From Aquabacterium soli (lineage in GTDB: Bacteria > Pseudomonadota > Gammaproteobacteria > Burkholderiales > Burkholderiaceae_C): 64,000 nucleotides of DNA. Location: assembly GCF_003933735.1 (NCBI RefSeq), contig NZ_RSED01000001.1:248001-312000 (forward strand). Reading direction: 5' to 3'. A program made the position numbers and the translations under genes. The notes below the pieces were generated by a model, which was not told the origin of the DNA, made no database searches, and worked only from the letters and a program-made list of their open reading frames with translations. This document shows positions 1 through 64,000 of the stretch, piece by piece (the stretch's first letter is position 1; every line of letters starts with the position of its first letter).

Positions 1-1245
1 CTGCCGGCGCATCGTCGCCTGTCTTCCGACCCCGCGCAGGCGGCGTCGGCGTCCGGCGTGTCCGCAGGGCCTGGCGAGTATGTCTATGTGCTCACGGTCA
101 ATGGGCAGACCGTGGCCCGCCAGGGCGTGGCCCCGGCCGGGCAGTTGCCCAAGGCCGACACCGTGGTGGCCGTGACCGCCTTCACCGATGTGAGCTGGCA
201 GCGCCTGGTCCTGCCCCGCGCCCCGTCGGCCCGCCTGCGGCAGGCCCTGGGCAGCCTGCTCGAAGAACAACTGCTGGACGACCCGGAAGACCTGCACCTG
301 GCCGTGGCCCCGCAGGCCAAGGCCGGCGAGCCCACCTGGATCGCTGTGTGCGACCACACTTGGCTGACCGGCCAGCTGATGGCCCTCGAAAAGGCCAAGG
401 TGCGTGTCACCCGCGTGGTGCCTGCCGTGTGGCCTGACGCCCCGGAGACCGCCTACTTCCACGAGGTGCACGACACTCCCGGCAGCAGCCGCGAGGATGG
501 CGCCGAACTCATGGTGACCTGGTCCACGCCCGACGGCGTGGCCACCTGGCCCCTGGGCGGCACCCTGGCGCGGGCCCTGCTGCCCGAGCCGCTGCCCGAT
601 GGCGCCCGGTGCTTTGCCACGCCGGCGGCGGCCGCGCCGGCCGAACGCTGGCTGGGCCACGCGGTGCATGCGCAAACCCAGACCGAGCACCTGCTCCAGG
701 CAGCCCGCTCGATGTGGAACCTGCTGCAGTTCGAACTCACGCCCAACACCAAGGGCCTGCAGGTGGTGGCCGACCAGTGGCGCCAGTTCCTGAGCCCGCA
801 GTGGCGCCCGGTGCGGGCGGGCCTGCTGGCCCTGGTGCTGGTGCAGGTGGTCGGCCTGAACCTGTGGGCCTGGCACCAGCAGCGCGAGGTCAAGGCCCGC
901 CGCGATGCCATCACGACCGTGCTCAAGCAGACGCACCCCCAGGTGCAGGTGGTGCTGGACGCCCCCGTGCAGATGCGCCGCGAGACCGACAACCTGCGCG
1001 CCCTGGCCGGCCAGCCCGGAGATGCCGACCTGGAGACCCTGATGCAGGCCGTGGCAGGAGCGTGGCAGGGCGATGTGCCCTCGCGAGGCCTGGCCTACGA
1101 TGGCGCCAGCCTGTCCGTGGCCCTGCCTGAACAATGGGGGCAGCCTCAGGTGATGCAGTTCAGTGAAGCGCTCCAGGCGATCGGCTTTTCGGTCGAGCAG
1201 CAGGGCAACGGCCAGGTCACCGTGCGTCGCGCGGGACGGGGCTGA
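1..1245 (+). CDS. gspL: Type II secretion protein GspL (5' end outside window)
   Basis: Inner-membrane assembly protein of the type II secretion system; in the family its cytoplasmic actin-like domain holds the GspE ATPase and its periplasmic part pairs with GspM. The frame is open from base 1, and the residues read there (LPAHRRLSSD) resemble the early part of GspL, so the true start lies upstream and the GTG at 58 is internal. The single membrane segment is at about residues 258-275 counted from that GTG (GLLALVLVQVVGLNLWAW), followed by a periplasmic ferredoxin-like tail. gspM follows after 12 bp. The match to the family and the gene order make the call secure. Confidence 0.93.
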   Translation: MPAHRRLSSDPAQAASASGVSAGPGEYVYVLTVNGQTVARQGVAPAGQLPKADTVVAVTAFTDVSWQRLVLPRAPSARLRQALGSLLEEQLLDDPEDLHLAVAPQAKAGEPTWIAVCDHTWLTGQLMALEKAKVRVTRVVPAVWPDAPETAYFHEVHDTPGSSREDGAELMVTWSTPDGVATWPLGGTLARALLPEPLPDGARCFATPAAAAPAERWLGHAVHAQTQTEHLLQAARSMWNLLQFELTPNTKGLQVVADQWRQFLSPQWRPVRAGLLALVLVQVVGLNLWAWHQQREVKARRDAITTVLKQTHPQVQVVLDAPVQMRRETDNLRALAGQPGDADLETLMQAVAGAWQGDVPSRGLAYDGASLSVALPEQWGQPQVMQFSEALQAIGFSVEQQGNGQVTVRRAGRG

Positions 1246-1257
1246 TCAAGAGACACC

Positions 1258-1785
1258 ATGGCCGAACAATCCGCAACCGCTTCCTCGCTCAACGACCTGC
1301 GCGTCCAGCTCAAGACGCGCTGGGCCGCCATGGCGCCCCGGGAGCGCCGCATGATCACCGTGATGGCCTGGCTTCTGGGCATCACGCTGGTGTTCCTGCT
1401 GGGCGTGCGCCCGGCCTGGAAGACACTGCAGCAGACGCCAGTGCAATTGCGCGAAGTCAACACCGTGCTCGAAGACATGCAGCGCCAGGCGGCGGAGGTC
1501 AAGACGCTGAGGCAGATGCCTGTGGTGCCGCCGGCCCAGGCCGAGGCTGCGCTGCGCAGCGCCACCGAGCGCCTGGGCGAAGGCGCCAAGATCCGCGTGC
1601 TGCCTGATCGCACCGTGGTGACGCTCACCAAGGTGGCGGGGGCCGACCTGGCCCAGTGGCTGGCCGAGGCGCGGGCCAACGCACGTGCGCGGCCCGTGGA
1701 GGCCAATTTTGCGCAGATCGAGCCCGGTGTGTATTCCGGCACCGTCAGCGTGGTGCTGCCCGGCGCCGCGCCGACGGGGCGCTGA
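1258..1785 (+). CDS. gspM: Type II secretion protein GspM
   Basis: Small bitopic inner-membrane protein that partners GspL in the secretion platform. The 175-residue product has a short cytoplasmic N-terminus, one membrane helix at about residues 35-55 (MITVMAWLLGITLVFLLGV) and a periplasmic ferredoxin-like C-terminal half, which is the normal GspM layout and length. The ATG at 1258 lies 12 bp after the gspL stop. Sequence conservation in GspM is low, so the call rests on topology, length and position between gspL and gspN. Confidence 0.9.
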   Translation: MAEQSATASSLNDLRVQLKTRWAAMAPRERRMITVMAWLLGITLVFLLGVRPAWKTLQQTPVQLREVNTVLEDMQRQAAEVKTLRQMPVVPPAQAEAALRSATERLGEGAKIRVLPDRTVVTLTKVAGADLAQWLAEARANARARPVEANFAQIEPGVYSGTVSVVLPGAAPTGR

Positions 1786-1797
1786 GGAGCATTGCCG

Positions 1798-2733
1798 ATG
1801 TCCTGGCTCCCTTCCTTCAAGCGCGGTGTGGCCGGCTGGAAGCCCAAGAGCTTCGAGGCCACCTCGCGCTGGCTGGAATCCACCCTGGAAACCGTCAAGT
1901 GGGAAAAGATGCGCCAGGCGGGCCGCCGCTGGGGCGCCTGGGGGGCGGCGCTGGGTGCTCTGCTGGGCCTGCTGGCTTTCGCGCCGGCTTCCTGGCTGGC
2001 CAACACAGTGACCGCCCGTACCAATGGGCGCCTGGTCCTGGCCGAGGCCCAGGGCACGGTGTGGTCGGGTGATGCGGTGGCGGTGCTCACCGGCGGACCG
2101 GGCAGCCGCGATGCACGGGCCTTGCCGGGGCGGCTGGGCTGGCACTTGCGCCTGCATGGCCTGGGCCTGCGGCTGGAGCTCACCCAGGACTGCTGCCTGC
2201 CAGAGCCTGTGGCGCTGATCGTGCGCCCGCGCTGGGGGCGTGTGCAGGCTGAACTGATCAACGGCCGCCAGGCGCAGGCCCCGGCGGGCGCGCCCGGTGG
2301 ATACGATGCCGGCGTGAACGCGCAGTGGCCCGCCGGCTGGCTGTCTGGCCTGGGGGCCCCCTGGAACACCCTGGAGCTGACCGGTACCCTGCGCCTGCGC
2401 ACGCAAGGTCTGCGCATGGAGTGGGCCCAGGGCCAGTTGATGGTGGAGGGCCGTGCCGACTTCGTGTTCCAGGACGTGGCCTCGCGCGTGACCACGCTGG
2501 ATCGCCTGGGCACCTACCGGCTGTCGCTGGATGGCGGGCAAGGACAGGTCATGCTGGGCCTGGCCACTGAAAGTGGCGCCTTGCAACTCAGTGGTGCGGG
2601 CTCGGCCGGGCCGGGCGGTGTGCGCTTCCGGGGCGAGGCCTCGGCCGCAGAGGCCGAGCGCGGCGCCTTGAGCAATTTGTTGAACATCATCGGCCGCCGC
2701 GAAGGCGACCGTTCTGTCATTTCGATCGGATAA
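1798..2733 (+). CDS. gspN: Type II secretion protein GspN
   Basis: Accessory type II secretion component found in only some systems. The 311-residue protein has an N-terminal cytoplasmic stretch, one membrane helix near residues 45-67 (GAALGALLGLLAFAPASWLA) and a periplasmic beta-rich domain. I chose the ATG at 1798 because GAGGAG at 1784-1789 is well spaced from it; an in-frame TTG at 1792 is too close to that site. The gene lies between gspM and gspD, with 3 bp to the gspD start, so translation is probably coupled. Confidence 0.88.
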   Translation: MSWLPSFKRGVAGWKPKSFEATSRWLESTLETVKWEKMRQAGRRWGAWGAALGALLGLLAFAPASWLANTVTARTNGRLVLAEAQGTVWSGDAVAVLTGGPGSRDARALPGRLGWHLRLHGLGLRLELTQDCCLPEPVALIVRPRWGRVQAELINGRQAQAPAGAPGGYDAGVNAQWPAGWLSGLGAPWNTLELTGTLRLRTQGLRMEWAQGQLMVEGRADFVFQDVASRVTTLDRLGTYRLSLDGGQGQVMLGLATESGALQLSGAGSAGPGGVRFRGEASAAEAERGALSNLLNIIGRREGDRSVISIG

Positions 2734-2736
2734 GTC

Positions 2737-5061
2737 ATGCTGACCCATCCTCTGGTTTCACGTCCCCGCGCGGTTGCGCTGGCCACCACCCTGGCGCTGG
2801 TCTTCGGACCTGGCGGCGTGCTGCCCCTGGTGTCCCTGCTGTCGGCCGGTCAGGCCCTGGCCGCTCCTGTCAAGAAGGAGGGGGCCACGGTCACCGTCAA
2901 CTTCGTCAACGCCGAGATCGACGGCGTGGCCCGCGCCATGGCCGCCATCATCGATCGCCAGATCATGGTCGATCCGCGGGTGAAGGGCACGATCACGCTG
3001 TACAGCGAGCAGCCGCTCACGCCGCGCGAGGCCTACCTGAACTTCCTGTCGGCCCTGCGCGGGCAGGGTTTTGCGCTGGTAGAGGTCGCAGGCCTGCTCA
3101 AGGTGGTGCCCGAGGCCGAGGCCAAGTTGCAGACCGGCACCGTCGATGTCGGCAATGCCGTCAAGCGCTCGGGCGACCAGGTGCTCACGCAGATCTTCAG
3201 GCTGCAGTACGAAACGGCCAACAGCATGGTCACGGTGCTGCGCCCACTGATCAGCCCCAACAACACCATCAACGCCAACCCGACCACCAACACGCTGGTG
3301 ATCACGGACTACGCCGACAACCTGCGCCGCATCGGCCAGATCATCGCGGCCATGGATGTGCCCAACGCCACCGAGATGGAGGCGATCCCGCTGCAGTACG
3401 CCATCGCGTCCGATCTGGCGCCCATGGTGCAGCGTTTTGCCGATGGTGGCGGCACGGCCGTGCCGGGCGCTGCTGCCGGTACCCAGTCCACCACGGTGAT
3501 GGCCGAGCCGCGCACCAACACCCTGCTGGTGCGCGCAGCCAACCCGGCACGCCTGGTCATGCTCAAGGGCCTGATCCAGCGGCTGGACCGGCCCGGCAGC
3601 AATGGTCTGGCTGGCAGCGGCATCAACGTGGTCTACCTCAAGAACGCCGATGCCGTGAAGCTGGCGCAGATCCTGCGCGCGGCCTTCCCGACGGGCGGCG
3701 GGTCGTCCTCATCGTCCGGCGGCAGCAGCGGCACTTCGTCCATGCCGACCAGCACCACACCGACTGCGAGCACCACCAGCAACAGTTCCAGTTCACTTTC
3801 CTCGGGCTCATCCTCTTCGTCAGGCGCATCGACCCAGGCCACTGCCCCAGTGGGCGCCTCGGCTCAGCCCTCCACGGGCGGTTTCATCCAGGCCGACCCC
3901 GCCAGCAATTCGCTGATCATCACCGCGCCGGATGCGCTGTACCGCCAGTTGCGGGCCGTGATCGACCAACTCGATGGCCGTCGTGCGCAGATCTACATCG
4001 AGGCCATGGTCGTCGAGGTGTCCGAGAACAAGCTCAACGAGGTCGGCATCCAGTGGGTGAGTGCCTTGGGCAGCACCGCCGGGCTTGGCACCAACCTGCC
4101 CGTGGGTGGCATCCCCGGCCTGCTTGCCGCGGCCGTCAGCCCGGAAACCACGCTCGCGAACGCCAAGGGCCTGAACATCGGGGTGGTGAAGAAGAACAGC
4201 AATGGCACGTACAGCCTGGGCGCACTGGCCAACTTCCTGGAGACCAAGGCCGACGGCAACGTGCTGTCCAAGCCGAACATGATCACGCTGGACAACGAGG
4301 AAGCCAAGATCGTGGTCGGCCAGAACGTGCCCTTCGTGACGGGCTCTTACTCGACCTCTAGCGGCGGCTCGACCGTCAGCCCGTACACCACGGTGGAACG
4401 CAAGGACGTGGGCCTGACCCTGCGGGTGCGTCCGCAGGTGGGCGAGGGCGGCGTGGTGCGCATGACGGTGTTCCAGGAGAACTCATCCGTCGAAGCGGCC
4501 ACCGTCAACGCCGCCAATGGGCCGACCACCAACAAGAGTTCGATCGAGACCACGGTGGTGATCGACGACGGCTCCACCCTGGTGCTGGCTGGCCTGCTCA
4601 AGGACGAATACAGCAACTCCGATTCCCAGGTGCCCTTGCTGGGCGACATCCCCTACCTGGGCAATCTCTTCAAATCGCGTTCGCGTGAGCGCAAGAAGAG
4701 CAACCTGATGGTGTTCCTGCGCCCGGTGGTGATGCGCGGTGAAGAGGCCACCAATGCTGTCACCCTGGACCGCTACGACTACATGCGCCAGCGTCAATTG
4801 GCAGGACAGCCCATACCCTGGGCACTGCCGATCAACTCGGCACCGATGCTTGACCCACTCAAGCTGAGCAACGATCTATCCCCGCCCTCGGTACGCCAGC
4901 CGCTGGACATGCCCGGCGCGCCGGAGCCCACGGTGGTGATGCCGCCCAATTCGGGTTATGCCCCGCGCCTGGCACCGTCAACGGCCGTGCCCGTGTCTCC
5001 GCAGCCGGTGGTGCCCACGCAGCCCTTGCCCCCGGTCGCGCCGGCCTTCCCGTCGAACTGA
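2737..5061 (+). CDS. gspD: Type II secretion outer-membrane secretin GspD
   Basis: Forms the outer-membrane channel of the type II secretion system. The 774-residue product begins with a signal peptide (cleavage probably after AGQALA, near residue 42), then the N0 domain, repeated N1-N3 domains, and the secretin core ending around residue 660 ([17 protein letters not shown] is the family hallmark). A serine/threonine-rich insert occupies about residues 322-378 in the third N domain. The C-terminal roughly 110 residues are proline-rich and could hold the pilotin-binding S domain. No separate pilotin gene is in the window. Confidence 0.96.
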
Positions 5062-5075
5062 GCCGGAGCACAACC

Positions 5076-6500
5076 ATGGGCGCCCGCCACCCCCTGCCAT
5101 ACGCCTTCGCGCGCAGCAATGGCCTGCTGCTCGAAACCGACGGCGAGCGCGTCACCCTCTGGACCAGCGAGGGCGTGCCCCTGTCGGCGTTGTCGGAGGT
5201 GATGCGGCACTACGTGGTCAACGCCATCGAGCGCGAGCCCGCTGAAACGCTGAGCCAGCGCATCGCTTCGGCCTATGCGGCCGGCGAGGGCAGCGCGGCC
5301 GCCGTGGTCGGCGAGGTCGAGAGCGCGGTCGATCTGTCTCGCATGATGCAGGACCTGCCCGCCGTGGAAGACCTGCTCGAATCGAGCAACGACGCGCCCA
5401 TCATCCGCATGCTCAACGCGCTGCTCACGCAGGCCGCGAAGGATGGCGCCTCCGACATCCACATCGAACCGTATGAGCGCAGCTCGGCCGTGCGCTTCCG
5501 GGTCGACGGCACCTTGCGCGAGGTGGTCGCGCCCAACAAGGCCCTGCACGCCGCCCTGATCTCGCGCCTCAAGATCATGGCCGAGCTCGACATCTCTGAA
5601 AAGCGCCTGCCGCAGGATGGCCGCATCAGCCTGCGCATCGGCGGCCGCGCGGTGGATGTGCGCGTGTCCACCTTGCCATCAGCCCACGGCGAGCGCGCCG
5701 TGCTGCGTCTGCTGGACAAGGGCGATGCCAACAAGTTCACCCTCGAATCGCTGGGCATGAGCGGCGATTCGCTCGACCGCTTCAAGCGCCTGCTGCGCCA
5801 GCCCCACGGCATCGTGCTGGTCACCGGGCCCACCGGCTCGGGCAAGACGACCACGCTGTACGCGGGCCTGAGCACGGTCGATGCCTCGACCACCAATGTG
5901 CTCACCGTGGAAGACCCGGTCGAATACGAGCTGGCCGGCATCGGCCAGACCCAGGTCAACGCCAAGATCGAGCTGACCTTCGCCAAGGCCCTGCGCGCCA
6001 TCCTGCGGCAGGATCCTGACGTGATCATGATCGGTGAAATCCGCGATTTCGAGACCGCGCAGATCGCCGTGCAGGCTTCGCTCACAGGCCACTTGGTGCT
6101 GGCCACGCTGCACACCAACGACGCGCCCAGCGCGGTCACCCGCCTGACCGACATGGGCATCGAGCCCTTCCTGCTGTCCTCCAGCCTGATCGGCGTGCTG
6201 GCCCAGCGCCTGGTGCGCAAGCTGTGCCCGCACTGCAAGCGCGAAGACGAGCAGCACCGCTGGCACCCCGTGGGCTGCACCGAATGCGGCATGACAGGCT
6301 ACAAGGGCCGGACAGGCGTGTATGAGCTGATGGTGGCCGATGACGAGATCCGCGGCCTGATCCACAGCCAGGCGTCCGAGGCCCGCCTGTTCGAGGTGGC
6401 CCAGCTCGATGGCATGCAGACCATGCGCGAGGACGGCGAGCGGCTGGTGAACGAAGGCGTCACCTCGCTTGAAGAGGTTCTGCGCGTCACGCGCGAATAA
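5076..6500 (+). CDS. gspE: Type II secretion ATPase GspE
   Basis: Hexameric cytoplasmic ATPase that powers pseudopilus assembly. The 474-residue protein shows Walker A (GPTGSGKTT), the Asp box (VEDPVEYEL), Walker B ([12 protein letters not shown]), the His box ([11 protein letters not shown]) and a C-terminal zinc-binding C-module with two Cys pairs (CPHC, CTEC). The N-terminal GspL-binding domain is somewhat short, giving a total slightly under the usual 490-500 residues. The ATG at 5076 has GGAG about 8 bp upstream and lies 14 bp after gspD. Confidence 0.97.
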
Positions 6501-6514
6501 GGCCGGAGCCCCCC

Positions 6515-7750
6515 ATGGCCGCTTTCCGCTTCGAAGCCCTGGATGTCGCCGGCAAGACCGTGTCCGGTCTGGTCGATGCCGACAACCCCAAGGCGGCCCG
6601 TGCGCAGTTGCGCGGCCAGAACCTGGTGCCCCTGAAGGTGGACGCCGTGATGGCGCAGCAGCAGGCGCACCAGGAGGCCGGCGGCAAGGCGCCCTCGACC
6701 CTCTTCACGCGGCGCGTGTTCGGTGCCTCGGATCTGTCCATATGGACGCGCCAGCTCTCGGGCCTGGTCGTGGCGGGCCTGCCGCTGGAGCGCGCGCTCA
6801 CGGCCCTGGCCGACGAGGCCGAAGACCCCCGCCAGCGCGAGCTGGTGGCGCACATGCGCTCGGAGGTCAATGCCGGCGCTCCGTTTGCGCAGGCGCTGTC
6901 CGGCTTCAAGCGCGAGTTCGACGATGTGTACCGCGGCGTGGTGGCGGCTGGCGAGCAGAGCGGTCAGCTGGGCAATGTGCTCGACAAGCTGGCCAACGAC
7001 CTGGAAGAGCAGCAGGCGCTGAAATCCAAGCTGATCGGCGCCACGCTCTACCCCGCCATTGTGTCCCTGTTCGCCGTGGTGATCGTGGTGGCGCTGCTGG
7101 TGTTCGTGGTGCCACAGGTGGCCCAGGTGTTCTCCAGCAGCAAGCGGGCCTTGCCCTTCCTCACCCAGTTCATGCTGGGCCTGAGCGCGCTGATGCGCAA
7201 CTGGGGCTGGCTGATCGCGCTGGTGGTGATCGGTGGTTTCTCGGGCCTGATGTTCGCTCGGCGCGATGAGGGCTTCCGCCTGAAGTTCGATGCCTTCTGG
7301 CTGGGCCTGCCCTTGATCGGCAAGCTCTCGCGCGGCTACAACGCAGCGCGCTTCGCCGGCACGCTGGCCATGCTGGCCGGCTCGGGCGTGCCCATCCTCA
7401 AGGCCCTGCAGGCCGCCGCAGAAACCTTGTCCAACCGCGCCATGCGGGCCGATGCGCTCGATGCGCTGGTGCAGGTGCGCGAAGGTGCGCCGCTGGCCTC
7501 GGCCCTGGCGGCCAAGAAACGCTTCCCGGGTCTGTTGCCGATGTTCGCACGCCTGGGCGAGCAGACGGGCCAACTGCCCCTCATGCTCCAGCGTGCGGCC
7601 AACCAGCTCTCTGGTGAAGTGCAGCGCAAGGCCCTGGCCATCGCCACGGTGCTAGAACCCCTGCTGATCGTGGTGATGGGCCTGGTGGTGATGCTGATCG
7701 TGATGTCGGTGATGCTGCCCATCATGCAGATGAACACCTGGGTGAAGTGA
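6515..7750 (+). CDS. gspF: Type II secretion inner-membrane platform protein GspF
   Basis: Polytopic platform protein of the type II secretion inner-membrane complex. It has the two repeated GspF cytoplasmic domains (about residues 70-195 and 275-395), each followed by hydrophobic segments; the pattern LTALADEAEDPRQRELV and its second copy are typical. Length 411 is normal for the family. It begins 14 bp after gspE and is the last gene of the visible operon, ending in a palindrome shared with the convergent kinase gene. No gspC is visible in the window. Confidence 0.96.
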   Translation: MAAFRFEALDVAGKTVSGLVDADNPKAARAQLRGQNLVPLKVDAVMAQQQAHQEAGGKAPSTLFTRRVFGASDLSIWTRQLSGLVVAGLPLERALTALADEAEDPRQRELVAHMRSEVNAGAPFAQALSGFKREFDDVYRGVVAAGEQSGQLGNVLDKLANDLEEQQALKSKLIGATLYPAIVSLFAVVIVVALLVFVVPQVAQVFSSSKRALPFLTQFMLGLSALMRNWGWLIALVVIGGFSGLMFARRDEGFRLKFDAFWLGLPLIGKLSRGYNAARFAGTLAMLAGSGVPILKALQAAAETLSNRAMRADALDALVQVREGAPLASALAAKKRFPGLLPMFARLGEQTGQLPLMLQRAANQLSGEVQRKALAIATVLEPLLIVVMGLVVMLIVMSVMLPIMQMNTWVK

Positions 7751-7767
7751 TCACCCGCTGGTGATCA
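7748..7767. terminator. Perfect 8-bp inverted repeat holding both convergent stop codons
   Basis: TGATCACC (7748-7755) and GGTGATCA (7760-7767) flank the loop CGCT. The left arm begins with the gspF stop codon TGA, and the right arm ends with the reverse-strand TGA of the kinase gene, so one hairpin closes both genes. There is no T-run on either side, so it is a terminator only by position. It could act as a bidirectional stop or transcript-end stabiliser. Confidence 0.5.
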
Positions 7768-10218
7768 GGCGTTGGCCGCGGTCGACGCAGTGCCACCCAG
7801 GTTGTCGGGATGTACGCTCAACTGCAGCTCGATCACCCGCAACAGCGCCTCGGCCTGGAAAGGCTTGTGCAGCACCGGGATGCTGCTGTTCATCAGCGAT
7901 TGCAGCTGTTCGCTGGCCGTGTCCCCCGTGATCACGAGCGCTGCGAGTTGCGGGTGCGCGCCTCGCGCCAGGCCAATCGCCTGAAGGCCATCGCCATCGC
8001 ACAGCCGGTGGTCGGTGATCAGCATGTCGATGGACATCACGCGCTGCAGCAGTTCGTCCAGCGCGTCCAGCGAATCCACCGCGCTCACGTAGGCACCCCA
8101 GGCGCGCAGGCGCTCCGTCAGGGCCTGGCGCACGCTGGCGTCGTCGTCCACGACAACGATGTGGCGGTCTTGCAGCGGGTGCTCCGATCCGGCCGGAGGT
8201 GCCGGTTCAGGCGTGGCGGCGGCCTGGGCCACGGCCTGCGCACCCAGCCGTGCCGGGACCTCGATCGAAAAGCACGAGCCATGGCCCACGCGTGAGCGCA
8301 GCCCGATCGGGTGGTCCAGCAGGCGCGAGGCGCGTTGCACGATGGACAAGCCCAGGCCCAAGCCCTTGGCCTGGTTGCGCTCCGGGTTGGCCAGTTGCAC
8401 GAAATCCTGGAAGATGCGTTGCTGGTCTTCAGGCGCGATGCCACCACCCGTGTCCCACACCTGGATGGACAGGTTCTGGCCGCGACGGCGCACGCCCACC
8501 AGCACGCCGCCTCGCTGGGTGTAGCGCACGGCATTGCCGACCAGGTTGCGCACCATCTGCTCCAGCAGCACGGGATCGCTCTCGGCCACGGCCTGGGTGG
8601 GGCGCAGGCGCAGGCGCAGGCCCTTCGCCCGTGCGGCCGGATCTTCGTGCGTGGCGATGCGGCGCAGCAGGTCGCCCAGCGCCACCCCCTGCCAGTGCGG
8701 GCGGATGGCCTTGGCCTCCAGTCGCGACAGGTCCAGCAGCCCGCTGAGCAGGTTCTCCATCGCACGCACGGCGTCCGCCAGGCGGTCGGTCATGTCCTTC
8801 AGGGGCGAATCTTTCAGTCGCTCGCGCAGCAGGCCCGACAGCAGGCCCACGGCGGCCACGGGTTGGCGCAGGTCGTGGCTGGCCGCGGCCAGGAAGTGGC
8901 CCTTGGCGGCGTTGGCCGCAGCCAGGTCCTCGGTGCGCTCGGCCACCTTGCGTTCGAGCTGAACATTGTGCTGCTCGACCTCGCCCACGGCCTCGATGAA
9001 GCGGTTCATCAGCGCCACGCCATAGCTGGCCAGCGTGATGGGCGTGGCCAGCGACATCCAGTAGGTGTGCATCACCGAGACCATGCCCTGCAGGCGCATG
9101 TAGTCGTGCACCCCGGCCACCAGCGAGATCGCGATGCCCAGCACCATGCCCCGGCCCGACCATCCGCCGAACTTGGCCGGTACGCGCAGCAGCAGGGTCA
9201 AGGTGGGCAGCATCAACAGCAGCATCGCCGGGTAAACCACGGCACGCACCTGCGGCAGCACGCCGTGCGACACCGCGATGGCGCCCAGCAGAGGCGCGCC
9301 GATCAGCGTGCCCCACAGCACCTTGCGGAACCACGGCCAGTTCTTGTCGGCGATCGCCATCGCGAAGGCGCCCAGCAGCACGGTGGCCGTGGTCTGCGCG
9401 CTGAAGTAGATCCAGGCGCTGAGCTCGGGCGGGATCGTGGGCCCGTTGACCACGTAGTAGGCACTGTTGCGCACGGACACCACCATGGCGAGCAGGCCCA
9501 GCATGCCCATGCCCACCTCCTGGCGGCGCCGCAGCCAGATCAGCGTGAGGAAGACGGCGAACGCCGCGGACACCACGTTCACCGCCAGGGGCAGGCCCTC
9601 GGTGAGGAAGCTCTGTACGGTGAAGCCGGGCATCACATCGGCCGCCAGCCCGATGATGGGCACGGACATCCCGCCCATGCTGCCGTGGTGCACCTCGACG
9701 GCCAGCTGGTTGGGGCCTTCGCGCAGCAGCTCGCGCGGCACCTGCACCATGTAGGCCAGCGGCCGGCCTGTGGGGCCGGCGGCGCCCACTGTGGCGGCAT
9801 GGATGAGCTGGCCATTGAGCCACAGGCGGTGCTGGAAGCTGAGCCGGTCGATGCGCACGGCCCATGGGCCTTCGCCCAAGGCGCTTGGCGCGCGTGCCAG
9901 GTTGAAGGTGATCTCGTAGCGCCCCACGCCGCCGCCGGGCTGGCCGCGCTCGGCCCAGGTGTCGGGCAGTGTCACGTCCAGCCATTCACTGCCTGGATTG
10001 ACCGCAGTGGGCATCAGGCGAAAACGCTGCTGCGCAAAGCTCACATCCGGGTGGGACGACTGGCTGATGAACCAGGGATGGGCCGACCACACCAGCAGCG
10101 TCAGGAAGGTGGCTGCGCCGATCCAGCCCAGCAGGGCGATCAGGCGGCGGTGCCAGGCGGGCAGCCTTGGCAGGGCGGCGTCAGGAGACAGGGCTCCCTG
10201 TGCAGCGCGGGCGGACAT
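7765..10218 (-). CDS. Hybrid sensor histidine kinase with 7TM-DISM-like sensor and receiver domain
   Basis: An 817-residue inner-membrane signal-transduction kinase. In order: a membrane anchor near residues 27-47; a periplasmic beta-rich sensor domain (about 48-205) like those of 7TMR-DISM proteins; a block of seven hydrophobic segments (about 210-420); a short coiled coil; a HisKA domain with phospho-acceptor His448 in SHDLRQP; a HATPase domain with an N box (NLVGNAVRYT) and a G box (GLGLGLSIV); and a C-terminal receiver with acceptor Asp736 (LITDHRL). No DNA-binding partner is adjacent, so phosphate probably passes from the receiver to a distant regulator. It converges on gspF; no functional link to secretion is shown. 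Confidence 0.9.
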   Translation of the reverse strand: MSARAAQGALSPDAALPRLPAWHRRLIALLGWIGAATFLTLLVWSAHPWFISQSSHPDVSFAQQRFRLMPTAVNPGSEWLDVTLPDTWAERGQPGGGVGRYEITFNLARAPSALGEGPWAVRIDRLSFQHRLWLNGQLIHAATVGAAGPTGRPLAYMVQVPRELLREGPNQLAVEVHHGSMGGMSVPIIGLAADVMPGFTVQSFLTEGLPLAVNVVSAAFAVFLTLIWLRRRQEVGMGMLGLLAMVVSVRNSAYYVVNGPTIPPELSAWIYFSAQTTATVLLGAFAMAIADKNWPWFRKVLWGTLIGAPLLGAIAVSHGVLPQVRAVVYPAMLLLMLPTLTLLLRVPAKFGGWSGRGMVLGIAISLVAGVHDYMRLQGMVSVMHTYWMSLATPITLASYGVALMNRFIEAVGEVEQHNVQLERKVAERTEDLAAANAAKGHFLAAASHDLRQPVAAVGLLSGLLRERLKDSPLKDMTDRLADAVRAMENLLSGLLDLSRLEAKAIRPHWQGVALGDLLRRIATHEDPAARAKGLRLRLRPTQAVAESDPVLLEQMVRNLVGNAVRYTQRGGVLVGVRRRGQNLSIQVWDTGGGIAPEDQQRIFQDFVQLANPERNQAKGLGLGLSIVQRASRLLDHPIGLRSRVGHGSCFSIEVPARLGAQAVAQAAATPEPAPPAGSEHPLQDRHIVVVDDDASVRQALTERLRAWGAYVSAVDSLDALDELLQRVMSIDMLITDHRLCDGDGLQAIGLARGAHPQLAALVITGDTASEQLQSLMNSSIPVLHKPFQAEALLRVIELQLSVHPDNLGGTASTAANA

Positions 10219-10441
10219 GGCGATGGGCCTCCGTGTGATTTCTTACCCCGGATTGTCGCCTTTTCGGTCAGCTCAGTTGTATCCAGCCACTGATCCTACG
10301 CCGGATAGGCGCGTTTGTGGGCCGTATTTGCCCCCCGGCAGGGCCCCCTTGTTCGCGGGCTCACCTCGGCTATTCTTTGCTGCAATGATGTCGTGATCAT
10401 GTCCCGGGCCATGGTGTTCACGCCCGGGTGGAGGCGCAGTG

Positions 10442-11482
10442 ATGAAGACGAGCAGCAACCATCGTGATGATGTGGGTGTGTGTCGTGGGGAGTTGGCCCT
10501 GGTGCAGGACGCCGGTGCGCGCACACGGATCCCGATCGCCCACATGCGGCATGTCTACCGGCTCGACGAGGTCGAGCGGCGACTGGGCAAGCTGCCCATG
10601 CGTGAACACGAGGGCCTGCGCGCCACCTACGAGCGCATGCTTGAGATGGGCCCGGACCGCTTCCAGGTCAAGCCCTCGGGTCTGCCTGCGATGGAGCACC
10701 TCTACGACGAGCTGCCCAATTTCCACGAGGTGCTCGATGACCTCAAGCGCCAGCTGGCGCTGTGCACCGACAGCCACGATGCACTGGAGATCACGCCCAT
10801 GCTGCTGCTGGGCCCGCCCGGGGTGGGCAAGACGCACTTCGCACGCGAGATGGCGCAGTTGCTGGGCACGGGCATGGGCTTCATCTCGATGAGCTCGATG
10901 ACGGCGGGCTGGGTGCTGTCGGGCGCTTCCAGCCAGTGGAAGGGCGCGCGGCCGGGCAAGGTGTTCGAGACGCTGGTCGATGGCCAGTACGCCAACCCGG
11001 TGATGGTGGTCGACGAGATCGACAAGGCGGGCGGCGAGCATGCGTATGACCCGCTGGGATCGCTCTACAGCCTGCTGGAACACGACACGGCGCACAACTT
11101 CACCGACGAGTTCGCCGAGGTGCCGATCGATGCGAGCCAGGTGATCTGGGTGGCCACGGCCAACGAGGCGCGAGCGATCCCGGATCCGATCCTCAACCGG
11201 GTGAATGTGTTCGAGATCGAGATGCCGGATGCGGAGGCTGCTCGCAGGATCGCAGGCAAGCTGTACCGCAGCATCCGTGCCGATCACGCCTGGGGGCAGC
11301 GGTTTGTGCCTGAGCTGTCTGAGGCGGTGCTGGAGGCCTTGTCGACGCTGGCGCCGCGTGAGATGAGGCGGGCCTTGATGACGGCGTTCGGGAATGCGAA
11401 GCTGGATGGGCGGGACGCACTGGCGGTTCGGGATCTGCCAGTGGGGTCTGTGAAGAAGGCTTCTATCGGGTTTGTGCAGTAG
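10442..11482 (+). CDS. AAA+ ATPase with Lon/ClpX-like ATPase module, no protease domain
   Basis: A 346-residue soluble AAA+ protein. A leader of about 110 residues precedes Walker A (GPPGVGKTHFA, near residue 122), Walker B (VMVVDEIDKAGG, near residue 182), a sensor-1-like region (VIWVATANEA) and a C-terminal lid with a sensor-2-like stretch (LAPREMRRAL). The ATPase core resembles that of Lon and ClpX, but neither a Lon peptidase domain nor a ClpX zinc domain is present, so it may be a stand-alone unfoldase or adaptor. GGAGG at 10430-10434 fits the ATG at 10442 better than the overlapping GTG at 10439. No partner gene is adjacent. Confidence 0.82.
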   Translation: MKTSSNHRDDVGVCRGELALVQDAGARTRIPIAHMRHVYRLDEVERRLGKLPMREHEGLRATYERMLEMGPDRFQVKPSGLPAMEHLYDELPNFHEVLDDLKRQLALCTDSHDALEITPMLLLGPPGVGKTHFAREMAQLLGTGMGFISMSSMTAGWVLSGASSQWKGARPGKVFETLVDGQYANPVMVVDEIDKAGGEHAYDPLGSLYSLLEHDTAHNFTDEFAEVPIDASQVIWVATANEARAIPDPILNRVNVFEIEMPDAEAARRIAGKLYRSIRADHAWGQRFVPELSEAVLEALSTLAPREMRRALMTAFGNAKLDGRDALAVRDLPVGSVKKASIGFVQ

Positions 11483-12013
11483 GTCCTTTGCTCGGATTTG
11501 GAGCGCTCCGGGAAGGTCGGGTGGCCCTGGGGGTGCTTCACGTGAGGCGGTCATCGCCCTTGGCGATGACTTCCCTGCGGTGCTCGCGGTGAGGTGGGGC
11601 CGCAGAACTCGCTACAGGCCCTATGGGCCTTTCGCTCAAACAGCTGCGGCCAGTCAGATGAACGAAGCATGTGCTGCGCACATGCCCACCTCACCACTGC
11701 GCTCCTCGGCGCCTCACAGGCGCACCCCCAGGGCCACCCGACCTTCCCTCCCAACCCGATGGCGAAGCCGAGCAATGACGGTGAGCGGGGCGCAGCCCTG
11801 CTCACTCCCCAGTGAGGGCGGCAGGGCTGGGTGGGGCAGGGCGGAGGGTGCGGGTGGGGCGGGCTGGCAAGGGCCTCTGTGGCGCCGAGCACCGCAGGGC
11901 AGTCGGCCTGAAGGGCCGACCGCCACAGTGAACCGCCGCCAGCCTGCCCCACCCACACCCTCCGACCCCACCCATACCTGACCCACCCGAGCGACCTCCA
12001 CTAAACTCACAAC
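11483..12013. repeat. 531-bp noncoding region packed with inverted repeats
   Basis: No convincing gene lies here. I see at least five pairings: a perfect 27-bp inverted repeat (11510-11536 with 11722-11748); a tight hairpin GTCATCGCC-CTT-GGCGATGAC (11550-11570); CAGCCCTGC/GCAGGGCTG (11793-11801 with 11821-11829) enclosing TCACT/AGTGA; an imperfect pair of about 35 bp (11829-11867 with 11939-11973) enclosing CTGTGGCG/CGCCACAG (11877-11884 with 11931-11938); and GTCGGCC/GGCCGAC (11902-11908 with 11914-11920). The long arms would fold into two large cruciforms or RNA stems. It could be a structured RNA, a REP/MITE-like element or a transcription barrier; nothing seen decides. Confidence 0.7.
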
Positions 12014-12964
12014 ATGCCCGCATCGCTAGAAGGCCAACTGGTCGTCGCCATCTCCGCCCGAGCCCTCTTCGATTTCGAAGAGGAGAACAAGCTCTTCGAA
12101 GCCGCGGACGACCGCGCCTACATGCAGCTCCAGCTCGACCGCCTGGACACCCCCGCCCGTCCTGGCGTCGCCTTCCAACTGGTGCGCAAGCTGCTGGCCT
12201 TCAACGCCCCTGGCGCCCCCCGGGTCGAGGTCGTCATCCTCTCGCGCAACGACCCGGCCTCCGGCCTGCGCGTGTTCCGCTCCGCCCAGCACTACGGCCT
12301 GCCCATCGAGCGTGGCGTGTTCACGCGGGGCCGCCCGCCCTGGCAATACCTGCGCCCCCTGGGGGCCCACCTGTTCCTGTCGGCCAACGACACCGATGTG
12401 CGCTCTGCCCTGGCCGCTGGCGTGCCTGCCGCCCGCGTGCTGCCCCATTCAGCGCGTGCCGGCGAGGCCCACCCCAACGAAGTGCGCATCGCCTTCGACG
12501 GCGACGCCGTGCTTTTCTCCGACGAGGCCGAGCAGGTCTTCCAGGATGGCGGGCTGGACGCCTTTCAGCGCCACGAGGTCGAGCAGGCCGCCAAGCCCTT
12601 GCCGGCCGGGCCCTTCAAGCCGCTGCTGCTGGCCCTGCACGCCCTGCGCGCGCTGGAGCAGGCCAGCACCAAGCCCGACAACGCACCGCCCGGCGAAGGC
12701 CATGGCCCCTCGCCCATGCGCCTGCGCACCGCCCTCGTCACCGCCCGCAGCGCCCCCGCGCACGAGCGCGCCATCCGCACCCTGATGGATTGGCACATCG
12801 AGGTCGACGAGGCCATGTTCCTGGGCGGCCTGCCCAAGGGCGCCTTCCTGCGCGAGTTCGAGCCCGATTTCTTCTTCGACGACCAGACCGGTCATGTCGA
12901 GAACGCTGCACCGCATGTGCCCGCCGGGCATGTGGCCGCAGGCGTGCGCAACCCCAGCCACTGA
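12014..12964 (+). CDS. Cytosolic 5'-nucleotidase (PF06189 family)
   Basis: Predicted soluble nucleotidase that dephosphorylates nucleoside monophosphates. The 316-residue product has the hallmark N-terminal segment (VVAISARALFDFEEENKLF), a central stretch with LSRNDPASGLRVF, and the conserved HAD-like block IAFDGDAVLFSDEAE near residue 157. There is no signal peptide. The ATG at 12014 directly follows the repeat-rich region. A secreted-type nucleotidase is encoded at 13938, so the block may serve nucleotide salvage on both sides of the membrane, which is inference. Family assignment is by motif recognition. Confidence 0.85.
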   Translation: MPASLEGQLVVAISARALFDFEEENKLFEAADDRAYMQLQLDRLDTPARPGVAFQLVRKLLAFNAPGAPRVEVVILSRNDPASGLRVFRSAQHYGLPIERGVFTRGRPPWQYLRPLGAHLFLSANDTDVRSALAAGVPAARVLPHSARAGEAHPNEVRIAFDGDAVLFSDEAEQVFQDGGLDAFQRHEVEQAAKPLPAGPFKPLLLALHALRALEQASTKPDNAPPGEGHGPSPMRLRTALVTARSAPAHERAIRTLMDWHIEVDEAMFLGGLPKGAFLREFEPDFFFDDQTGHVENAAPHVPAGHVAAGVRNPSH

Positions 12965-13139
12965 CACTGGCCAGCAATCGCTGATGACACCGCTGTGACT
13001 GGCCTCGCGCCAGACGCAGGGCAGGGGTACGTGCTGTCCGCAAACGGCTCATGCCACGTCATGAGCGCTTCAAACGCCGTCCCTAGCATGTCCTCCAGAA
13101 CGGTCCCCTTCCGGGCCGCACCTTCACGGAGTACCCAGC

Positions 13140-13895
13140 ATGTCCACCGGTTTCAAGCGCTCGATCCTGGCCATTGCCACCGCCGTCGCCGCCTTCAATG
13201 CCAACGCCCTGAGCGCTGGCGATCTGGCCTTCACCGCCTACAACGCCGATGAAGACGGCTGGTCCCTCGTGACCTTCGTCGACCTGGCCGCCAACACCCA
13301 GTTCTACTTCAGCGACAACGAATGGAACGGTTCGGCCTTCAACACCGGTGAAAGCCACCACCAGTGGACCACCGGCGCGAGCACCATCGCCGCCGGCACC
13401 GTCATCCGCTTCTCCAGGATCGACACCACCAGCCTGAGCGCTTCGCTGGGCACCCTCAGCCGTGCGTCGGTCTCCGGCAGCACCAACTACGGCCTGAGCG
13501 CAGAAAACGAAACCATCTACCTGTACCAGGGCACCAACGCAAGCACCCCCACCAGCTTCCTGGCAGCGATCTCCACGGGTGCCTTCAGCAGCGCCCAGGG
13601 CAGCTTGAGCAACACCGGCCTGAGCATCGGCGCCGGTGCCGTCAAGCTGGGCAATGGCAGCGACTACGCCGAGTACACCGGCCCCCGAGATGGCAAGGCC
13701 AGCCTGGCCGATTACAAGTCCCTGGTGTCCGACGCCGCCCACTGGACCGACCGTGGCGATGGCGGCTACGCCAGCGTCGTGCCCAGCACCACGGCTTTCA
13801 CTGTCACCCCCGTGCCCGAACCCGATGCCGCCGCGATGGTGCTGGCCGGCCTGGGCCTGCTGGGCTTCATGGGCCGCCGTCGCTTGTCGCGCTGA
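13140..13895 (+). CDS. PEP-CTERM sorting domain protein (next to nucleotidase)
   Basis: A 251-residue exported protein. It has a signal peptide (cleavage near ANALSA), a beta-rich body beginning GDLAFTAYNADEDGW, and a C-terminal PEP-CTERM tripartite tail: VPEP, a hydrophobic helix and the basic end GRRRLSR. In the family such tails are processed by an exosortase (EpsH/XrtA type) and are linked to biofilm or exopolysaccharide; no exosortase gene is in the window. The body resembles a domain I associate with extracellular nuclease/nucleotidase loci, consistent with the UshA-like gene 42 bp downstream. Its exact role is unknown. Confidence 0.85.
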   Translation: MSTGFKRSILAIATAVAAFNANALSAGDLAFTAYNADEDGWSLVTFVDLAANTQFYFSDNEWNGSAFNTGESHHQWTTGASTIAAGTVIRFSRIDTTSLSASLGTLSRASVSGSTNYGLSAENETIYLYQGTNASTPTSFLAAISTGAFSSAQGSLSNTGLSIGAGAVKLGNGSDYAEYTGPRDGKASLADYKSLVSDAAHWTDRGDGGYASVVPSTTAFTVTPVPEPDAAAMVLAGLGLLGFMGRRRLSR

Positions 13896-13937
13896 CCTCG
13901 TCGTTGCGACCATCACTACACCAGGATTTCCCCGACC

Positions 13938-15914
13938 ATGATCGACAAGAAGCACCACTCCACCGCCATGGCCCTGACCTGCGCCCTCATCGGCGCCCTG
14001 GGCTGGCATTCGGCCCATGCGGCCACCCCGGCCTGCACCATCGGCGCCAGCAGCCAGGTCACCTTCGGCACGCACGACACCGGCCTGGCCAACCGCGTGG
14101 TCGGCGCTGACTGCGCCACGCTGGACGATGCTTTTGCCGATGAGCAGCCCTGGGCCAGCCAGGCAGCCTTCGTGTCGCACGTCTCGCGCGTGTCCTTCGA
14201 TCTGCAGAAGGCCGGCAAGCTCACGGCGGTCGAGCGCGTGAAGCTGCTGTCGGCCGCGCAGGCCTCCGGCGTGGGCAGCACGCTCAAGGTCAAGCTGATC
14301 GGCTTCAACGACTTTCATGGCTCGGTCGAAGCCTCGGGCAGCAACCCCGGCGTGGCGCGCTTCGCCACCAAGGTGGCCGAGCTCAAGGCCGCCAATCCGC
14401 TGCATGCCGTGGTGTCGGCCGGCGACATGATCGGCGCCAGCCCGCTGGTGTCGGCCCTGTTCCACGACGAGCCCACCATCGAGGCCATGAACCGCGTCGG
14501 CATCGACTTCAATGCCGTCGGCAACCACGAGTTCGACGAAGGCAAGGCCGAGATCCTGCGCATGCAGCACGGCGGCAACCACCCCACCGACCTCTATTCC
14601 GGCAAGGGCCTGGCCGCCGACCTCAATGCCGAAGGCCAGTTCAAGGGCGCGCAGTTCGGCTTCCTGGCCGCCAACGTGCAGGACAAGGCCACGGGCCAGA
14701 CCCTGCTGCCCGGCGTCGGCATCAAGGATTTCCTCGGCCACAAGGTGGCCTTCATCGGCATGACGCTGGAGAGCACGCCCACCATCGTCTCGCCCGCCGG
14801 CGTGGCGGGGCTGTCCTTCAAGGACGAGGCCGACACCGTCAACGCGCTGATCCCGCAGCTCAAGGCCCAGGGCATCGAGGCCGTGGTGGTGCTGGTGCAT
14901 GAAGGGGGTGCCATCGTGTCCGGTGGCGCCAATGGCTGCACCGGTGTGTCCGGTGCCATCGTCGACATCGTCAAGCGGCTGGATCCGGCTGTGGACCTGG
15001 TGGTCAGCGGCCACACACACCAGGCCTACAACTGCGCGCTGCCCAACAAGGCCAACGTGCCGGTGCGCGTGACCTCGGCGGGCCAGTACGGCCGCATGGT
15101 CAGCGACATCGACCTGGTGATCGACACCCGCACGCACGATGTGCGCAGCGTGACGGCCAACAACGTCAGCATCCCCAACAGCAGCGCCGTGGCCGAGAGC
15201 GCCTCGCTCAAGGCCATCGTCGACCACTACAAGGCCGAGGCCCTGGCGCCCGCCAGCCGCGTGATCGGCCGCATCACGGCCACGCTGTCGCGCGATGCCA
15301 AGGCCGCCGGTGAGTCCAGCCTGGGTGACGTGATCGCCGATGCGCAGCTCGATGCCACCGATGACGCAGGCTTCGGTGAGGCCGTGGTGGCCTTGATGAA
15401 TGCTGGCGGCATCCGCGCCGACATGCCCTACAGCGCTCCGGGCAAGAGCGATGGCCAGGTCACCTATGGCGAGGCCTTCACCGTGCAGCCCTTCGGCAAC
15501 GCGATGGTCACGATGACCTTGAGCGGCGCCGATCTCAAGCTGGCGCTGGAGCAGCAGTTCATGGGTTGCACGCAGGGCTACCCTGCGGATGCACCGGCCA
15601 CCGGCCAGCCCTTTGCCCGCGTCCTGCAGATCTCGCACAGCCTGCGCTATGCCTACAGCGCCAGTGCCCCGGCGTGCAGCAAGGTCGATCCGGCCAGCTT
15701 GCGCATCAACGGCGTGGTGGTGGACCCGGCGGCCAGCTACCGCATCACGGTCAACAGCTTCCTGGCCGATGGCGGCGACCAGTTCTATGCCTTGCGCAAT
15801 GGCACGAACCGACTGGGCGGCGCCGTCGACACCGATGCCTTCGAAGCCTACCTGCGCGCCAACCGGGCCGGTGTGGCGCCCGGCCCGCGCAACCGCATCA
15901 CCCTGCTGCCTTGA
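13938..15914 (+). CDS. Exported bifunctional UDP-sugar hydrolase/5'-nucleotidase-like metallophosphoesterase
   Basis: A 658-residue exported enzyme of the UshA/5'-nucleotidase family. After a signal peptide (to about residue 30, WHSAHAA) comes an unusual extra region of about 90 residues, then the calcineurin-like metallophosphatase domain with metal motifs NDFHG, GDMIGAS, GNHEFDEG and GHTHQAYN, and the C-terminal 5'-nucleotidase domain with NAGGIRADMPY. It probably releases phosphate and nucleosides from extracellular nucleotides. It sits between two PEP-CTERM genes but has no such tail itself; being exported, it could be a substrate of the type II system nearby, which is speculation. Confidence 0.9.
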   Translation: MIDKKHHSTAMALTCALIGALGWHSAHAATPACTIGASSQVTFGTHDTGLANRVVGADCATLDDAFADEQPWASQAAFVSHVSRVSFDLQKAGKLTAVERVKLLSAAQASGVGSTLKVKLIGFNDFHGSVEASGSNPGVARFATKVAELKAANPLHAVVSAGDMIGASPLVSALFHDEPTIEAMNRVGIDFNAVGNHEFDEGKAEILRMQHGGNHPTDLYSGKGLAADLNAEGQFKGAQFGFLAANVQDKATGQTLLPGVGIKDFLGHKVAFIGMTLESTPTIVSPAGVAGLSFKDEADTVNALIPQLKAQGIEAVVVLVHEGGAIVSGGANGCTGVSGAIVDIVKRLDPAVDLVVSGHTHQAYNCALPNKANVPVRVTSAGQYGRMVSDIDLVIDTRTHDVRSVTANNVSIPNSSAVAESASLKAIVDHYKAEALAPASRVIGRITATLSRDAKAAGESSLGDVIADAQLDATDDAGFGEAVVALMNAGGIRADMPYSAPGKSDGQVTYGEAFTVQPFGNAMVTMTLSGADLKLALEQQFMGCTQGYPADAPATGQPFARVLQISHSLRYAYSASAPACSKVDPASLRINGVVVDPAASYRITVNSFLADGGDQFYALRNGTNRLGGAVDTDAFEAYLRANRAGVAPGPRNRITLLP

Positions 15915-15943
15915 GCACAGGGCAGGTCACTGGAGTACCCACG

Positions 15944-16822
15944 ATGATGAAGACCACCCAAGGGGCCGCTGTGGCCCACACCCTGCGCACCGCGGTGCTG
16001 GCCTTCGGGCTGGCATTGGCCGCGCAGACCTCGGCCCAGGCCGCGCACTGGACGCTGCTGTCACCGGGCGCGGGCTTCGACCTGCTGGACCAGTCCGGCC
16101 AGGTCGGCGGTGAGGGCGCGGGGCAGGCCGTGATCGGCGCACTGCAGGATCTGTCGGGCCCGGGGCAGGTGCTGCTGGCGGACAGCCTGGCTGGCGGGGC
16201 TCAGTCCCTGGGCTCTGCCAGCATGGAGCAAGGCCACAGCCACCTGATCGTGGTGGACACCCAGACGGCGCCGGACACGGCCGACGTGATGCTGTCCGCC
16301 TCCCAGTACTGGAACGTGGCCGCCACGACCCAGACCACGGTGTCCGGCTTCAACCTCACGCAGGACCTGGCCCTGGGCGGCCTGCGCCTGCTGATTGCGG
16401 GTGATGCCGGCGAGGCCGCGGGCACCCGCGTGCGCGTGGACTTCACCGGCTCGGCCGATGCCCTGTTCGGCGGCCTGCCAGGCCTGGGCGAGGTCGGCCT
16501 GAGCCTTGACATCTCGCGCGGCACGGACAGCCTGGCCCGCCATGACAGCCTGTGGTCGGCCAGTGGCAGCCAGCAGATCCACCTGAGCTTCGAGGCTGTG
16601 GTCGGCGACGAGCTGGTGCTGACGCTGTCGGCCCACCAGCAGTTGACGCAAGGCCTGCCGGCGCTGCTCGATGCGGACCAACGCCTTAACATCGATCGTT
16701 CAGGCTTGCTGCAAGGGCAGTTGACGGTCGCCGCCGTGCCCGAGCCGCAAAGCCTGGCGATGCTGCTGGGTGGCCTGGCCGTGCTGGGCGGCGTGCTGCG
16801 CCGCCGGGCTCAGGACCTTTGA
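15944..16822 (+). CDS. PEP-CTERM sorting domain protein (downstream of nucleotidase)
   Basis: A 292-residue exported protein. The frame extends far upstream, but the start must be the ATG at 15944 (or the adjacent ATG at 15947): TGGAG lies at 15931-15935 and a signal peptide (LAFGLALAAQTSAQAA) then sits at the N-terminus. The middle is a beta-rich domain of unknown function. The C-terminus carries VPEPQ, a hydrophobic helix and RRRAQDL, a PEP-CTERM signal. It lies 29 bp after the nucleotidase gene, so the three genes 13140-16822 are probably one operon. It ends 4 bp from the convergent MOSC gene. Confidence 0.85.
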   Translation: MMKTTQGAAVAHTLRTAVLAFGLALAAQTSAQAAHWTLLSPGAGFDLLDQSGQVGGEGAGQAVIGALQDLSGPGQVLLADSLAGGAQSLGSASMEQGHSHLIVVDTQTAPDTADVMLSASQYWNVAATTQTTVSGFNLTQDLALGGLRLLIAGDAGEAAGTRVRVDFTGSADALFGGLPGLGEVGLSLDISRGTDSLARHDSLWSASGSQQIHLSFEAVVGDELVLTLSAHQQLTQGLPALLDADQRLNIDRSGLLQGQLTVAAVPEPQSLAMLLGGLAVLGGVLRRRAQDL

Positions 16823-16826
16823 CGCC

Positions 16827-17426
16827 TCAGAGCTTCTTGCGCGACATCTGGTCGCGGAAGAGGTCGCGGATGCTGACCTCGCGCGGGCCGGGCACGATCT
16901 CGAAGTGCTCGCCCGCGGCGATGGTGCCGCCCCGGCGCACGGCCAGGTAGAAGCCGCAGAAGGCCGACTGGACCATCATCTTGGACGCCTGGCGGAACAG
17001 CTTGGCCTCGAACTTGTAGCAGGGGTGGCGCGGCTCGCTCACGGCGAGCGAGCAGTCCGGAAACCGCAGCACGTCACCGATGTACGCATCGGTTTCCAGC
17101 AGGCCGGTGATCGTCAGGTTCTCGCCCAGCAGTCCGGGGTTGGCGGTGTCATCCCAGCCGGCCTTGCCTGCCTGGGCCCGCACGGTCTGCCAGAAGGCGT
17201 AGTGCTCATGCGGGTAGGCGTACACCGCCTTGGCCTGGCCGCCATGCACGGTGGGATCGGCCTGCTCATCGCCTTCCAGCCCCAGTGGGCCCACGGTGAT
17301 GCGGCGCGGGTCTTCCAGCGAACTGATGGGGTGCTTGTCGATGGCCGTGAGGATCTGGCGGCCGTCGATGGTGACGTGGCGGGCCTGAGCCACGTTGACG
17401 GACAGGAGCTGGCAGGTCAGGGTCAT
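16827..17426 (-). CDS. MOSC domain protein (YiiM-like)
   Basis: A 199-residue soluble protein of the MOSC family, related to molybdenum-cofactor sulfurase C-termini and to YiiM-type enzymes that reduce N-hydroxylated compounds. Visible family features are the N-terminal motif GLEGDEQADPTVHGGQAKAV, NPGLLGENLT, and the conserved cysteine in EPRHPCYKFEAKL, the usual Moco/sulfur ligand position. It is the third gene after modB and modC on the same strand (37 bp from modC), so a molybdenum context is likely. Confidence 0.88.
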   Translation of the reverse strand: MTLTCQLLSVNVAQARHVTIDGRQILTAIDKHPISSLEDPRRITVGPLGLEGDEQADPTVHGGQAKAVYAYPHEHYAFWQTVRAQAGKAGWDDTANPGLLGENLTITGLLETDAYIGDVLRFPDCSLAVSEPRHPCYKFEAKLFRQASKMMVQSAFCGFYLAVRRGGTIAAGEHFEIVPGPREVSIRDLFRDQMSRKKL

Positions 17427-17463
17427 GGGATCCAGGATAGCAAAGCCCGGGCCCGGTGCCGGC

Positions 17464-18624
17464 TCACGCGCGGGGCGCCACGGTCACGGCCATGGCCTTG
17501 AAGCTCACATGGCAGTCCTGGCCGGGTGCCAGGCCCATCTGCTCGATCGTGCGGCGCGTCAGCAGGCTCCATACCACCGCTTCGGCGGGGGGAGGGTTGC
17601 TGTCGTGCAGGTCCAGCAGGCGGTGCAGCTCCACGGCCACGGCGCCATAGGCCCCGTTGTTGCCCGCCAGCATGACCTGGGTGATGCGCCCGCGCAGCTG
17701 GTTGCTGATGCTGGAATCCGGCAGCGCTTCGCGGTGGATGTTGATGTCGCGGGCGCGGATCTTCAAACGCACGCGCTTGCCTTCGGCCTGCAGCAGGGCC
17801 GGGATGGTGACGCGCTGGCCGGCCACGTCCACCTCGGTGAGCAGCCACTCGATGTCGTGCTGGCTGACGCGGCCTTCCAGCACGCAACCCGCGTGCACGC
17901 CCTCCAGGAAGGTCGACAGCGACACATCCGACAGCACCCGCGCCAGCGGGCCGGCACTGGCCACGCGGCCTTCGTGCAGGATCACCACGTCATCGGCCAG
18001 GCGGATGGCCTCGTCGATGCGGGGGCTCATGAATACCGTGGGCAGGCGAAAGCGCGTGCGCATCTCGCCGAGCAGCTCCAGCAGTGCCGGTTGTTCATGG
18101 GTGGGCACCTGGCCCAATGGATCGCGCAGGAACAGCGCACTGGGCATGGACAGCAGCGCACGCGCCAGCGCCACGCGCTGGCGCTGGGCCGGGGCGAGCT
18201 GGTGGGGCCACAGGGCCAGCAGCGACTTCAGGTCCAGCCAGTCCAGCACTGATTCGTAGTCGATCTGATGGCGTGGTGCGGCGGCGCGCTTGTAGCCGTA
18301 CTCCAGATTGCGTCGCACGTTCATGTGCGGGAACAGCAGGCCGCGCCCGTCCACCCAGGCAAAGCGCCGCGATTCGGGGGGGCTGTTGAGTCCGGTCGGG
18401 CTGTCGTAGAGCACATCGGTGCCCACGCTCACCCGGCCGGATTGCGCCGGGATCAGGCCAGCGGCACACTGCATCAGTGCCGTTTTGCCCGATCCTGGGC
18501 GCCCCACCAGCGCGCAGACGTGACCGGGCGCCACGCGGAACTGGGCCTGGATGTCCAGCCCGGCACGGCGAAGGCGCAACTCGACCGCCAGGGGGGCGGG
18601 GGGCGATGGCGTGCCCCGGCTCAC
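17464..18624 (-). CDS. modC: ModC-like molybdate ABC ATPase with degenerate catalytic motifs
   Basis: A 386-residue ModC homologue with an ABC domain and a C-terminal TOBE/Mop region. Walker A is intact (GRPGSGKT). Aligned by eye with E. coli ModC, the other catalytic motifs are lost: the Q-loop VFQDARLFPH reads VDGRGLLFPH (Gln to Gly), signature LSGGE reads LAPAQ, Walker B LLLDEP reads LFLRDP (Asp to Arg, Glu to Asp), D-loop SLD reads QVP, and H-loop VSHSLDE reads MSPRIDE (His to Pro). The start is the GTG at 18624, overlapping the modB stop as GTGA, which implies translational coupling. It may bind but not hydrolyse ATP normally. No modA is visible. Confidence 0.85.
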   Translation of the reverse strand: MSRGTPSPPAPLAVELRLRRAGLDIQAQFRVAPGHVCALVGRPGSGKTALMQCAAGLIPAQSGRVSVGTDVLYDSPTGLNSPPESRRFAWVDGRGLLFPHMNVRRNLEYGYKRAAAPRHQIDYESVLDWLDLKSLLALWPHQLAPAQRQRVALARALLSMPSALFLRDPLGQVPTHEQPALLELLGEMRTRFRLPTVFMSPRIDEAIRLADDVVILHEGRVASAGPLARVLSDVSLSTFLEGVHAGCVLEGRVSQHDIEWLLTEVDVAGQRVTIPALLQAEGKRVRLKIRARDINIHREALPDSSISNQLRGRITQVMLAGNNGAYGAVAVELHRLLDLHDSNPPPAEAVVWSLLTRRTIEQMGLAPGQDCHVSFKAMAVTVAPRA

Positions 18625-19349
18625 CGGCTCACCCCTCGCGCATCCAGGGGCAGGGCGCGGCGGCGCCAGCGCTGCCGCGCCCATTCACTGAGCAGCATGG
18701 CCGCCAGCGCCACGCCCAGCGAGACCATGCTCAAGCGAAAAGCGATGGCCTGGCCGCGTTCGGTCTGCATGGCACTCAGCAGGGTCAGCGGCACGGTGGC
18801 CGCATCCGGGGCTGTCTGCGGCCACCGGGCCTGCAGCGCCGCTGCCAGCACCACGGAGGCGCCGGATTCGCCCCAGGCCGCGGCGAAGCCCAGCGCGGCG
18901 GCCGACAGCAGCATTGGCGCAGTCTGAGCGACGGTGACACTCCACCACGCGCTCCAGCGGGTGGCCCCGAGCGTTCGCGCGGTCTGCAGTTGCAGCAAGT
19001 CGACCGCTTCGAAGGCCGGGCGCATCGTGCGGATCATCAAGGGCAGCACCAGGCAGAAGGCAACCAGCACCAGGCCGTGAGGTGTGATTTCGGCCTGCCA
19101 GCCCTGGCCCTTGGACAGCCAATCGCCCGCCGGGCCCTCCGGGCCGAGCAGGCTCACCACGCCCCAGCCGATCACGGCGGGCGACACCCCCAGCGGCAGC
19201 AGCAGCAAGGCGTCGAGCACCCAACGTCCTTTGAGTCCTCTGCGGCCCGTCCAGGACGCCGCCAGCATTGCCAGGGGAAAGCTGATCAGCACGGTGACGA
19301 AGGCGATGCGTGCGCTGAAAGCCAGCGCGTCGAGTTCAATGGACGTCAT
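18621..19349 (-). CDS. modB: Molybdate ABC transporter permease ModB
   Basis: A 242-residue inner-membrane permease with about five or six hydrophobic segments. The cytoplasmic coupling loop is recognisable (QTARTLGATRW) and is followed by the ModB-like GESGAS segment where E. coli has GEFGAT. It would carry molybdate (or tungstate) with ModC. The stop overlaps the modC start by 4 bp. The substrate-binding protein ModA, normally the first gene, is absent here; upstream is the divergent pckG leader. Because its ATPase partner is degenerate, transport may need another ATPase. Confidence 0.88.
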   Translation of the reverse strand: MTSIELDALAFSARIAFVTVLISFPLAMLAASWTGRRGLKGRWVLDALLLLPLGVSPAVIGWGVVSLLGPEGPAGDWLSKGQGWQAEITPHGLVLVAFCLVLPLMIRTMRPAFEAVDLLQLQTARTLGATRWSAWWSVTVAQTAPMLLSAAALGFAAAWGESGASVVLAAALQARWPQTAPDAATVPLTLLSAMQTERGQAIAFRLSMVSLGVALAAMLLSEWARQRWRRRALPLDARGVSR

Positions 19350-19738
19350 TCAGACCGGTGTGAAATCTTTTGCCATAGCGTTGCCGTATTGTGGCGGCCC
19401 TCACGCCCCACCCGTGTGCGGGAGTGCACCATGTGAATTAGTTGGCACGGTGTTTGTCCTCCCCGTGCAATCCCTCGAAGCAGGGGGACGCCTGAAAAAT
19501 GCGGACTGAACTAAAATGGCGGGCTCGGTTCACAGACCCCGGGGCCGTCGCCAATGACTGTTTGATGAAACACTGATGGCGCGGCGGGGTGGCTGCCTGT
19601 TGGACTGGCATGGGGCTTGTATGCCCCGTGCCTCGTCGGGCGGGCCAGCCGAAGCAAGGTGTCGAGAGCGCACAAGTCTTTGATTTCATTGATGTTTGCG
19701 CTGTCGAGACTTTGATTTCAACTTTTGGAGCTTCTGTC
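19350..19738 (+). promoter_or_regulatory. 389-bp divergent modB/pckG region with hairpin and direct repeat
   Basis: No gene is seen. It holds a stem GGCATGGGGC (19607-19616) with GCCCCGTGCC (19623-19632), nine of ten bases paired, and a direct repeat near the pckG start: TGTCGAGA...CTTTGATTTCA at 19660-19688 (10-bp spacer) and again at 19702-19720 with no spacer. TAAAAT at 19512-19517 could be a -10 element. The repeat lies 18-79 bp before the pckG ATG and looks like paired binding sites or a leader element. The regulator is unknown. Confidence 0.45.
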
Positions 19739-21601
19739 ATGACCACAGCTACAGCGACGCAGGTGAATGCCCCCGCCTACGTCAAGAATGCGAAACTGAT
19801 TGCCTGGGTGGCCGAGATCGCCGCCCTGGTGCAGCCCAAGGACATCGTCTGGTGCGATGGTTCGCAGGAAGAATACGACCGCCTGTGCAACCTGCTGGTC
19901 AACGCCGGCAGCTTCAAGAAGCTCAACCCCGAGCTGCGCCCCAACAGCTACCTGGCCGTGACCGACCCGTCCGACGTGGCCCGGGTCGAAGACCGCACCT
20001 TCATCTGTTCCGATCGCAAGGAAGATGCCGGCCCCACCAACAACTGGTGCGAGCCCGCTGAAATGCGCGCCAAGCTGCAGACCGGTGAAGGCGCCCTGTT
20101 CAAGGGCGCCATGAAGGGCCGCACCATGTATGTGGTGCCCTTCAGCATGGGCCCGCTGGGCTCCGACATCGCCCACATCGGTGTCGAGCTGTCCGACAGT
20201 GCCTACGTGGCCGTCAACATGAAGCTCATGACCCGCATGGGCAAGGGCGTGATCGACGTTCTGGGCACCGATGGCGAGTTCGTGCCCTGCGTGCACACCG
20301 TGGGCGCGCCGCTCGAGGCTGGTCAGAAGGATTCGGTCTGGCCTTGCAACCCCACCGTCAAGTACATCGTCCACTACCCCGCCACGCGCGAGATCTGGTC
20401 CTATGGCTCCGGCTACGGCGGCAACGCCCTGTTGGGCAAGAAGTGCTTCGCGCTGCGCATCGCCTCCACCATGGGCCGCGACCAGGGTTGGCTGGCCGAG
20501 CACATGCTGCTGCTGGGCGTGACCAACCCCCAGGGCCAGAAGTTCCACGTGGCCGCGGCCTTCCCGAGCGCCTGCGGCAAGACCAATTTCGCCATGCTGA
20601 TTCCGCCCGAGGGCTACAACGGCTGGAAGGTCTCCACCATCGGTGACGACATCGCCTGGGTCAAGCCCGGTGCCGATGGCCGTCTGTACGCCATCAATCC
20701 CGAGGCCGGCTACTTTGGTGTGGCCCCCGGCACCAACATGCAGACCAACCCGAACTGCATGCACTCGCTGGACCGCGACGTGATCTTCACGAACGTGGCC
20801 CTGACCGACGATGGCGACGTGTGGTGGGAAGGCATGACCGACACGGCCCCCGCCCACCTGATCGACTGGCAAGGCAAGGACTGGACGCCGCAGATCGCCA
20901 AGGAAACCGGTGCCAAGGCCGCCCACCCGAACGCCCGCTTCACCGTGGCCGCCACCAACAACCCCGCGCTCGACAGCGAATGGGACAACCCCGCCGGTGT
21001 GGCGATCGACGCCTTCATCTTCGGTGGCCGCCGCTCGACCACCGTGCCGCTGGTGACCGAGGCCAAGGACTGGACGGAAGGCGTCTACATGGCTGCCACC
21101 ATGGGCTCCGAAACCACGGCTGCCGCCTTCGGTGCACAAGGCGTGGTGCGCCGCGATCCGTTCGCCATGCTGCCCTTCATGGGCTACAACATGAGCGACT
21201 ACTTCCAGCACTGGCTGAACCTGGGCACCAAGCTGCAGGGCGAGGGCGCCAAGCTGCCCAAGATCTTCTGCGTGAACTGGTTCCGCAAGGGCGCCGACGG
21301 CAAGTTCGTGTGGCCCGGCTATGGCGAGAACATGCGCGTTCTGGAATGGATCCTGGGCCGCATCACCGGCACCACCAAGGGCGTGGACAACGCCTTCGGC
21401 CTGAGCCCCACCTACGAAGACATCAACTGGAATGGCCTGAACTTCTCGAAGGAGCAGTTCCAGTCGGTCATCGGCATCGACACCGCCGCCTGGACGCAGG
21501 AACTCAAGCTGCACGAAGAGCTGTTCCAGCAACTGGCCTTCCACCTGCCGGCTGAAATGCCCGCCACCAAGGCCAAGATCGAGCAGCGCCTGGCTGCCTG
21601 A
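19739..21601 (+). CDS. pckG: Phosphoenolpyruvate carboxykinase (GTP)
   Basis: Cytosolic enzyme converting oxaloacetate and GTP to phosphoenolpyruvate, CO2 and GDP, the entry step of gluconeogenesis. The 620-residue protein has the GTP-type PEPCK signature: the P-loop-like kinase motif [12 protein letters not shown] with the reactive cysteine, the metal site region TIGDDIAW, and the GTP-loop region around [12 protein letters not shown]. The start is the ATG at 19739 with GGAG at 19727-19730; the frame stays open further upstream but without a site. Strong family identity and normal length. Confidence 0.98.
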
Positions 21602-21619
21602 TCCTGCCTTGCGGTCATC

Positions 21620-21650
21620 GATGGCGGCCCTTCGGGGCCGTCATTTCTTT
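21620..21650 (+). terminator. Rho-independent terminator after pckG
   Basis: ATGGCGGCCC-TTCG-GGGCCGTCAT (21621-21644) pairs nine of ten bases around a stable TTCG tetraloop and is followed by TTTCTTT. It starts 19 bp after the pckG stop. Confidence 0.85.
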
Positions 21651-21679
21651 GTGGGTAGACCTGCTTACATTTCGAATGG

Positions 21680-21780
21680 CGGGAAACCCTGTCTGGAAAT
21701 TCTGTCTGTAATGCGTGTAAGGAGTGGTTTCCCCCTGTTCGCGGGGGGGGAATGACCTTGGACACCCCCGTCGGCGGGGG
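21680..21780 (+). promoter_or_regulatory. Structured leader before PEP-CTERM gene: three stacked GC-rich hairpins
   Basis: Three inverted repeats lie in tandem: GGGAAACC (21681-21688) with GGTTTCCC (21726-21733); a C-run (21731-21735) with a G-run from 21743; and a perfect CCCCCG-TCGG-CGGGGG (21765-21780). The first two overlap and are mutually exclusive, as in attenuators. The downstream gene starts at 21851. No known riboswitch is recognised. Confidence 0.45.
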
Positions 21781-21850
21781 GCGCCGTTTGACGCAAACCC
21801 GGAGAATTGGGCTCAGTAGTCCTCGTTATCCCCTGAAATTGGAGCAAGCA

Positions 21851-22327
21851 ATGCAGTTCATCAAGCATCTGGTGGCCGCCGCCGCCCTGACTGTGGCAGG
21901 TTCTGCCATGGCCACAACCTACGAGGCCGGCGTTCTGGTCTCCGGCATCCCGCAATCCCTGACCTACGCCGTCCTGGGCTCGGGTTCCTTCAGCGACGTC
22001 ATCAACTTCGATGTGGCCGCCGATTCGACGGCCCAGGCGAACGCTGTGACCTTCACGCTGTTCCCCTTCGTTCAGAACCCGATCACGGGCCTGACGCTGG
22101 CCGTGTATGACGGCGCCACGCTGTTGTCCGCCGTCAATGGCGTCTACACGCTGGCTGCTGGTACCGACTACAGCTTCCACGTGGGTGGCACGACCAACTT
22201 CTCGGGCGTGTACTCCGTGAACTACCAGCTGGCTGCAGCCCCCGTGCCCGAAGCCGGTTCCGTGGCCCTGACCCTGGCTGGTCTGGGCGTGGTGGGCCTG
22301 ATGGCTGCCCGTCGCCGCCGCGGCTGA
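21851..22327 (+). CDS. FxDxF-type PEP-CTERM protein
   Basis: A 158-residue exported protein. It has a signal peptide (cleavage near AGSAMA), an early block with phenylalanines and aspartates (SFSDVINFDV) typical of FxDxF PEP-CTERM proteins, a small beta domain, and a C-terminal tail with VPEAG (Pro-Glu-Ala instead of PEP), a hydrophobic helix and ARRRRG. GGAG at 21841-21844 supports the ATG at 21851. It is the second-smallest gene of its type here; a similar protein is encoded at 45173. Function unknown; surface or biofilm matrix is a family-level guess. Confidence 0.85.
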   Translation: MQFIKHLVAAAALTVAGSAMATTYEAGVLVSGIPQSLTYAVLGSGSFSDVINFDVAADSTAQANAVTFTLFPFVQNPITGLTLAVYDGATLLSAVNGVYTLAAGTDYSFHVGGTTNFSGVYSVNYQLAAAPVPEAGSVALTLAGLGVVGLMAARRRRG

Positions 22328-22357
22328 TCGACGTTCCGTCCATCCGCCTTCGCGCAG

Positions 22358-22385
22358 AGCGGGCCTTCGGGCCCGCTTTTCTTTT
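22358..22385 (+). terminator. Rho-independent terminator after PEP-CTERM gene
   Basis: AGCGGGCC-TTC-GGGCCCGCT is followed by TTTCTTTT. It lies about 30 bp after the stop and also separates the gene from the convergent AraC regulator. Confidence 0.92.
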
Positions 22386-22414
22386 GGGGCTTTGATTCCG
22401 GGAGGGCGTCGCGC

Positions 22415-23242
22415 TCAGGCCCGCGCGAACATCTGCGCCGGTGTCACGCCGAACTCTGCGCAGAAGGCCGCGATGAACGCAGAGGCCGAGGCGTAGCCGC
22501 AGCCTGCTGCCACGCCGGACACCTTGGCGCCGGCCTCCAGCGGGCCCAGCGCGGCCAGCAGGCGCAGTCGGCGGCGCCACGCGCCCACCGACAGGCCCGT
22601 CTGCTGCTGGAACAGCCGCACCATGGACCGCTCGGTCAGACCGATCTCCTGTCCCCACTGCGCCAGGGTGCGCCGATCGGCCGGGTCGGCCTGCAAGGCC
22701 TCGCACAGGCGCAGCAGGCGGGCATCGGTGGGCAGGGGCAGGTCCAGCGCCGCCGTGGGCAACTGGTCCAACTGGTCCAGCAGCACGCTCACCAGGCGGC
22801 CGGGCGCGCCGTGTTCGTCGTAATCGGGCGGCAGGGCGCAGACCGCCAGGATCAGCTCGCGCGCCAGGATGGAGATGTCCAGCACGCGGCAGGCACAGGC
22901 CAGGCCAAGGGGTGAGCCCGCCAGCGCATCGGCCCGCACATACAGGCTGCGCATCTCGGCCGGGCCAGCGGTGAGCACTTCATGCGGCAGATCAGGCGGC
23001 ACCCAGATGGCGCGTTCGGGCGGCGCCATGAACTGCCCCGTGGCGGTGTGCACCTGCAGCACGCCCTCCACGGCGTACGACAGTTGCGCCCAGGGGTGGC
23101 TGTGCTCGGCCGTCCAGGAGCCGGCGGGCAGCGATTCCACGCGGGCCAGCACCGGGCGCGGCAGCCCTTCCTTCAAGGCGGGCAGGGTGCGCTGTCGAGG
23201 TTGCCGGGCGGGGGCGCGCGCGTTTTGTCCGTTTCTCGGCAT
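22415..23242 (-). CDS. AraC-family transcriptional regulator with cupin sensor domain
   Basis: A 275-residue regulator. The N-terminal part (about 30-130) is a cupin-type ligand domain (EHSHPWAQLSYAVEGVLQVHT, then WVPPDLPHEV); the C-terminal 100 residues hold two helix-turn-helix motifs (LAQWGQEIGLTERSMVRLFQ and VAAGCGYASASAFIAAFCAE). The start is taken at 23242 (MPRNGQN), although the frame extends upstream. It is divergent from the BASS transporter, 81 bp away, and probably controls it and marC. Confidence 0.88.
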   Translation of the reverse strand: MPRNGQNARAPARQPRQRTLPALKEGLPRPVLARVESLPAGSWTAEHSHPWAQLSYAVEGVLQVHTATGQFMAPPERAIWVPPDLPHEVLTAGPAEMRSLYVRADALAGSPLGLACACRVLDISILARELILAVCALPPDYDEHGAPGRLVSVLLDQLDQLPTAALDLPLPTDARLLRLCEALQADPADRRTLAQWGQEIGLTERSMVRLFQQQTGLSVGAWRRRLRLLAALGPLEAGAKVSGVAAGCGYASASAFIAAFCAEFGVTPAQMFARA

Positions 23243-23323
23243 GCTCTGTCCAAACGGGGCGATCGGGAACGCCGCCAGCGCGTTAGGCTGGCGGCCTTGC
23301 ATTGTGACTGGGGTGAGAACGAC

Positions 23324-24385
23324 GTGGCGAAGGTGATGACAACGATGGCGCGGCTGGCGAACCGGCGTGCGGCTGGCCGCAAGCACCAGGGCGGCGCGGC
23401 CGACTGGTTCCTGATCGGCATGGTGGGCGCGGTGGTGCTGGCCTCCATCGCCCCGAACCTGGGGCGCACCGGCGGCCTGCTGCACCTCGATGTGGTCGGC
23501 GACATCGGCATCTTCCTGATCTTCTTTTTGCACGGCATGGGCCTGAGCACCGACAGCCTCAAGCACGGTGCCTCGCGCTGGAAGCTGCACCTGGTGGTGC
23601 AGATCAGCACCTTCGCGCTGTTCCCGCTGTGGTGGCTGCTGCTCAACGCGCTGGTCGGCCGCTTCATCCCGCACGACCTGCTGCTGGGCTTTTTCTACCT
23701 GGCGGTGCTGCCGTCCACGGTCTCATCGTCGGTGGCCATGACGGCCATGGCGCGTGGCAACGTGGCGGCAGCGGTGCTCAACGCCACCTTGTCGACGCTG
23801 CTGGGCGTGGTGCTCACGCCGCTGCTGGCCAGCCTGGTGTTCAGTGGTGCGGCCGATGGCCAGGCCATGGACGTGGGCGCCACCATGCTCAAGGTGGCCA
23901 AGATGCTGCTGCTGCCCTTCGTGCTGGGCCAGTTGCTGAGGCCACTGGTGGGCCACTGGTTCCAGAAGATCAAGCCCTGGACGACCAAGGTCGACCGGGC
24001 CGTGATCCTGCTGCTGGTGCTGAGCTCGTTCAGTGATTCGGTGGCCGATGGGCTCTGGAGCAAGCATGGCCTGGGCCTGATGGCGATGACCGCCGTGGGC
24101 GTGTGCCTCTTCCTGTTCCCGCTGCTGTGGCTGACCAAGCGTGTGGCGCGGGCATTCAACTTCCCGGTGGAAGACGAGATCGTGGCGGTGTTCTGCGGTT
24201 CGAAGAAGACGCTGGCCTCGGGGGTGCCCATGGCCAAGCTGCTGTTCAGCGGCAATCCGTCGATGGGGGTGTTGGTGCTGCCCATCATGTTCTACCACCA
24301 GCTGCAACTCTTCGTGTGCTCGGTGATGGCCAAGCGCTATGCTGAGCGTGACAAGACACCCGTGCCGGAGGGCAAGCCCGGCTGA
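23324..24385 (+). CDS. Bile acid:sodium symporter family transporter (YfeH/SBF-like)
   Basis: A membrane transporter of about 353 residues with roughly nine or ten hydrophobic segments and the SBF-like hallmark region GDIGIFLIFFLHGMGLS and PSTVSSSVAMTAMARGN. It would couple sodium import to uptake or release of an organic anion; the substrate is unknown. I chose GTG 23324 because GGTGAG precedes it by 6 bp; ATG 23336 and ATG 23345 are alternatives that shorten it by 4 or 7 residues. It is divergent from an AraC regulator and followed after 27 bp by a MarC-family gene. Confidence 0.88.
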   Translation: MAKVMTTMARLANRRAAGRKHQGGAADWFLIGMVGAVVLASIAPNLGRTGGLLHLDVVGDIGIFLIFFLHGMGLSTDSLKHGASRWKLHLVVQISTFALFPLWWLLLNALVGRFIPHDLLLGFFYLAVLPSTVSSSVAMTAMARGNVAAAVLNATLSTLLGVVLTPLLASLVFSGAADGQAMDVGATMLKVAKMLLLPFVLGQLLRPLVGHWFQKIKPWTTKVDRAVILLLVLSSFSDSVADGLWSKHGLGLMAMTAVGVCLFLFPLLWLTKRVARAFNFPVEDEIVAVFCGSKKTLASGVPMAKLLFSGNPSMGVLVLPIMFYHQLQLFVCSVMAKRYAERDKTPVPEGKPG

Positions 24386-24412
24386 CATCCGCAGACCAAG
24401 AAGGAGGCGACA

Positions 24413-25084
24413 GTGATCGAGTTGCTGGTTCCACACATCAAGACACTGTTCCTGATCCCCTTCACGCTGCTGCCGGTGATCAACCCACTCAGCACCGCGC
24501 CCGTGTTCGTGGCCACGGTGGGGCAGAACCGCAGCGTGGCCCGGCGCCTGGCGCGCCAGGTGGCGCTCAACAGCTTCTACGTGATGGCGGTGTCCATGCT
24601 GGTGGGCACCTACGTGCTGGAGTTCTTCGGCATCTCACTGCCCATCGTGCGCATCGGTGGCGGCCTGATCGTCGCGGCCACGGGTTGGCGCATGCTCAAC
24701 CGCACAGACGCGGACCAGGCCATGACCGCCGTGGCCGAGAAGGCCTCCGACCTGACCGATGCCGAGATCGTGCGGCGCAGCTTCTTTCCGATCACCTTTC
24801 CTCTGACGACAGGTCCGGGCACCATCTCTGCCGCCATTGCGCTCGGTGCGTCCATCCCGCGCTCGCCCTTCCTGTACATGGTGGAGGCTGGTGTGCTGGT
24901 CGCGGGTGCCGCGTTGACGGCTGGTGTGCTCTACATCATCTTTCGCAATTCGGCCCGCCTGCTCAACCGCCTGGGCGAGGTCGGCATGCTGGTGATGGCG
25001 CGGCTGATGGCCTTCATCCTGCTGTGCATCGGCATCGAGATCATGTGGGCCGGGTGGTCGGAGTTGAACCACATCGCCCGTTGA
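24413..25084 (+). CDS. MarC family (NAAT) membrane protein
   Basis: A 223-residue polytopic inner-membrane protein with about six segments. Family features include PVINPLSTAPVFVATVG near the N-terminus, GGGLIVAATGWRML in the centre, and FPLTTGPGTISAAIALG. MarC proteins are called NAAT (neutral amino acid transporter) homologues but their function is not settled. GTG start at 24413 with strong AAGGAGG at 24401-24407. It lies 27 bp after the transporter gene and converges with the hydrolase operon. Confidence 0.9.
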   Translation: MIELLVPHIKTLFLIPFTLLPVINPLSTAPVFVATVGQNRSVARRLARQVALNSFYVMAVSMLVGTYVLEFFGISLPIVRIGGGLIVAATGWRMLNRTDADQAMTAVAEKASDLTDAEIVRRSFFPITFPLTTGPGTISAAIALGASIPRSPFLYMVEAGVLVAGAALTAGVLYIIFRNSARLLNRLGEVGMLVMARLMAFILLCIGIEIMWAGWSELNHIAR

Positions 25085-25090
25085 CACGGT

Positions 25091-26677
25091 TCAATAGCCC
25101 AGCGCGCAGCCATCCTTTCGCGGATCCGATCCGCTGATCAGCAAGCCTCGGTCCTGGTCCACCACGATCATCTGGCCACCGCCGATGGGCTGGCCGCTGC
25201 GCGTGATGCGGTGTCCGCGCCTGGACAGCTCGGCATCGAGCCAGGCAGGCTGGCTGAATTCCAGATCCAGTTCATCGCCGAAGGCGAAGCTGCGCGGTGC
25301 ATCCAGCGCGGCCTGCGGGTCCATGCCCCTGTCGAGCACGTTGCTCAGCAGGGCCACGTGGCCGGTGGCCTGGTACTGGCCGCCCATCACGCCGAAGGGC
25401 GCGGCCAGTCGGCCGTTCTTCATCAGCATGCCGGGAATGATGGTGTGCAGCGGGCGCTTGCCCGGGGCGATGGCATTGGGGTGCGCGCTCTGCAGGCTGA
25501 AGCCGGCGCCGCGATTCTGCAGCAGCACGCCGCTGCGCGGCGCCACCAACGTGCTGCCGAAGGAGTGGAAGATGGAGTTGATCAGCGACAAGGCGTTGCC
25601 GTCGCGGTCGACCACACACACGTAGACGGTGTCCTTGTGCGCCACCTCCGGCCAGATCACCGGTGGACGTGTGCTGTCCATGCACAGGGCGCGGCGCTGC
25701 ATCGCGGCCCAGTCGTTGGACAGCAGTTCGTCGACAGGAACGTGTGCGTGGCTGGTGTCGGCGAAGAGTGCGTCGCGGTGCGCGTAGGCCAGCTTGCTCA
25801 CCTCGGCCAGCAGGTGGATGCGGTCGGCCTCGCTGATCGCGCCCTCGTCCAGGTCCAGGCCCGACAGCACGTTGAGCATCATCAGCACGCCCAGGCCCTG
25901 GCCGTTGGGCGGGCACTCGTAGACGCGGTGGTCCCGGTAGTCGGTGGCGATGGGCCGCACGACCTCAGGCTGCGTGGCGGCCAGGTCGTCCAGCGTGTGC
26001 AGGCCGCCGCCTGCGCGCAGGCGCTGCACGATGTCTTCGGCCACCCAGCCTTCGTAGAAGCCGGCCCAGCCATGGCGCGCGATGGTGCGCAGCGTCTCGG
26101 CCATGCGGGGCTGGCGGTGCAGCACGCCGGCCGAGGGCGCGCGGCCATGGTGCAGGAACAGCTCTGCAGCCACCGGATCGCGCAGCAGGTGTTCGTCGCG
26201 GGCCCAGTCGAAGGCCACGCGCGGGGCTACCGGGTGGCCGCGCTCCGCTACCTCGATGGCGGGCTGCAGCAGTTCATCCAGGCCGCGTGTGCCATGGTCG
26301 GCCAGCAGGCGGCACCAGGCTGCCACGGCGCCCGGTGTGGTCACCGAATGGGCGCTGTACGGATCGATCTGCGTCATCCCGCGTGATTGGTACCAATCGA
26401 GCGATGCGGCCATGGGCGCGCGGCCTGAGCCGTTGAGTGCGATGGGCTCGCTGGCGCCAGCCGGCAGGTAGAGCGCAAAGCAGTCACCGCCGATGCCCGT
26501 CATCTGCGGCTCGACGATGCCCAGCAGCGCCACGGCCGCGATGCCCGCGTCCACGGCATTGCCGCCACGGCGCAGCACATCGAGCGCGGTCTGTGCGGCC
26601 AGTGGATGCGAGGTGGCCACCGCAGCCTGCGAGGTGTAAAGGGCCGAGCGGCCTGGTTGTGAGAAGTCTCGGGTCAT
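25091..26677 (-). CDS. Ntn hydrolase of gamma-glutamyltransferase family, HpxW/YwrD-like
   Basis: A 528-residue self-processing hydrolase of the GGT superfamily. The predicted nucleophile is Thr350 in DTVYVCVVDRDGNALS, which aligns with the E. coli GGT autocleavage threonine (TTHYSVVD) by spacing to VVD. NRGAGFSL after it and GGNAVDAGIAA near the N-terminus are family motifs. It has no signal peptide, unlike periplasmic GGT, and resembles cytoplasmic members such as YwrD and HpxW oxamate amidohydrolase. It overlaps the TetR stop by 4 bp (ATGA) and is the last gene of the four-gene leftward operon. Amide hydrolysis is likely; the substrate is not known. Confidence 0.85.
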   Translation of the reverse strand: MTRDFSQPGRSALYTSQAAVATSHPLAAQTALDVLRRGGNAVDAGIAAVALLGIVEPQMTGIGGDCFALYLPAGASEPIALNGSGRAPMAASLDWYQSRGMTQIDPYSAHSVTTPGAVAAWCRLLADHGTRGLDELLQPAIEVAERGHPVAPRVAFDWARDEHLLRDPVAAELFLHHGRAPSAGVLHRQPRMAETLRTIARHGWAGFYEGWVAEDIVQRLRAGGGLHTLDDLAATQPEVVRPIATDYRDHRVYECPPNGQGLGVLMMLNVLSGLDLDEGAISEADRIHLLAEVSKLAYAHRDALFADTSHAHVPVDELLSNDWAAMQRRALCMDSTRPPVIWPEVAHKDTVYVCVVDRDGNALSLINSIFHSFGSTLVAPRSGVLLQNRGAGFSLQSAHPNAIAPGKRPLHTIIPGMLMKNGRLAAPFGVMGGQYQATGHVALLSNVLDRGMDPQAALDAPRSFAFGDELDLEFSQPAWLDAELSRRGHRITRSGQPIGGGQMIVVDQDRGLLISGSDPRKDGCALGY

Positions 26678-27387
26678 GGTTTGGTGCGTCGGGTTGGTTT
26701 CGTGTCCTTGGGGTGCCCCAAGGCGCTGACCGAGCCGTGGCTCAGGAAGCCGGCCAGCATCTGGTGGTTCTGCTCGCGGTGCGCGGCCTGCCAGTCGGGG
26801 GCGAGCAGGTCCTGCTTGAAGATGCGCGACAGCGTGTGGGCGTGCGACTTGCCGTAATAGGCCAGGCTGACCATGGTCACGTACAGGTGCAGGGCGTCGA
26901 TGCCGTTGCGGAACACGCCGTCGGCCTGGCCGCGCTGCAGCAGCGCGTTGATCAGGTCGAGCACAGGCGAGGCCTGCTGCGGGATGCGCGAGGACTTGCG
27001 CAGGTGGGCGGCCTTGTTGAGGTTCTCGAAGGCCAGCAGTTGCAGCAGCTCGGGGTGGCTGGAGAAGTGGCCATCGATGAAATCGAAGAGCTGCAGGATG
27101 CCGTCCAGCGGGGTGGCATCGGAGAAATCCAGTTGCAGCTCTTGCTCGCGCAGGCGGGTCAGCACATCCTCGAGCACGCGGGTGTACAGCGCATCCTTGC
27201 CCCCGTGGTAGTGGTAGAGCATGCGGATGTTGGACTTGGCCCGCTTGGCGATCTGCTCGGTGCGCGCGCCGCTGAAGCCCTTGGCCGCGAACTCGGCGGT
27301 GGCGGCTTGGAGGATGCGGGCCTGGGTCTTTTCGGGATCCCGCTTGGCGGGGCGCTTGGGCGCGGGCTTGGTTGTCTTGGCAGGCAT
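26674..27387 (-). CDS. TetR-family regulator, RutR-like
   Basis: A 237-residue repressor-type protein. The N-terminal helix-turn-helix is at about residues 20-65 (AATAEFAAKGFSGARTEQIA then NIRMLYHYHGGKDALY), and the ligand domain looks like the RutR type. The basic first 18 residues and C-terminal tail are disordered. It lies inside the leftward operon, 16 bp after the amidase and overlapping the HpxW-like gene by 4 bp, so it is co-transcribed with its likely targets. The palindrome at 29588-29625 is a candidate operator for both divergent operons. Confidence 0.87.
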   Translation of the reverse strand: MPAKTTKPAPKRPAKRDPEKTQARILQAATAEFAAKGFSGARTEQIAKRAKSNIRMLYHYHGGKDALYTRVLEDVLTRLREQELQLDFSDATPLDGILQLFDFIDGHFSSHPELLQLLAFENLNKAAHLRKSSRIPQQASPVLDLINALLQRGQADGVFRNGIDALHLYVTMVSLAYYGKSHAHTLSRIFKQDLLAPDWQAAHREQNHQMLAGFLSHGSVSALGHPKDTKPTRRTKP

Positions 27388-27403
27388 GGTCAGCGGGTTC
27401 TTC

Positions 27404-28579
27404 TCATGAGGAGGTCAGGCGCAATGCCAGGTCCAGCAGTGGCAGGTCGGTGCCGGGCGCCCCGATCAGCGACAGGCCGAGGGGCGTTCCGTCATCCAGC
27501 GTGCCCAGGGGCAGGGTGATCTGCGGCAGGCCGGCATGCCCGGCCAGGGCGCACAGCGCCAGGGTGCGTTGGTAGAAATCGCCGCGGTGTGCATCACTGG
27601 CACCGCGCCGCAGCGGGGCCATGGGCGAGGTCGGCAGCACCCACACCTGCGGTGTGCGCGCCATCAGGGCGTGCAGGCGGTGGCCTTGCTGCGTGCGCCA
27701 GGCGGTCCAGCGGGCGATCTCGTCATCGCCCAGGGAAAAGATGCTGTCAAAGCGTGGTGCGATGGCCGATCCGAAGCGGGGCTGCGCGGTCTTGATCCAG
27801 GGCCCCAGGTGCGTGCGGATCTCTGCGGCCTGCAGCACCTGGTAGGCGCGCAGCCAGTCGGCCATCGGGGCCCCGAAGACATCGGCATGTGCCGTGGCTC
27901 CCAGGCGCCGGGCGATGGGCTGCAAGGTGTCGCGCACCTCGGCATCTGCCAGCGCCCAGGCTTCATCGAGCATCACCAGCGGCGCGGCATCTGGCGCGCA
28001 GGCGTTCGTGCCGCCCAGCAGCACCTGGCCAGCCCGGCGCAGCGTGTCCGCGTCGCGCGTGAGCCATCCCACCGTGTCGAACGAGGGCGCGAAGGGCACG
28101 ACACCCGCCAGTGACACGCGCCCATGGGTGGGCCGCATGCCGAACAGGCCGCAGAAGGATGCGGGGATGCGCACCGATCCGCCGGTGTCCGTGCCCAGCG
28201 CGATGTCGGCGAGGCCGCCCGCCACGGCCGAGGCCGAGCCGCTGGACGAGCCACCCGGCAGCCGATCGGGCGCACGCGGGTTCAGCGGTGTGCCGTGGTG
28301 CGCGTTCTCGCCTTCCAGGCTGAAGGCCAGTTCATCGGTGATGGTCTTGCCCACCAGCGTGGCACCCGCGGCCAGGCAGGCGGCCACGGCCGGGCTGTGG
28401 CTCAGCGCCGGCGTCTGGGCGGCGGCCCAGTCAGGATTGCCGCCCCGGGTGATCTCGCCCCGCACATCGATCAGGTCCTTCACGGCCAGGCGCAGGCCAT
28501 CGAGCACGCCACGGCCGGTGGGCGGGTGCTCCCGGCGCGGGCCGGGTACGAAGGCGCCCAGGGCATCGCTGTGGGTCAT
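27404..28579 (-). CDS. Amidase (amidase signature family)
   Basis: A 391-residue soluble amidase. The Lys-Ser-Ser triad is readable: Lys34 in LAVKDLID, cis-Ser111 in LPGGSSSGS and nucleophile Ser135 in DTGGSVR, with spacings of 77 and 24 residues like those of the family. It is shorter than AtzE-type members (about 450), so the substrate is open. The ATG at 28579 overlaps the stop of the cysteine hydrolase (ATGA), implying coupling. In purine- and triazine-degradation loci of other bacteria, an amidase of this family also stands next to an HpxW-like enzyme. Confidence 0.88.
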   Translation of the reverse strand: MTHSDALGAFVPGPRREHPPTGRGVLDGLRLAVKDLIDVRGEITRGGNPDWAAAQTPALSHSPAVAACLAAGATLVGKTITDELAFSLEGENAHHGTPLNPRAPDRLPGGSSSGSASAVAGGLADIALGTDTGGSVRIPASFCGLFGMRPTHGRVSLAGVVPFAPSFDTVGWLTRDADTLRRAGQVLLGGTNACAPDAAPLVMLDEAWALADAEVRDTLQPIARRLGATAHADVFGAPMADWLRAYQVLQAAEIRTHLGPWIKTAQPRFGSAIAPRFDSIFSLGDDEIARWTAWRTQQGHRLHALMARTPQVWVLPTSPMAPLRRGASDAHRGDFYQRTLALCALAGHAGLPQITLPLGTLDDGTPLGLSLIGAPGTDLPLLDLALRLTSS

Positions 28580-29376
28580 GCGCCTGCCTTCAGGGCTTGC
28601 AGCACCTGGCCTGAGCCGGTCACGAAGCCAAAGCACTTCTTGACGTTCCAGATCGTCGCCTCGGTGCAGAAGGCGGGTGACGATGTCGCGCAGCAGTCCT
28701 CCAGCATCACGCAGCCATAGCCCAGGAAATTGGCGTCCGTCAGCGAATGCAGCACGCACTGGTCGGTGTTCACGCCCGCGAACAGGATCGTGCGCACACC
28801 CAGGTTGCGCAGGATGCTGTCCAGCGGCGTGTCCCAGAAGCCGCTGATGCGGTACTTGTCGACGCTGATGTCGCCGGGCAGGGGCTTGAGTTCGTCGACC
28901 ACGGCAGCGGCCCACGAGTCCTTCTCGAGCACATTGCCGCGCCCGCCGGGCAAGGGGTCGCCCAGGCCTGTGCCATGGCCCTGCGGCTTGTACAGGTGGA
29001 TCTGGTTGGGCGGCATGTTGGCCAGGTCGGGCCGGTTGCCCCAGTTCACCCAGATCACGGGCACCTTCGCATCGCGCAACGCCGGCAAGAGCTTGCGCAA
29101 GGGCTCGATGGGCGTGCGGTCGCTCTGGTAGTCGCCGCCGATGTGGTCCACCCAGCCGTCCTTCGTGCAGAAATCGTTCTGCATGTCGATCACGATGATG
29201 GCCGTGCGCTCCAGGTCGACCACCAGGTTCTGCGGCGCGGCCTGCAGTGGCAAGGGGCGTGGCGGCGGCGGGGGCATGGCCATGTCCACGGTGCCCGGCG
29301 TGGCGCGCCAGTGGTATTGCCGGGACACGCCCAGGGCGCCGCCTTCGGGCGTTTCGGGGTTGGGAACAGCGGTCAT
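28576..29376 (-). CDS. Isochorismatase-family cysteine hydrolase, RutB-like
   Basis: A 266-residue cytoplasmic amidohydrolase. The catalytic triad is Asp64 (VIDMQNDF), Lys174 (VDKYRISGF) and Cys207 (NTDQCVLHS); the spacings nearly equal those of RutB ureidoacrylate amidohydrolase. The stretch SGFWDTPLDSILRNLGV is also RutB-like. Biuret hydrolase is another relative. The start is the ATG at 29376 with AGGAGA 6 bp upstream; the frame is open for 14 more codons. The N-terminal 55 residues are proline-rich and unlike RutB. It is the first gene of the leftward operon, divergent from the importer. Confidence 0.88.
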   Translation of the reverse strand: MTAVPNPETPEGGALGVSRQYHWRATPGTVDMAMPPPPPRPLPLQAAPQNLVVDLERTAIIVIDMQNDFCTKDGWVDHIGGDYQSDRTPIEPLRKLLPALRDAKVPVIWVNWGNRPDLANMPPNQIHLYKPQGHGTGLGDPLPGGRGNVLEKDSWAAAVVDELKPLPGDISVDKYRISGFWDTPLDSILRNLGVRTILFAGVNTDQCVLHSLTDANFLGYGCVMLEDCCATSSPAFCTEATIWNVKKCFGFVTGSGQVLQALKAGA

Positions 29377-29587
29377 CGCACTTCTCCTGTCATCACCAGA
29401 ACTCGGGGCCGGGTGCACGTTCGCGGTGCCTGGTGCTTCATCGTGGGTCGCGCCGCACCAGATCGGGCGGTGCGGCGGATCGCGCGGTGCGCAGCGGGAC
29501 CATCGGCCGGGAAGCGGCTTTTCATGGGGCCTGGCGGGCGATACGAGGGTGAAACAGCGTGTGGCATCGTTATTGCAACCGGTGACG

Positions 29588-29625
29588 TCGCCGAATGTAG
29601 TAACTGATTAATTACATCGCGGCGA
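29588..29625. promoter_or_regulatory. Near-palindromic candidate operator between divergent operons
   Basis: Outer arms TCGCCG (29588-29593) and CGGCGA (29620-29625), and inner arms ATGTA (29595-29599) and TACAT (29613-29617), surround an AT-rich centre. It lies 25 bp before the importer ATG and within a 274-bp divergent region. Size and symmetry suit a dimeric TetR protein, and such a gene is in the leftward operon. It is unlike the E. coli RutR site. Confidence 0.5.
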
Positions 29626-29650
29626 ACAGATCTAAGCGAAAGGAATGCCA

Positions 29651-30640
29651 ATGTCTTCTTCCCTCACTCGCCGGACGTTCGCGGTTTGCGCCGTGGTCGC
29701 CGCGCTGTCTTCTGCAGCCACCCTGCTGGCCACCCCAGCCCAGGCCGCCGATGCCACGCGCATCGGCATCCTGATCCCCGGCTCCAAGTCGGACAAGGGC
29801 TGGATGGAATCTGGCTACGACGGCCTGGTGGCCGCGCAGAAGGCGCACGGCGACAAGATCAAGGTGCAGATGATCGAGAACATCAACTACGCCGACATGG
29901 AACAGGCGCTGACCAACCTGGCCAGCAAGAACCAGCTGGTGATCGGCGTGGGCGGGCAGACGCAGGCCGCGGTGATGAAGATCGCCAAGCGCTTTCCCAA
30001 GACCAAGTTCTCCATCGTGGGTGGCAACAAGGGCGACAGCCTGCCCAACGTGGCCGGCTACGACGTCAAGCAGGCCGAGATCGCCTTCGTGGCCGGCGCC
30101 GCCGCCGCGATGCTCAGCAAGAACGGCGCGGTGAGCTACGTGGGCGGCATGGAGATCCCTTCCATCGTCAACGCCGGCAAGGAGTTCGGCAAGGGTGCGG
30201 CCTACATCAACCCCAAGATCAAGTACGTCGAGAACTACACGGGTGATTTCGACGACGTGGCCAAGTCGAAGGAGGCCACGCTGGCCGCCATCGCGCAGGG
30301 CGCCGATGTGCACTATCACATCCTGAACCTGGGCCTGCGTGGCATGGAGCAGGCGGCCAAGGAGAAGGGCACCAAGATCATCGGCAGCTACACCGACCGC
30401 TGCGGTAGCGACCCACTGTACGTGGCCTACAGCATCACCGGCGTGGGCTACCAGGTGGAATACGCCATCAAGGAAGTGGTGAGCGGCAGCTGGAAGGCCG
30501 GCTACAAGCCCTTCGGCCTGGCCATGGGCGCCAAGGCTTCGGACATGCTGATCTGCGGCGGCACCGCGGCCCAGAAGACCAAGCTCGAAGAGATCAAGAA
30601 GGACATCCTCAGCGGCAAGATCAAAGTGCTGGAAGGTTGA
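29651..30640 (+). CDS. BMP-family ABC transporter substrate-binding protein
   Basis: A 329-residue periplasmic binding protein of the basic membrane protein family, which in known cases binds nucleosides, purines or related compounds. It has a long signal peptide starting with Arg-Arg (SLTRRTFAV), possibly Tat-type, ending near TPAQAA. Typical features are IGILIPGSKSDKGWMESGYDG and IIGSYTDRCGSDP. The ATG at 29651 is preferred: AAAGGA sits 8 bp before it and only 2 bp before the alternative at 29645. It heads a five-gene operon. Confidence 0.9.
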   Translation: MSSSLTRRTFAVCAVVAALSSAATLLATPAQAADATRIGILIPGSKSDKGWMESGYDGLVAAQKAHGDKIKVQMIENINYADMEQALTNLASKNQLVIGVGGQTQAAVMKIAKRFPKTKFSIVGGNKGDSLPNVAGYDVKQAEIAFVAGAAAAMLSKNGAVSYVGGMEIPSIVNAGKEFGKGAAYINPKIKYVENYTGDFDDVAKSKEATLAAIAQGADVHYHILNLGLRGMEQAAKEKGTKIIGSYTDRCGSDPLYVAYSITGVGYQVEYAIKEVVSGSWKAGYKPFGLAMGAKASDMLICGGTAAQKTKLEEIKKDILSGKIKVLEG

Positions 30641-30645
30641 TCGGC

Positions 30646-32265
30646 ATGAGCGTGTGGCCTGCCGCCGTCGAGCCTGACAGCGCGACGCCTTCGTCTGCGC
30701 CGGCCAGCGCAGGGGCGCTGCTCTGCCTGCAAGGCATGGGCAAGCGCTTCGGCGCCTTCCGGGCGCTGGGCGATGTCTCGCTGGCCATCGCGCCCGGTGA
30801 GATCCACTGCCTGCTGGGCGAAAACGGGGCGGGCAAGTCCACGCTGTGCAACCTGATCTTCGGCGTCTACCAGCCTGACGAAGGCGTGATGACGTTCGAT
30901 GGTCAGCCCTACAAGCCCACGGGCCCGGCCGATGCGCTGGCACGCCACGTGGCCATGGTGCACCAGCACTTCAGCCTGGTGCCCGACCTGAGCGTGGTGG
31001 ACAACCTGCTGCTGGGCCAGTCGCGTGGGGTGCTCAAGCGCGGCGAGTGCGCAGATCGCATCGCGGATCTGTCGCGCCGCTTCGGGCTGGCGCTGGATCC
31101 GCGTGCGCGCATCCAGGATTTGTCGGTGGGCGAACGCCAGCGGGTGGAGATCGTCAAGTGCCTGATGCGCGATCCGCGCCTGCTGGTGCTGGACGAGCCC
31201 ACCGCCGTGCTGCTGCCCGACGAGATCGCTGCGCTGCTGGGCGTGTGCCGCCGTGTGGCGGATGAAGGCTGCGGCGTGATGCTGGTGACGCACAAGCTGG
31301 CCGAGATCCGCCAGGTGGCCGAGCGGGCCACGGTGCTGCGCGGTGGCCGTGTGGCCGCGAGGTCCGAGCAACCGGGGCAGGAGCTGGACGAACTGGTGCG
31401 CGCGATGATCCAGCGAGATCTGGCCGACACGTCCGCCACGCCTGAAAGCCGAGCTGCGAGCGCCAGGCCCATGGCCAGCGTGCCCGGCGTCGATGCCATC
31501 CGCACCGGCCGCGTGCCCGAACCCGCGCTGATGGCCGATGGCCTGAGCGTGGTCGATGCGGATGGGGTCAAGCGCCTGGACCGCTTCACCCTCATCGTGC
31601 GCCCTGGCGAAACCGTGGCCGTGGCTGGCGTCGAGGGCAACGGTCAGAGCGAGCTGGCGGCGGTGCTGTCGGGCATGCGCCCGGCCACCGAGGGCCGCTT
31701 CTTCATCAACGGCCAGGAGATGACGGGCCGCGCCCCGCGCGAGATCACGCGCGCTGGCGCCGGCATCGTGCCCGAAGACCGCCATGCCGTGGGCTGCATC
31801 ACGGGCCTGCCCGTGGCCGAGAACCTGTTCCTGGACCGCCTGCAGCGCTTCAGGCGGTGGGGCCTGCTGGACCGCCGCGCCATGCGCGAGCAGGCGCTCG
31901 AACTGATGCAACGCTTCGACGTTCGCGCCGCCAGCCCCGACGTGGGCTTTGGCGGCTTGTCCGGCGGCAACCAGCAGAAGGCCGTGCTGGCGCGTGAGCT
32001 CACGCTCGATGGTCTGCGCTTTCTGCTCGCCGCACAACCGACGCGCGGGCTCGATGTGGGCGCGGTGCAAGCCGTCTACGGTCACATCCAGCAAGCCTGC
32101 GACAAAGGCGTGGGCGTGCTGCTGATTTCTTCAGAACTGGACGAACTCATCCGCGTGGCCGACCGCGTGGTGGTGCTGTACCGGGGCCGCGTGATGGGCG
32201 AATGCCCGGCCGAGCCCGCGCAGCGCGACCGCATCGGTGCCTGGATGGCGGGACACGAGGCATGA
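30646..32265 (+). CDS. ABC transporter ATP-binding protein, two ABC domains (BMP-type importer)
   Basis: A 539-residue dual ATPase as in ribose- and nucleoside-type importers. The first domain has Walker A at residues 58-65 (GENGAGKS), signature LSVGERQRVEI and Walker B LVLDEPTAVL. The second has the degenerate P-loop normal for the family (EGNGQSE), signature LSGGNQQKAV and LLAAQPTRGLDVG. ATG 30646 is taken; a TTG overlapping the previous stop is possible. It energises the two permeases that follow with 4-bp overlaps. Confidence 0.92.
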   Translation: MSVWPAAVEPDSATPSSAPASAGALLCLQGMGKRFGAFRALGDVSLAIAPGEIHCLLGENGAGKSTLCNLIFGVYQPDEGVMTFDGQPYKPTGPADALARHVAMVHQHFSLVPDLSVVDNLLLGQSRGVLKRGECADRIADLSRRFGLALDPRARIQDLSVGERQRVEIVKCLMRDPRLLVLDEPTAVLLPDEIAALLGVCRRVADEGCGVMLVTHKLAEIRQVAERATVLRGGRVAARSEQPGQELDELVRAMIQRDLADTSATPESRAASARPMASVPGVDAIRTGRVPEPALMADGLSVVDADGVKRLDRFTLIVRPGETVAVAGVEGNGQSELAAVLSGMRPATEGRFFINGQEMTGRAPREITRAGAGIVPEDRHAVGCITGLPVAENLFLDRLQRFRRWGLLDRRAMREQALELMQRFDVRAASPDVGFGGLSGGNQQKAVLARELTLDGLRFLLAAQPTRGLDVGAVQAVYGHIQQACDKGVGVLLISSELDELIRVADRVVVLYRGRVMGECPAEPAQRDRIGAWMAGHEA

Positions 32266-33362
32266 ACACATTGACGCTTCCATCAAGCCAGCCAAGGTGG
32301 CTGCAGGCGCTGACCGCCCGGCCTGCGCTGTGGGTGTCGCTGGCGGCCGTGATCGGCTCCTTGCTGGTGGGCCTGCTGCTGGTGCGCCTGCTGGGCGTGC
32401 CGGTCGTGGATGCTGCCCTGGCTTTTGCCGATGGCGCCTGGGGCTCCCCCTATGCCTTCGCGGCCTCCGTCAACCGCAGCCTGGTGTTCGCGCTGGTAGG
32501 CATCGGCTTCGTGCTGGCCCAGCGCGCCAACCTGACCAATGTGGGTGGCGAGGGGCAGATCGCGGTGGGCGGCATCGCGGCCACGGCCGTGGCGCTGTAC
32601 GGCCATGTGCAGGATCTGCCGATGGGCCTGGGTTTCGTGCTGCCCATGCTGGCCGCCGCGCTGGCCGGTGGCCTGTGGGGCGCATTGGCCGGCGTGCTCA
32701 AGGCCAAGGCGGGCACCAACGAGGTGATCGCCACCTTGCTGCTGTCCTTCATCGCGGTGTGGATGGTCTATGGCAGCGTGCAATCCGAAGCGCTGCTGCG
32801 CCAGCCCATGACGCACTCCAACACCCTGCCCGAATCGCTGGAGGTCCCCGAGGCGACCAGGCTGCCATTGCTCACGGGCGACTACAGCATGCCCTTGCAC
32901 CTGGGCCTGCCCATCGGACTGGTGCTGGCCGTGGTGGTGGCCCTGGTGCTGAACAAGACGGTGCTGGGCCTGCACCTGCGGGCCGTGGGCCTGAACCCTG
33001 TGGCCGCGCGCCGTGCCGGCATCGCGGTGGGCAGCACGGTGGTGGGCGCGCTGTTCGCGGCCGGCGTGTTCGGCGGCCTGGCCGGCGCCTGCATGCTGCA
33101 GGGTGAGCAGTACTCGCTCAAGGCCGGCTTCTCATCGGGCTTTGGCTTCGATGGCCTGGTGGTGGGGCTGCTGGCGCGCGGCTCGGTCACCGGGGTGATC
33201 GCGGGCTCTCTGCTGTTCGGCTTCCTGCGCTCGGGCGGCATCAACATGGAGATGGTGGCCGGCGTGCCCACGGCCCTGGTCGTCGTGATCCAGGGGCTGA
33301 TCATCGTGGTGCTGGCCGGCGCGGCCCTGGCCATGGACCGCCACAAGGAGACCGAACGATGA
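32262..33362 (+). CDS. ABC transporter permease, BMP-type importer (first)
   Basis: A 366-residue inner-membrane permease of the branched-chain/ribose permease superfamily with about eight to ten membrane segments; ANLTNVGGEGQIAVGG is the usual motif, and AKAGTNEVIATLLLSFIAVW marks the nucleoside-type subgroup. The ATG at 32262 overlaps the ATPase stop (ATGA). It forms a heterodimer with the next permease. Confidence 0.9.
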   Translation: MNTLTLPSSQPRWLQALTARPALWVSLAAVIGSLLVGLLLVRLLGVPVVDAALAFADGAWGSPYAFAASVNRSLVFALVGIGFVLAQRANLTNVGGEGQIAVGGIAATAVALYGHVQDLPMGLGFVLPMLAAALAGGLWGALAGVLKAKAGTNEVIATLLLSFIAVWMVYGSVQSEALLRQPMTHSNTLPESLEVPEATRLPLLTGDYSMPLHLGLPIGLVLAVVVALVLNKTVLGLHLRAVGLNPVAARRAGIAVGSTVVGALFAAGVFGGLAGACMLQGEQYSLKAGFSSGFGFDGLVVGLLARGSVTGVIAGSLLFGFLRSGGINMEMVAGVPTALVVVIQGLIIVVLAGAALAMDRHKETER

Positions 33363-34300
33363 TCGACGGCATGGCATCGGGAATGGGCTGGGAGATGGCC
33401 GCCGTGTTCGCCGGCTCCACGGTCCGGCTGGCGGCGCCGCTGCTGCTGTCGGCCACGGGGGAGCTGGTCAGCGAACGTGCCGGCGTGCTCAACATGAGCG
33501 TGGAGGGGATGATGCTCACGGGCGCCTTCGCGGGCGCGGTGGGCTCATGGGCGACCGGATCGCCCGCGATGGGCCTGCTGATCGGCGTGCTGGCCGTGCT
33601 GCCCGTGGCGCTGCTGCAGGCGGTGCTGAGCATCACCTTGCGCGCCAACCAGATCGTCACGGGCGTGGGCATCAACATCCTGGTGCTCGGCGCGACCACG
33701 CTGGCCTACCGCGAGATCTTCGGCGGCCGCTCGCGCACCGAGATCCCGGGCCTGGCCAAATGGGCACCGCCCGGTCTGGCCGACATCCCCTTGCTGGGCG
33801 AGCATGTGTTCCACCAGACCTGGCTGCTGTACGCAGGCCTGGTCATCGTGGCCTTGATCGCCTGGATGATGCGCCATACCGCGGTGGGCCTGGCCCTGCA
33901 CGCGGCCGGCGCCGCACCCAAGGCGGTCGACAAATCGGGCCTGTCGGTCACGGCCATCCGCTACGGTGCGGTCATGCTCACGGGGGTGATGTCGGCGCTG
34001 GCCGGCTGCTTCCTGTCCATCGGCGACATCCACACCTTCACCGAAGGCATGACCAATGGCGCGGGCTACCTGGCCATCGCCGCCGTGATCTTCGGCAACT
34101 GGCGCATCGGCCGCATGCTGGGCGCCTGCCTGCTGTTCGGCGCGGCCACGGCGCTGCAGTTCCAGTTGCCGGCCTTTGGCATCCACGTGCCCAGCGCCTT
34201 GCTGATCATGCTGCCCTACCTGCTGGCCCTGCTGGCCGTGGGTGGGCTGGTGGGGCGGCAGACCGCGCCGGCCTACCTGACGCAAGCCTACGTTCGATAA
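33359..34300 (+). CDS. ABC transporter permease, BMP-type importer (second)
   Basis: A 313-residue inner-membrane permease, the shorter partner typical of these importers. It shows ERAGVLNMSVEGMMLTGAF near residues 40-60 and the ANQIVTGVGINIL motif, with about eight segments. The start overlaps the previous stop by 4 bp. The gene pair order (long then short permease) matches known nucleoside importers. Confidence 0.92.
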   Translation: MIDGMASGMGWEMAAVFAGSTVRLAAPLLLSATGELVSERAGVLNMSVEGMMLTGAFAGAVGSWATGSPAMGLLIGVLAVLPVALLQAVLSITLRANQIVTGVGINILVLGATTLAYREIFGGRSRTEIPGLAKWAPPGLADIPLLGEHVFHQTWLLYAGLVIVALIAWMMRHTAVGLALHAAGAAPKAVDKSGLSVTAIRYGAVMLTGVMSALAGCFLSIGDIHTFTEGMTNGAGYLAIAAVIFGNWRIGRMLGACLLFGAATALQFQLPAFGIHVPSALLIMLPYLLALLAVGGLVGRQTAPAYLTQAYVR

Positions 34301-34311
34301 GGATTGACACC

Positions 34312-35196
34312 GTGCCCGCGCACCGCCCCCTCGTCTCGCACCAGCGCTTCGACTACGACCCCATCCACCAGCGCGCCCTGAAGGCCTGGCCCGGCGGCAG
34401 GCGCCTGGCCGTCTACCTGGGCTTCAACCTGGAGCACTTCGCTTTTGGCGAGGGCCTGGGTGCGCGCCTGGCGCCGGCCGCGCAAGGCGGCCCGGACGTG
34501 CTGAACTACGCCTGGCGCGAGTACGGCAACCGCGTGGGCGCCTGGCGTTGCCTGGAGCTGTTCGAGCAGCTCAAGCTGCCCGCCGGCGTGATCCTCAACA
34601 CCGCGCTGTACGACCATTGCCCGGAGCTGGTCGCCGCCTTCGCCAAGCGTGGCGATGAGCTGATCGGCCATGGCCACACCAACGCCGAATCGCAAGGCGG
34701 CATGCCGCCGGAGGATGAGTTCGCGCTGATCGAATCCTGCACACGCCGCATCGAGCTCGAGTCCGGCCAGCGCCCCACAGGGTGGCTATCCCCCTGGATC
34801 GCCGAAAGCGCCGCCACGCCCGATCTGTTGGCCCGCGCCGGCTACCGCTACACGCTCAACTGGTGCCACGACGACCAGCCCACGGTGATGCGCACCGCGC
34901 ATGGCGACCTGTGCGCCGTGCCTTACCCGCAAGAGCTCAACGACATCCCGATGATCGTGGCGCGCCAGATGACGGGGCCGGATTTCGCCGACATGATCGT
35001 GGACCAGTTCGACGAGATGCTGGAACAGTCAACCCAGCAGCCCTTGGTGATGGGCATCGCGCTGCACCCTTACCTGGTGGGCCAGCCGCACCGGCTGCGC
35101 CACCTGCGCCGCGCGCTCACGCACATCGTGCAGGCCGGGCAGCAGGATGTGTGGTGGACCACGCCAGGCCGCATCTGCGAAGCCGCATCGGCCTGA
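34312..35196 (+). CDS. Polysaccharide deacetylase-fold hydrolase, PuuE-like
   Basis: A 294-residue soluble CE4-fold enzyme without a signal peptide. The layout (WPGGRRLAVYLGFNLEHF, EYGNRVGAWRCLELF, GDELIGHGHTNAESQG, HPYLVGQPHRLRHL) resembles the PuuE allantoinase branch more than cell-wall deacetylases, and the absence of an export signal supports an internal substrate. GTG start at 34312 with AAGGA at 34299-34303, 11 bp after the permease, so it is the last gene of the importer operon. It probably hydrolyses a ring or amide in the imported compound; this is inference. Confidence 0.8.
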   Translation: MPAHRPLVSHQRFDYDPIHQRALKAWPGGRRLAVYLGFNLEHFAFGEGLGARLAPAAQGGPDVLNYAWREYGNRVGAWRCLELFEQLKLPAGVILNTALYDHCPELVAAFAKRGDELIGHGHTNAESQGGMPPEDEFALIESCTRRIELESGQRPTGWLSPWIAESAATPDLLARAGYRYTLNWCHDDQPTVMRTAHGDLCAVPYPQELNDIPMIVARQMTGPDFADMIVDQFDEMLEQSTQQPLVMGIALHPYLVGQPHRLRHLRRALTHIVQAGQQDVWWTTPGRICEAASA

Positions 35197-35206
35197 GCCC
35201 AGGGCA

Positions 35207-37192
35207 TCAGGGCTGCGCCAGGGCCTTTGCGATCTTGTTGCGCCCCACCGTGGGCTTGGGCACGCGCACATCGAACCACCCGCGCACATCGGAATCCACC
35301 CCGATACCGTGCATGAAGTTGTAGATGGCCTTCTTCAGGCCCTGGCCCAGGCGCTCATGGTCGGTGCCGGTCGGATCGATGAAGGCCACGTCGTTGCGCG
35401 CGAAGCCGCCATCGGGCAGAGGCTGCAGCGTCACGCCATAGGCGTCAGGATCCATCCCCACGGGCGAATGCACCGTGCATGCGAAGCGGTGGAAGAACCC
35501 CGACTGGATGCAGCCGTTCTCGAACAGCTGGCGCACGTACTCGAGCGCATCGACCGTGTCCTGCGCCGTCTGCGTGGGAAAGCCATACATCAGGTAGGCG
35601 TGCACCAGGATGCCGGCGTCGGTGAAGGCACGGGTCACACGCGCCACCTGCTCCACCGACACGCCCTTCTTCATCAACTGCAGCAGGCGGTCGCTGGCCA
35701 CCTCCAGCCCGCCGCTGATGGCGATGCAGCCGCTGTCGGCCAGCAGTTGGCACAGCTCGGGCGTGAATGATTTTTCGAAGCGCACATTGCCCCACCACGA
35801 GATGCCCAGCTGGCGCTGGATCAGCTCGTGCGCCAGGGCCTTGAGCACCTTGGGGGGCGCGGCCTCGTCCACGAAGTGAAAGCCTGTCTGGCCTGTCTCT
35901 TTCACGATGGCCTCGATGCGATCGGCCAGCACCGTGGCCGAGGCCGCCTCATAGCGTGAGATGTAGTCCAGGCTCACATCGCAGAAGCTGCATTTCTTCC
36001 AGTAGCAGCCATGCGCGATGGTCAGCTTGTTCCAGCGCCCGTCGGACCAGAGCCGGTTCATGGGGTTGAGCATGTCCAGCAGCGACAGGTAATCGTGCAG
36101 GGGCAGGCCGTCCCAGGTGGGTGTGCCCACGTGCTCGAAGGGCACGTCGGGCTCGGGGTGCCGCACACAGCGCACGGTGCCGCTGCCGTTGTCGTTGCCA
36201 TCACGCACGAAGGTGCGCACCAGCTCGTCGCGAGAGCGGTGGCCGCCCAGGTGCTCCAGCAGGGCCAGCAGCGGGCGCTCGCCCGCGTCCAGCGTCACGA
36301 AATCGACGACATCGAACACGCGTGGCTCGGCCAGCTCGCGCAACTCGGTGTTGACGAAGCCGCCCCCCAGCACCACGCGCACCTGCGGGTACTCGGCCTT
36401 GATGGTCTGGCCGATGCGCAGGGCCGCGTACACGCTGCCCGGGAAGGGCACGGACAGCAGTACCACGTCGGGTTGGTGGCGAAGCACGGCATCCCGCGTG
36501 AGGTCGGCCAGGGTCTGGTCGATCAGGTTGGGTGGTGCGGCCAATGCCTCGGCCAGCGGGTCGAAGCTGTGCTGGCTGGCGGCGATGGACTCGGCATAGC
36601 GCACGAACTCGAAGCGGCCGTCCACAGCCTGGCGCAGCACGTCGGCCAGGTCGTTGAGGTACAGCGTGGCCAGGTGCCGGGCTCGGTCCTGCAGGCCCAG
36701 GCTGCCGAAGGCCCAGGCCAGTGGGTCGCCGCTGTCGTCGTCGGGGTAGGCGTCCAGCGTGGCGAAGCGCGGGCCTTCGGGCAGGTAGGCGCGCGTGTTG
36801 ATGCGGTGGGCCAGCGTGGAGTCGCGCCCTTGCAGAAAGGCGATCACGCGGTTGATGGTGGCCACGTAGCGCGCGTGCTCTTCGATGAAGATGTGCAGCG
36901 TGTCGCTGCGCTGGGCCTCGGGCACGGCGGTGGCGCACTCCAGCAGCTCGCACAGGCCTTGGCGTGAGAGCAGGCGCAGCACCAGCGCCAGGGCCAGGTC
37001 TTCCTGGAACGCCTGCACGCCGCGCGAACGCAGGAATCCGGTCAGGTAGGCCGTGGACGGGTAGGGCGTGTTCAGCTGCGTCATCGGCGGGATGAGCGAG
37101 AGCACGCGCAGGTGCTGGCCCGCACGCAGCTGGCCCGTGTCAGGAGCGGGGCTGGCGCCAGTGGCGATGGGCACGAAGCGGGGAGCGGTCAC
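35207..37192 (-). CDS. B12-binding-type radical SAM protein with Cx4Cx2C cluster motif
   Basis: A protein of about 661 residues with an N-terminal B12-binding-like Rossmann domain (PDVVLLSVPFPGSVYAALRI, VVLGGGFVNTE) and a radical SAM domain. The cluster cysteines are 396, 401 and 404 (GCYWKKCSFCD), i.e. Cx4Cx2C rather than the common Cx3Cx2C. The cobalamin ligand motif DxHxxG is not seen. The start is uncertain: GTG 37192 is proposed, the frame runs on to 37360, and no clear ribosome site is visible. The substrate is unknown and no RiPP precursor or partner enzyme is adjacent. It converges on the PuuE-like gene. Confidence 0.82.
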   Translation of the reverse strand: MTAPRFVPIATGASPAPDTGQLRAGQHLRVLSLIPPMTQLNTPYPSTAYLTGFLRSRGVQAFQEDLALALVLRLLSRQGLCELLECATAVPEAQRSDTLHIFIEEHARYVATINRVIAFLQGRDSTLAHRINTRAYLPEGPRFATLDAYPDDDSGDPLAWAFGSLGLQDRARHLATLYLNDLADVLRQAVDGRFEFVRYAESIAASQHSFDPLAEALAAPPNLIDQTLADLTRDAVLRHQPDVVLLSVPFPGSVYAALRIGQTIKAEYPQVRVVLGGGFVNTELRELAEPRVFDVVDFVTLDAGERPLLALLEHLGGHRSRDELVRTFVRDGNDNGSGTVRCVRHPEPDVPFEHVGTPTWDGLPLHDYLSLLDMLNPMNRLWSDGRWNKLTIAHGCYWKKCSFCDVSLDYISRYEAASATVLADRIEAIVKETGQTGFHFVDEAAPPKVLKALAHELIQRQLGISWWGNVRFEKSFTPELCQLLADSGCIAISGGLEVASDRLLQLMKKGVSVEQVARVTRAFTDAGILVHAYLMYGFPTQTAQDTVDALEYVRQLFENGCIQSGFFHRFACTVHSPVGMDPDAYGVTLQPLPDGGFARNDVAFIDPTGTDHERLGQGLKKAIYNFMHGIGVDSDVRGWFDVRVPKPTVGRNKIAKALAQP

Positions 37193-37302
37193 GGCGGGAG
37201 AACTGAACTGGAGAACTGCGGGATGCGGCAGAAAGGGCAGGGCGGTGCAGCCGCTATTGTCCGGCACCCGCGCCCGCCGTGTGCAGCCGTTACAGTGGCC
37301 CC

Positions 37303-37986
37303 ATGGAACTGCATGTCTGGACAGCCTACCTGGTGGCCACCCTTTTGATCTCGATCTCACCGGGTTCGGGCGCCCTGCTCACGATGACGCACAGCATGGC
37401 CCGCGGGCCGCGCGGCGTGCTGCCGGGCGTGCTGGGCCTGCAGGTGGGTCTGGTGGCGATCATGCTGGTGTCGGGCTTCGGCCTGGGCGCGCTGCTGCTG
37501 GCCTCGGAGCAGGCTTTCCTGGTGCTCAAGTGGACGGGCGCGGCCTACCTGTTCTGGCTGGGCTTGAGCCAATGGCGCTCGGCATCGCGGGGTGCGCAGG
37601 CCGTTGACTCTGAGCCGCAGCCTGATCCGGTCTCGCACCACAGGCCGATACTGGGCGCCACAGCCGTGTCTGCCCACACCCCGGCCCGCGCCTGTTTCAT
37701 GCAGGGCCTGCTCACCAACATCACCAACCCCAAGGGCATCGTCTTCATGGTCGCCGTGCTGCCCCAGTTCCTGGACCCGGCCCGGACGCTCGGCCCGCAG
37801 CTGCTGCTGATCGCGCTGACCAGCGTGGCGGTGGATTTCGTGGTGATGCGCTTCGGCTATGCCACGCTGGCCGCCGGGCTGCAACGGCTGATGCGCCGGC
37901 CCGGCGCTCAGCGCGTGCGTGATCGGCTGTTCGGCGGCGTGCTGATGGGCATGGGCGTGTCGCTGGTGTTCGTCAAGCGTCAGTAG
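37303..37986 (+). CDS. LysE/RhtB family amino-acid exporter
   Basis: A 227-residue inner-membrane protein with about six segments, of the LysE/RhtB export family. It has the N-terminal motif SPGSGALLTMTHSMARG and TNITNPKGIVFMVAVLPQFL in the second half. It would export an amino acid or derivative. The ATG at 37303 starts MELHVWTAYL; the frame is open 24 bp further upstream. It ends with a 7-bp convergent overlap with mksB. It is divergent from the radical SAM gene. Confidence 0.9.
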   Translation: MELHVWTAYLVATLLISISPGSGALLTMTHSMARGPRGVLPGVLGLQVGLVAIMLVSGFGLGALLLASEQAFLVLKWTGAAYLFWLGLSQWRSASRGAQAVDSEPQPDPVSHHRPILGATAVSAHTPARACFMQGLLTNITNPKGIVFMVAVLPQFLDPARTLGPQLLLIALTSVAVDFVVMRFGYATLAAGLQRLMRRPGAQRVRDRLFGGVLMGMGVSLVFVKRQ

Positions 37987-40796
37987 ACCTCGGCCGGGAT
38001 GCGCCGCTGCAGCACGCCGATCGGCGGCGCCCAGCGCGAACCCTTGAGCTTCTTGGACGTCACCAGCGTGATGTCGGCCGGCTCGAACACCTCCACGTTG
38101 TGCGTGATCGGCGTGGTCAGCACGTACTGCGCGCGCGTGGAGCGCAGGAAGTGGCCGACCAGCTGGATGTTGCGCACGTCCAGGTGGGCGAAGGGCTCGT
38201 CGATGAACACGAAGCCGCCGGGGGTTTCGTCGTCCTTCATCAAGCCCACCAGCAGGATCAGCGACTTGATCACCTGCTGCCCGCCCGAGGCCTCGCCGTC
38301 GTTCAGGCCGATGCTGCCCTTGCCGTCGAAGTTGAAGTGCACCTTCAGCTCGGCCTGGCGCAGGCCGGTGTCGTCGCTGTCCAGGTGGGGCAGTTCGGCG
38401 TTCACTTCCACGCCGGCCAACTGGCCCAGCTCGATGATGTTCTTGCGGTAGCGGCGCACCGTCACCTTCAGCACGTCGGTGTAGCGCGCGCGGGCGTTGT
38501 CCACGGCGATGCCGGCGGCGGCGTTGCTGGCCTTGCGCTGGTTGAGCTCGTCTTCCTGGCGCAGCACGTTGGCGTTCATCAGCGTGAGCTGTTCGATCAC
38601 CGTGCCGTCGGTTTCCCACTTGCCTTCATTGAGCTCGCGCTCCACGGCCTCGGCGCGCAGGCGAGCCTGGGTGGCGTTGCCATAGTGCGACTGCATCTCG
38701 GTGATGCGCTCGATGGAGCGCCAGTGGCGCGGCATCTGCAGCTTCACCTCGCGTGACATCACGGCCTGCGCGATCACGTCGTCGAAACGGGCCTGCCATT
38801 CGCGGTCGTGCGCCGCGCTGCGCTGCTCGATGTGGGCCAGCTTTTCCTGCGCCTGCCGGTAGGCGTGCTGGGCATTGGTCTGCTCGACCACGGCGCGCTT
38901 GAGCTGCGTCTCCAGCTGCTGCCAGCGCTCGCCCGCATCGGCGCGCGCCTGGCGCAGCACGGGCAGTTGCTGGCGGGCATCGGCGAACTCGGAGGCGCGT
39001 TCGGCCAGCTCGGCCGCGGCGGTGAAGCCTTGTGCGGCCTTGCGGGCATCCTGCAGCTGGCGCTCGAAGAAGGTCTGGTCGCGCACGATGCGCGTCATCT
39101 CGTCGTCGAGCTGGGCCAGGCGGTTCTCGATCGAGGTTCGGCGCGAGGCGATGGCCGAGGCGCCGAACTGGTGCTGGCTCGGGTCGACCCACACTGAACG
39201 GCCCCCGCGCGGGTCACGGTGGTAGGCATCGGGTGTGATCCATTCGCCGCCCACCTTCACGCCTTCGTCGGTGCCGGCCACGCGGCGGATGTTGCCCAGC
39301 TGGCGCAGCAGCCAGTGCGGCGCGGGGGCCGAGAACTTCAGCACGGCCAGCAGGCTGTTCTTGTCGGCGTTGTCCGGCGCGTGGTCGGCGTCGGCCACCA
39401 CGTAGTGGCGGTAGCGCTCTTTCTCGGCCAGGGCCATGGCCTGGGCTTCCTGCCCGGCCCTGTCCAGCACCACCACCCAGCGGCTGCCGCGCAGCACGCC
39501 TTCGGCGGCGGCGCGCCACTTCTCGTCGGTGATCTCGATGATGTCGGCGATCAGGTGGTGGCCGATGCCCGCATCGCTCAGGGTGCGCGTGAAGCGCGTG
39601 ACCTCGGGCGGGGGCGGGGCCAGGCGCTGGCCCTTGAGCGAATCCATCGCGCGCTGTGCTTCGTCGCGCTGGTCCTTCAGGCGCTGCCATTGGGCCGACA
39701 GCTGCTGCTTGCGCTCGCTCAGCTCCTGGATGCGCTGGGTGAGCTGCTGTTCGTCGCCCTCGACACCGCACAGGCCTTGCAGCTCATCGGCGCGCTTGAC
39801 CAGCAGCTCCATCGGGCGCTCGGCGTCGCGCGCTTCTTCCTGCGTGCGGCGGGCGGTGCGCACCTGGGCTTCCAGTTGCTCGACCAGGGCGGCGCTGTCG
39901 GTCTGGTCCTGCAGGCGCTGCAGCAGATCGGCCTTGACCTGGCTCAGCTGCCGGCGGTCATCGACCGACTGGATGCGCTGGCGGTGCAGCTCGCGCAACT
40001 TGTTGGACAGGCTCTTGCGCGTCTCGACATTGCTCAGCACGGGCACGACCTCGGTGCCCAGCGTCTCGCGCTCCTGGCACTTCAGCTCCCACTGGCGGAA
40101 GTTGTTGACGCGGGCTTCCAGCTCGGCGCGCTGCGCCTTGCCGTGCACCAGCTCGCGCTCGGCCGTCTCCACCTCCTGCAGCAGCTGCTTCTGGTGGTTG
40201 CGGGCCTCGTCGTAGCGGTCCAGCACCTCCTGGTCGCCGAACACGTCGAACACCAGCTTGAGCAGCTCTTTCGGGCTGAACTCGCACAGGCGGTCGGTCT
40301 GGCCCTGCTCGAGCGCCAGCACCTTGGCGATGGCGCGCGACAGGCCGGCGCCCTCCAGGCGGCGGCGCCAGTTGTCGATGCCCAGCCAGTCGCGGTCACC
40401 GCGTTCGACCAGCTCTTCGATGCTGACATCGCCCTCGGTCATCAGATAGCGGCGTGTCCAGTCGCCGCCGTTGCGGTCGATGCGGCAGGCCAGTGTGACG
40501 GTGTCGCTGTACAGCAGGCATCGCGCGAAGGGCCGGTTCGACGATTGGCGGTTGCGCGGGCGGTTGTCCACCGTGGCGCGCAGCCAGGCGCTGTCGGCGT
40601 TGGCGTGGCGCGCATACGTTTTGTAGTTGCGGCCGCCCGAGCAGTCCAGGCCCAGCAGGGTGCGCATGGCGTCCAGCAGCGTGGTCTTGCCCGAGCCGTT
40701 GGGCCCGGCCACGGTGATGATGGCGCCGTCCAGCGGCAGGGTCAGGCGCTGGCAGTAGTCCCAGTGCAGCAGTTCGAGGCTTTGCAGGTGAAACAT
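37980..40796 (-). CDS. mksB: SMC-like ATPase MksB of the MksBEF condensin
   Basis: A 938-residue SMC-type protein: head with Walker A at residues 31-38 (GPNGSGKT), long coiled coils (about 200-400 and 560-780), a hinge-like central domain (about 400-560), then the signature ASGGQQ and Walker B with Asp866-Glu867 (FVFIDEPFAHLD). The length matches MksB of Pseudomonas (about 105 kDa), shorter than MukB. Order mksF-mksE-mksB and 3-bp spacing to mksE support the complex, which in that genus organises the chromosome or counters plasmids. No mksG nuclease follows. Confidence 0.88.
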   Translation of the reverse strand: MFHLQSLELLHWDYCQRLTLPLDGAIITVAGPNGSGKTTLLDAMRTLLGLDCSGGRNYKTYARHANADSAWLRATVDNRPRNRQSSNRPFARCLLYSDTVTLACRIDRNGGDWTRRYLMTEGDVSIEELVERGDRDWLGIDNWRRRLEGAGLSRAIAKVLALEQGQTDRLCEFSPKELLKLVFDVFGDQEVLDRYDEARNHQKQLLQEVETAERELVHGKAQRAELEARVNNFRQWELKCQERETLGTEVVPVLSNVETRKSLSNKLRELHRQRIQSVDDRRQLSQVKADLLQRLQDQTDSAALVEQLEAQVRTARRTQEEARDAERPMELLVKRADELQGLCGVEGDEQQLTQRIQELSERKQQLSAQWQRLKDQRDEAQRAMDSLKGQRLAPPPPEVTRFTRTLSDAGIGHHLIADIIEITDEKWRAAAEGVLRGSRWVVVLDRAGQEAQAMALAEKERYRHYVVADADHAPDNADKNSLLAVLKFSAPAPHWLLRQLGNIRRVAGTDEGVKVGGEWITPDAYHRDPRGGRSVWVDPSQHQFGASAIASRRTSIENRLAQLDDEMTRIVRDQTFFERQLQDARKAAQGFTAAAELAERASEFADARQQLPVLRQARADAGERWQQLETQLKRAVVEQTNAQHAYRQAQEKLAHIEQRSAAHDREWQARFDDVIAQAVMSREVKLQMPRHWRSIERITEMQSHYGNATQARLRAEAVERELNEGKWETDGTVIEQLTLMNANVLRQEDELNQRKASNAAAGIAVDNARARYTDVLKVTVRRYRKNIIELGQLAGVEVNAELPHLDSDDTGLRQAELKVHFNFDGKGSIGLNDGEASGGQQVIKSLILLVGLMKDDETPGGFVFIDEPFAHLDVRNIQLVGHFLRSTRAQYVLTTPITHNVEVFEPADITLVTSKKLKGSRWAPPIGVLQRRIPAEVY

Positions 40797-40799
40797 CGG

Positions 40800-41585
40800 T
40801 CAGGCCTCGTCGGTGTGCGGGTCGGCGGAAGGCGTGGGCGCTCCGGCAGTGGCGGCGTCATCCACGGGTTCATCGTCCAGTTCGTCTTCGATGATCTCTT
40901 CCAGCGGCGGCTGGGTCAGGGCCAGGGGCAGGTTGCCCGTGAGCTGCTTGGCCTGGGCCAGCACATCGCCCAGGGCGCCTTGCAGGATGCGTGGCGCCAG
41001 CGCGTCGTAGTCGAGCAGCAGATCAAGCAGGGGCCCTTCGGCGATGTCTTCGCCCTTGCGCACGATGAAGCCGTGGTTCTCCAGCCGCTTGAGGTTGGTG
41101 TCCAGGCGTGTCTTCTTGCCCAGCTGCACGCCAAAGTCGGCCAGCAGGGCCTTGTACGACACCATCGGGCTCACGCTGGCGGCGGTGGGCATGGGGCGGT
41201 CCTTGCCGAACATGTCGTTCTGATCGTCGCCGTTCTGGTTGGCGGCGCGCGCGGCCTGGCGCTCGCGCTTGGGCAGCACGATCAGCGCCCACAGCACCAC
41301 CAGCAGCGACACCGCGTCGCGCGGCAGGTCGATGTTGTTGTGGCTGTTCAGGCCCGCCTCGCCGAACACGGTGGCCTCGGCCGGGCGCAGCAGGGCCACG
41401 CTCACGTGGTCGGCATACAGGTTGTCGATCAGGCGCAGGCCCACCTGGGCCAGGCGCTCTTGCGTGGCCTGCCACAGGTCGGCATCGATCAAGGCTCGCT
41501 TGACCTTCGGGTGCTGGCGGGGAAGCCAGCGGCGGGCCAGCAGTTCTGCGGCCAGCAGTGCGGCGTCGTCCATGGAAGAACTCAT
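40800..41585 (-). CDS. mksE: Condensin subunit MksE
   Basis: A 261-residue acidic protein between mksF and mksB. It is a predicted winged-helix kite subunit that binds the kleisin MksF and helps MksB close; LLAAELLARRWLPRQHPKVKRALIDAD opens a mostly helical sequence, and the C-terminal 45 residues are acidic and disordered. Identification rests mainly on size and gene order, since the family is weakly conserved. The gap to mksF is 24 bp. Confidence 0.75.
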   Translation of the reverse strand: MSSSMDDAALLAAELLARRWLPRQHPKVKRALIDADLWQATQERLAQVGLRLIDNLYADHVSVALLRPAEATVFGEAGLNSHNNIDLPRDAVSLLVVLWALIVLPKRERQAARAANQNGDDQNDMFGKDRPMPTAASVSPMVSYKALLADFGVQLGKKTRLDTNLKRLENHGFIVRKGEDIAEGPLLDLLLDYDALAPRILQGALGDVLAQAKQLTGNLPLALTQPPLEEIIEDELDDEPVDDAATAGAPTPSADPHTDEA

Positions 41586-41609
41586 GTCTGGATCAGCGTC
41601 GTGCGCAGG

Positions 41610-42989
41610 TCAGCGTGAAGGGGATGCGGCCGTGCCAGGCGTGGCATCGGCTTTCGTGTGGTCTGTCGGGCCTTTGAAGGCTTCATGCGGCAACGGGCTC
41701 AGCGTGCCTTCGCTGATCAGGGCCACGGCTTCGTCGTCCACCGCCAGGTGGCGTGCGCTGGCCTGCCATTGCCAGGGCGATCGGGCCAGGTCGCCCGTCA
41801 GGCCCTTGAGCGTGCGGGCCTGGCCATCGCCCAGCAGCGGCATCAGCTGCATGCGGTAGGCGGCCTGGGCGAAGCGCCCGCCCAGCACGGCCTCGTGCAG
41901 CGGGCGATCGGCCGGGGCCGCGTCGGCGGGGGCTTGCTGGAACCAGCGGTCGAACAGGCCGATCATCTGGCTCAGCTCTTCGGGCAGCGAGAGCACGCCC
42001 AGCGTGCCATCGGCGGCCTCGGTGGGCGGTGGCAGGCCGGCGCTGCCATCGGCCACGGGGCGGTCGCGCTCGAACTCGCCTTCGGCCACGTCCACCAGGT
42101 CGTGCTGGCTGACCATCACCGGCCGCACGGGCACGGACAGGGCCTCGCCCATCAGCTCGTACAGCGCAGGGTGGTGCTGCAGCCAGCGGCGTACGTCGGA
42201 GCTGGTCAGGCCGGTGCTGCCCAGCGTGACGCGCTGGCGGTCGGCCTGCTGCAGGGCCCGTGTGAACTGGCTGGCCATGGACAGCAGGCGGGCCTGGTCC
42301 TGGCCCAGGGCGCGGGCCTCGCGTTCCAGCCGCGGGTCTTCGTGCTCGGCGCGGATCAGTGCCGTGAGCGCCTGGCCGGCGCGGTCCACCAGCGTCAAGG
42401 CGCGGTCGAAGCGGGGCTGCGCCAGCCGCAGGCGCGATTCGGAGCCGCTGGCGATGGCCTCGGCGAACTCGTCGTGCAGGCGGGCCAGCTGGGCGTGAAG
42501 GTGCTTGAGCTGGTTGGTGTCCACCAGGCCCAGCTGCTGCGCGCCGGCCACCTGGGCCAGCAGCGCCACCATCTCGTCGTGTTCGCCCACGGGCGCCGAT
42601 GTCAGCGAGGCCAGCAGGCCGTGCACCTGCTGCGCCAGGGGCGGCAGGTGGTAATCCTGGGCGGTGGCGTCCCAGGCCAGCAGGTGGATGTCGCGCAGAC
42701 GCTTGAGCGCGCTGTCCAGGGCGTCGGGCAGCAGGGCGTGGAACAGCTGGTTCAGGTCATCGCGCGAGAAGCGGGCCTGGGGCTGGCCCGCCAGGGCCAT
42801 GAACACCCACAGGCGCAGCCGCACCAGGGCCTGCGGCCCGTTGAACAGGCCGCGCAGGGCGTCGATCAGGTCCAGGCGCTGGCCCAGCGCCCAGGCCAGG
42901 GGCTGCTCCGGGGCCAGGCCGGGCTCGCGGAAGTAGCTCTCGAAACTGGGCGAATCGGACAGGTCAGGAGAAGGATGCGCCTCGATCAT
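41610..42989 (-). CDS. mksF: Condensin kleisin-like subunit MksF
   Basis: A 459-residue helical protein, first gene of the three-gene leftward operon, and the predicted kleisin bridging MksB heads with MksE. The N-terminal part (LAWALGQRLDLIDALRGLF) and the region LRLAQPRFDRALTLVDRAGQ are the best recognised features; a proline/acid-rich linker occurs near residues 310-335. Start ATG 42989. Its promoter lies in the divergent 117-bp gap to the small gene at 43107. Sequence evidence alone is moderate; operon structure adds weight. Confidence 0.75.
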   Translation of the reverse strand: MIEAHPSPDLSDSPSFESYFREPGLAPEQPLAWALGQRLDLIDALRGLFNGPQALVRLRLWVFMALAGQPQARFSRDDLNQLFHALLPDALDSALKRLRDIHLLAWDATAQDYHLPPLAQQVHGLLASLTSAPVGEHDEMVALLAQVAGAQQLGLVDTNQLKHLHAQLARLHDEFAEAIASGSESRLRLAQPRFDRALTLVDRAGQALTALIRAEHEDPRLEREARALGQDQARLLSMASQFTRALQQADRQRVTLGSTGLTSSDVRRWLQHHPALYELMGEALSVPVRPVMVSQHDLVDVAEGEFERDRPVADGSAGLPPPTEAADGTLGVLSLPEELSQMIGLFDRWFQQAPADAAPADRPLHEAVLGGRFAQAAYRMQLMPLLGDGQARTLKGLTGDLARSPWQWQASARHLAVDDEAVALISEGTLSPLPHEAFKGPTDHTKADATPGTAASPSR

Positions 42990-43106
42990 GGGGTGGGATT
43001 GTGCCGGAAGGTGAACGGCGCCTACCCATGGGGCGGACCCTTGGCGAACGGGACGTGTTCAATTTTGCCTATCGAAGGATCCGAACGGTGGGGGACAATA
43101 TCCACC

Positions 43107-43292
43107 ATGAGCGCCGTTCCCGATCCAGACCCGATGCCGGAACCACCCGAGCAGCCCGACATCAACGCCTGCTGTGGCAGTGGCTGCGATCCGTGCATCT
43201 TCGATGCGCATGATCTGGCGATGGACGATTACCGGCAGGCCTTGCGAGCCTGGCAGGCGCGCCAGGGCGACGCGCCGTCTCAAGGCGGCTGA
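43107..43292 (+). CDS. Small oxidoreductase-like domain protein
   Basis: A 61-residue protein with the short Oxidored-like motif CCGSGCDPCIFDAHD near its centre, in which four cysteines could bind a metal or cluster, followed by a helix (YRQALRAWQARQG). Such small proteins are common in Burkholderiales and often fused or adjacent to redox enzymes, but no function is established. The start is an ATG inside a longer open frame. It lies 30 bp before the dioxygenase-like gene. Confidence 0.8.
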   Translation: MSAVPDPDPMPEPPEQPDINACCGSGCDPCIFDAHDLAMDDYRQALRAWQARQGDAPSQGG

Positions 43293-43322
43293 TCCGGTGG
43301 TGTGCTCTGGTGTTGCGGCGGC

Positions 43323-44027
43323 ATGCAGTCCACCCACATCGATCATTTCAGGGCGCATGGCTATGTGCGGCTGAGCGGCTTCCACCCCAGGAAGCGCATG
43401 GCCCCTGTCCGGCAGCAACTGCTCGATGAGCTGAAGCGGCTGAAGATCTGGGCCGCCGGCAAGAGCCTGTCCAGCGCATGGCGAGGCATGCCCCCGTTCC
43501 AGCAGATCGCCAGGCTGGCGACGCTGGTGAAGGCGCCGGGCGTGCACGAAGCCTGGATGACGAGCGAGTTGCTGGCCAATGTGGCGGCGTTGGCCGGGCG
43601 CGAGCCAGGCCGCGAGCATCAGGCGACTCAGCTGCTCCTGTCACTGCCTCATCAAGGCAATTGGACCCTGCAGGGCTTGAACTGGCATGTTGACGTGACA
43701 GCCGAGCCCCCTGAGCGATTACCGGGCATCCAGGCCTTCGTGCTGATCGACGATGTCGCACCGCATGGCGGTGCCACCCTGGCGCTGGCCGGATCGCATC
43801 TCATCCATGGAGGGCCAGGCGCGGCGGGTCGCTTGCTTCGCGAACGGCTGAAGATGTCGAAGGTCCTGCCGGGCGATCTTCAGGCTCTGGGCATCGACAT
43901 CGTCGAGATGTCCGGCTCGGCTGGCGATGTGTTCCTGATGGACATGCGCCTGCTGCATACACCGTCCATCAACGCCACCAAGCACATCCGCATGATGGCC
44001 ACCTCCCGCTTCATCCTTGCCCCTTGA
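43323..44027 (+). CDS. Phytanoyl-CoA dioxygenase-like Fe(II)/2-oxoglutarate enzyme
   Basis: A 234-residue protein with the double-stranded beta-helix iron motif: His-X-Asp in LNWHVDVTAEPP near residue 121, distal His in RLLHTPS, and an Arg (ATSRF) to bind 2-oxoglutarate. The middle stretch DVAPHGGATLALAGSHL is typical of the PhyH family. The substrate is unknown. The ATG at 43323 is chosen because it begins the MQSTHIDHFRAHGYV core; the open frame begins 21 bp earlier. It lies downstream of the oxidoreductase-like gene and may be co-transcribed. Confidence 0.82.
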   Translation: MQSTHIDHFRAHGYVRLSGFHPRKRMAPVRQQLLDELKRLKIWAAGKSLSSAWRGMPPFQQIARLATLVKAPGVHEAWMTSELLANVAALAGREPGREHQATQLLLSLPHQGNWTLQGLNWHVDVTAEPPERLPGIQAFVLIDDVAPHGGATLALAGSHLIHGGPGAAGRLLRERLKMSKVLPGDLQALGIDIVEMSGSAGDVFLMDMRLLHTPSINATKHIRMMATSRFILAP

Positions 44028-44040
44028 TAGATCAGGCGCC

Positions 44041-44240
44041 ATGCATGGTGCACTCAACAGCGTTTTGCGAGCAAGCACGCCTGGAAAGCACTTTGCTGGA
44101 CACCTGCAAGGCCACCAGGCCCTTCAGGGCAAGGACGGCAAGGCAGGCTTCCTGGTGTCGAAGAACTCGTACAAGGGCTCCGAGCTGCGTGCCGAGTTCT
44201 GGGCTGATGAAGCGGCCAACAGCGGTGTCTTCCGTGCGAG
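44041..44240 (+). pseudogene. Remnant of a DUF1080 (3-keto-disaccharide hydrolase) gene
   Basis: Reading in frame gives a fragment (GFLVSKNSYKGSELRAEFWA followed by DEAANSGVF) that matches the core of DUF1080 proteins, including the NSG turn. The protein normally continues with a characteristic arginine/cysteine segment, but here the frame runs into unrelated sequence after NSGVF, and the N-terminal half and most of the C-terminal half are missing. So it is a truncated leftover between the dioxygenase and the membrane protein. No intact copy is in the window. Confidence 0.55.
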
Positions 44241-44275
44241 ACGGTCGGTTCGCCTCCGGGCCGTTCGCGCTGCAA

Positions 44276-45016
44276 TCAGCGGGTGGGACGATCCGTTTCC
44301 GCCAGATCCAGATCCGGCAGATTTGATCTGGGCATTCGACGCTCCTGCGCGCTGGGCGCGAAGCGCTTGAGCAGCCAGTGGGTCGGCCACAGCACCACCA
44401 CGGGCAGTGCGACCAGCATGAGCGCAAAGAAGACAGGGGCAGGCAGCCAGGTCTGCGCAGCGCTGTCGTTGAACCCGAAGACGTAATTCACGTTGACGGG
44501 AAGGCCGGGGTTCGATGCAGGTGCCGGCGGCATGGGGATGTACAGGTAGGACAGCCACATCGCAGCCCAGGCCAGCGGCCACCAGAGCCACAGGCCACGC
44601 CTGTCGTAACCCAGGCGCCAGACCAGCCAGATCAGCACCAGAGGCAGCCAGAAATGGAAGAACGACAGGAACCGAGTGAACAGCGGAAGGCTGTCCTGGA
44701 ACATGTAGGCCGTCATGCCGGTGAAGGGCAGACCCATCCAGCTTCCCAGGAAGTCCAGCATCCAGACCGCCTGCGGCAGCAGGATGCCGACAGCGCATGC
44801 CGATGCAAGCAGCGGTGATTCGATCCACAGCGCCACCAGCGTCAGCAGCAGCGCCATGTCGCAGAAGTACAGGAAATTGGTGGGGCCGTAGGCCTGCCAG
44901 TAATAGGGCACCAGCACGGCCACGAAGGCCGTATAGGTCAGCTTGGTCCACAGAGGGAGACGAGGTGTTTGCAATGCCATTTGGTCGCCGGAAAGGGGCT
45001 TTAACGGTGTCGTCAT
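44276..45016 (-). CDS. Uncharacterised polytopic membrane protein
   Basis: A 246-residue, very hydrophobic protein with about six to seven membrane segments, including FLYFCDMALLLTLVALWI, FFHFWLPLVLIWLVW and FFALMLVALPVVVLW. I do not recognise a family. A later in-frame Met at residue 13 could also be the start; neither has a clear ribosome site. It is divergent from the FxDxF PEP-CTERM gene at 45173 with a 156-bp gap. Confidence 0.7.
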   Translation of the reverse strand: MTTPLKPLSGDQMALQTPRLPLWTKLTYTAFVAVLVPYYWQAYGPTNFLYFCDMALLLTLVALWIESPLLASACAVGILLPQAVWMLDFLGSWMGLPFTGMTAYMFQDSLPLFTRFLSFFHFWLPLVLIWLVWRLGYDRRGLWLWWPLAWAAMWLSYLYIPMPPAPASNPGLPVNVNYVFGFNDSAAQTWLPAPVFFALMLVALPVVVLWPTHWLLKRFAPSAQERRMPRSNLPDLDLAETDRPTR

Positions 45017-45172
45017 GGAAGTTGCGTTTTGTTATACCCCACGGCAGGACGGGGTTTGGGTAACAAGGCATTCGGTGAATCCGGGTTATCCCTGCACAAT
45101 CTGCGTGCATTTGTCACGACGCACGGCATGCAAGACCGTGCGCGCCAAGTGCGTCAAACCAAAGGAGTCTCT

Positions 45173-45694
45173 ATGAAAATGCAAGTCAAACTGTTGGCCG
45201 CCGCTGCCGTCCTGGCCGTCTCGTCCACTTCCTCGTTCGCTGTGGTCGCACCTGACGGCGATCTGGGCGCGCTGACGAAGTACCCGGTGCAATTCGGCGG
45301 GTCGCGTTCCGGAGCTGAGCGGGTGCCTCAACCGGGTGATCGGCTTTTCTCGCACGACTACACGTTCACCCTGGGCGGCACGGCCTCTGTGATCGGCAGC
45401 GTCTCCAACTTCTTTGGCGAGACCTCGTTTTCGTCGGTCACCGTCACCTCTTCGGGCGGCGCCAGCTGGACCAAGTCGCTGACGGACATCAACGACCTGT
45501 CGTTCGATTTCGCCAACCTGGCTGCTGGCAGCTACACGCTGACGGTGGACGGCGTGTTCCCCCTGGGCTTTCATGCCTATTCGGGCTCGGTGTATGCCGC
45601 GGCCCCGGTGCCGGAGCCCGCGTCCATGGCGCTGGCGCTGGCCGGCCTGGGCATCGTGGCCGCCGTGGCGCGTCGCCGTCGTCCTCAGGCCTGA
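45173..45694 (+). CDS. FxDxF-like PEP-CTERM protein
   Basis: A 173-residue exported protein. Signal peptide MKMQVKLLAAAAVLAVSS, an early FSHDYTF block like FxDxF members, a beta-rich body, and a C-terminal VPEPA, hydrophobic helix and ARRRR tail. AAAGGAG at 45161-45167 sets the ATG at 45173. Exosortase processing is expected but no exosortase is here. It is similar in plan to the protein at 21851. A strong terminator follows. Confidence 0.87.
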   Translation: MKMQVKLLAAAAVLAVSSTSSFAVVAPDGDLGALTKYPVQFGGSRSGAERVPQPGDRLFSHDYTFTLGGTASVIGSVSNFFGETSFSSVTVTSSGGASWTKSLTDINDLSFDFANLAAGSYTLTVDGVFPLGFHAYSGSVYAAAPVPEPASMALALAGLGIVAAVARRRRPQA

Positions 45695-45757
45695 TCGCTG
45701 TCGCGACCCCATTGAAAAGACCCGGGGCCGCCAAGGCGGTGCCGGGTCTGAACAAGC

Positions 45758-45779
45758 AAGGCCCGTCATGGGCCTTTTT
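45758..45779 (+). terminator. Rho-independent terminator after PEP-CTERM gene
   Basis: AAGGCCC-GTCAT-GGGCC followed by TTTTT (45775-45779). A second stem, AGACCCGG...CCGGGTCT, lies just upstream at about 45718-45749. Together they end the gene at 45694 and face the convergent esterase gene. Confidence 0.9.
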
Positions 45780-45808
45780 GCTGGGCGCAGCCAGCAAGGC
45801 AGCGCTGA

Positions 45809-47083
45809 TCAGGGAATCAGCGGCGCGATCCAGTCGGCGAACATGTCGCTCAGCAGCACGCGCTGTGTCGTCGGGTTCTCTTCATAGGCCCGCATCACCG
45901 CGCCCTTGCCGTCGAGCAGATTGTCGAGGAACTCGCCCACCGACTTGAGCTTCTTCTCCACGATGCTGGTGCCACCGAAGGTGACGATGGTCGTGCAGTG
46001 CGAGCCATTGATGTCGCGCTTGTTGGGGATGTAATAGCCGATGTTGGCCTGGGGCTTCATCTCGGCCAGCCAGGGCGTGATCTCCTGGCGCCACTTCACG
46101 TTGAGCAGCTTCAGGCGCTCTTCGTTGGTGGGCGCGTTGGCGATCTCGGGATAGAACTTCTGGTACGAGAAGGCCGAGAAGTTGGTGTCCTCCTGGAACA
46201 TCGTGTAGCCGATGCGGTCGTTGGGGAAGATTTTGCCCAGGCCGCTGGTGATGGTGCCCAGGTTGTCGGCCGATCCGGCATTGGGGTACTTGGCGATCAG
46301 CTTGGTGACCAGGCCGTTGGCGCCGTCCAGGCCCCACACGTCGCGGATCTTGTTGTGCAGCAGCACCGAGGGCGCCTGTTGCGGCGTGGCCGTGCGCGGC
46401 ACGTTGAACAGCGGGCCCGAATCGGCCATCAAGGCCATCTTCTTGGGCTGCAGGGTTTCGCGGAAGGCCGGGTACAGCGCGCTTGAGCCCACGCCGCCGG
46501 CCGAGAAGCCGGTCAGCAGCAGGTGTTCGGGCTTCTTCAGGCCGTTGTTGGCCAGCCAGGTGGCCACAGCCTGGGCGTTCACCGCGCCCTTGTGCATGTA
46601 GGCCATGGCGTTGTTCGGGTCCACATTGCTGTACAGGGCCGTCTTGTTGCCGGTGTGCACGTCGCCGGTGCAGTAGGTCAGGTAGACGATGTTCCAGCTT
46701 TGCGTCTGAACCGATTGCAGTGGGTGCAGGCGTGCGGTGAAGGGCGTGACCAGACCCCAGTGCGCCTGGCGGTTCCAGTCGGTCATGTAGTTGGCGGGGA
46801 TGCCATCCGGGTTGACGGCGTCAAGCAGGGTTCCGCCCTTGCAGGAGGCCTGGTCCCAGCAGGCCCCGCCGCCCTCGAACATCACCACGGTCTTGCTGGT
46901 GAAGGGCGTGCGGTTGACGAAGAAGCGGTAAGGCGTGCCGTTGCCGCAGGTGGCGCCGGTGGAGGCGGGCAACTCCACCATCTCCCATTTGAGGTAGCCG
47001 GCGTGGGCCGCAGCGGCCAGGCTGGTGATGGCGGTGGCGGCCACGGCCTTGATCACGGTGTTGAGCAGGGTTCTGATGGTCAT
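45809..47083 (-). CDS. Secreted pectinacetylesterase-like hydrolase (PAE/Notum family)
   Basis: A 424-residue exported hydrolase of the pectinacetylesterase family. It has a signal peptide (cleavage near AAAAHA, residue 28), the oxyanion-type motif EGGGACWD, the nucleophile Ser194 in GFSAGGVGSS, and a likely C-terminal His in NGSHC. It could remove acetyl groups from plant or algal polysaccharides, though bacterial members have varied substrates. A GAGGAG ribosome site precedes the ATG at 47083. Being exported and soluble, it may be a type II secretion client; that is inference. Confidence 0.86.
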   Translation of the reverse strand: MTIRTLLNTVIKAVAATAITSLAAAAHAGYLKWEMVELPASTGATCGNGTPYRFFVNRTPFTSKTVVMFEGGGACWDQASCKGGTLLDAVNPDGIPANYMTDWNRQAHWGLVTPFTARLHPLQSVQTQSWNIVYLTYCTGDVHTGNKTALYSNVDPNNAMAYMHKGAVNAQAVATWLANNGLKKPEHLLLTGFSAGGVGSSALYPAFRETLQPKKMALMADSGPLFNVPRTATPQQAPSVLLHNKIRDVWGLDGANGLVTKLIAKYPNAGSADNLGTITSGLGKIFPNDRIGYTMFQEDTNFSAFSYQKFYPEIANAPTNEERLKLLNVKWRQEITPWLAEMKPQANIGYYIPNKRDINGSHCTTIVTFGGTSIVEKKLKSVGEFLDNLLDGKGAVMRAYEENPTTQRVLLSDMFADWIAPLIP

Positions 47084-47384
47084 GGTGTTCTCTCCTCGGT
47101 CAGCTTGGAACGCCTGGACTGGCGCTGCGTGGACTCGATGTCACCGAGTGTGAAGAGAGGGCCTTGGGCCCCAGGGGCGGGCTTACCCCGGCGTGGCGGG
47201 TGCCCCCCTCGTTCTAGGGGGCGGCGAGTGTCAACTGCATGACGCTGGCGGACACCCGCTCGATGCCGTGGATTCGGGTCAACCCCAGGTCGCCGTGCCA
47301 GGCATGCGGGGGCAGCCGCTACGATGGCAGCCGGCGAGCGACGCCTGTGTCCCGCCGGATTGACTGCCGACACTGCCCACCGCC
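47084..47384. promoter_or_regulatory. 301-bp divergent region between esterase and carboxylase genes
   Basis: No gene is seen. It must hold both promoters. An inverted repeat of C-run (47203-47208) and G-run (47217-47221) around TCGTTCTA could be an operator. I see no clear -10/-35 pair and cannot assign a regulator. Confidence 0.3.
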
Positions 47385-50300
47385 ATGCCTTTTCTGCCTC
47401 ACCCCACACCCTGCCTGCTGATCGCCAACCGGGGCGAGATCGCCATCCGCATTGCCCGCGCGGCGGCCGACCTGGGCTGGCGTTCGGTGGGCATCGTGTC
47501 GCAGGACGACCAGGCCGCGCTGCATGCCCGCCACGTGGATGCGGTGCACTTGCTGCCCGGCCGTGGCGTGCCGGCCTATCTGGACATCGACAACGTTGTG
47601 GCCGCCGCCTTGGCCGAGGGCTGCACCCACGTACACCCGGGCTACGGCTTCCTGAGCGAAAGCGCAGCCTTCGCGCGTGCTTGTGCCGCAGCCGGACTGG
47701 TGTTCGTTGGCCCCACGCCCGAGGCGCTGGACCTGTTGGGCGACAAGGCCCGCGCCCGCGCGCTGGCCAAGGCCTGCGACGTGCCGGTGACGGCGGGCCT
47801 GGACCACGCCGTCAGCCTGGCCGAGGCGCAATCCTTCCTGGCCGGCCTGGGTGAGGGCGGCGCGATGATGATCAAGGCGCTGGCTGGCGGCGGCGGGCGA
47901 GGCATGCGCGTGGTCGAACGGCCAGAGGATGTCGCGCCGTTCTACGAGCGCTGCCAGTCCGAGGCGCAGGCTGCCTTCGGGCGCGGTGATGTCTATGTGG
48001 AGCAGCTGGTGCAGCGTGCACGCCATGTGGAGGTGCAGGCACTGGGCGATGGGCAGGGCGGTGTGAGCCATGCCTGGGAGCGCGATTGCACTGTGCAGCG
48101 CAACCACCAGAAGCTGGTGGAGATCGCGCCCGCACCTGATCTGGATGCGGCCTTGCGTGACCGCTTGCTGGAAGCCGCGCTGCACCTGGCACGCGAGGTG
48201 GGCCTGCGCGGCCTGTGCACCTTCGAGTTCCTGGTCGATGTGGCGCACCCGGGCCGCTTCTATTTCATGGAGGCCAACCCGCGCCTTCAGGTGGAGCACA
48301 CGGTGACCGAGCAGATCACCGGGCTGGACCTGGTGCGGGCGCAACTGGAGCTGTCGCAAGGCGCCACCCTGGCCGCGCTGGGCCTGGGCCAGGCCGACAT
48401 CCCCGCGCCCCAAGGCCAGGCTGTGCAACTGCGCGTGAATGTGGAGCGCATGGACGCCGAAGGCCGCGCGCTGCCCGCCGGCGGCACGGTGCGCGCCTAC
48501 GAGCCCCCCAGCGGGCCTGGCCTGCGGGTGGATGGCCATGGCCATGCCGGCTTCAAGCCCCATCCAGGCTTCGACACACTGCTGGCCAAGGTGATCGTGC
48601 ATGAGCGCCGCGGCGCTTTCGACGCGCTGCTGCTGCGGGCGCGCCGCGCGCTGTCCGAGTTCCGCCTGGAAGGGGTGGACAGCAACCTGGCGTTCCTGCA
48701 GGCCGTGCTGGGCCATCCCGACCTGGCGGGTTACCGCGTGAGCACCCGCTGGCTGCAGGGCCGCATGGCCGAGCTGGCCGCCGCCAGCGCGCACCTGCCG
48801 CCGCCGCGGTTCGCCGCTGGCGGGGTTGATGAGGTGCAGGCCGGCCCTGAAGGTGGGGATGCGCTGGACGCTTCCCTGGCCCATGGCTTGCCTGTGTGCG
48901 CCAGTGTGCCCGGCTCGCTGGTGAGCTGGCTGGTCAAGCCCGATGACACCGTGGCCGCAGGCCAGCGCCTGGCCGTCATCGAAGCCATGAAGATGGAGTT
49001 CGAGGTCACCGCGCCGCAGCCCGGCCGCGTGCTGGCGCTGCTGGCCGAAACCGGCACCGTCGTGGCCGAAGGCCAGCCCTTGCTGGCGCTGGAGGCCTTC
49101 GAAGGCGATGCGGGTCCGGGGACTGTGCATGACGACACGCCAGGCCCCGACCATATCCGCCCCGACCTGGCCGAGGTGGTCGAGCGCCATGCGCTGCTGA
49201 CCGACGCTCGCCGCCCCGAGGCCGTGGCCCGGCGCCACGCCAAGGGCCACCGCACGGCGCGCGAGAACATCGGTGATGTCCTGGACGAAGGCAGCTTCCT
49301 GGAGTACGGCGGCCTGGCACTGGCCTCGCAGCGCCGCCGCCTCACCGAGGCCCAACTGATCGACAAGAGCCCGGCCGATGGTCTGGTGGCGGGCCTGGGC
49401 ACCGTCAATGCCGCGCAGTTCGGCGAGCAGGCCGCGCGCTGCATGGTGCTGGCCTACGACTACACCGTGTTCGCCGGCACGCAGGGCATCGTCAACCACA
49501 AGAAGACCGACCGCCTGCTGCACCTGGCCCTGCAGCGCGCGCTGCCGCTGATCCTGTGGGCCGAAGGCGGCGGTGGCCGCCCGAACGACGAGTACCCTGG
49601 CGTGAGCCTGCTGGACAACATGACCTTCCTGGGACTGGCGCGCCTGAGCGGACTGGCGCCCACCGTGGCCATCGTCAACGGGCGGTGCTTTGCAGGCAAT
49701 GCCTCGCTGGCCGGCTGCTGCGACGTGATCATCGCCACGCAGGACACCAGCATCGGCATGGCCGGCCCTGCGATGATCGAAGGCGGAGGGCTGGGCCGCT
49801 TCGCCCCCGAAGAGGTGGGGCCTGTCAGCGTGCAGGCGCCCAATGGCGTGATCGACATCGTGGTCGAGAACGAGCAGGAGGCCGCGCGGGTGGCCAAGCA
49901 GTACATCGGCTACTTCCAGGGACGCCTGCCGCAATGGTCCTGCGCCGATCAGCGCCTGCTGCGCCACGCCGTGCCCGAAAAGCGCACGCGTGTCTATGAC
50001 GTGCGCGCCCTGATCAGCACCCTGTGCGACGACGACTCGGTGCTGGAGCTGCGCCCCCGGTTCGCGCCCGGCATGGTCACGGCGCTGGTGCGCATCGAGG
50101 GCCGGCCCATGGGCCTGATCGCCAATGACCCGCGCCACCTGGGCGGCGCCATCGATGCGGACGGCGCCGACAAGGCCGCGCGCTTCATGCAGCTGTGCGA
50201 TGCCTTCGACGTGCCGCTGGTCTCGCTGTGCGACACGCCCGGCTTCATGGTGGGGCCTGACGCCGAGAAGACCGCCACCGTGCGGCACTTCTCGCGCATG

Positions 50301-50708
50301 TTCCTGGTAGCCAGCAGCGTGACGGTGCCCTTCTTCACCGTGGTGCTGCGCAAGGGCTACGGCCTGGGCGCGCAGGCCATGACGGCCGGCAGCCTGCTGG
50401 CGCCGGACTTCACCGTGGCCTGGCCCACGGGCGAATTCGGGCCCATGGGCCTGGAAGGCGCGGTGCGCCTGGGTTTTGGCAAACAGCTCGAGGCCATCGA
50501 GGATCCGGTGCAGCGCCAACAGATGTTCGACCAGTTCGTGGCCGCGGCCTACCAGCGCGGCAAGGCCCTGAACATGGCCGCCCATCTGGAGCTCGATGAC
50601 GTGATCGACCCGGCCGACACCCGCCGCTGGCTGGCGAAGGGGCTGGCGGCCATGCCGATGCCCGTACCCAGGCAGGGCCGCAAGCGGCCCTTCGTTGATG
50701 CTTGGTAG
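47385..50708 (+). CDS. Single-chain biotin-dependent acyl-CoA carboxylase (BC-BCCP-CT)
   Basis: A 1107-residue fused carboxylase. Residues 1 to about 445 are biotin carboxylase (IANRGEIAIRIA, ALAGGGGRGMRV, MEANPRLQVEHTVTE); the middle is a linking domain; 500-575 is the carrier with biotinyl Lys536 in EAMKMEFEV; 590-1107 holds the carboxyltransferase N and C halves (NHKKTDRLLHLA, DTPGFMVGPDAEKT). One chain for all functions resembles long-chain acyl-CoA carboxylases. It needs biotin, and bioB is 8 kb away. The substrate cannot be read from sequence. It stands alone with no partner subunit. Confidence 0.92.
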   Translation: MPFLPHPTPCLLIANRGEIAIRIARAAADLGWRSVGIVSQDDQAALHARHVDAVHLLPGRGVPAYLDIDNVVAAALAEGCTHVHPGYGFLSESAAFARACAAAGLVFVGPTPEALDLLGDKARARALAKACDVPVTAGLDHAVSLAEAQSFLAGLGEGGAMMIKALAGGGGRGMRVVERPEDVAPFYERCQSEAQAAFGRGDVYVEQLVQRARHVEVQALGDGQGGVSHAWERDCTVQRNHQKLVEIAPAPDLDAALRDRLLEAALHLAREVGLRGLCTFEFLVDVAHPGRFYFMEANPRLQVEHTVTEQITGLDLVRAQLELSQGATLAALGLGQADIPAPQGQAVQLRVNVERMDAEGRALPAGGTVRAYEPPSGPGLRVDGHGHAGFKPHPGFDTLLAKVIVHERRGAFDALLLRARRALSEFRLEGVDSNLAFLQAVLGHPDLAGYRVSTRWLQGRMAELAAASAHLPPPRFAAGGVDEVQAGPEGGDALDASLAHGLPVCASVPGSLVSWLVKPDDTVAAGQRLAVIEAMKMEFEVTAPQPGRVLALLAETGTVVAEGQPLLALEAFEGDAGPGTVHDDTPGPDHIRPDLAEVVERHALLTDARRPEAVARRHAKGHRTARENIGDVLDEGSFLEYGGLALASQRRRLTEAQLIDKSPADGLVAGLGTVNAAQFGEQAARCMVLAYDYTVFAGTQGIVNHKKTDRLLHLALQRALPLILWAEGGGGRPNDEYPGVSLLDNMTFLGLARLSGLAPTVAIVNGRCFAGNASLAGCCDVIIATQDTSIGMAGPAMIEGGGLGRFAPEEVGPVSVQAPNGVIDIVVENEQEAARVAKQYIGYFQGRLPQWSCADQRLLRHAVPEKRTRVYDVRALISTLCDDDSVLELRPRFAPGMVTALVRIEGRPMGLIANDPRHLGGAIDADGADKAARFMQLCDAFDVPLVSLCDTPGFMVGPDAEKTATVRHFSRMFLVASSVTVPFFTVVLRKGYGLGAQAMTAGSLLAPDFTVAWPTGEFGPMGLEGAVRLGFGKQLEAIEDPVQRQQMFDQFVAAAYQRGKALNMAAHLELDDVIDPADTRRWLAKGLAAMPMPVPRQGRKRPFVDAW

Positions 50709-50807
50709 ATTTGCCGACCCTCATTCGGGGGGGACGTAGCGTTAGCCATCGGTACCGTCAACAATTGCTCATTTAGAGTCGCGCAGCATCTAACAGAGGT
50801 CGCGACG

Positions 50808-52568
50808 ATGGTTGATGACAGGGGAGACACAGTTGGTCTGGAGCCATCCGCGCACGGCGCGGCGTGGCCACTGGCTGCATTGGCTGGTGCGGCACTGACC
50901 GCTTGTGGCGGGGCAGGCGATGACGATCCTGCCGATCCGAGCGCACCGCCGACGGTGGCCAACAGCATTGAGTCGGAGCCCGTGCCCTGGCCCGATGAGA
51001 ACCAGGCCGCCCGGTTCCTGAACCAGGCGGCACTGGGCGCCACGGTGGACGGCATCACGCGCGTCACCACCTTGGGCTATGAAGGATGGTTGGCCGAGCA
51101 GATGGCCGCGCCGCCTGTGCACAACCTGTACAGCATCGCAGAGAACGTGGGCTGGACCGATCCCGCCTGGATGTCGACCGATGTGGGTCTGGACAATTTG
51201 CTCTGGTTCAACCTGTTCCAGGCGGATGATGTCCTGCGGCAACGGGTTGTGCTGGCCCTGTCCGAGATCTTCGTCGTGTCGGTCCGCAACATGCCGATCC
51301 CCTACGGGCATATCGCGGTGCTGGCGTTCTGGGATCTGCTGGCACAGCATTGCTTTGGCAATTTCCTGGATCTGCTGGAGGCCATCACGCTGTCCCCGGC
51401 GATGGGCACATACCTGAGCCTGCACGGCAGTGCCAAGGCGGACAGCACCGGCCGCCATCCTGATGAGAACTTCGCACGTGAAGTGCTGCAACTGTTCACC
51501 ATCGGCTTGGTGAAACTGGACATCTACGGTGAGCCCGTCAAGGATGCACAAGGCAACCCCGTCGAGACTTACAACAATGCGACCGTCACGCAGTTGGCGC
51601 GTGCCTTCACCGGCTGGGATTTCGACGCCACCAGTGTGAGCTTCCTGCCGTCAACCACGGCCGACTATGTGAACCGCCCGATGACGTTTTTCGGTGATCG
51701 CTACGACACCGATCCGAAATGGGTGCTTGATTCCGGCAACACGATCACGGCAGCCCCGGGCCGGCCAGCGTTGCGCCAGGCGCTGCAGTTCATTTTCAAT
51801 CATTCCAACGTGGGGCCCTTCGTGGCCAAGCAGTTGATCCAGAGGCTGGTCACCAGCAACCCGGAACGCAACCATGTGGCGCGTGTGGCGCAAGCCTTCA
51901 ATGACAACGGTCAGGGCGTTCGTGGCGACATGAAGGCCGTGCTGCGTGCGGTGCTGCTCGATCCGTTGGCGAGGCATGTCGGCCTGCCGGACGAGCAGCA
52001 GGCCCGCCGCGGCAAGCTGCGCGAACCTGTGCTGCGCCTGGTCCATTGGGGTCGCCTCACCAACGTGGTGTCCAACGATGGCACCTGGAACGCGGGCAAT
52101 CTGTCCACGTCCGACAAGCTGGCCCAGGGGCCGATGCGTGCGCCCTCGGTCTTCAACTTCTTCCGGCCTGGCTATGCCGTGTCGGAAGGTTCCGGCACGA
52201 TGCTGGCCCCCGAGATGCAGATCACGGACCAGTCTTCGGTGGTCGGCTATGTCAACTACATGCTTGATGTGGTGCAGGTTGGCCTGGGCTACAGCGATGC
52301 CGAGCGCATCGCGCCCCAATACGATCTTGACGGACAGGATTGGGACGCACTGGCGGCCTCCCCGGAGCAACTGGTGGATCGGCTCAATCTCTTGCTGACC
52401 GGCAGAACCTTGTCGCAGAACACGCTGAGCGTGGTGTTGCAGGCGGTGCGTGCCGCCCAGGCCACGCCCAATGTGTTCGGCGTGGGCGATGTCTCGCAGG
52501 CGCGCAACCGTGTGGTGGTGGCCTTCTTCCTGATCATGACCAGCGCCGACTACCTGGTGCAGCGCTGA
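50808..52568 (+). CDS. DUF1800 domain protein, exported
   Basis: A 586-residue protein of the DUF1800 family (FLNQAALGATVDGITRV, RHPDENFAREVLQLFTIGLV, LARAFTGWDFD). A possible lipobox (LTAC, Cys33) follows a hydrophobic stretch, but the preceding residues are acidic, so export as a lipoprotein is not certain. AGAGG 8 bp before the ATG at 50808 supports the start. The next gene (DUF1501) follows after 30 bp; these two families often occur as a pair of unknown function. I suggest a cell-surface or periplasmic enzyme pair. Confidence 0.85.
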   Translation: MVDDRGDTVGLEPSAHGAAWPLAALAGAALTACGGAGDDDPADPSAPPTVANSIESEPVPWPDENQAARFLNQAALGATVDGITRVTTLGYEGWLAEQMAAPPVHNLYSIAENVGWTDPAWMSTDVGLDNLLWFNLFQADDVLRQRVVLALSEIFVVSVRNMPIPYGHIAVLAFWDLLAQHCFGNFLDLLEAITLSPAMGTYLSLHGSAKADSTGRHPDENFAREVLQLFTIGLVKLDIYGEPVKDAQGNPVETYNNATVTQLARAFTGWDFDATSVSFLPSTTADYVNRPMTFFGDRYDTDPKWVLDSGNTITAAPGRPALRQALQFIFNHSNVGPFVAKQLIQRLVTSNPERNHVARVAQAFNDNGQGVRGDMKAVLRAVLLDPLARHVGLPDEQQARRGKLREPVLRLVHWGRLTNVVSNDGTWNAGNLSTSDKLAQGPMRAPSVFNFFRPGYAVSEGSGTMLAPEMQITDQSSVVGYVNYMLDVVQVGLGYSDAERIAPQYDLDGQDWDALAASPEQLVDRLNLLLTGRTLSQNTLSVVLQAVRAAQATPNVFGVGDVSQARNRVVVAFFLIMTSADYLVQR

Positions 52569-52598
52569 TCTTCCCTGAGCAATGATGAGGCCTTAGGC

Positions 52599-54020
52599 AT
52601 GAACAACGACACCCTGAACCGGCGTGCTTTCCTGCGACGCAGTGGTGCCATGACCGTGGCCGGAACCATCGCGCCGTGGGCCATGAACCTGGCAGCCATG
52701 GCCGAGGCCGCTGCGGCTGCAAGTCCTGCGGATGATTACAAGGCCGTCGTCTGCGTTTTCCTGCAGGGGGGCAACGACCATGGCAACACGCTGGTGCCCT
52801 ACGACCAGGCCAGCTATGACACCTATCTGGCGGCCCGCTCCAGCGTGGCCATTGCGCGCGGTGCGCTGACAGCGCAGGTGCTGAGCCCGAGCAACCCGTT
52901 GCCCCCGGGCCGGCAGATGGCGCTGGCCCCGGCCCTGGAAGACATCAAACCTCTGTTCGACGATGGTCGGATGGCGGTGCTGCTCAACATCGGGCCTCTG
53001 CAGGGCCCCACCACGCAAAGCGACTACTACAACAGCCGTTCATTGCCACCCAAGCTGTTCTCTCACAACGATCAGCAGGCCGTGTGGCAGTCATCGCGTC
53101 CGGAAGGGGCGCTCGCAGGTTGGGGTGGCATCATCGGCGAGCAAGGCTTGCCTGCGGCCGCGGCCCGCCAGCCCAAGGACAATCTGGCCTGCGTGAACCT
53201 GAGTGGCAATGCCGTGTTCGTGGCCGGCGAGAACACCAGCCAGTACATGGTCGATCCCCTGGGCGTGCCTTCCCTGCGGCTCATGCAGCAGAGCTTTTTT
53301 GGCATTCCTTCGCTGGCCAATGCCTTCAAGGCCCTGTCGGTGGACGTGGGTGCCGATGCCCACTGGCTGGCCCGTCACCATGCCGGTGTGTTGCGCAGCG
53401 CGCTCAACACCAATGGCCTGCTGCGCACCGAGGTCGATGCCGCAGGCTCGCAGATCCAACCCCTGGCGGCCACGAGTGAGGCCCAGCGTCTGGCCTTGCA
53501 GCTCAACATGGTGGCGCGCATGATCGAGGCCCGCCAGCGCCTGGGATTGAAGCGACAGGTGTTCTTCGTGTCCCTCGGAGGTTTTGATCATCACGACGGC
53601 CTCACGGCATCGCACCCGGTTCTGTTGCGGCGCGTCGGCGCAGCGTTGGCCACTTTCCAGGCCAATCTGCGGACCCTGGGTGTCGAAAACCAGGTGACGA
53701 CCTTCACCGCGAGTGATTTCGGCCGAACGATGAACACCAATGGTGATGGCTCTGACCATGGCTGGGGCAGCCACCATTTCGTGCTGGGCGGCGCTGTGCG
53801 CGGTGGGCGCTTCTACGGCGAGTTGCCCGATGTTGTCGGTGGCAGCACCGACATTGGTCAAGGCCGGCTGCTGCCCACGATGGCGGTTGATCACCTGTCG
53901 GCCGCGCTGGCCCGCTGGATGGGTGTGACGGACACGGCCGCGCTCGCGCGCATTGCGCCTTATTTGTCGCGCTGGAACGGCACCAACCCGTTGTCGTCAC
54001 TGCTGAGCACCACCGTCTGA
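52599..54020 (+). CDS. DUF1501 domain protein with Tat signal
   Basis: A 473-residue exported protein of the DUF1501 family, which has a sulfatase/alkaline-phosphatase-like fold. The N-terminus has a twin-arginine signal (NRRAFLRRSG) with a long hydrophobic stretch, so it is folded before export. Family motifs are FLQGGNDHGNTLVPYD, SLGGFDHHDG and TASDFGRTMNTNGDGSDHGW. It follows the DUF1800 gene by 30 bp. Activity is unknown; metal ligands (Asp/His) in the listed motifs suggest a hydrolase. Confidence 0.88.
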   Translation: MNNDTLNRRAFLRRSGAMTVAGTIAPWAMNLAAMAEAAAAASPADDYKAVVCVFLQGGNDHGNTLVPYDQASYDTYLAARSSVAIARGALTAQVLSPSNPLPPGRQMALAPALEDIKPLFDDGRMAVLLNIGPLQGPTTQSDYYNSRSLPPKLFSHNDQQAVWQSSRPEGALAGWGGIIGEQGLPAAAARQPKDNLACVNLSGNAVFVAGENTSQYMVDPLGVPSLRLMQQSFFGIPSLANAFKALSVDVGADAHWLARHHAGVLRSALNTNGLLRTEVDAAGSQIQPLAATSEAQRLALQLNMVARMIEARQRLGLKRQVFFVSLGGFDHHDGLTASHPVLLRRVGAALATFQANLRTLGVENQVTTFTASDFGRTMNTNGDGSDHGWGSHHFVLGGAVRGGRFYGELPDVVGGSTDIGQGRLLPTMAVDHLSAALARWMGVTDTAALARIAPYLSRWNGTNPLSSLLSTTV

Positions 54021-54087
54021 CGACGGGGCGGTGGCTGGCAGCAGCTACCATCCGGGGCTCTTGTGTCCCAGCCGCCTCGAAGCCACC

Positions 54088-54600
54088 ATGCCTGCACTCG
54101 CCACCGCCCAACGTTCCAACCAGCTCAGCCGCACCCTGGCGCGGTTTCAAGGCCTGCCCGCTGCGCTGCGGGTTCCCCTGATGAGCTTCCTGCTGGGCAA
54201 GGTCGTGCCCTTCGTCGGCACGGCCAGCCTGCGCTTCGACGAAGTCAGCAGCCAGCGTGTGGTGGTACGCATACGCAACCGCCGCAAGGTGCAGAACCAC
54301 ATCAAGGGCGTGCACGCGGCCGCCATGGCGCTGCTGGCCGAAACGGCCACCGGCTTTTGCGTGGGCATGAACCTGCCGGACGACAAGCTGCCGCTGATCA
54401 AGTCGCTCAAGGTGGATTACCTCAAGCGGGCGCAGGGCGACCTGACCGCCGTGGCCGAACTCAGGCCCGAGCAGATCCACCTGATCACCACCCAGGACAA
54501 GGGTGAGGTCACCGTGCCGGTGACCATCACCGATGAGAGTGGCGCGGCACCCATCCAGTGCGAGATGGTGTGGGCCTGGGTGCCCAAGGCGCGACGTTGA
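54088..54600 (+). CDS. DUF4442 / hotdog-fold thioesterase-like protein
   Basis: A 170-residue soluble protein with the DUF4442 hotdog-like pattern: GKVVPFVGTASLRFDEVS, NRRKVQNHIKGVHAAAMALLAE, MNLPDDKLPLIKSLKVDYLKRAQGD. Such proteins resemble PaaI-type acyl-CoA thioesterases but lack proven activity. The ATG at 54088 is taken; the frame extends 57 bp upstream. A 7-bp inverted repeat at 54620-54639 follows. No operon link to neighbours is clear. Confidence 0.82.
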   Translation: MPALATAQRSNQLSRTLARFQGLPAALRVPLMSFLLGKVVPFVGTASLRFDEVSSQRVVVRIRNRRKVQNHIKGVHAAAMALLAETATGFCVGMNLPDDKLPLIKSLKVDYLKRAQGDLTAVAELRPEQIHLITTQDKGEVTVPVTITDESGAAPIQCEMVWAWVPKARR

Positions 54601-54619
54601 CAGCGGCGTCACTGAATAC

Positions 54620-54639
54620 GGTGTGAACCTCGTCACACC
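54620..54639 (+). terminator. Hairpin after DUF4442 gene
   Basis: GGTGTGA-ACCTCG-TCACACC is a perfect 7-bp stem starting 20 bp after the stop. A short T-run appears only about 18 bp later (54658-54662), so termination strength is unclear. Confidence 0.45.
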
Positions 54640-54776
54640 GACCGACGGATTTGCGACTTTTTCACCAAATAGAACTTCGGGTTTCTACGAATCTGCACAT
54701 CAATTAATACGACTGTTGTGCTGCAATCGTGGCTCTTTCGAGGGCGCTCCCCAGCCCTCCCTACGGAGTTCATGAA

Positions 54777-55913
54777 GTGAAAAAATACGTGTTGGCTGCC
54801 GTGTCGGCAGCTGTCTTGCTGACCGCCTGCGGTGGCGGTGGCAACAGTGGCGAAACCAAGGCCACGATCACCTCGGTGAAGGTGGTGGGTGCGAGCTTGG
54901 CGGATTCGGGCTCGCTCGGCTACAAGTCGACGATCCAATCTAGCAGCACAAGCTACAGGGTCTACTCAGAGCGCATCGCCGCCTCCTACGGCATCAGCAA
55001 CTTCTGCTCTGCGTACAGCAGTCCAGACAATGGATCGACCTTTACCGCGAACGTAGGCTGCACGAACTACGCAGTGGCAGGTGCGGCCATCAACTATTAC
55101 GCGAACCCATCCTCAAAGCTGTCGCAATTGCAGCAGTTGGTTGATGCGGGCAATGCAGGCTACAGCTCTGGTGATCTTTTGATCGTGGGCGAAGGCAGTG
55201 CCAATGACGTGGCCACGTTGGTTGGAGCGTACGTCCCTGCTTACCTGGGTGTGTCGTACACACAGTTCACGGCGCTGCGCGGGTCGATGGGCTTGGGCGC
55301 AAGTGCGGGGACGCGAGACGCTCTGCAAGCCGAGGGCGTTGCGTATGTCGAGAAGCTTGCAGACCAATTGGCCGCATCGATCAAGACGAATGCGCTCGAC
55401 AAGGGTGCTCTGCGGGTGGCCGTCTTGAACACGCTGGATGTCACCAAGACACCTCAGTTGGCTGCAGCGCTTGCAAACTACGGGTCGACCAATGCTCTGG
55501 CCATGCAGGCTGTCATCCAGTCCTGGATCGTGGCCTACAACGCGCGGCTGGCTGCCAACCTTGCTCCATACGCGGGCAAGGTGGCTATCGTTGATTTCTA
55601 CACGAACTTCAACGCCGAAATGGCCGATCCAGCCCAGTACGGGCTCAATGATGTGACGGGTACGGTGTGCGACCAGATCGTCAATGCCGGTGGTACCCAT
55701 TCGCCTGGGGCGGTGACGCTCAGCTCATCGACCGTGAGGGCTGCGTGCACTGATTCGGCGGCCTCGGCGATCACGCCCTCGCAGGGCGCAGACGGCACCA
55801 GCACGTGGTGGCAGCACTACCTCTTTGCGGATCGCTTCCACCCCACGCCCTATGGCCACCAACTGCTGGCCCAACTCGTGGCCAAGCGCCTGACCGAAGC
55901 CGGCTGGCTGTGA
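54777..55913 (+). CDS. SGNH/GDSL-family lipoprotein hydrolase with altered GDSL motif
   Basis: A 378-residue exported hydrolase. GTG 54777 is set by GGAG at 54765-54768; it gives a lipoprotein signal MKKYVLAAVSAAVLLTAC with lipid-attached Cys18. The block I motif reads GASLADSG: Ser40 is present but the Asp of GDSL is Ala39. Block V is normal, Asp352 and His355 in DRFHPTPYGH, so a Ser-Asp-His set survives. It may be a lipase or esterase on the outer membrane. The OmpW gene follows in 23 bp. Confidence 0.82.
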   Translation: MKKYVLAAVSAAVLLTACGGGGNSGETKATITSVKVVGASLADSGSLGYKSTIQSSSTSYRVYSERIAASYGISNFCSAYSSPDNGSTFTANVGCTNYAVAGAAINYYANPSSKLSQLQQLVDAGNAGYSSGDLLIVGEGSANDVATLVGAYVPAYLGVSYTQFTALRGSMGLGASAGTRDALQAEGVAYVEKLADQLAASIKTNALDKGALRVAVLNTLDVTKTPQLAAALANYGSTNALAMQAVIQSWIVAYNARLAANLAPYAGKVAIVDFYTNFNAEMADPAQYGLNDVTGTVCDQIVNAGGTHSPGAVTLSSSTVRAACTDSAASAITPSQGADGTSTWWQHYLFADRFHPTPYGHQLLAQLVAKRLTEAGWL

Positions 55914-55936
55914 GCTGACGGGAGCACCAAGACATC

Positions 55937-56608
55937 ATGACCAAGAAGTTCGCACTCTCCTCGGCCCTCGTGGCCGCCACGCTGGCCTTCAGCGGCCTGG
56001 CCCAGGCCCAGCAGGCCGGCACTTGGCTGTTCCGCGTGGGTGCCATGTCCATCATTCCCCAGGTGAGCAGCGGTGACCTGAGCGCACCCTCGGTGCCGGG
56101 TGTGAAGATCGACGTGGATTCGTCCACCACGCTGGCCGGCGGCATCAGCTACATGCTGACCGACAACTGGTCGCTGGACGTGCCCCTGGCGATCCCGCCC
56201 AAGCACAAGATCAAGGGCGACGGCGCCATCTCGGGCTCTGGCGAGATCGGCACCACCCGCGTGGTGCCTGCCACGATGTTCCTGCAGTACCGCTTCCTGG
56301 AGGCGCAGTCCACGTGGCGTCCCTATCTGGGCGCAGGCCTGACCTACGCTCGGTTCTATGGCGAGAAGGGCAACGGCACCCTGACGGCCATCACCGATCC
56401 GGGCGGCTCGACCACGCTGAGCATCAAGAGCGAATTCGCGCCGACCGTGCAGGCCGGCATGACCTACTCGCTCACGCCTCAGGTCTACCTGGACGGCTGG
56501 GTGGGCAAGACCTTCCTGAAGGTGCGCAGCACGCTGAGCACGGGCCAGCACATCGACACCAAGCTCGATCCGGTGATCGTGGGCCTGTCCGTGGGGTATC
56601 GCTACTGA
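55937..56608 (+). CDS. OmpW-family outer-membrane beta-barrel protein
   Basis: A 223-residue outer-membrane protein of the OmpW family, an eight-stranded barrel thought to pass small hydrophobic molecules. It has a signal peptide (cleavage near AQA), then GTWLFRVGAMSIIPQ, YMLTDNWSLDVPLA, YRFLEAQSTWRPYLGAGLTY and a C-terminal SVGYRY barrel-ending signature. It lies 23 bp after the SGNH hydrolase gene. A terminator follows at 56649. Confidence 0.93.
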   Translation: MTKKFALSSALVAATLAFSGLAQAQQAGTWLFRVGAMSIIPQVSSGDLSAPSVPGVKIDVDSSTTLAGGISYMLTDNWSLDVPLAIPPKHKIKGDGAISGSGEIGTTRVVPATMFLQYRFLEAQSTWRPYLGAGLTYARFYGEKGNGTLTAITDPGGSTTLSIKSEFAPTVQAGMTYSLTPQVYLDGWVGKTFLKVRSTLSTGQHIDTKLDPVIVGLSVGYRY

Positions 56609-56648
56609 TCTGTCCGGATGATGGCGCTCTGTCGCGCCGGCTCCGACC

Positions 56649-56672
56649 AGGCCGCCTTCGGGCGGCCTTTTT
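56649..56672 (+). terminator. Rho-independent terminator after OmpW gene
   Basis: AGGCCGCC-TTC-GGGCGGCC is followed by TTTTT (56668-56672). It ends the SGNH-OmpW transcript. Confidence 0.93.
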
Positions 56673-56772
56673 CATGCCGGTGATTGAACGTGACACGCGT
56701 CAGGCCTTGTCATCCATCCTGACGATGATGGCCGCCTTCAATCGAACGCTGCCATCACGGCGTGCTGGTGCA

Positions 56773-57702
56773 TCACCTGTCTGGAACCAGAATCATTTCG
56801 GTGATGGGCCGGACTTCGCCAGGGTTGATCCCGTCGATGGCGGGCAGAAGGTGGGCATGCCTGGCTGGGTCGACAGGTTCGATGCGCGAGCGAGCATCCA
56901 CGCCACCCAGGGCGGTATGGACATGGGTCAGGCCTGCGCCCAGCGCGAGGGAGGCCTTGCGCATGGAGGTGTCATTGGCGTCAAGCGACATCAGGGTGTA
57001 GGGCTTCAGGCCCACGCCGATTCGGAACAGCAGGTCGTAGCCCAGCCTCACACCCAGGTCCTCAGCCTGCTGGTAGATGTCCGAGGCCTTGCCCACGGCG
57101 GTAGAGCGGCCCATCGAGATGAGCTTGCCCTCGTAGACGTAGCTGATGCCGAACTGGCTCGTGCTGGTCGGCAGGAAGCTAGAGCCGATGTTGAACCAGC
57201 GAATCTCGATGGGCAGCTCGCCCCGGTACTCGATCTTGCCGGGGCCGTCGGTGTAGCTCCCAAGGCCCTTGAGGAAGCTCTTCATGATCTTGGAGAAGTC
57301 GCTGCCCTTGCACTGCGGGCAGCCCGTGACGCGGACCCTGGGCATGTAGCCAAGGAAGTCGGTCGTTGCTGTCTTGCTCATCTGGTCGCGCAAGAGCTGC
57401 GGCGAGGCTTCGGGCATGTTCGGGCCCGGGCGGTAGATGGAAAGGTCGTTCGGGATGGAGGCCTTTGTTTTCGCGAAAAAGGCCAGGCTGGTTTCATCCG
57501 TGCGAAGCATGGCGCCGGTCGGGATGTCCAGAGGGGGCGATGCCTGGACTGGCGCTGCCTCACTTCCTGGTGATGATGCAGCGCTCGCTGCTGCGATCGG
57601 TGTCGTCCAGGCGGGGGGCGCGGAATTGGGGGCCACATCTGCGGCGAGACTGTGGCCGGCCAGTGCCATCAAGAGGCTGGTCACGGTGGCTGGATTCTTC
57701 AT
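56773..57702 (-). CDS. Uncharacterised exported protein with CxxC motif
   Basis: A protein of about 309 residues that I do not recognise. From the proposed start (57702, MKNPATVTSLLMALAGHSLA) it has a signal peptide, then an alanine/proline-rich linker, a TGCPQCKGSD motif that could hold a disulfide or metal, and a beta-rich body (PIEIRWFNIGSSFLP). GTG 57726 and ATG 57708 are alternative starts; none has a good ribosome site. No neighbour gives a clue. It converges on the OmpW gene. Confidence 0.7.
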   Translation of the reverse strand: MKNPATVTSLLMALAGHSLAADVAPNSAPPAWTTPIAAASAASSPGSEAAPVQASPPLDIPTGAMLRTDETSLAFFAKTKASIPNDLSIYRPGPNMPEASPQLLRDQMSKTATTDFLGYMPRVRVTGCPQCKGSDFSKIMKSFLKGLGSYTDGPGKIEYRGELPIEIRWFNIGSSFLPTSTSQFGISYVYEGKLISMGRSTAVGKASDIYQQAEDLGVRLGYDLLFRIGVGLKPYTLMSLDANDTSMRKASLALGAGLTHVHTALGGVDARSRIEPVDPARHAHLLPAIDGINPGEVRPITEMILVPDR

Positions 57703-57885
57703 GAACATCGTTGATGCAGGGCTCACGCTGTTGTGATGTGAGTGACAGGTGCGACGTCAAGGTTCGCATAAAGCCGAAGCGCCATCCGGCCAGCCCCCGG
57801 GAAAAGGCAACTACTCCTCACAATTGGCCGGGCTTGTACCCCGCCAACATCAGATTCGTGTGGGGGGTGTCCGGTCTTGCCCTGG

Positions 57886-58281
57886 TCAGCTCCGCTGCCC
57901 GTAGGGGCAGTGGTTCGGGCGGGGGCCCACCTGCGGGTGCTTGCGGCAGGTGCCCGGACGCTTGTCGTACACGGTGCAGCGCCGCGTCTGGGCATCGAGG
58001 AAGCGGCAATCGCCATCGGCCCTGCGGCCCAGCGTGTAGATCTCGTGCTTGAAATTGAAGTGCTCGATCAGGCCGGCCTTGCTCAGGCGCTTGGCGATCT
58101 GTTTGGGCGCCTCGTGCTCAGCCTCGAAGGGGTCGACCAGCTCCAGGCGCACCAGGTCGGGCAGCTTCACCTCCACCGGCATGGTGCAGCAGTTGGCCAT
58201 GCAGCGGTCGCACAGGCCGGTGCGGTAACGCGTCCAGGTCTCGGTGCGGTCAACGTCGACGATGTGGATGGAAGATCTCAT
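57886..58281 (-). CDS. YkgJ-family cysteine-cluster protein
   Basis: A 131-residue soluble protein with the YkgJ/UPF0153 cysteine pattern: CDRCMANCC near the N-terminus and later C residues in DGDCRFLDAQTRRCTVYDKRP and GTCRKHP. These cysteines would bind zinc or an Fe-S cluster. Function is unknown. It lies 76 bp after bioB on the same strand; the gap contains a 7-bp inverted repeat, so co-transcription is uncertain. Confidence 0.86.
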   Translation of the reverse strand: MRSSIHIVDVDRTETWTRYRTGLCDRCMANCCTMPVEVKLPDLVRLELVDPFEAEHEAPKQIAKRLSKAGLIEHFNFKHEIYTLGRRADGDCRFLDAQTRRCTVYDKRPGTCRKHPQVGPRPNHCPYGQRS

Positions 58282-58300
58282 GCTCAGGGGCCATCAAGCA

Positions 58301-58327
58301 CAACGCCCGGCAGGGCGCCAGGCGTTG
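58301..58327 (-). terminator. Inverted repeat after bioB
   Basis: CAACGCC (58301-58307) pairs with GGCGTTG (58321-58327), with an inner GCCC/GGGC stem. It lies between bioB and the YkgJ gene. It lacks a T-run; a weak terminator or partial attenuator is possible. Confidence 0.35.
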
Positions 58328-58357
58328 ACTTGATCCAGCAGGAATCAGAGAAGGGGC

Positions 58358-59461
58358 TCAGCCCGCCTGCACACGCGCGGTCACGGCCTTGCCGCTGCGC
58401 AGGCCCAGCTTGTTCATCAGCTGACGGTCGCGCTCGACCTCGGGGTTGCCGGTGGTCAGCAGCTTGTCGCCGTAGAAGATGGAGTTGGCGCCAGCCAGGA
58501 AGCACAGTGCCTGCACGGATTCGGGCATCTGCTGGCGGCCGGCCGACAGGCGCACGCGCGCCGTGGGCATGGTGATGCGGGCCACGGCGATGGTGCGCAC
58601 GAACTCCAGCGGATCGAGCGGTGGCGTGTCGGCCAGCGGCGTGCCGGGCACGCGCACCAGGTCGTTGATGGGCACGGACTCAGGGAAGGTGGGCAGGTTG
58701 GCCAGCTGGGCGATCAGGCCGGCGCGGCCTTCACGCGTTTCGCCCATGCCGACGATGCCGCCGCTGCACACCTTGATGCTGGCGCTGCGCACATGGGCCA
58801 GCGTGTCCAGGCGGTCCTGCATGTCGCGCGTGGTGATGATGTCGCCGTAGAGCTCGGGCGCGGTGTCCAGGTTGTGGTTGTAGTAATCCAGGCCGGCGTC
58901 CTTCAGGGACTGGGCCTGCGTGTCGGTCAGCATGCCCAGGGTGCAGCAGGCCTCCAGGCCTTCATCCTTGATCACGCCGATCAACTCGGCCACCTTCTCG
59001 ATGTCGCGGTCCTTCGGGGCGCGCCAGGCAGCGCCCATGCAGAAGCGGCTGGCACCGGCTTCCTTGGCGGCCACCACGGCTTCGCGCACTTGCTCGGGCG
59101 ACATCAGCTTGCTGGCCGTGACACCGGTGTCGTAACGTGCGGCCTGCGGGCAGTAGCCGCAGTCTTCCTCGCAACCACCGGTCTTGACGGAGAGCAGCGT
59201 GGCGTGTTCGACCTCGTTGGCATCCCAGTGCTGGCGGTGCACCTGCTGCGCCTGCCACAACAGATCGTTGAAGGGCAGGTTGAACAGCTCGAGCACCTTG
59301 TCGCGAGGCCAGCGGCCATTGTCGAAGTTCGGGTCGGTGCAGTCGCCACCGCAACCATGGGCGTTGAGCACGGCCTTGGGCTGCCATGTCACGGGCTGCG
59401 GTGTCGAAGGCAGTGTGGAGGGCGATGCGGCTTGCGCAGAAGACAAAGTGCTGACGGACAT
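58358..59461 (-). CDS. bioB: Biotin synthase BioB
   Basis: Radical SAM enzyme that inserts sulfur into dethiobiotin in the last step of biotin synthesis. The 367-residue product carries the SAM cluster motif Cys97-X3-Cys101-X2-Cys104 ([12 protein letters not shown]), then [12 protein letters not shown] and the [2Fe-2S] region with [12 protein letters not shown] and RLSAGRQQM. The N-terminal 50 residues, with [11 protein letters not shown], extend beyond E. coli BioB; such extensions occur in related bacteria. No other bio gene is adjacent. The product is needed by the carboxylase at 47385. Confidence 0.97.
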
Positions 59462-59618
59462 GGGGTGGAGCTGCCTCGGGGCAGATCTGAAAGCAATCAA
59501 AACAGGGGCAGTGTAGGACAGGCCTGGGGGATGCGCCAAGCGATCCGGGAATGCCGACTACCGTGCAGGCGGACCCGCTTGCGGCGCCTGACGCGTGGTT
59601 TGGTCAACGGAAGCCGCA

Positions 59619-59664
59619 TTGCACACATTGCTTTACATGGCCTACAATGATACTAATTCTCATT
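59619..59664 (+). promoter_or_regulatory. Promoter with overlapping Fur box for TonB-dependent receptor
   Basis: TTGCAC (59619-59624) and TACAAT (59643-59648) with an 18-bp spacer form a candidate promoter. AATGATACTAATTCTCATT (59646-59664) is a Fur-box-like imperfect palindrome with seven of nine pairs symmetric. The box overlaps the -10, so iron-Fur would block RNA polymerase. The rest of the 360-bp gap between bioB and the receptor holds no gene I can support. Confidence 0.7.
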
Positions 59665-59821
59665 CAATAGTGTTGAGGCATGGGCCTGGCTGCCATGGTG
59701 CAGGCTCTTCTCGCTGATTTCCGCGTCTGCCTCGGCGCACATCATGCGTGCCGTATGCACTGTGGTGGGTGGTGGAGGCGGGCCATTGGTATTCGTCAAT
59801 CGCTCCACGCCCCTTTTCTCC

Positions 59822-62080
59822 ATGACACGTTTCCAAACAAGCAGTGTGGCCGCCGCCGTGGCCCTGCTGACCGCCCTGGCCGCACCAAGCGCCTCGGCAC
59901 AAGCCGCGGCAGCGCCCGCCGACGCGCAGCCTGCCCAAAGTACCGAGGCCCTGCCCACCGTGACCGTGCGCGCCAGCGCCGATGCCTCAGCGCAAGGACT
60001 GTCGCCCGCCTACGCCGGTGGCCAGGTGGCCCGCGGCGGCCGCGCCGGAATTTTGGGCACGCGTGACAACATGGACACGCCGTTCAGCATCACGGCCTAC
60101 ACCAACGAGCTGATCCAGGACAGGCAGGCAAGAAGCGTGGGCGACGTGCTGCAGAACGACCCGACCGTGCGCGTGGCGCGCGGCTTCGGCAACTTCCAGG
60201 AGTCGTACTTCATCCGCGGCTTCGTGCTCTTCTCGGATGACGTGGCCTACAACGGCCTGTACAACCTGCTGCCGCGGCAGTACATCGCCACGGAGCTGTT
60301 CGAGCGTGTGGAGGTGCTGCGCGGGGCTTCGGCTTCCCTCAACGGCGCCAACCCGAATGGCAGTGGCATTGGCGGGGCGATCAACCTGTTGCCCAAGCGG
60401 GCACCCAATGAGCCTCTGAACCGGTTGAACGTTTCTCTCGAGGGCAATGGATCCCTGGGGACGGTGTCCGCCGACATAGCTCGGCGTTTCGGCCCGGACC
60501 AGAGCACTGGCTTGCGCGTGAATGCCGCGCTGCGTGACGGCAGCACCCATGTAGAGCGCGAGTACGTAAGCCTTGGCTTGGTCTCGGTTGGCATGGATTG
60601 GCGCAGCCGCGATGTCCGCTTGTCGGGCGACATCGGCTACCAAGATCACAAGTTGCGCCGTACTCGTACCAACGTTACCCTGGGAACCAATGCCGCGCCT
60701 CTGACCACTCTGCCATCCGTCCCGGACAACGAGGGCAACTGGGCGCAGGATTGGTCGTATTCCAATGAGCGCGACGTCTTCGGAACGCTGCGCGGTGAGT
60801 ACGACATCAGCGACACCGTGACAGCATGGGCTGCCTATGGTGCGCGTCGTGGCCAGGAGGCCAACTCGCTGGCCAATGTCACGGTCAGCAACGGTGCCAC
60901 GGGGGCTGCCAGCACCAGCCGCTTCGACAATGCTCGCGAAGACCGTGTGGACACCGGCGAGGTGGGCCTGCGAGCCAAGCTGCGCACCGGCGGCGTGGGC
61001 CATGAGCTGGTGGCGTCGTACGCGATGTTCCAACTGAAGAAATACAACGCCTATGCGTTGGGCAGTTCGATTGCCACCAACATTTACCGGCCGGTACGGG
61101 CAGCCCAGCCCGCTTTCACCTTTCTTGGCAATGATCTTTCCGATCCGGCCTACAACGGCAAGGTGGATTTCGAAAGCTACGCGCTGGTCGACACACTGGC
61201 CTTGTTTGATGACCGCCTCCTTGTCACGATCGGTGCCCGTCATCAGCAACTGAAGACAGAGGGCCGGAGCTACACCACGCGCAGTCTGACGACAGGTGTG
61301 ATCGTTCCCGGCCGCGTGAACTCTTCTTACGACGAAAGCCGTACGAGTCCCCTGCTGGGGGTGGTCTTCAAGGTGGCCCCCAAGTTCTCTGTGTATGGCA
61401 ATTACGTTGAAAGCCTGGCCCAAGGTCAGACGGCGGCGGCTGCCACCGGCGGTCCAACGCCGCTCAACAATGGCGAGATCATGGCGCCCTATGTGTCACG
61501 CCAGAAGGAAGTGGGTGTGAAGTACGACGGTGGCCGCCTGTCAGCGAGTGCTGCCTTGTTCTCAACATCCAAGCCACGTGCCTTTATCAACAGTGCGCTC
61601 GTATTCGCAACGCAGGGAGAGGACAAGCATCAAGGGCTGGAGTTGACCGTTCAAGGTGTGGCCATGCGCGGCTTGCGCCTGCTAGGTGGTGCCACTTGGC
61701 TGGATGCGAAGCAGGAGAAGACGGGTGTCGCCAGCACTGAGGGCAAACAGGTGATCGGTGTGCCTCGTTTCCAATCTACGATCGGCGCTGAGTGGGATGT
61801 GCCGGGGGCACGTGGGGTGGCCTTGGATGGTCGGCTGATCCATACAGGCGGACGGTATGTCTATGCCAACAACACGCTGAAGGCGCCGAGCTGGACCCGG
61901 GTGGACATTGGAGCTCGCTACATCACCGACATCCAGGGCCGTGCGGTCACACTGCGCGCCCGCATCGAGAACCTGGCAGACCGTGACTACTGGGCTTCGG
62001 TGGGCGGCTCACCGGATTCGGGCTACCTGGCCGCGGGTGCGCCCCGCACGCTGGGCGTGAGCGCCAGCGTCGATTTCTAA
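59822..62080 (+). CDS. TonB-dependent siderophore receptor
   Basis: A 752-residue outer-membrane receptor for ferric siderophores. It has a signal peptide (MTRFQTSSVAAAVALLTA, ending near ASAQA), a plug with the region GILGTRDNMDTPFSITAYT and EVLRGASASLNGANPNGSG, and a 22-strand barrel ending in VSASVDF with a terminal Phe. The start at 59822 is chosen because it leads with a signal peptide; an in-frame ATG at 59744 would add 26 residues without one. The 5' leader is long, about 170 bp. Iron control is supported by the Fur box. No siderophore synthesis genes are here. Confidence 0.93.
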   Translation: MTRFQTSSVAAAVALLTALAAPSASAQAAAAPADAQPAQSTEALPTVTVRASADASAQGLSPAYAGGQVARGGRAGILGTRDNMDTPFSITAYTNELIQDRQARSVGDVLQNDPTVRVARGFGNFQESYFIRGFVLFSDDVAYNGLYNLLPRQYIATELFERVEVLRGASASLNGANPNGSGIGGAINLLPKRAPNEPLNRLNVSLEGNGSLGTVSADIARRFGPDQSTGLRVNAALRDGSTHVEREYVSLGLVSVGMDWRSRDVRLSGDIGYQDHKLRRTRTNVTLGTNAAPLTTLPSVPDNEGNWAQDWSYSNERDVFGTLRGEYDISDTVTAWAAYGARRGQEANSLANVTVSNGATGAASTSRFDNAREDRVDTGEVGLRAKLRTGGVGHELVASYAMFQLKKYNAYALGSSIATNIYRPVRAAQPAFTFLGNDLSDPAYNGKVDFESYALVDTLALFDDRLLVTIGARHQQLKTEGRSYTTRSLTTGVIVPGRVNSSYDESRTSPLLGVVFKVAPKFSVYGNYVESLAQGQTAAAATGGPTPLNNGEIMAPYVSRQKEVGVKYDGGRLSASAALFSTSKPRAFINSALVFATQGEDKHQGLELTVQGVAMRGLRLLGGATWLDAKQEKTGVASTEGKQVIGVPRFQSTIGAEWDVPGARGVALDGRLIHTGGRYVYANNTLKAPSWTRVDIGARYITDIQGRAVTLRARIENLADRDYWASVGGSPDSGYLAAGAPRTLGVSASVDF

Positions 62081-62117
62081 GCAAGCTGACGTCGCGCCGC
62101 CCTGGCGCGGCACACCA

Positions 62118-62166
62118 CACGGCCCCTGCCGACCGCAACCCTGTTCGCGTGTCATCAGGGGCCGTG
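62118..62166. terminator. Inverted repeat after receptor gene
   Basis: CACGGCCCCTG (62118-62128) pairs perfectly with CAGGGGCCGTG (62156-62166), 11 bp, with a 27-nt loop. A shorter stem (CGCGCC/GGCGCG) lies just before it. It sits between the receptor and the SRPBCC gene. No T-run; a terminator or regulatory stem. Confidence 0.45.
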
Positions 62167-62183
62167 GCGTTAAGCTTGCGCAC

Positions 62184-62654
62184 ATGCGTTTCGAACACCT
62201 GATTGAAATCAATGCCCCGGCGACAGCCCTGGGCGCGATGGCCCCGCTGTTCACCCGGGAGCAACTGTGGCGCGGCCTGATGCAGCGCGTGCAGACCCCA
62301 CAGCGTTTCCCGATGGGCCCCGAGCGTTGTGAGTGGCGTGAAACTGAGCCCGGCGTGTTCCAGCGCTCGGTGCATTTCGGTCCGCACGTGCTGCGCGATG
62401 AGGTGGAGACCACGCCGATGGAGCGCATCCGTTTCACCCCGGAGCCGCATGGCGATACCGCGCCCGTGCGCTTGAGCATCGACATCGAAGAGCCGACGCC
62501 CGGCCGCATGGTGCTGCGCTTCACCTATGAAACGCTGGGCGAGCCCAGTGCCGAAGAGAAGTACTACGCCGAGTACCGGCACAACGCCTGGCTGCACAAC
62601 GACCGCGACATGGTGCGCACCTTGCGACAGTGGCTCAGCGAAGAAGGCCTGTGA
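62184..62654 (+). CDS. SRPBCC-family protein (DUF1857/AtaL-like)
   Basis: A 156-residue soluble protein with the START-like SRPBCC pocket fold: EHLIEINAPATALG, FTREQLWRGLMQRV, PMGPERCEWRETEPGVFQRS and a C-terminal helix RTLRQWLSEEGL. It resembles the AtaL/DUF1857 subgroup; members bind small hydrophobic molecules but no activity is settled. Its 3' end overlaps the small membrane gene on the other strand by 20 bp. Confidence 0.84.
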   Translation: MRFEHLIEINAPATALGAMAPLFTREQLWRGLMQRVQTPQRFPMGPERCEWRETEPGVFQRSVHFGPHVLRDEVETTPMERIRFTPEPHGDTAPVRLSIDIEEPTPGRMVLRFTYETLGEPSAEEKYYAEYRHNAWLHNDRDMVRTLRQWLSEEGL

Positions 62655-62808
62655 CGCTGGCCGCAGCCATCAGCCCCGTTTGAGCGGGTTGGCGGGCAGC
62701 GTGCGCTGGCGCCAGAAAATGGTCCAGCACGATCAGGCCGAGCACGGCCACCAGCAGGCGCCAGCGAAAGGCGCGCCGCGTGTGCGCCGTGGGAGGTTTC
62801 GTCACCAT
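62635..62808 (-). CDS. Small single-pass membrane protein (57 aa)
   Basis: Reading the reverse strand from ATG 62808 gives 57 residues: a basic N-terminus (MVTKPPTAHTRRAFRWR), one hydrophobic segment (LLVAVLGLIVLDHFLA) and an alanine-rich tail. AGGAG lies 6 bp upstream of the ATG, a good ribosome site. There is no homology I recognise. It overlaps the SRPBCC stop end by 20 bp and lies 102 bp after the kinase gene on the same strand. Confidence 0.55.
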   Translation of the reverse strand: MVTKPPTAHTRRAFRWRLLVAVLGLIVLDHFLAPAHAARQPAQTGLMAAASVTGLLR

Positions 62809-62910
62809 GGACGTCTCCTGGGGTGAGGAGTTGGCCGGGCGTGGTCTTGGCCACCACCTCGTGAACTATTCACATATGGTTGAGGGTAGACCCTGCGCCA
62901 GCAATCAGGG

Positions 62911-64000
62911 CTAACCCATGGGTGGGGTGGCCGCTGGCAGGCGCAGCGTGAAGCACGACCCCATCCCCTCGCGCGTGTCGACCGTGACTTCGCCGCGCAT
63001 GCGCTCGACCAATAGCTTGACGATGTACAGGCCCAGCCCCGTGCCTTCGATGTAATGCGCCGATGACACCACGCGCTTGAAGGGCTGGAACAGCTGGCCG
63101 GCATCTTCGGGCGTCATGCCGATGCCGTTGTCGGCGATGTCGATGACGACTTCGTCGCCCTCCAGCCTGCCGTCGATCGTCACCTGTCCGCCAGGCCGGT
63201 TGTACTTGCAGCCGTTGGACAGCAGGTTCATGAACACCTGCTGCAGGCGCTGAGGATCGGCCCGCGCGCGCAGGGGCTTGTCCGGCAGCCGGTCGATGAA
63301 GGTGACCTGGTAGCGCGTGGCGACCCCGTCGAGCAGCGCCAGGCTGCCTTCCAGCATCGGCCCGATCTCCACGGCCTGCAGGTTCATGCGGACCTCGCCG
63401 GCCTCCACCTTGGTGAGGTCCAGCACGTCTTCGACCAGGGCCAGCAGTTGTTGCCCGGCACTGAGGATCCACTGCACTTGCTGGGTTTGGCTGTCGGTGA
63501 GCGTGCGGCTGGTGTCCAGGTGCAGCAGTTGCGCGAAGCCCAGGATGGCGTTGAGCGGCGTGCGCAACTCGTGGCTCAGGCGTGACAGGAACATCCGCTG
63601 GGACTCGGCCACCTGCCTGGCGGCATCGCGCTGAGCGGCCAGATCGCTCTGGGCCTGCTCGGCGGTGACGTCGCGCACCACGCCCACCAGGCGGCTGCCT
63701 GCGGCGGCACTGCTGTGGTCCATCCGGCCTGTGGTTTCCAGCAGGCGGGCGACGCCGTCGGCGCCGTGCGTGAGGTGGCGCTTCTTCAGAACCGCCCCAT
63801 GGTTCAGCGAGTCGTTCATGCCCTGGCGCAGATGGTCCCGGTCCTGTTCGTCGATCATGTCCCGCACCTGGGGGCGGGGCATGGTGACGCCCTGGTCACC
63901 CATGCCATAGAGGGCCGAGGCCCGGCCGTCCATGTGGATCAGGTCGCGGGCGATGTCCACCTCGAACAGGCCGACCTCGGAGGCTGCGGCGGCCAGGGCC
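62911..64000 (-). CDS. Sensor histidine kinase with PAS domain (5' end outside window)
   Basis: A partial kinase open to the window edge. In order: a PAS domain (ALAAAASEVGLFEVD near the edge, ends VGVVRDVTAEQA), a HisKA domain with phospho-acceptor His in SRLSHELRTPLNAILGF, and a HATPase domain with MNLLSNGCKYNRPGG, DNGIGMTPED and GTGLGLYIV. No receiver follows. The signal and partner regulator are unknown. The frame begins outside the window, so more sensing domains may exist. Confidence 0.92.
   Translation of the reverse strand, partial: ALAAAASEVGLFEVDIARDLIHMDGRASALYGMGDQGVTMPRPQVRDMIDEQDRDHLRQGMNDSLNHGAVLKKRHLTHGADGVARLLETTGRMDHSSAAAGSRLVGVVRDVTAEQAQSDLAAQRDAARQVAESQRMFLSRLSHELRTPLNAILGFAQLLHLDTSRTLTDSQTQQVQWILSAGQQLLALVEDVLDLTKVEAGEVRMNLQAVEIGPMLEGSLALLDGVATRYQVTFIDRLPDKPLRARADPQRLQQVFMNLLSNGCKYNRPGGQVTIDGRLEGDEVVIDIADNGIGMTPEDAGQLFQPFKRVVSSAHYIEGTGLGLYIVKLLVERMRGEVTVDTREGMGSCFTLRLPAATPPMG

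Follow-up and report, generated by a model that had tools for sequence, protein, structure and literature searches.

The 64-kb stretch of Aquabacterium soli DNA analyzed here (the window) contains a locus that is probably a nitrogen-regulated ureide scavenging module, an add-on to a wider nitrogen economy based on oxidised urate. All nine reading frames claimed for this locus in an earlier note on the same DNA are present in the list of open reading frames, and the four-base-pair overlaps described there (26674–26677, 28576–28579, 32262–32265, and 33359–33362) are borne out by the ORF coordinates. The forward strand codes for a BMP/PnrA-family substrate-binding protein (29651–30640; Bmp Pfam, E 2.1e-42), a double-domain ABC ATPase (30646–32265; ABC_tran Pfam, E 3.4e-50), and two ABC permeases (32262–33362 and 33359–34300; both BPD_transp_2), which together form an importer. 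A PuuE-like enzyme with a polysaccharide-deacetylase fold follows (34312–35196, forward strand; Polysacc_deac_1, E 2.6e-5), an accessory member that may open cyclic ureides or imides. The reverse strand codes for a RutB-like isochorismatase-fold cysteine hydrolase from a separate clade (28576–29376; Isochorismatase, E 2.7e-42), an amidase-signature hydrolase of the PRK08310 family (27407–28579; Amidase, E 8.6e-63), a TetR-family regulator that is a candidate ligand-responsive repressor (26674–27387; TetR_N and TetR_C_29), and, in an accessory slot, an Ntn hydrolase of the GGT/YwrD superfamily (25091–26677; GGT, E 1.7e-137). The catalytic residues named for these enzymes are no chance assignments: Asp64/Lys174/Cys207 of the RutB-like protein, Lys34/Ser111/Ser135 of the amidase, and the nucleophile Thr350 of the GGT-type hydrolase are invariant in 75/75, 64/64, and 19/19 aligned module rows, respectively, counts that include the window sequence and some near-duplicates. 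The names RutB-, RutR-, and PuuE-like and GGT hold at the level of the superfamily but not as specific identities, since the curated cut-offs were missed.

Gene content, residues, conservation, promoter motif, and co-occurrence are directly visible in the sequences; regulation, ligand, and reaction order we infer as follows. Under nitrogen limitation, sigma-54 RNA polymerase would transcribe the BMP importer operon from a motif at 29562, and the TetR protein probably binds a dyad at 29596–29616, repressing the operon until ligand is present. The importer would take up a small planar ureide, which the RutB-like hydrolase and the PRK08310 amidase would cut in sequence to ammonia or carbamate. 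The GGT-type hydrolase may remove the last amide, a task that would fall elsewhere to AtzE, with or without AtzG/AtzH, with the PuuE-like enzyme of this genus perhaps opening a cyclic form beforehand. The module would thus supplement an oxidised-urate nitrogen economy that includes the host's separate triuret-biuret-allophanate locus. Import and stepwise hydrolysis of a nitrogen-rich amide or ureide as nitrogen source had been proposed before; this idea is strengthened by the sigma-54 motif, the conserved pairing of importer and hydrolase, and the association with TrtA-like proteins and AtzF. Our preferred substrate is a planar ureide related to oxidised urate, perhaps an oxalyl-ureide.

The nine genes had also been expected to form a conserved set. 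A co-occurrence search revealed that they are not one unit and that the conserved unit is smaller. The best 80 of 128 confirmed loci were named, and linkage was counted in those 55 that offer at least 17.5 kb of sequence (long loci), leaving out the 25 shorter ones. Near-duplicates were kept in these counts (L074 and L152 apparently represent one genome; L104 and L106 are nearly one). Among the 55 long loci from the best 80 of 128, all retain the four-gene importer, 50 contain the RutB-like gene (absent from 5), 50 contain the amidase at 46–80% identity (missing from 5), and 45 contain the TetR gene. The GGT-type gene occurs in 18 of them and the PuuE-like gene in just 8, and we rejected the latter as a core member. 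All nine families meet in only 5/55, four of which are Paraburkholderia loci. There, the deacetylase-fold gene lies on the other side, past the GGT gene and adjoining its own transporter, and the GGT belongs to a different subfamily. The core is conserved in alpha-, beta-, and gammaproteobacteria (best 80 of 128 loci), and many bacteria from soil and water have close copies of the module. Literature searches on the gene set and on the structure entries for RutB gave no lead.

The two operons were said to diverge from a shared region of 274 bp (29377–29650), a length that is correct if the BMP gene starts at the ATG at 29651; an alternative ATG at 29645 is possible. Absent from the earlier note is a sigma-54 (-24/-12) promoter motif in this region, TGGCATCGTTATTGCA, which precedes the importer operon on the forward strand (29562–29577). 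In sequence and spacing it agrees with the sigma-54 consensus TGGCAY-N5-TTGC, and it is the sole match in the window. Out of 82 regions searched, 72 carry the motif ahead of the BMP gene and 10 gave no match there, whereas shuffled regions gave a mean of 0.2 matches and a maximum of 3. These motifs contain 32 different spacers, and 69 of the 80 loci (best 80 of 128) have the motif at most 400 bp upstream of BMP. Elsewhere in the loci, we found 44 other matches in 1.41 Mb. Opposite-strand matches occur in 25/82 regions; we did not count them as promoters, as 18 of the 23 listed overlap the BMP ribosome-binding site. The five nearer the RutB-like gene (L123, L146, L153, L154, and L161) could be real.

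A weak NtrC-like site on the forward strand, TGCACG-TTCGC-GGTGCC (29414–29430), has two mismatches to the NtrC consensus TGCACC-N5-GGTGCA. Sites with at most two mismatches were found in 13/79 regions compared to 1.5 expected from shuffles, a weak enrichment that is suggestive only. Just downstream of the sigma-54 motif lies an imperfect dyad, TGTAGTAACTGATTAATTACA (29596–29616), a candidate TetR operator. The perfect dyad AGTAA-N8-TTACT recurs in 21/74 regions, and the maximum for any dyad in ten shuffles was 3. The TetR protein itself reached 42.5 of the 368 bits set by the curated RutR model TIGR03613. An rpoN transcriptome study on Bradyrhizobium DOA9 lists as down a set of consecutively tagged genes that code for a BMP protein, two permeases, and an isochorismatase (PMC13207237). 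We did not accept these genes as a copy of the present module, because the order of the tags given there fits a BiuH-type importer better.

The substrate-binding protein has a PF02608 domain and the PnrA fold (model pLDDT 90.5), and its orthologs are 70–96% identical in the 80 named loci (best 80 of 128). By Foldseek E value the model is nearest to AtzT and PnrA. The module resembles the cyanuric acid operon atzDGEHF of pADP-1, in that its AtzT importer provides the nearest solved BMP relative, and AtzE, AtzH, and AtzF occur in related loci. The sandwich positions of AtzT stay aromatic in the window's protein (Tyr45 to Trp51, Trp194 to Phe200), but most guanine contacts are not kept: of eight, one is identical (Asn218), two are aromatic, and five differ. 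Cyanuric acid hydrolase was not seen among the Pfam families of the window's module. The BMP importer scored 68.2 of 400 bits with the putative B6 importer model NF047927.

By the tests made, the RutB-like hydrolase is neither RutB nor BiuH/TrtA. It scored 151.3 bits with the curated RutB model TIGR03614 (cut-off 377.95) and 148.7 of 370 bits with the BiuH model NF050097. Its residues in common with RutB of E. coli are Arg176-Ser-Gly-Phe, Trp109, Ser154-Trp155, and Asn244. Two reports name Glu72, Lys132, and Gln202 of TrtA and Lys145 and Gln215 of BiuH as contacts to triuret or biuret (PMC7948467, PMC5806882), and the residues so described are missing from the module's clade in 75/75 rows. Ile177 and Trp112 occupy the positions of the contact Lys and Glu in all 75 rows, and the contact Gln position is a gap in the window's sequence. 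In a tree into which three outgroup proteins were entered twice, the module's proteins form a separate clade outside that of TrtA and BiuH (support 0.996). Based on the missing contacts and the separate clade, we rejected the idea that this enzyme hydrolyses biuret or triuret. Among the candidate substrates listed, these two are the only ones that the sequence sets apart, and they look unlikely for the RutB-like protein because the contact residues are missing.

A rival reading makes the module part of a triuret/biuret pathway, with the BMP protein importing triuret or biuret and the RutB-like protein acting as another hydrolase for them. This reading draws on strong co-occurrence. We searched 53 module genomes (those of 49 of the 80 loci and four G genomes) and 300 background genomes, from which two module genomes were removed for the Fisher tests. 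Allophanate hydrolase (AtzF over the cut-off) was present in 49/53 module genomes versus 79/300 in the background (p 1e-20), and a TrtA-like triuret hydrolase (E 1e-75) in 47/53 versus 44/300 (p 7e-27), an association that partly reflects relatedness because the two groups differ in lineage and size. The locus itself contains a TrtA-like gene in 16/55 and AtzF in 12/55 long loci (from the best 80 of 128). Moreover, a BMP importer beside trtA, biuH, and atzF has already been reported from nitrifiers (PMC12625717). The TrtA-BiuH-AtzF pathway of Herbaspirillum and nitrifiers has a BMP importer and isochorismatase-fold and amidase-signature hydrolases in common with the module, and it occurs mostly in the same genomes and sometimes in the same locus. 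The host's own copy (L169) likewise has a sigma-54 motif before the BMP gene; this sole match, at position 2663, lies 55 bp ahead of that gene's ATG. Yet this separate locus already provides the host with BiuH (416 bits, cut-off 370), a TrtA-like protein (310 bits against 6XIX), and an importer of their own. In contrast to that pathway, the module has a hydrolase clade devoid of the contacts, a different amidase, a BMP protein with 26% identity, and a TetR instead of a GntR regulator. No TrtA-like match at E 1e-55 was found in 6/53 module genomes. Overall, the rival is unlikely. Finding the ligand of a conserved importer-hydrolase module that has a nitrogen-type promoter and occurs mostly in genomes with a triuret hydrolase would identify a second molecule of this chemistry. 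It would also show what is done by a group of related proteins that currently go by the names RutB-like, cysteine hydrolase, or amidase.

Degradation of pyrimidines or hydantoins, in which a ureido acid would be the substrate of the RutB-like enzyme and the PuuE-like enzyme would be a hydantoinase or imidase, is distinctly improbable. The isochorismatase fold on the RutB side, the Arg-Ser-Gly-Phe motif and other residues common with E. coli RutB, and a TetR-family regulator recall the Rut pathway, and on plasmids of Polaromonas and Sulfitobacter, relatives of the PuuE-like gene sit with genes for a dihydropyrimidinase, an N-carbamoylase, or a racemase. Against this stand import by an ABC transporter, missed curated cut-offs (for RutB by more than half), and the rarity of the PuuE-like gene. 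Neither the window nor the 80 loci (best 80 of 128) contain a match to rutA or to any of rutC through rutG (rutG query partial) at E 1e-5; a Rut-type pyrimidine pathway is therefore not indicated, and we rejected it. The RutR query hit 23 of these 80 loci (best 80 of 128) but not the window. The PuuE-like protein resembles PuuE allantoinase in its fold, but was rejected as a true allantoinase with 101.8 of the 424.6 bits set by the curated model TIGR03212, and its orthologs stand beside the module core in only 1 of 20 fetched ortholog loci (L074). Finally, an accidental neighbourhood of a BMP nucleoside or vitamin importer and unrelated detoxifying hydrolases is very improbable: GGT and PuuE-like genes do come and go among loci, nucleosides are the ligands of many solved BMP proteins close to the model, and the putative B6 importer is weakly similar, but importer and RutB-like gene are linked in 50/55 long loci from three classes, mostly diverging from one region with a sigma-54 motif.

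For the scavenging module, an oxalyl-ureide such as oxalurate is the leading, though tentative, single candidate substrate: the RutB-like enzyme would release carbamate and oxamate, and oxamate would yield oxalate and ammonia. A wider scheme is conceivable but less likely than not. In it, a third functional class of isochorismatase-fold ureide hydrolases, beside RutB and BiuH/TrtA, would serve an undescribed hydrolytic pathway for oxalyl-ureides, leading for instance from parabanate by way of oxalurate and oxamate to oxalate, or for a different polyureide produced when uric acid is oxidised. This pathway would be linked to triuret catabolism within a nitrogen-controlled "oxidised urate" regulon of proteobacteria from soil and plants. 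The amidase scored 452.1 bits with the PRK08310 model NF006169 (cut-off 391), a family with no named function in the profile library. The accessory slot is reminiscent of Klebsiella hpxWXYZ (oxalurate/oxamate), in that a GGT-type hydrolase or an AtzG/AtzE/AtzH set fills it, depending on the species. The GGT and AtzE-type sets are reported to stand together in Enterobacteriaceae (PMC6219798), whereas in the module they replace each other. AtzE (at least 50% identity) occurs in 18/55 long loci from the best 80 of 128, a count that leaves out four distant amidases with 30–42% identity (L093, L135, L157, and L158), and is joined by GGT in only one (L133, with GGT at the far edge). None of GGT, AtzE (at least 50%), AtzG, AtzH, AtzF, and TrtA was found in 17/55 long loci.

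The window's GGT scored 344 of the 358 bits set as curated cut-off for gamma-glutamyltransferase. Its best solved relative is 2NLZ (372 bits), with 134+93 bits for 5HFT, which we take to be Klebsiella HpxW; the Paraburkholderia/Variovorax form is nearest to 5HFT by summed chain score (225+171 bits). Identity to partial HpxW is about 33%, a rough value because the Klebsiella query, an unannotated 411-aa frame before hpxX, is shorter than the window's 528-aa protein. This identity and the proximity to 2NLZ make the oxamate step weak here. A link to oxamic transcarbamylase was rejected with AllG in 4/53 module genomes. The Hydrogenophaga-type AtzE proteins are 69–74% identical to true 1-carboxybiuret hydrolase and 51–55% identical to HpxY, and therefore favour triuret over oxalurate chemistry for that slot.

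The ORF coordinates bear out the nine reading frames, four 4-bp overlaps and 274-bp divergent region that the earlier note described for the module (window 25091-35196). The protein families are backed by Pfam. Of the specific protein names weighed against curated NCBI cut-offs, only that of the amidase (PRK08310) was reached; the scores for RutB, RutR, BiuH, PuuE and gamma-glutamyltransferase all stayed below.

A BMP profile scan of named genomes returned 128 confirmed places. The best 80 of these 128 loci, which were kept, include Variovorax, Hydrogenophaga, Noviherbaspirillum, Paraburkholderia, Caballeronia and Pseudomonas neustonica, and also many Alphaproteobacteria (Bradyrhizobium, Rhodopseudomonas, Rhizobium, Reyranella). 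Linkage was counted in the 55 loci that span 17.5 kb or more. The importer is complete in all 55, the RutB-like cysteine hydrolase and the amidase are present in 50 each, and the TetR gene in 45. Other genes are found less often: GGT-type hydrolase (18/55), AtzE at ≥50% identity (18/55), TrtA-like (16/55), AtzH (14/55), AtzF (12/55), PuuE-like (8/55) and AtzG (6/55). A search for the nine genes together, the check proposed in the earlier note, found all nine families in just 5 of the 55 long loci: one from a sister species of the window's host and four from Paraburkholderia. For Variovorax paradoxus VAI-C (L187) and Rhizobium johnstonii TP60 (L188), the annotation around the module lists genes for GGT, TetR, amidase, cysteine hydrolase and the BMP importer; in this annotation, drawn from incomplete plasmid gene tables, a polysaccharide deacetylase is absent within 12 kb. 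The module is rare within the host's order, where its BMP protein occurs in 2 of 300 genomes, host included (E 1e-40). In the host's own genus, genome G022 carries all nine genes and G010, on a contig that breaks off within the module, eight. Genes orthologous to the PuuE-like one (60-70%) occur at L059, L063, L064 (near 9300-11900), L051 and L054, accompanied either by NTF2-like genes with PRK08310-type amidases or by ABC transporters of the polyamine type with hydantoinase genes; the window's genus may have borrowed the gene from these different uptake pathways.

The RutB-like enzyme was examined in an alignment of 75 module, 21 nearer outgroup, 21 TrtA-like (triuret hydrolase) and 3 BiuH-like (biuret hydrolase) rows with E. 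coli RutB. Trp109, Asn111, Trp112, Arg115, Asp117, Arg176, Asn203 and Asp205 are invariant in the 75 rows of the module clade; where BiuH and TrtA bind biuret or triuret, the module sequences have different residues or a gap. The module enzyme shares Arg176-Ser-Gly-Phe, Trp109, Trp155 and Asn244 with E. coli RutB. Midpoint rooting places module and outgroup rows with RutB (support 0.976), opposite the clade of TrtA and BiuH (0.996); support is 0.865 for the node uniting module and outgroup without RutB and drops to 0.57 for the node of the module rows by themselves. From these residues and this placement, we take the protein to be a probable carbamoyl or amide hydrolase of the RutB/BiuH type. 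By the tests applied, it belongs to neither RutB nor BiuH.

The AlphaFold model of the BMP protein is confident (pLDDT 90.5), and AtzT and PnrA are its nearest solved structures. In AtzT, guanine is sandwiched between aromatic residues (PMC6834077). These sandwich positions are kept in the module protein as Trp51 and Phe200, and Asn218 of AtzT is kept as Asn226; Ser97, Phe98, Glu165, Asn169 and Asn220 are replaced by Gly, Gly, Ser, Ala and Gly. The natural reading is a flat ligand other than guanine.

Inside the 274-bp region, TGGCATCGTTATTGCA (29562-29577) is a full match to the sigma-54 -24/-12 consensus used for motif matching. TGGCAY-N5-TTGC precedes the BMP gene in 72 of 82 regions, compared with a mean of 0.2 and a maximum of 3 in 50 sets of dinucleotide shuffles. 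It stands on the same strand at most 400 bp upstream of BMP in 69/80 loci, with 32 different spacers; elsewhere in the loci there are 44 other matches on both strands of 1.41 Mb. The weight of the motif lies in its position and conservation, since 0.83 chance matches are expected across the 64-kb window, where it has a single match. Of 74 regions, 21 contain the dyad AGTAA-N8-TTACT (any dyad in ten shuffles: maximum 3). An imperfect copy lies just downstream of the promoter motif (29596-29616), where a bound repressor would block transcription.

The core is tied to triuret and allophanate breakdown. Loci of Hydrogenophaga, Hylemonella and Caenimonas carry TrtA-like, AtzE (1-carboxybiuret hydrolase) and, in most, AtzH genes on one side of the core, and in most AtzF (allophanate hydrolase) on the other. 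At L092 the best solved relative of the TrtA-like protein is TrtA (6XIX, 324 bits), and AtzF scores 754 bits against a cut-off of 511. The TrtA-like gene sits directly between permease 2 and amidase in four alphaproteobacterial loci (L141, L143, L145, L148); in Paraburkholderia L130, L131, L138 and L152 the TetR gene is followed by AtzF. We compared 53 module genomes (four from the genome collection, the rest belonging to 49 of the 80 loci) with a background of the host's order only, whose genomes vary in size and lineage: AtzF exceeds its cut-off in 49/53 versus 79/300 (Fisher p 1e-20), and a TrtA-like protein is found in 47/53 versus 44/300 at E 1e-75 (p 7e-27) and 47/53 versus 47/300 at E 1e-55, the p values being computed with two module genomes taken out of the background. 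Among the 34 module genomes assigned to the order by their titles, 33 have AtzF and 30 a TrtA-like protein.

The host has a second locus (L169, G000:C63:240500-260400) in which 2732-16433 encodes a BMP importer, BiuH (416 bits; cut-off 370), NitT-type ABC genes, TrtA-like, AtzF, AtzH-like and GntR proteins. By its predicted genes this is apparently a complete, separate triuret-biuret-allophanate locus; therefore, the window module is an addition to the triuret pathway, not a copy. The single sigma-54 motif of L169 (2663-2677) lies 55 bp before the ATG (2732) of its BMP gene. A Bradyrhizobium rpoN transcriptome reports lowered expression for a run of consecutively tagged genes: a BMP protein (sigma-54 site at -73), a pair of permeases and an isochorismatase (PMC13207237); their order resembles that of the BiuH-type importer at L169. 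The host also encodes another RutB-like paralog (40%) at L082 (G000:C107:19000-38900, 3430-11773). Close to it are a gene matching a ring-opening amidohydrolase (barbiturase/cyanuric acid hydrolase type, 51%), one amidohydrolase and two binding proteins of the NMT1 type; L081, L185 and L186 likewise combine RutB-like with ring-opening genes.

Part of this association has precedents. Work on nitrifiers describes BMP importers adjoining trtA, biuH and atzF (PMC12625717). The AtzH paper briefly notes clusters in beta-proteobacteria that combine allophanate hydrolase and atzG-atzE-atzH with ABC transporters and amidases, and it suggests uptake of nitrogen compounds (PMC6219798); some of our loci are probably of the same kind. 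Our search, with most subscription journals outside it, found no publication on the core of RutB-like hydrolase, amidase and BMP importer, on its sigma-54 motif or on its association with triuret hydrolase.

GGT and AtzE are mutually exclusive occupants of an accessory slot (18/55 each, both in one locus; Fisher p 0.002, kinship ignored). AtzH-AtzE-AtzG adjoin the amidase in Caballeronia and some Paraburkholderia loci; the Klebsiella hpxX/Y/Z set comprises the same genes as AtzG/E/H. The GGT of Paraburkholderia and Variovorax is nearest, by summed chains, to 5HFT, which we take to be the oxamate amidohydrolase HpxW; that of the window is nearest to 2NLZ. Because the two forms are ~35% identical and on separate branches, the module probably gained a GGT-type enzyme at least twice. 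The AtzE protein encoded by atrazine plasmid pADP-1 nests, at 69-74% identity, among the AtzE of L091, L092, L094, L096, L098, L099, L102, L103 and L107, all of which have a TrtA-like gene. Triuret operons may have been the source of the 1-carboxybiuret hydrolase in the cyanuric acid operon, and the gene content suggests a TrtA-AtzE-AtzH-AtzF route, with BiuH not in the locus, for most of these loci.

At the level of gene content, conservation, residues, motif and co-occurrence, the proposal in the earlier note that an N-rich amide or ureide is imported and hydrolysed stepwise as a nitrogen source gains from the conserved importer-hydrolase core, the promoter motif and the triuret/allophanate co-occurrence; the nine genes do not form one conserved set. 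Sigma-54 and NtrC would control the module and TetR would repress it; the importer would bind a planar ureide, to be hydrolysed serially to ammonia. An oxalyl-ureide is the best single guess at the substrate, held with low probability. This version of the pathway draws on HpxW-like and HpxXYZ-like proteins filling the accessory slot, and on the parallel with nitrifiers, where the oxalurate genes allFGHK lie next to triuret genes (PMC12625717); against it, AtzE of the Hydrogenophaga-type loci is true AtzE by identity (69-74%), the window GGT is not near HpxW, and 17/55 loci are without any accessory or triuret gene. AllG, in just 4/53 module genomes, is neutral.

The minus-strand frame next after the module (35207-37360) runs convergently to it and encodes a radical SAM protein with a weak B12-binding match. 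Tightly packed minus-strand frames follow (37357-42989) around a 938-aa SMC-like ATPase weakly similar to Wadjet JetC (81 bits); three neighbouring frames had no Pfam or PADLOC match at the limits used, and the group may be a divergent defence or condensin system of the SMC type. The host genome has two pectinacetylesterase-family genes, one at window 45809-47083 and one at L169:1302-2579, adjoining the triuret locus.
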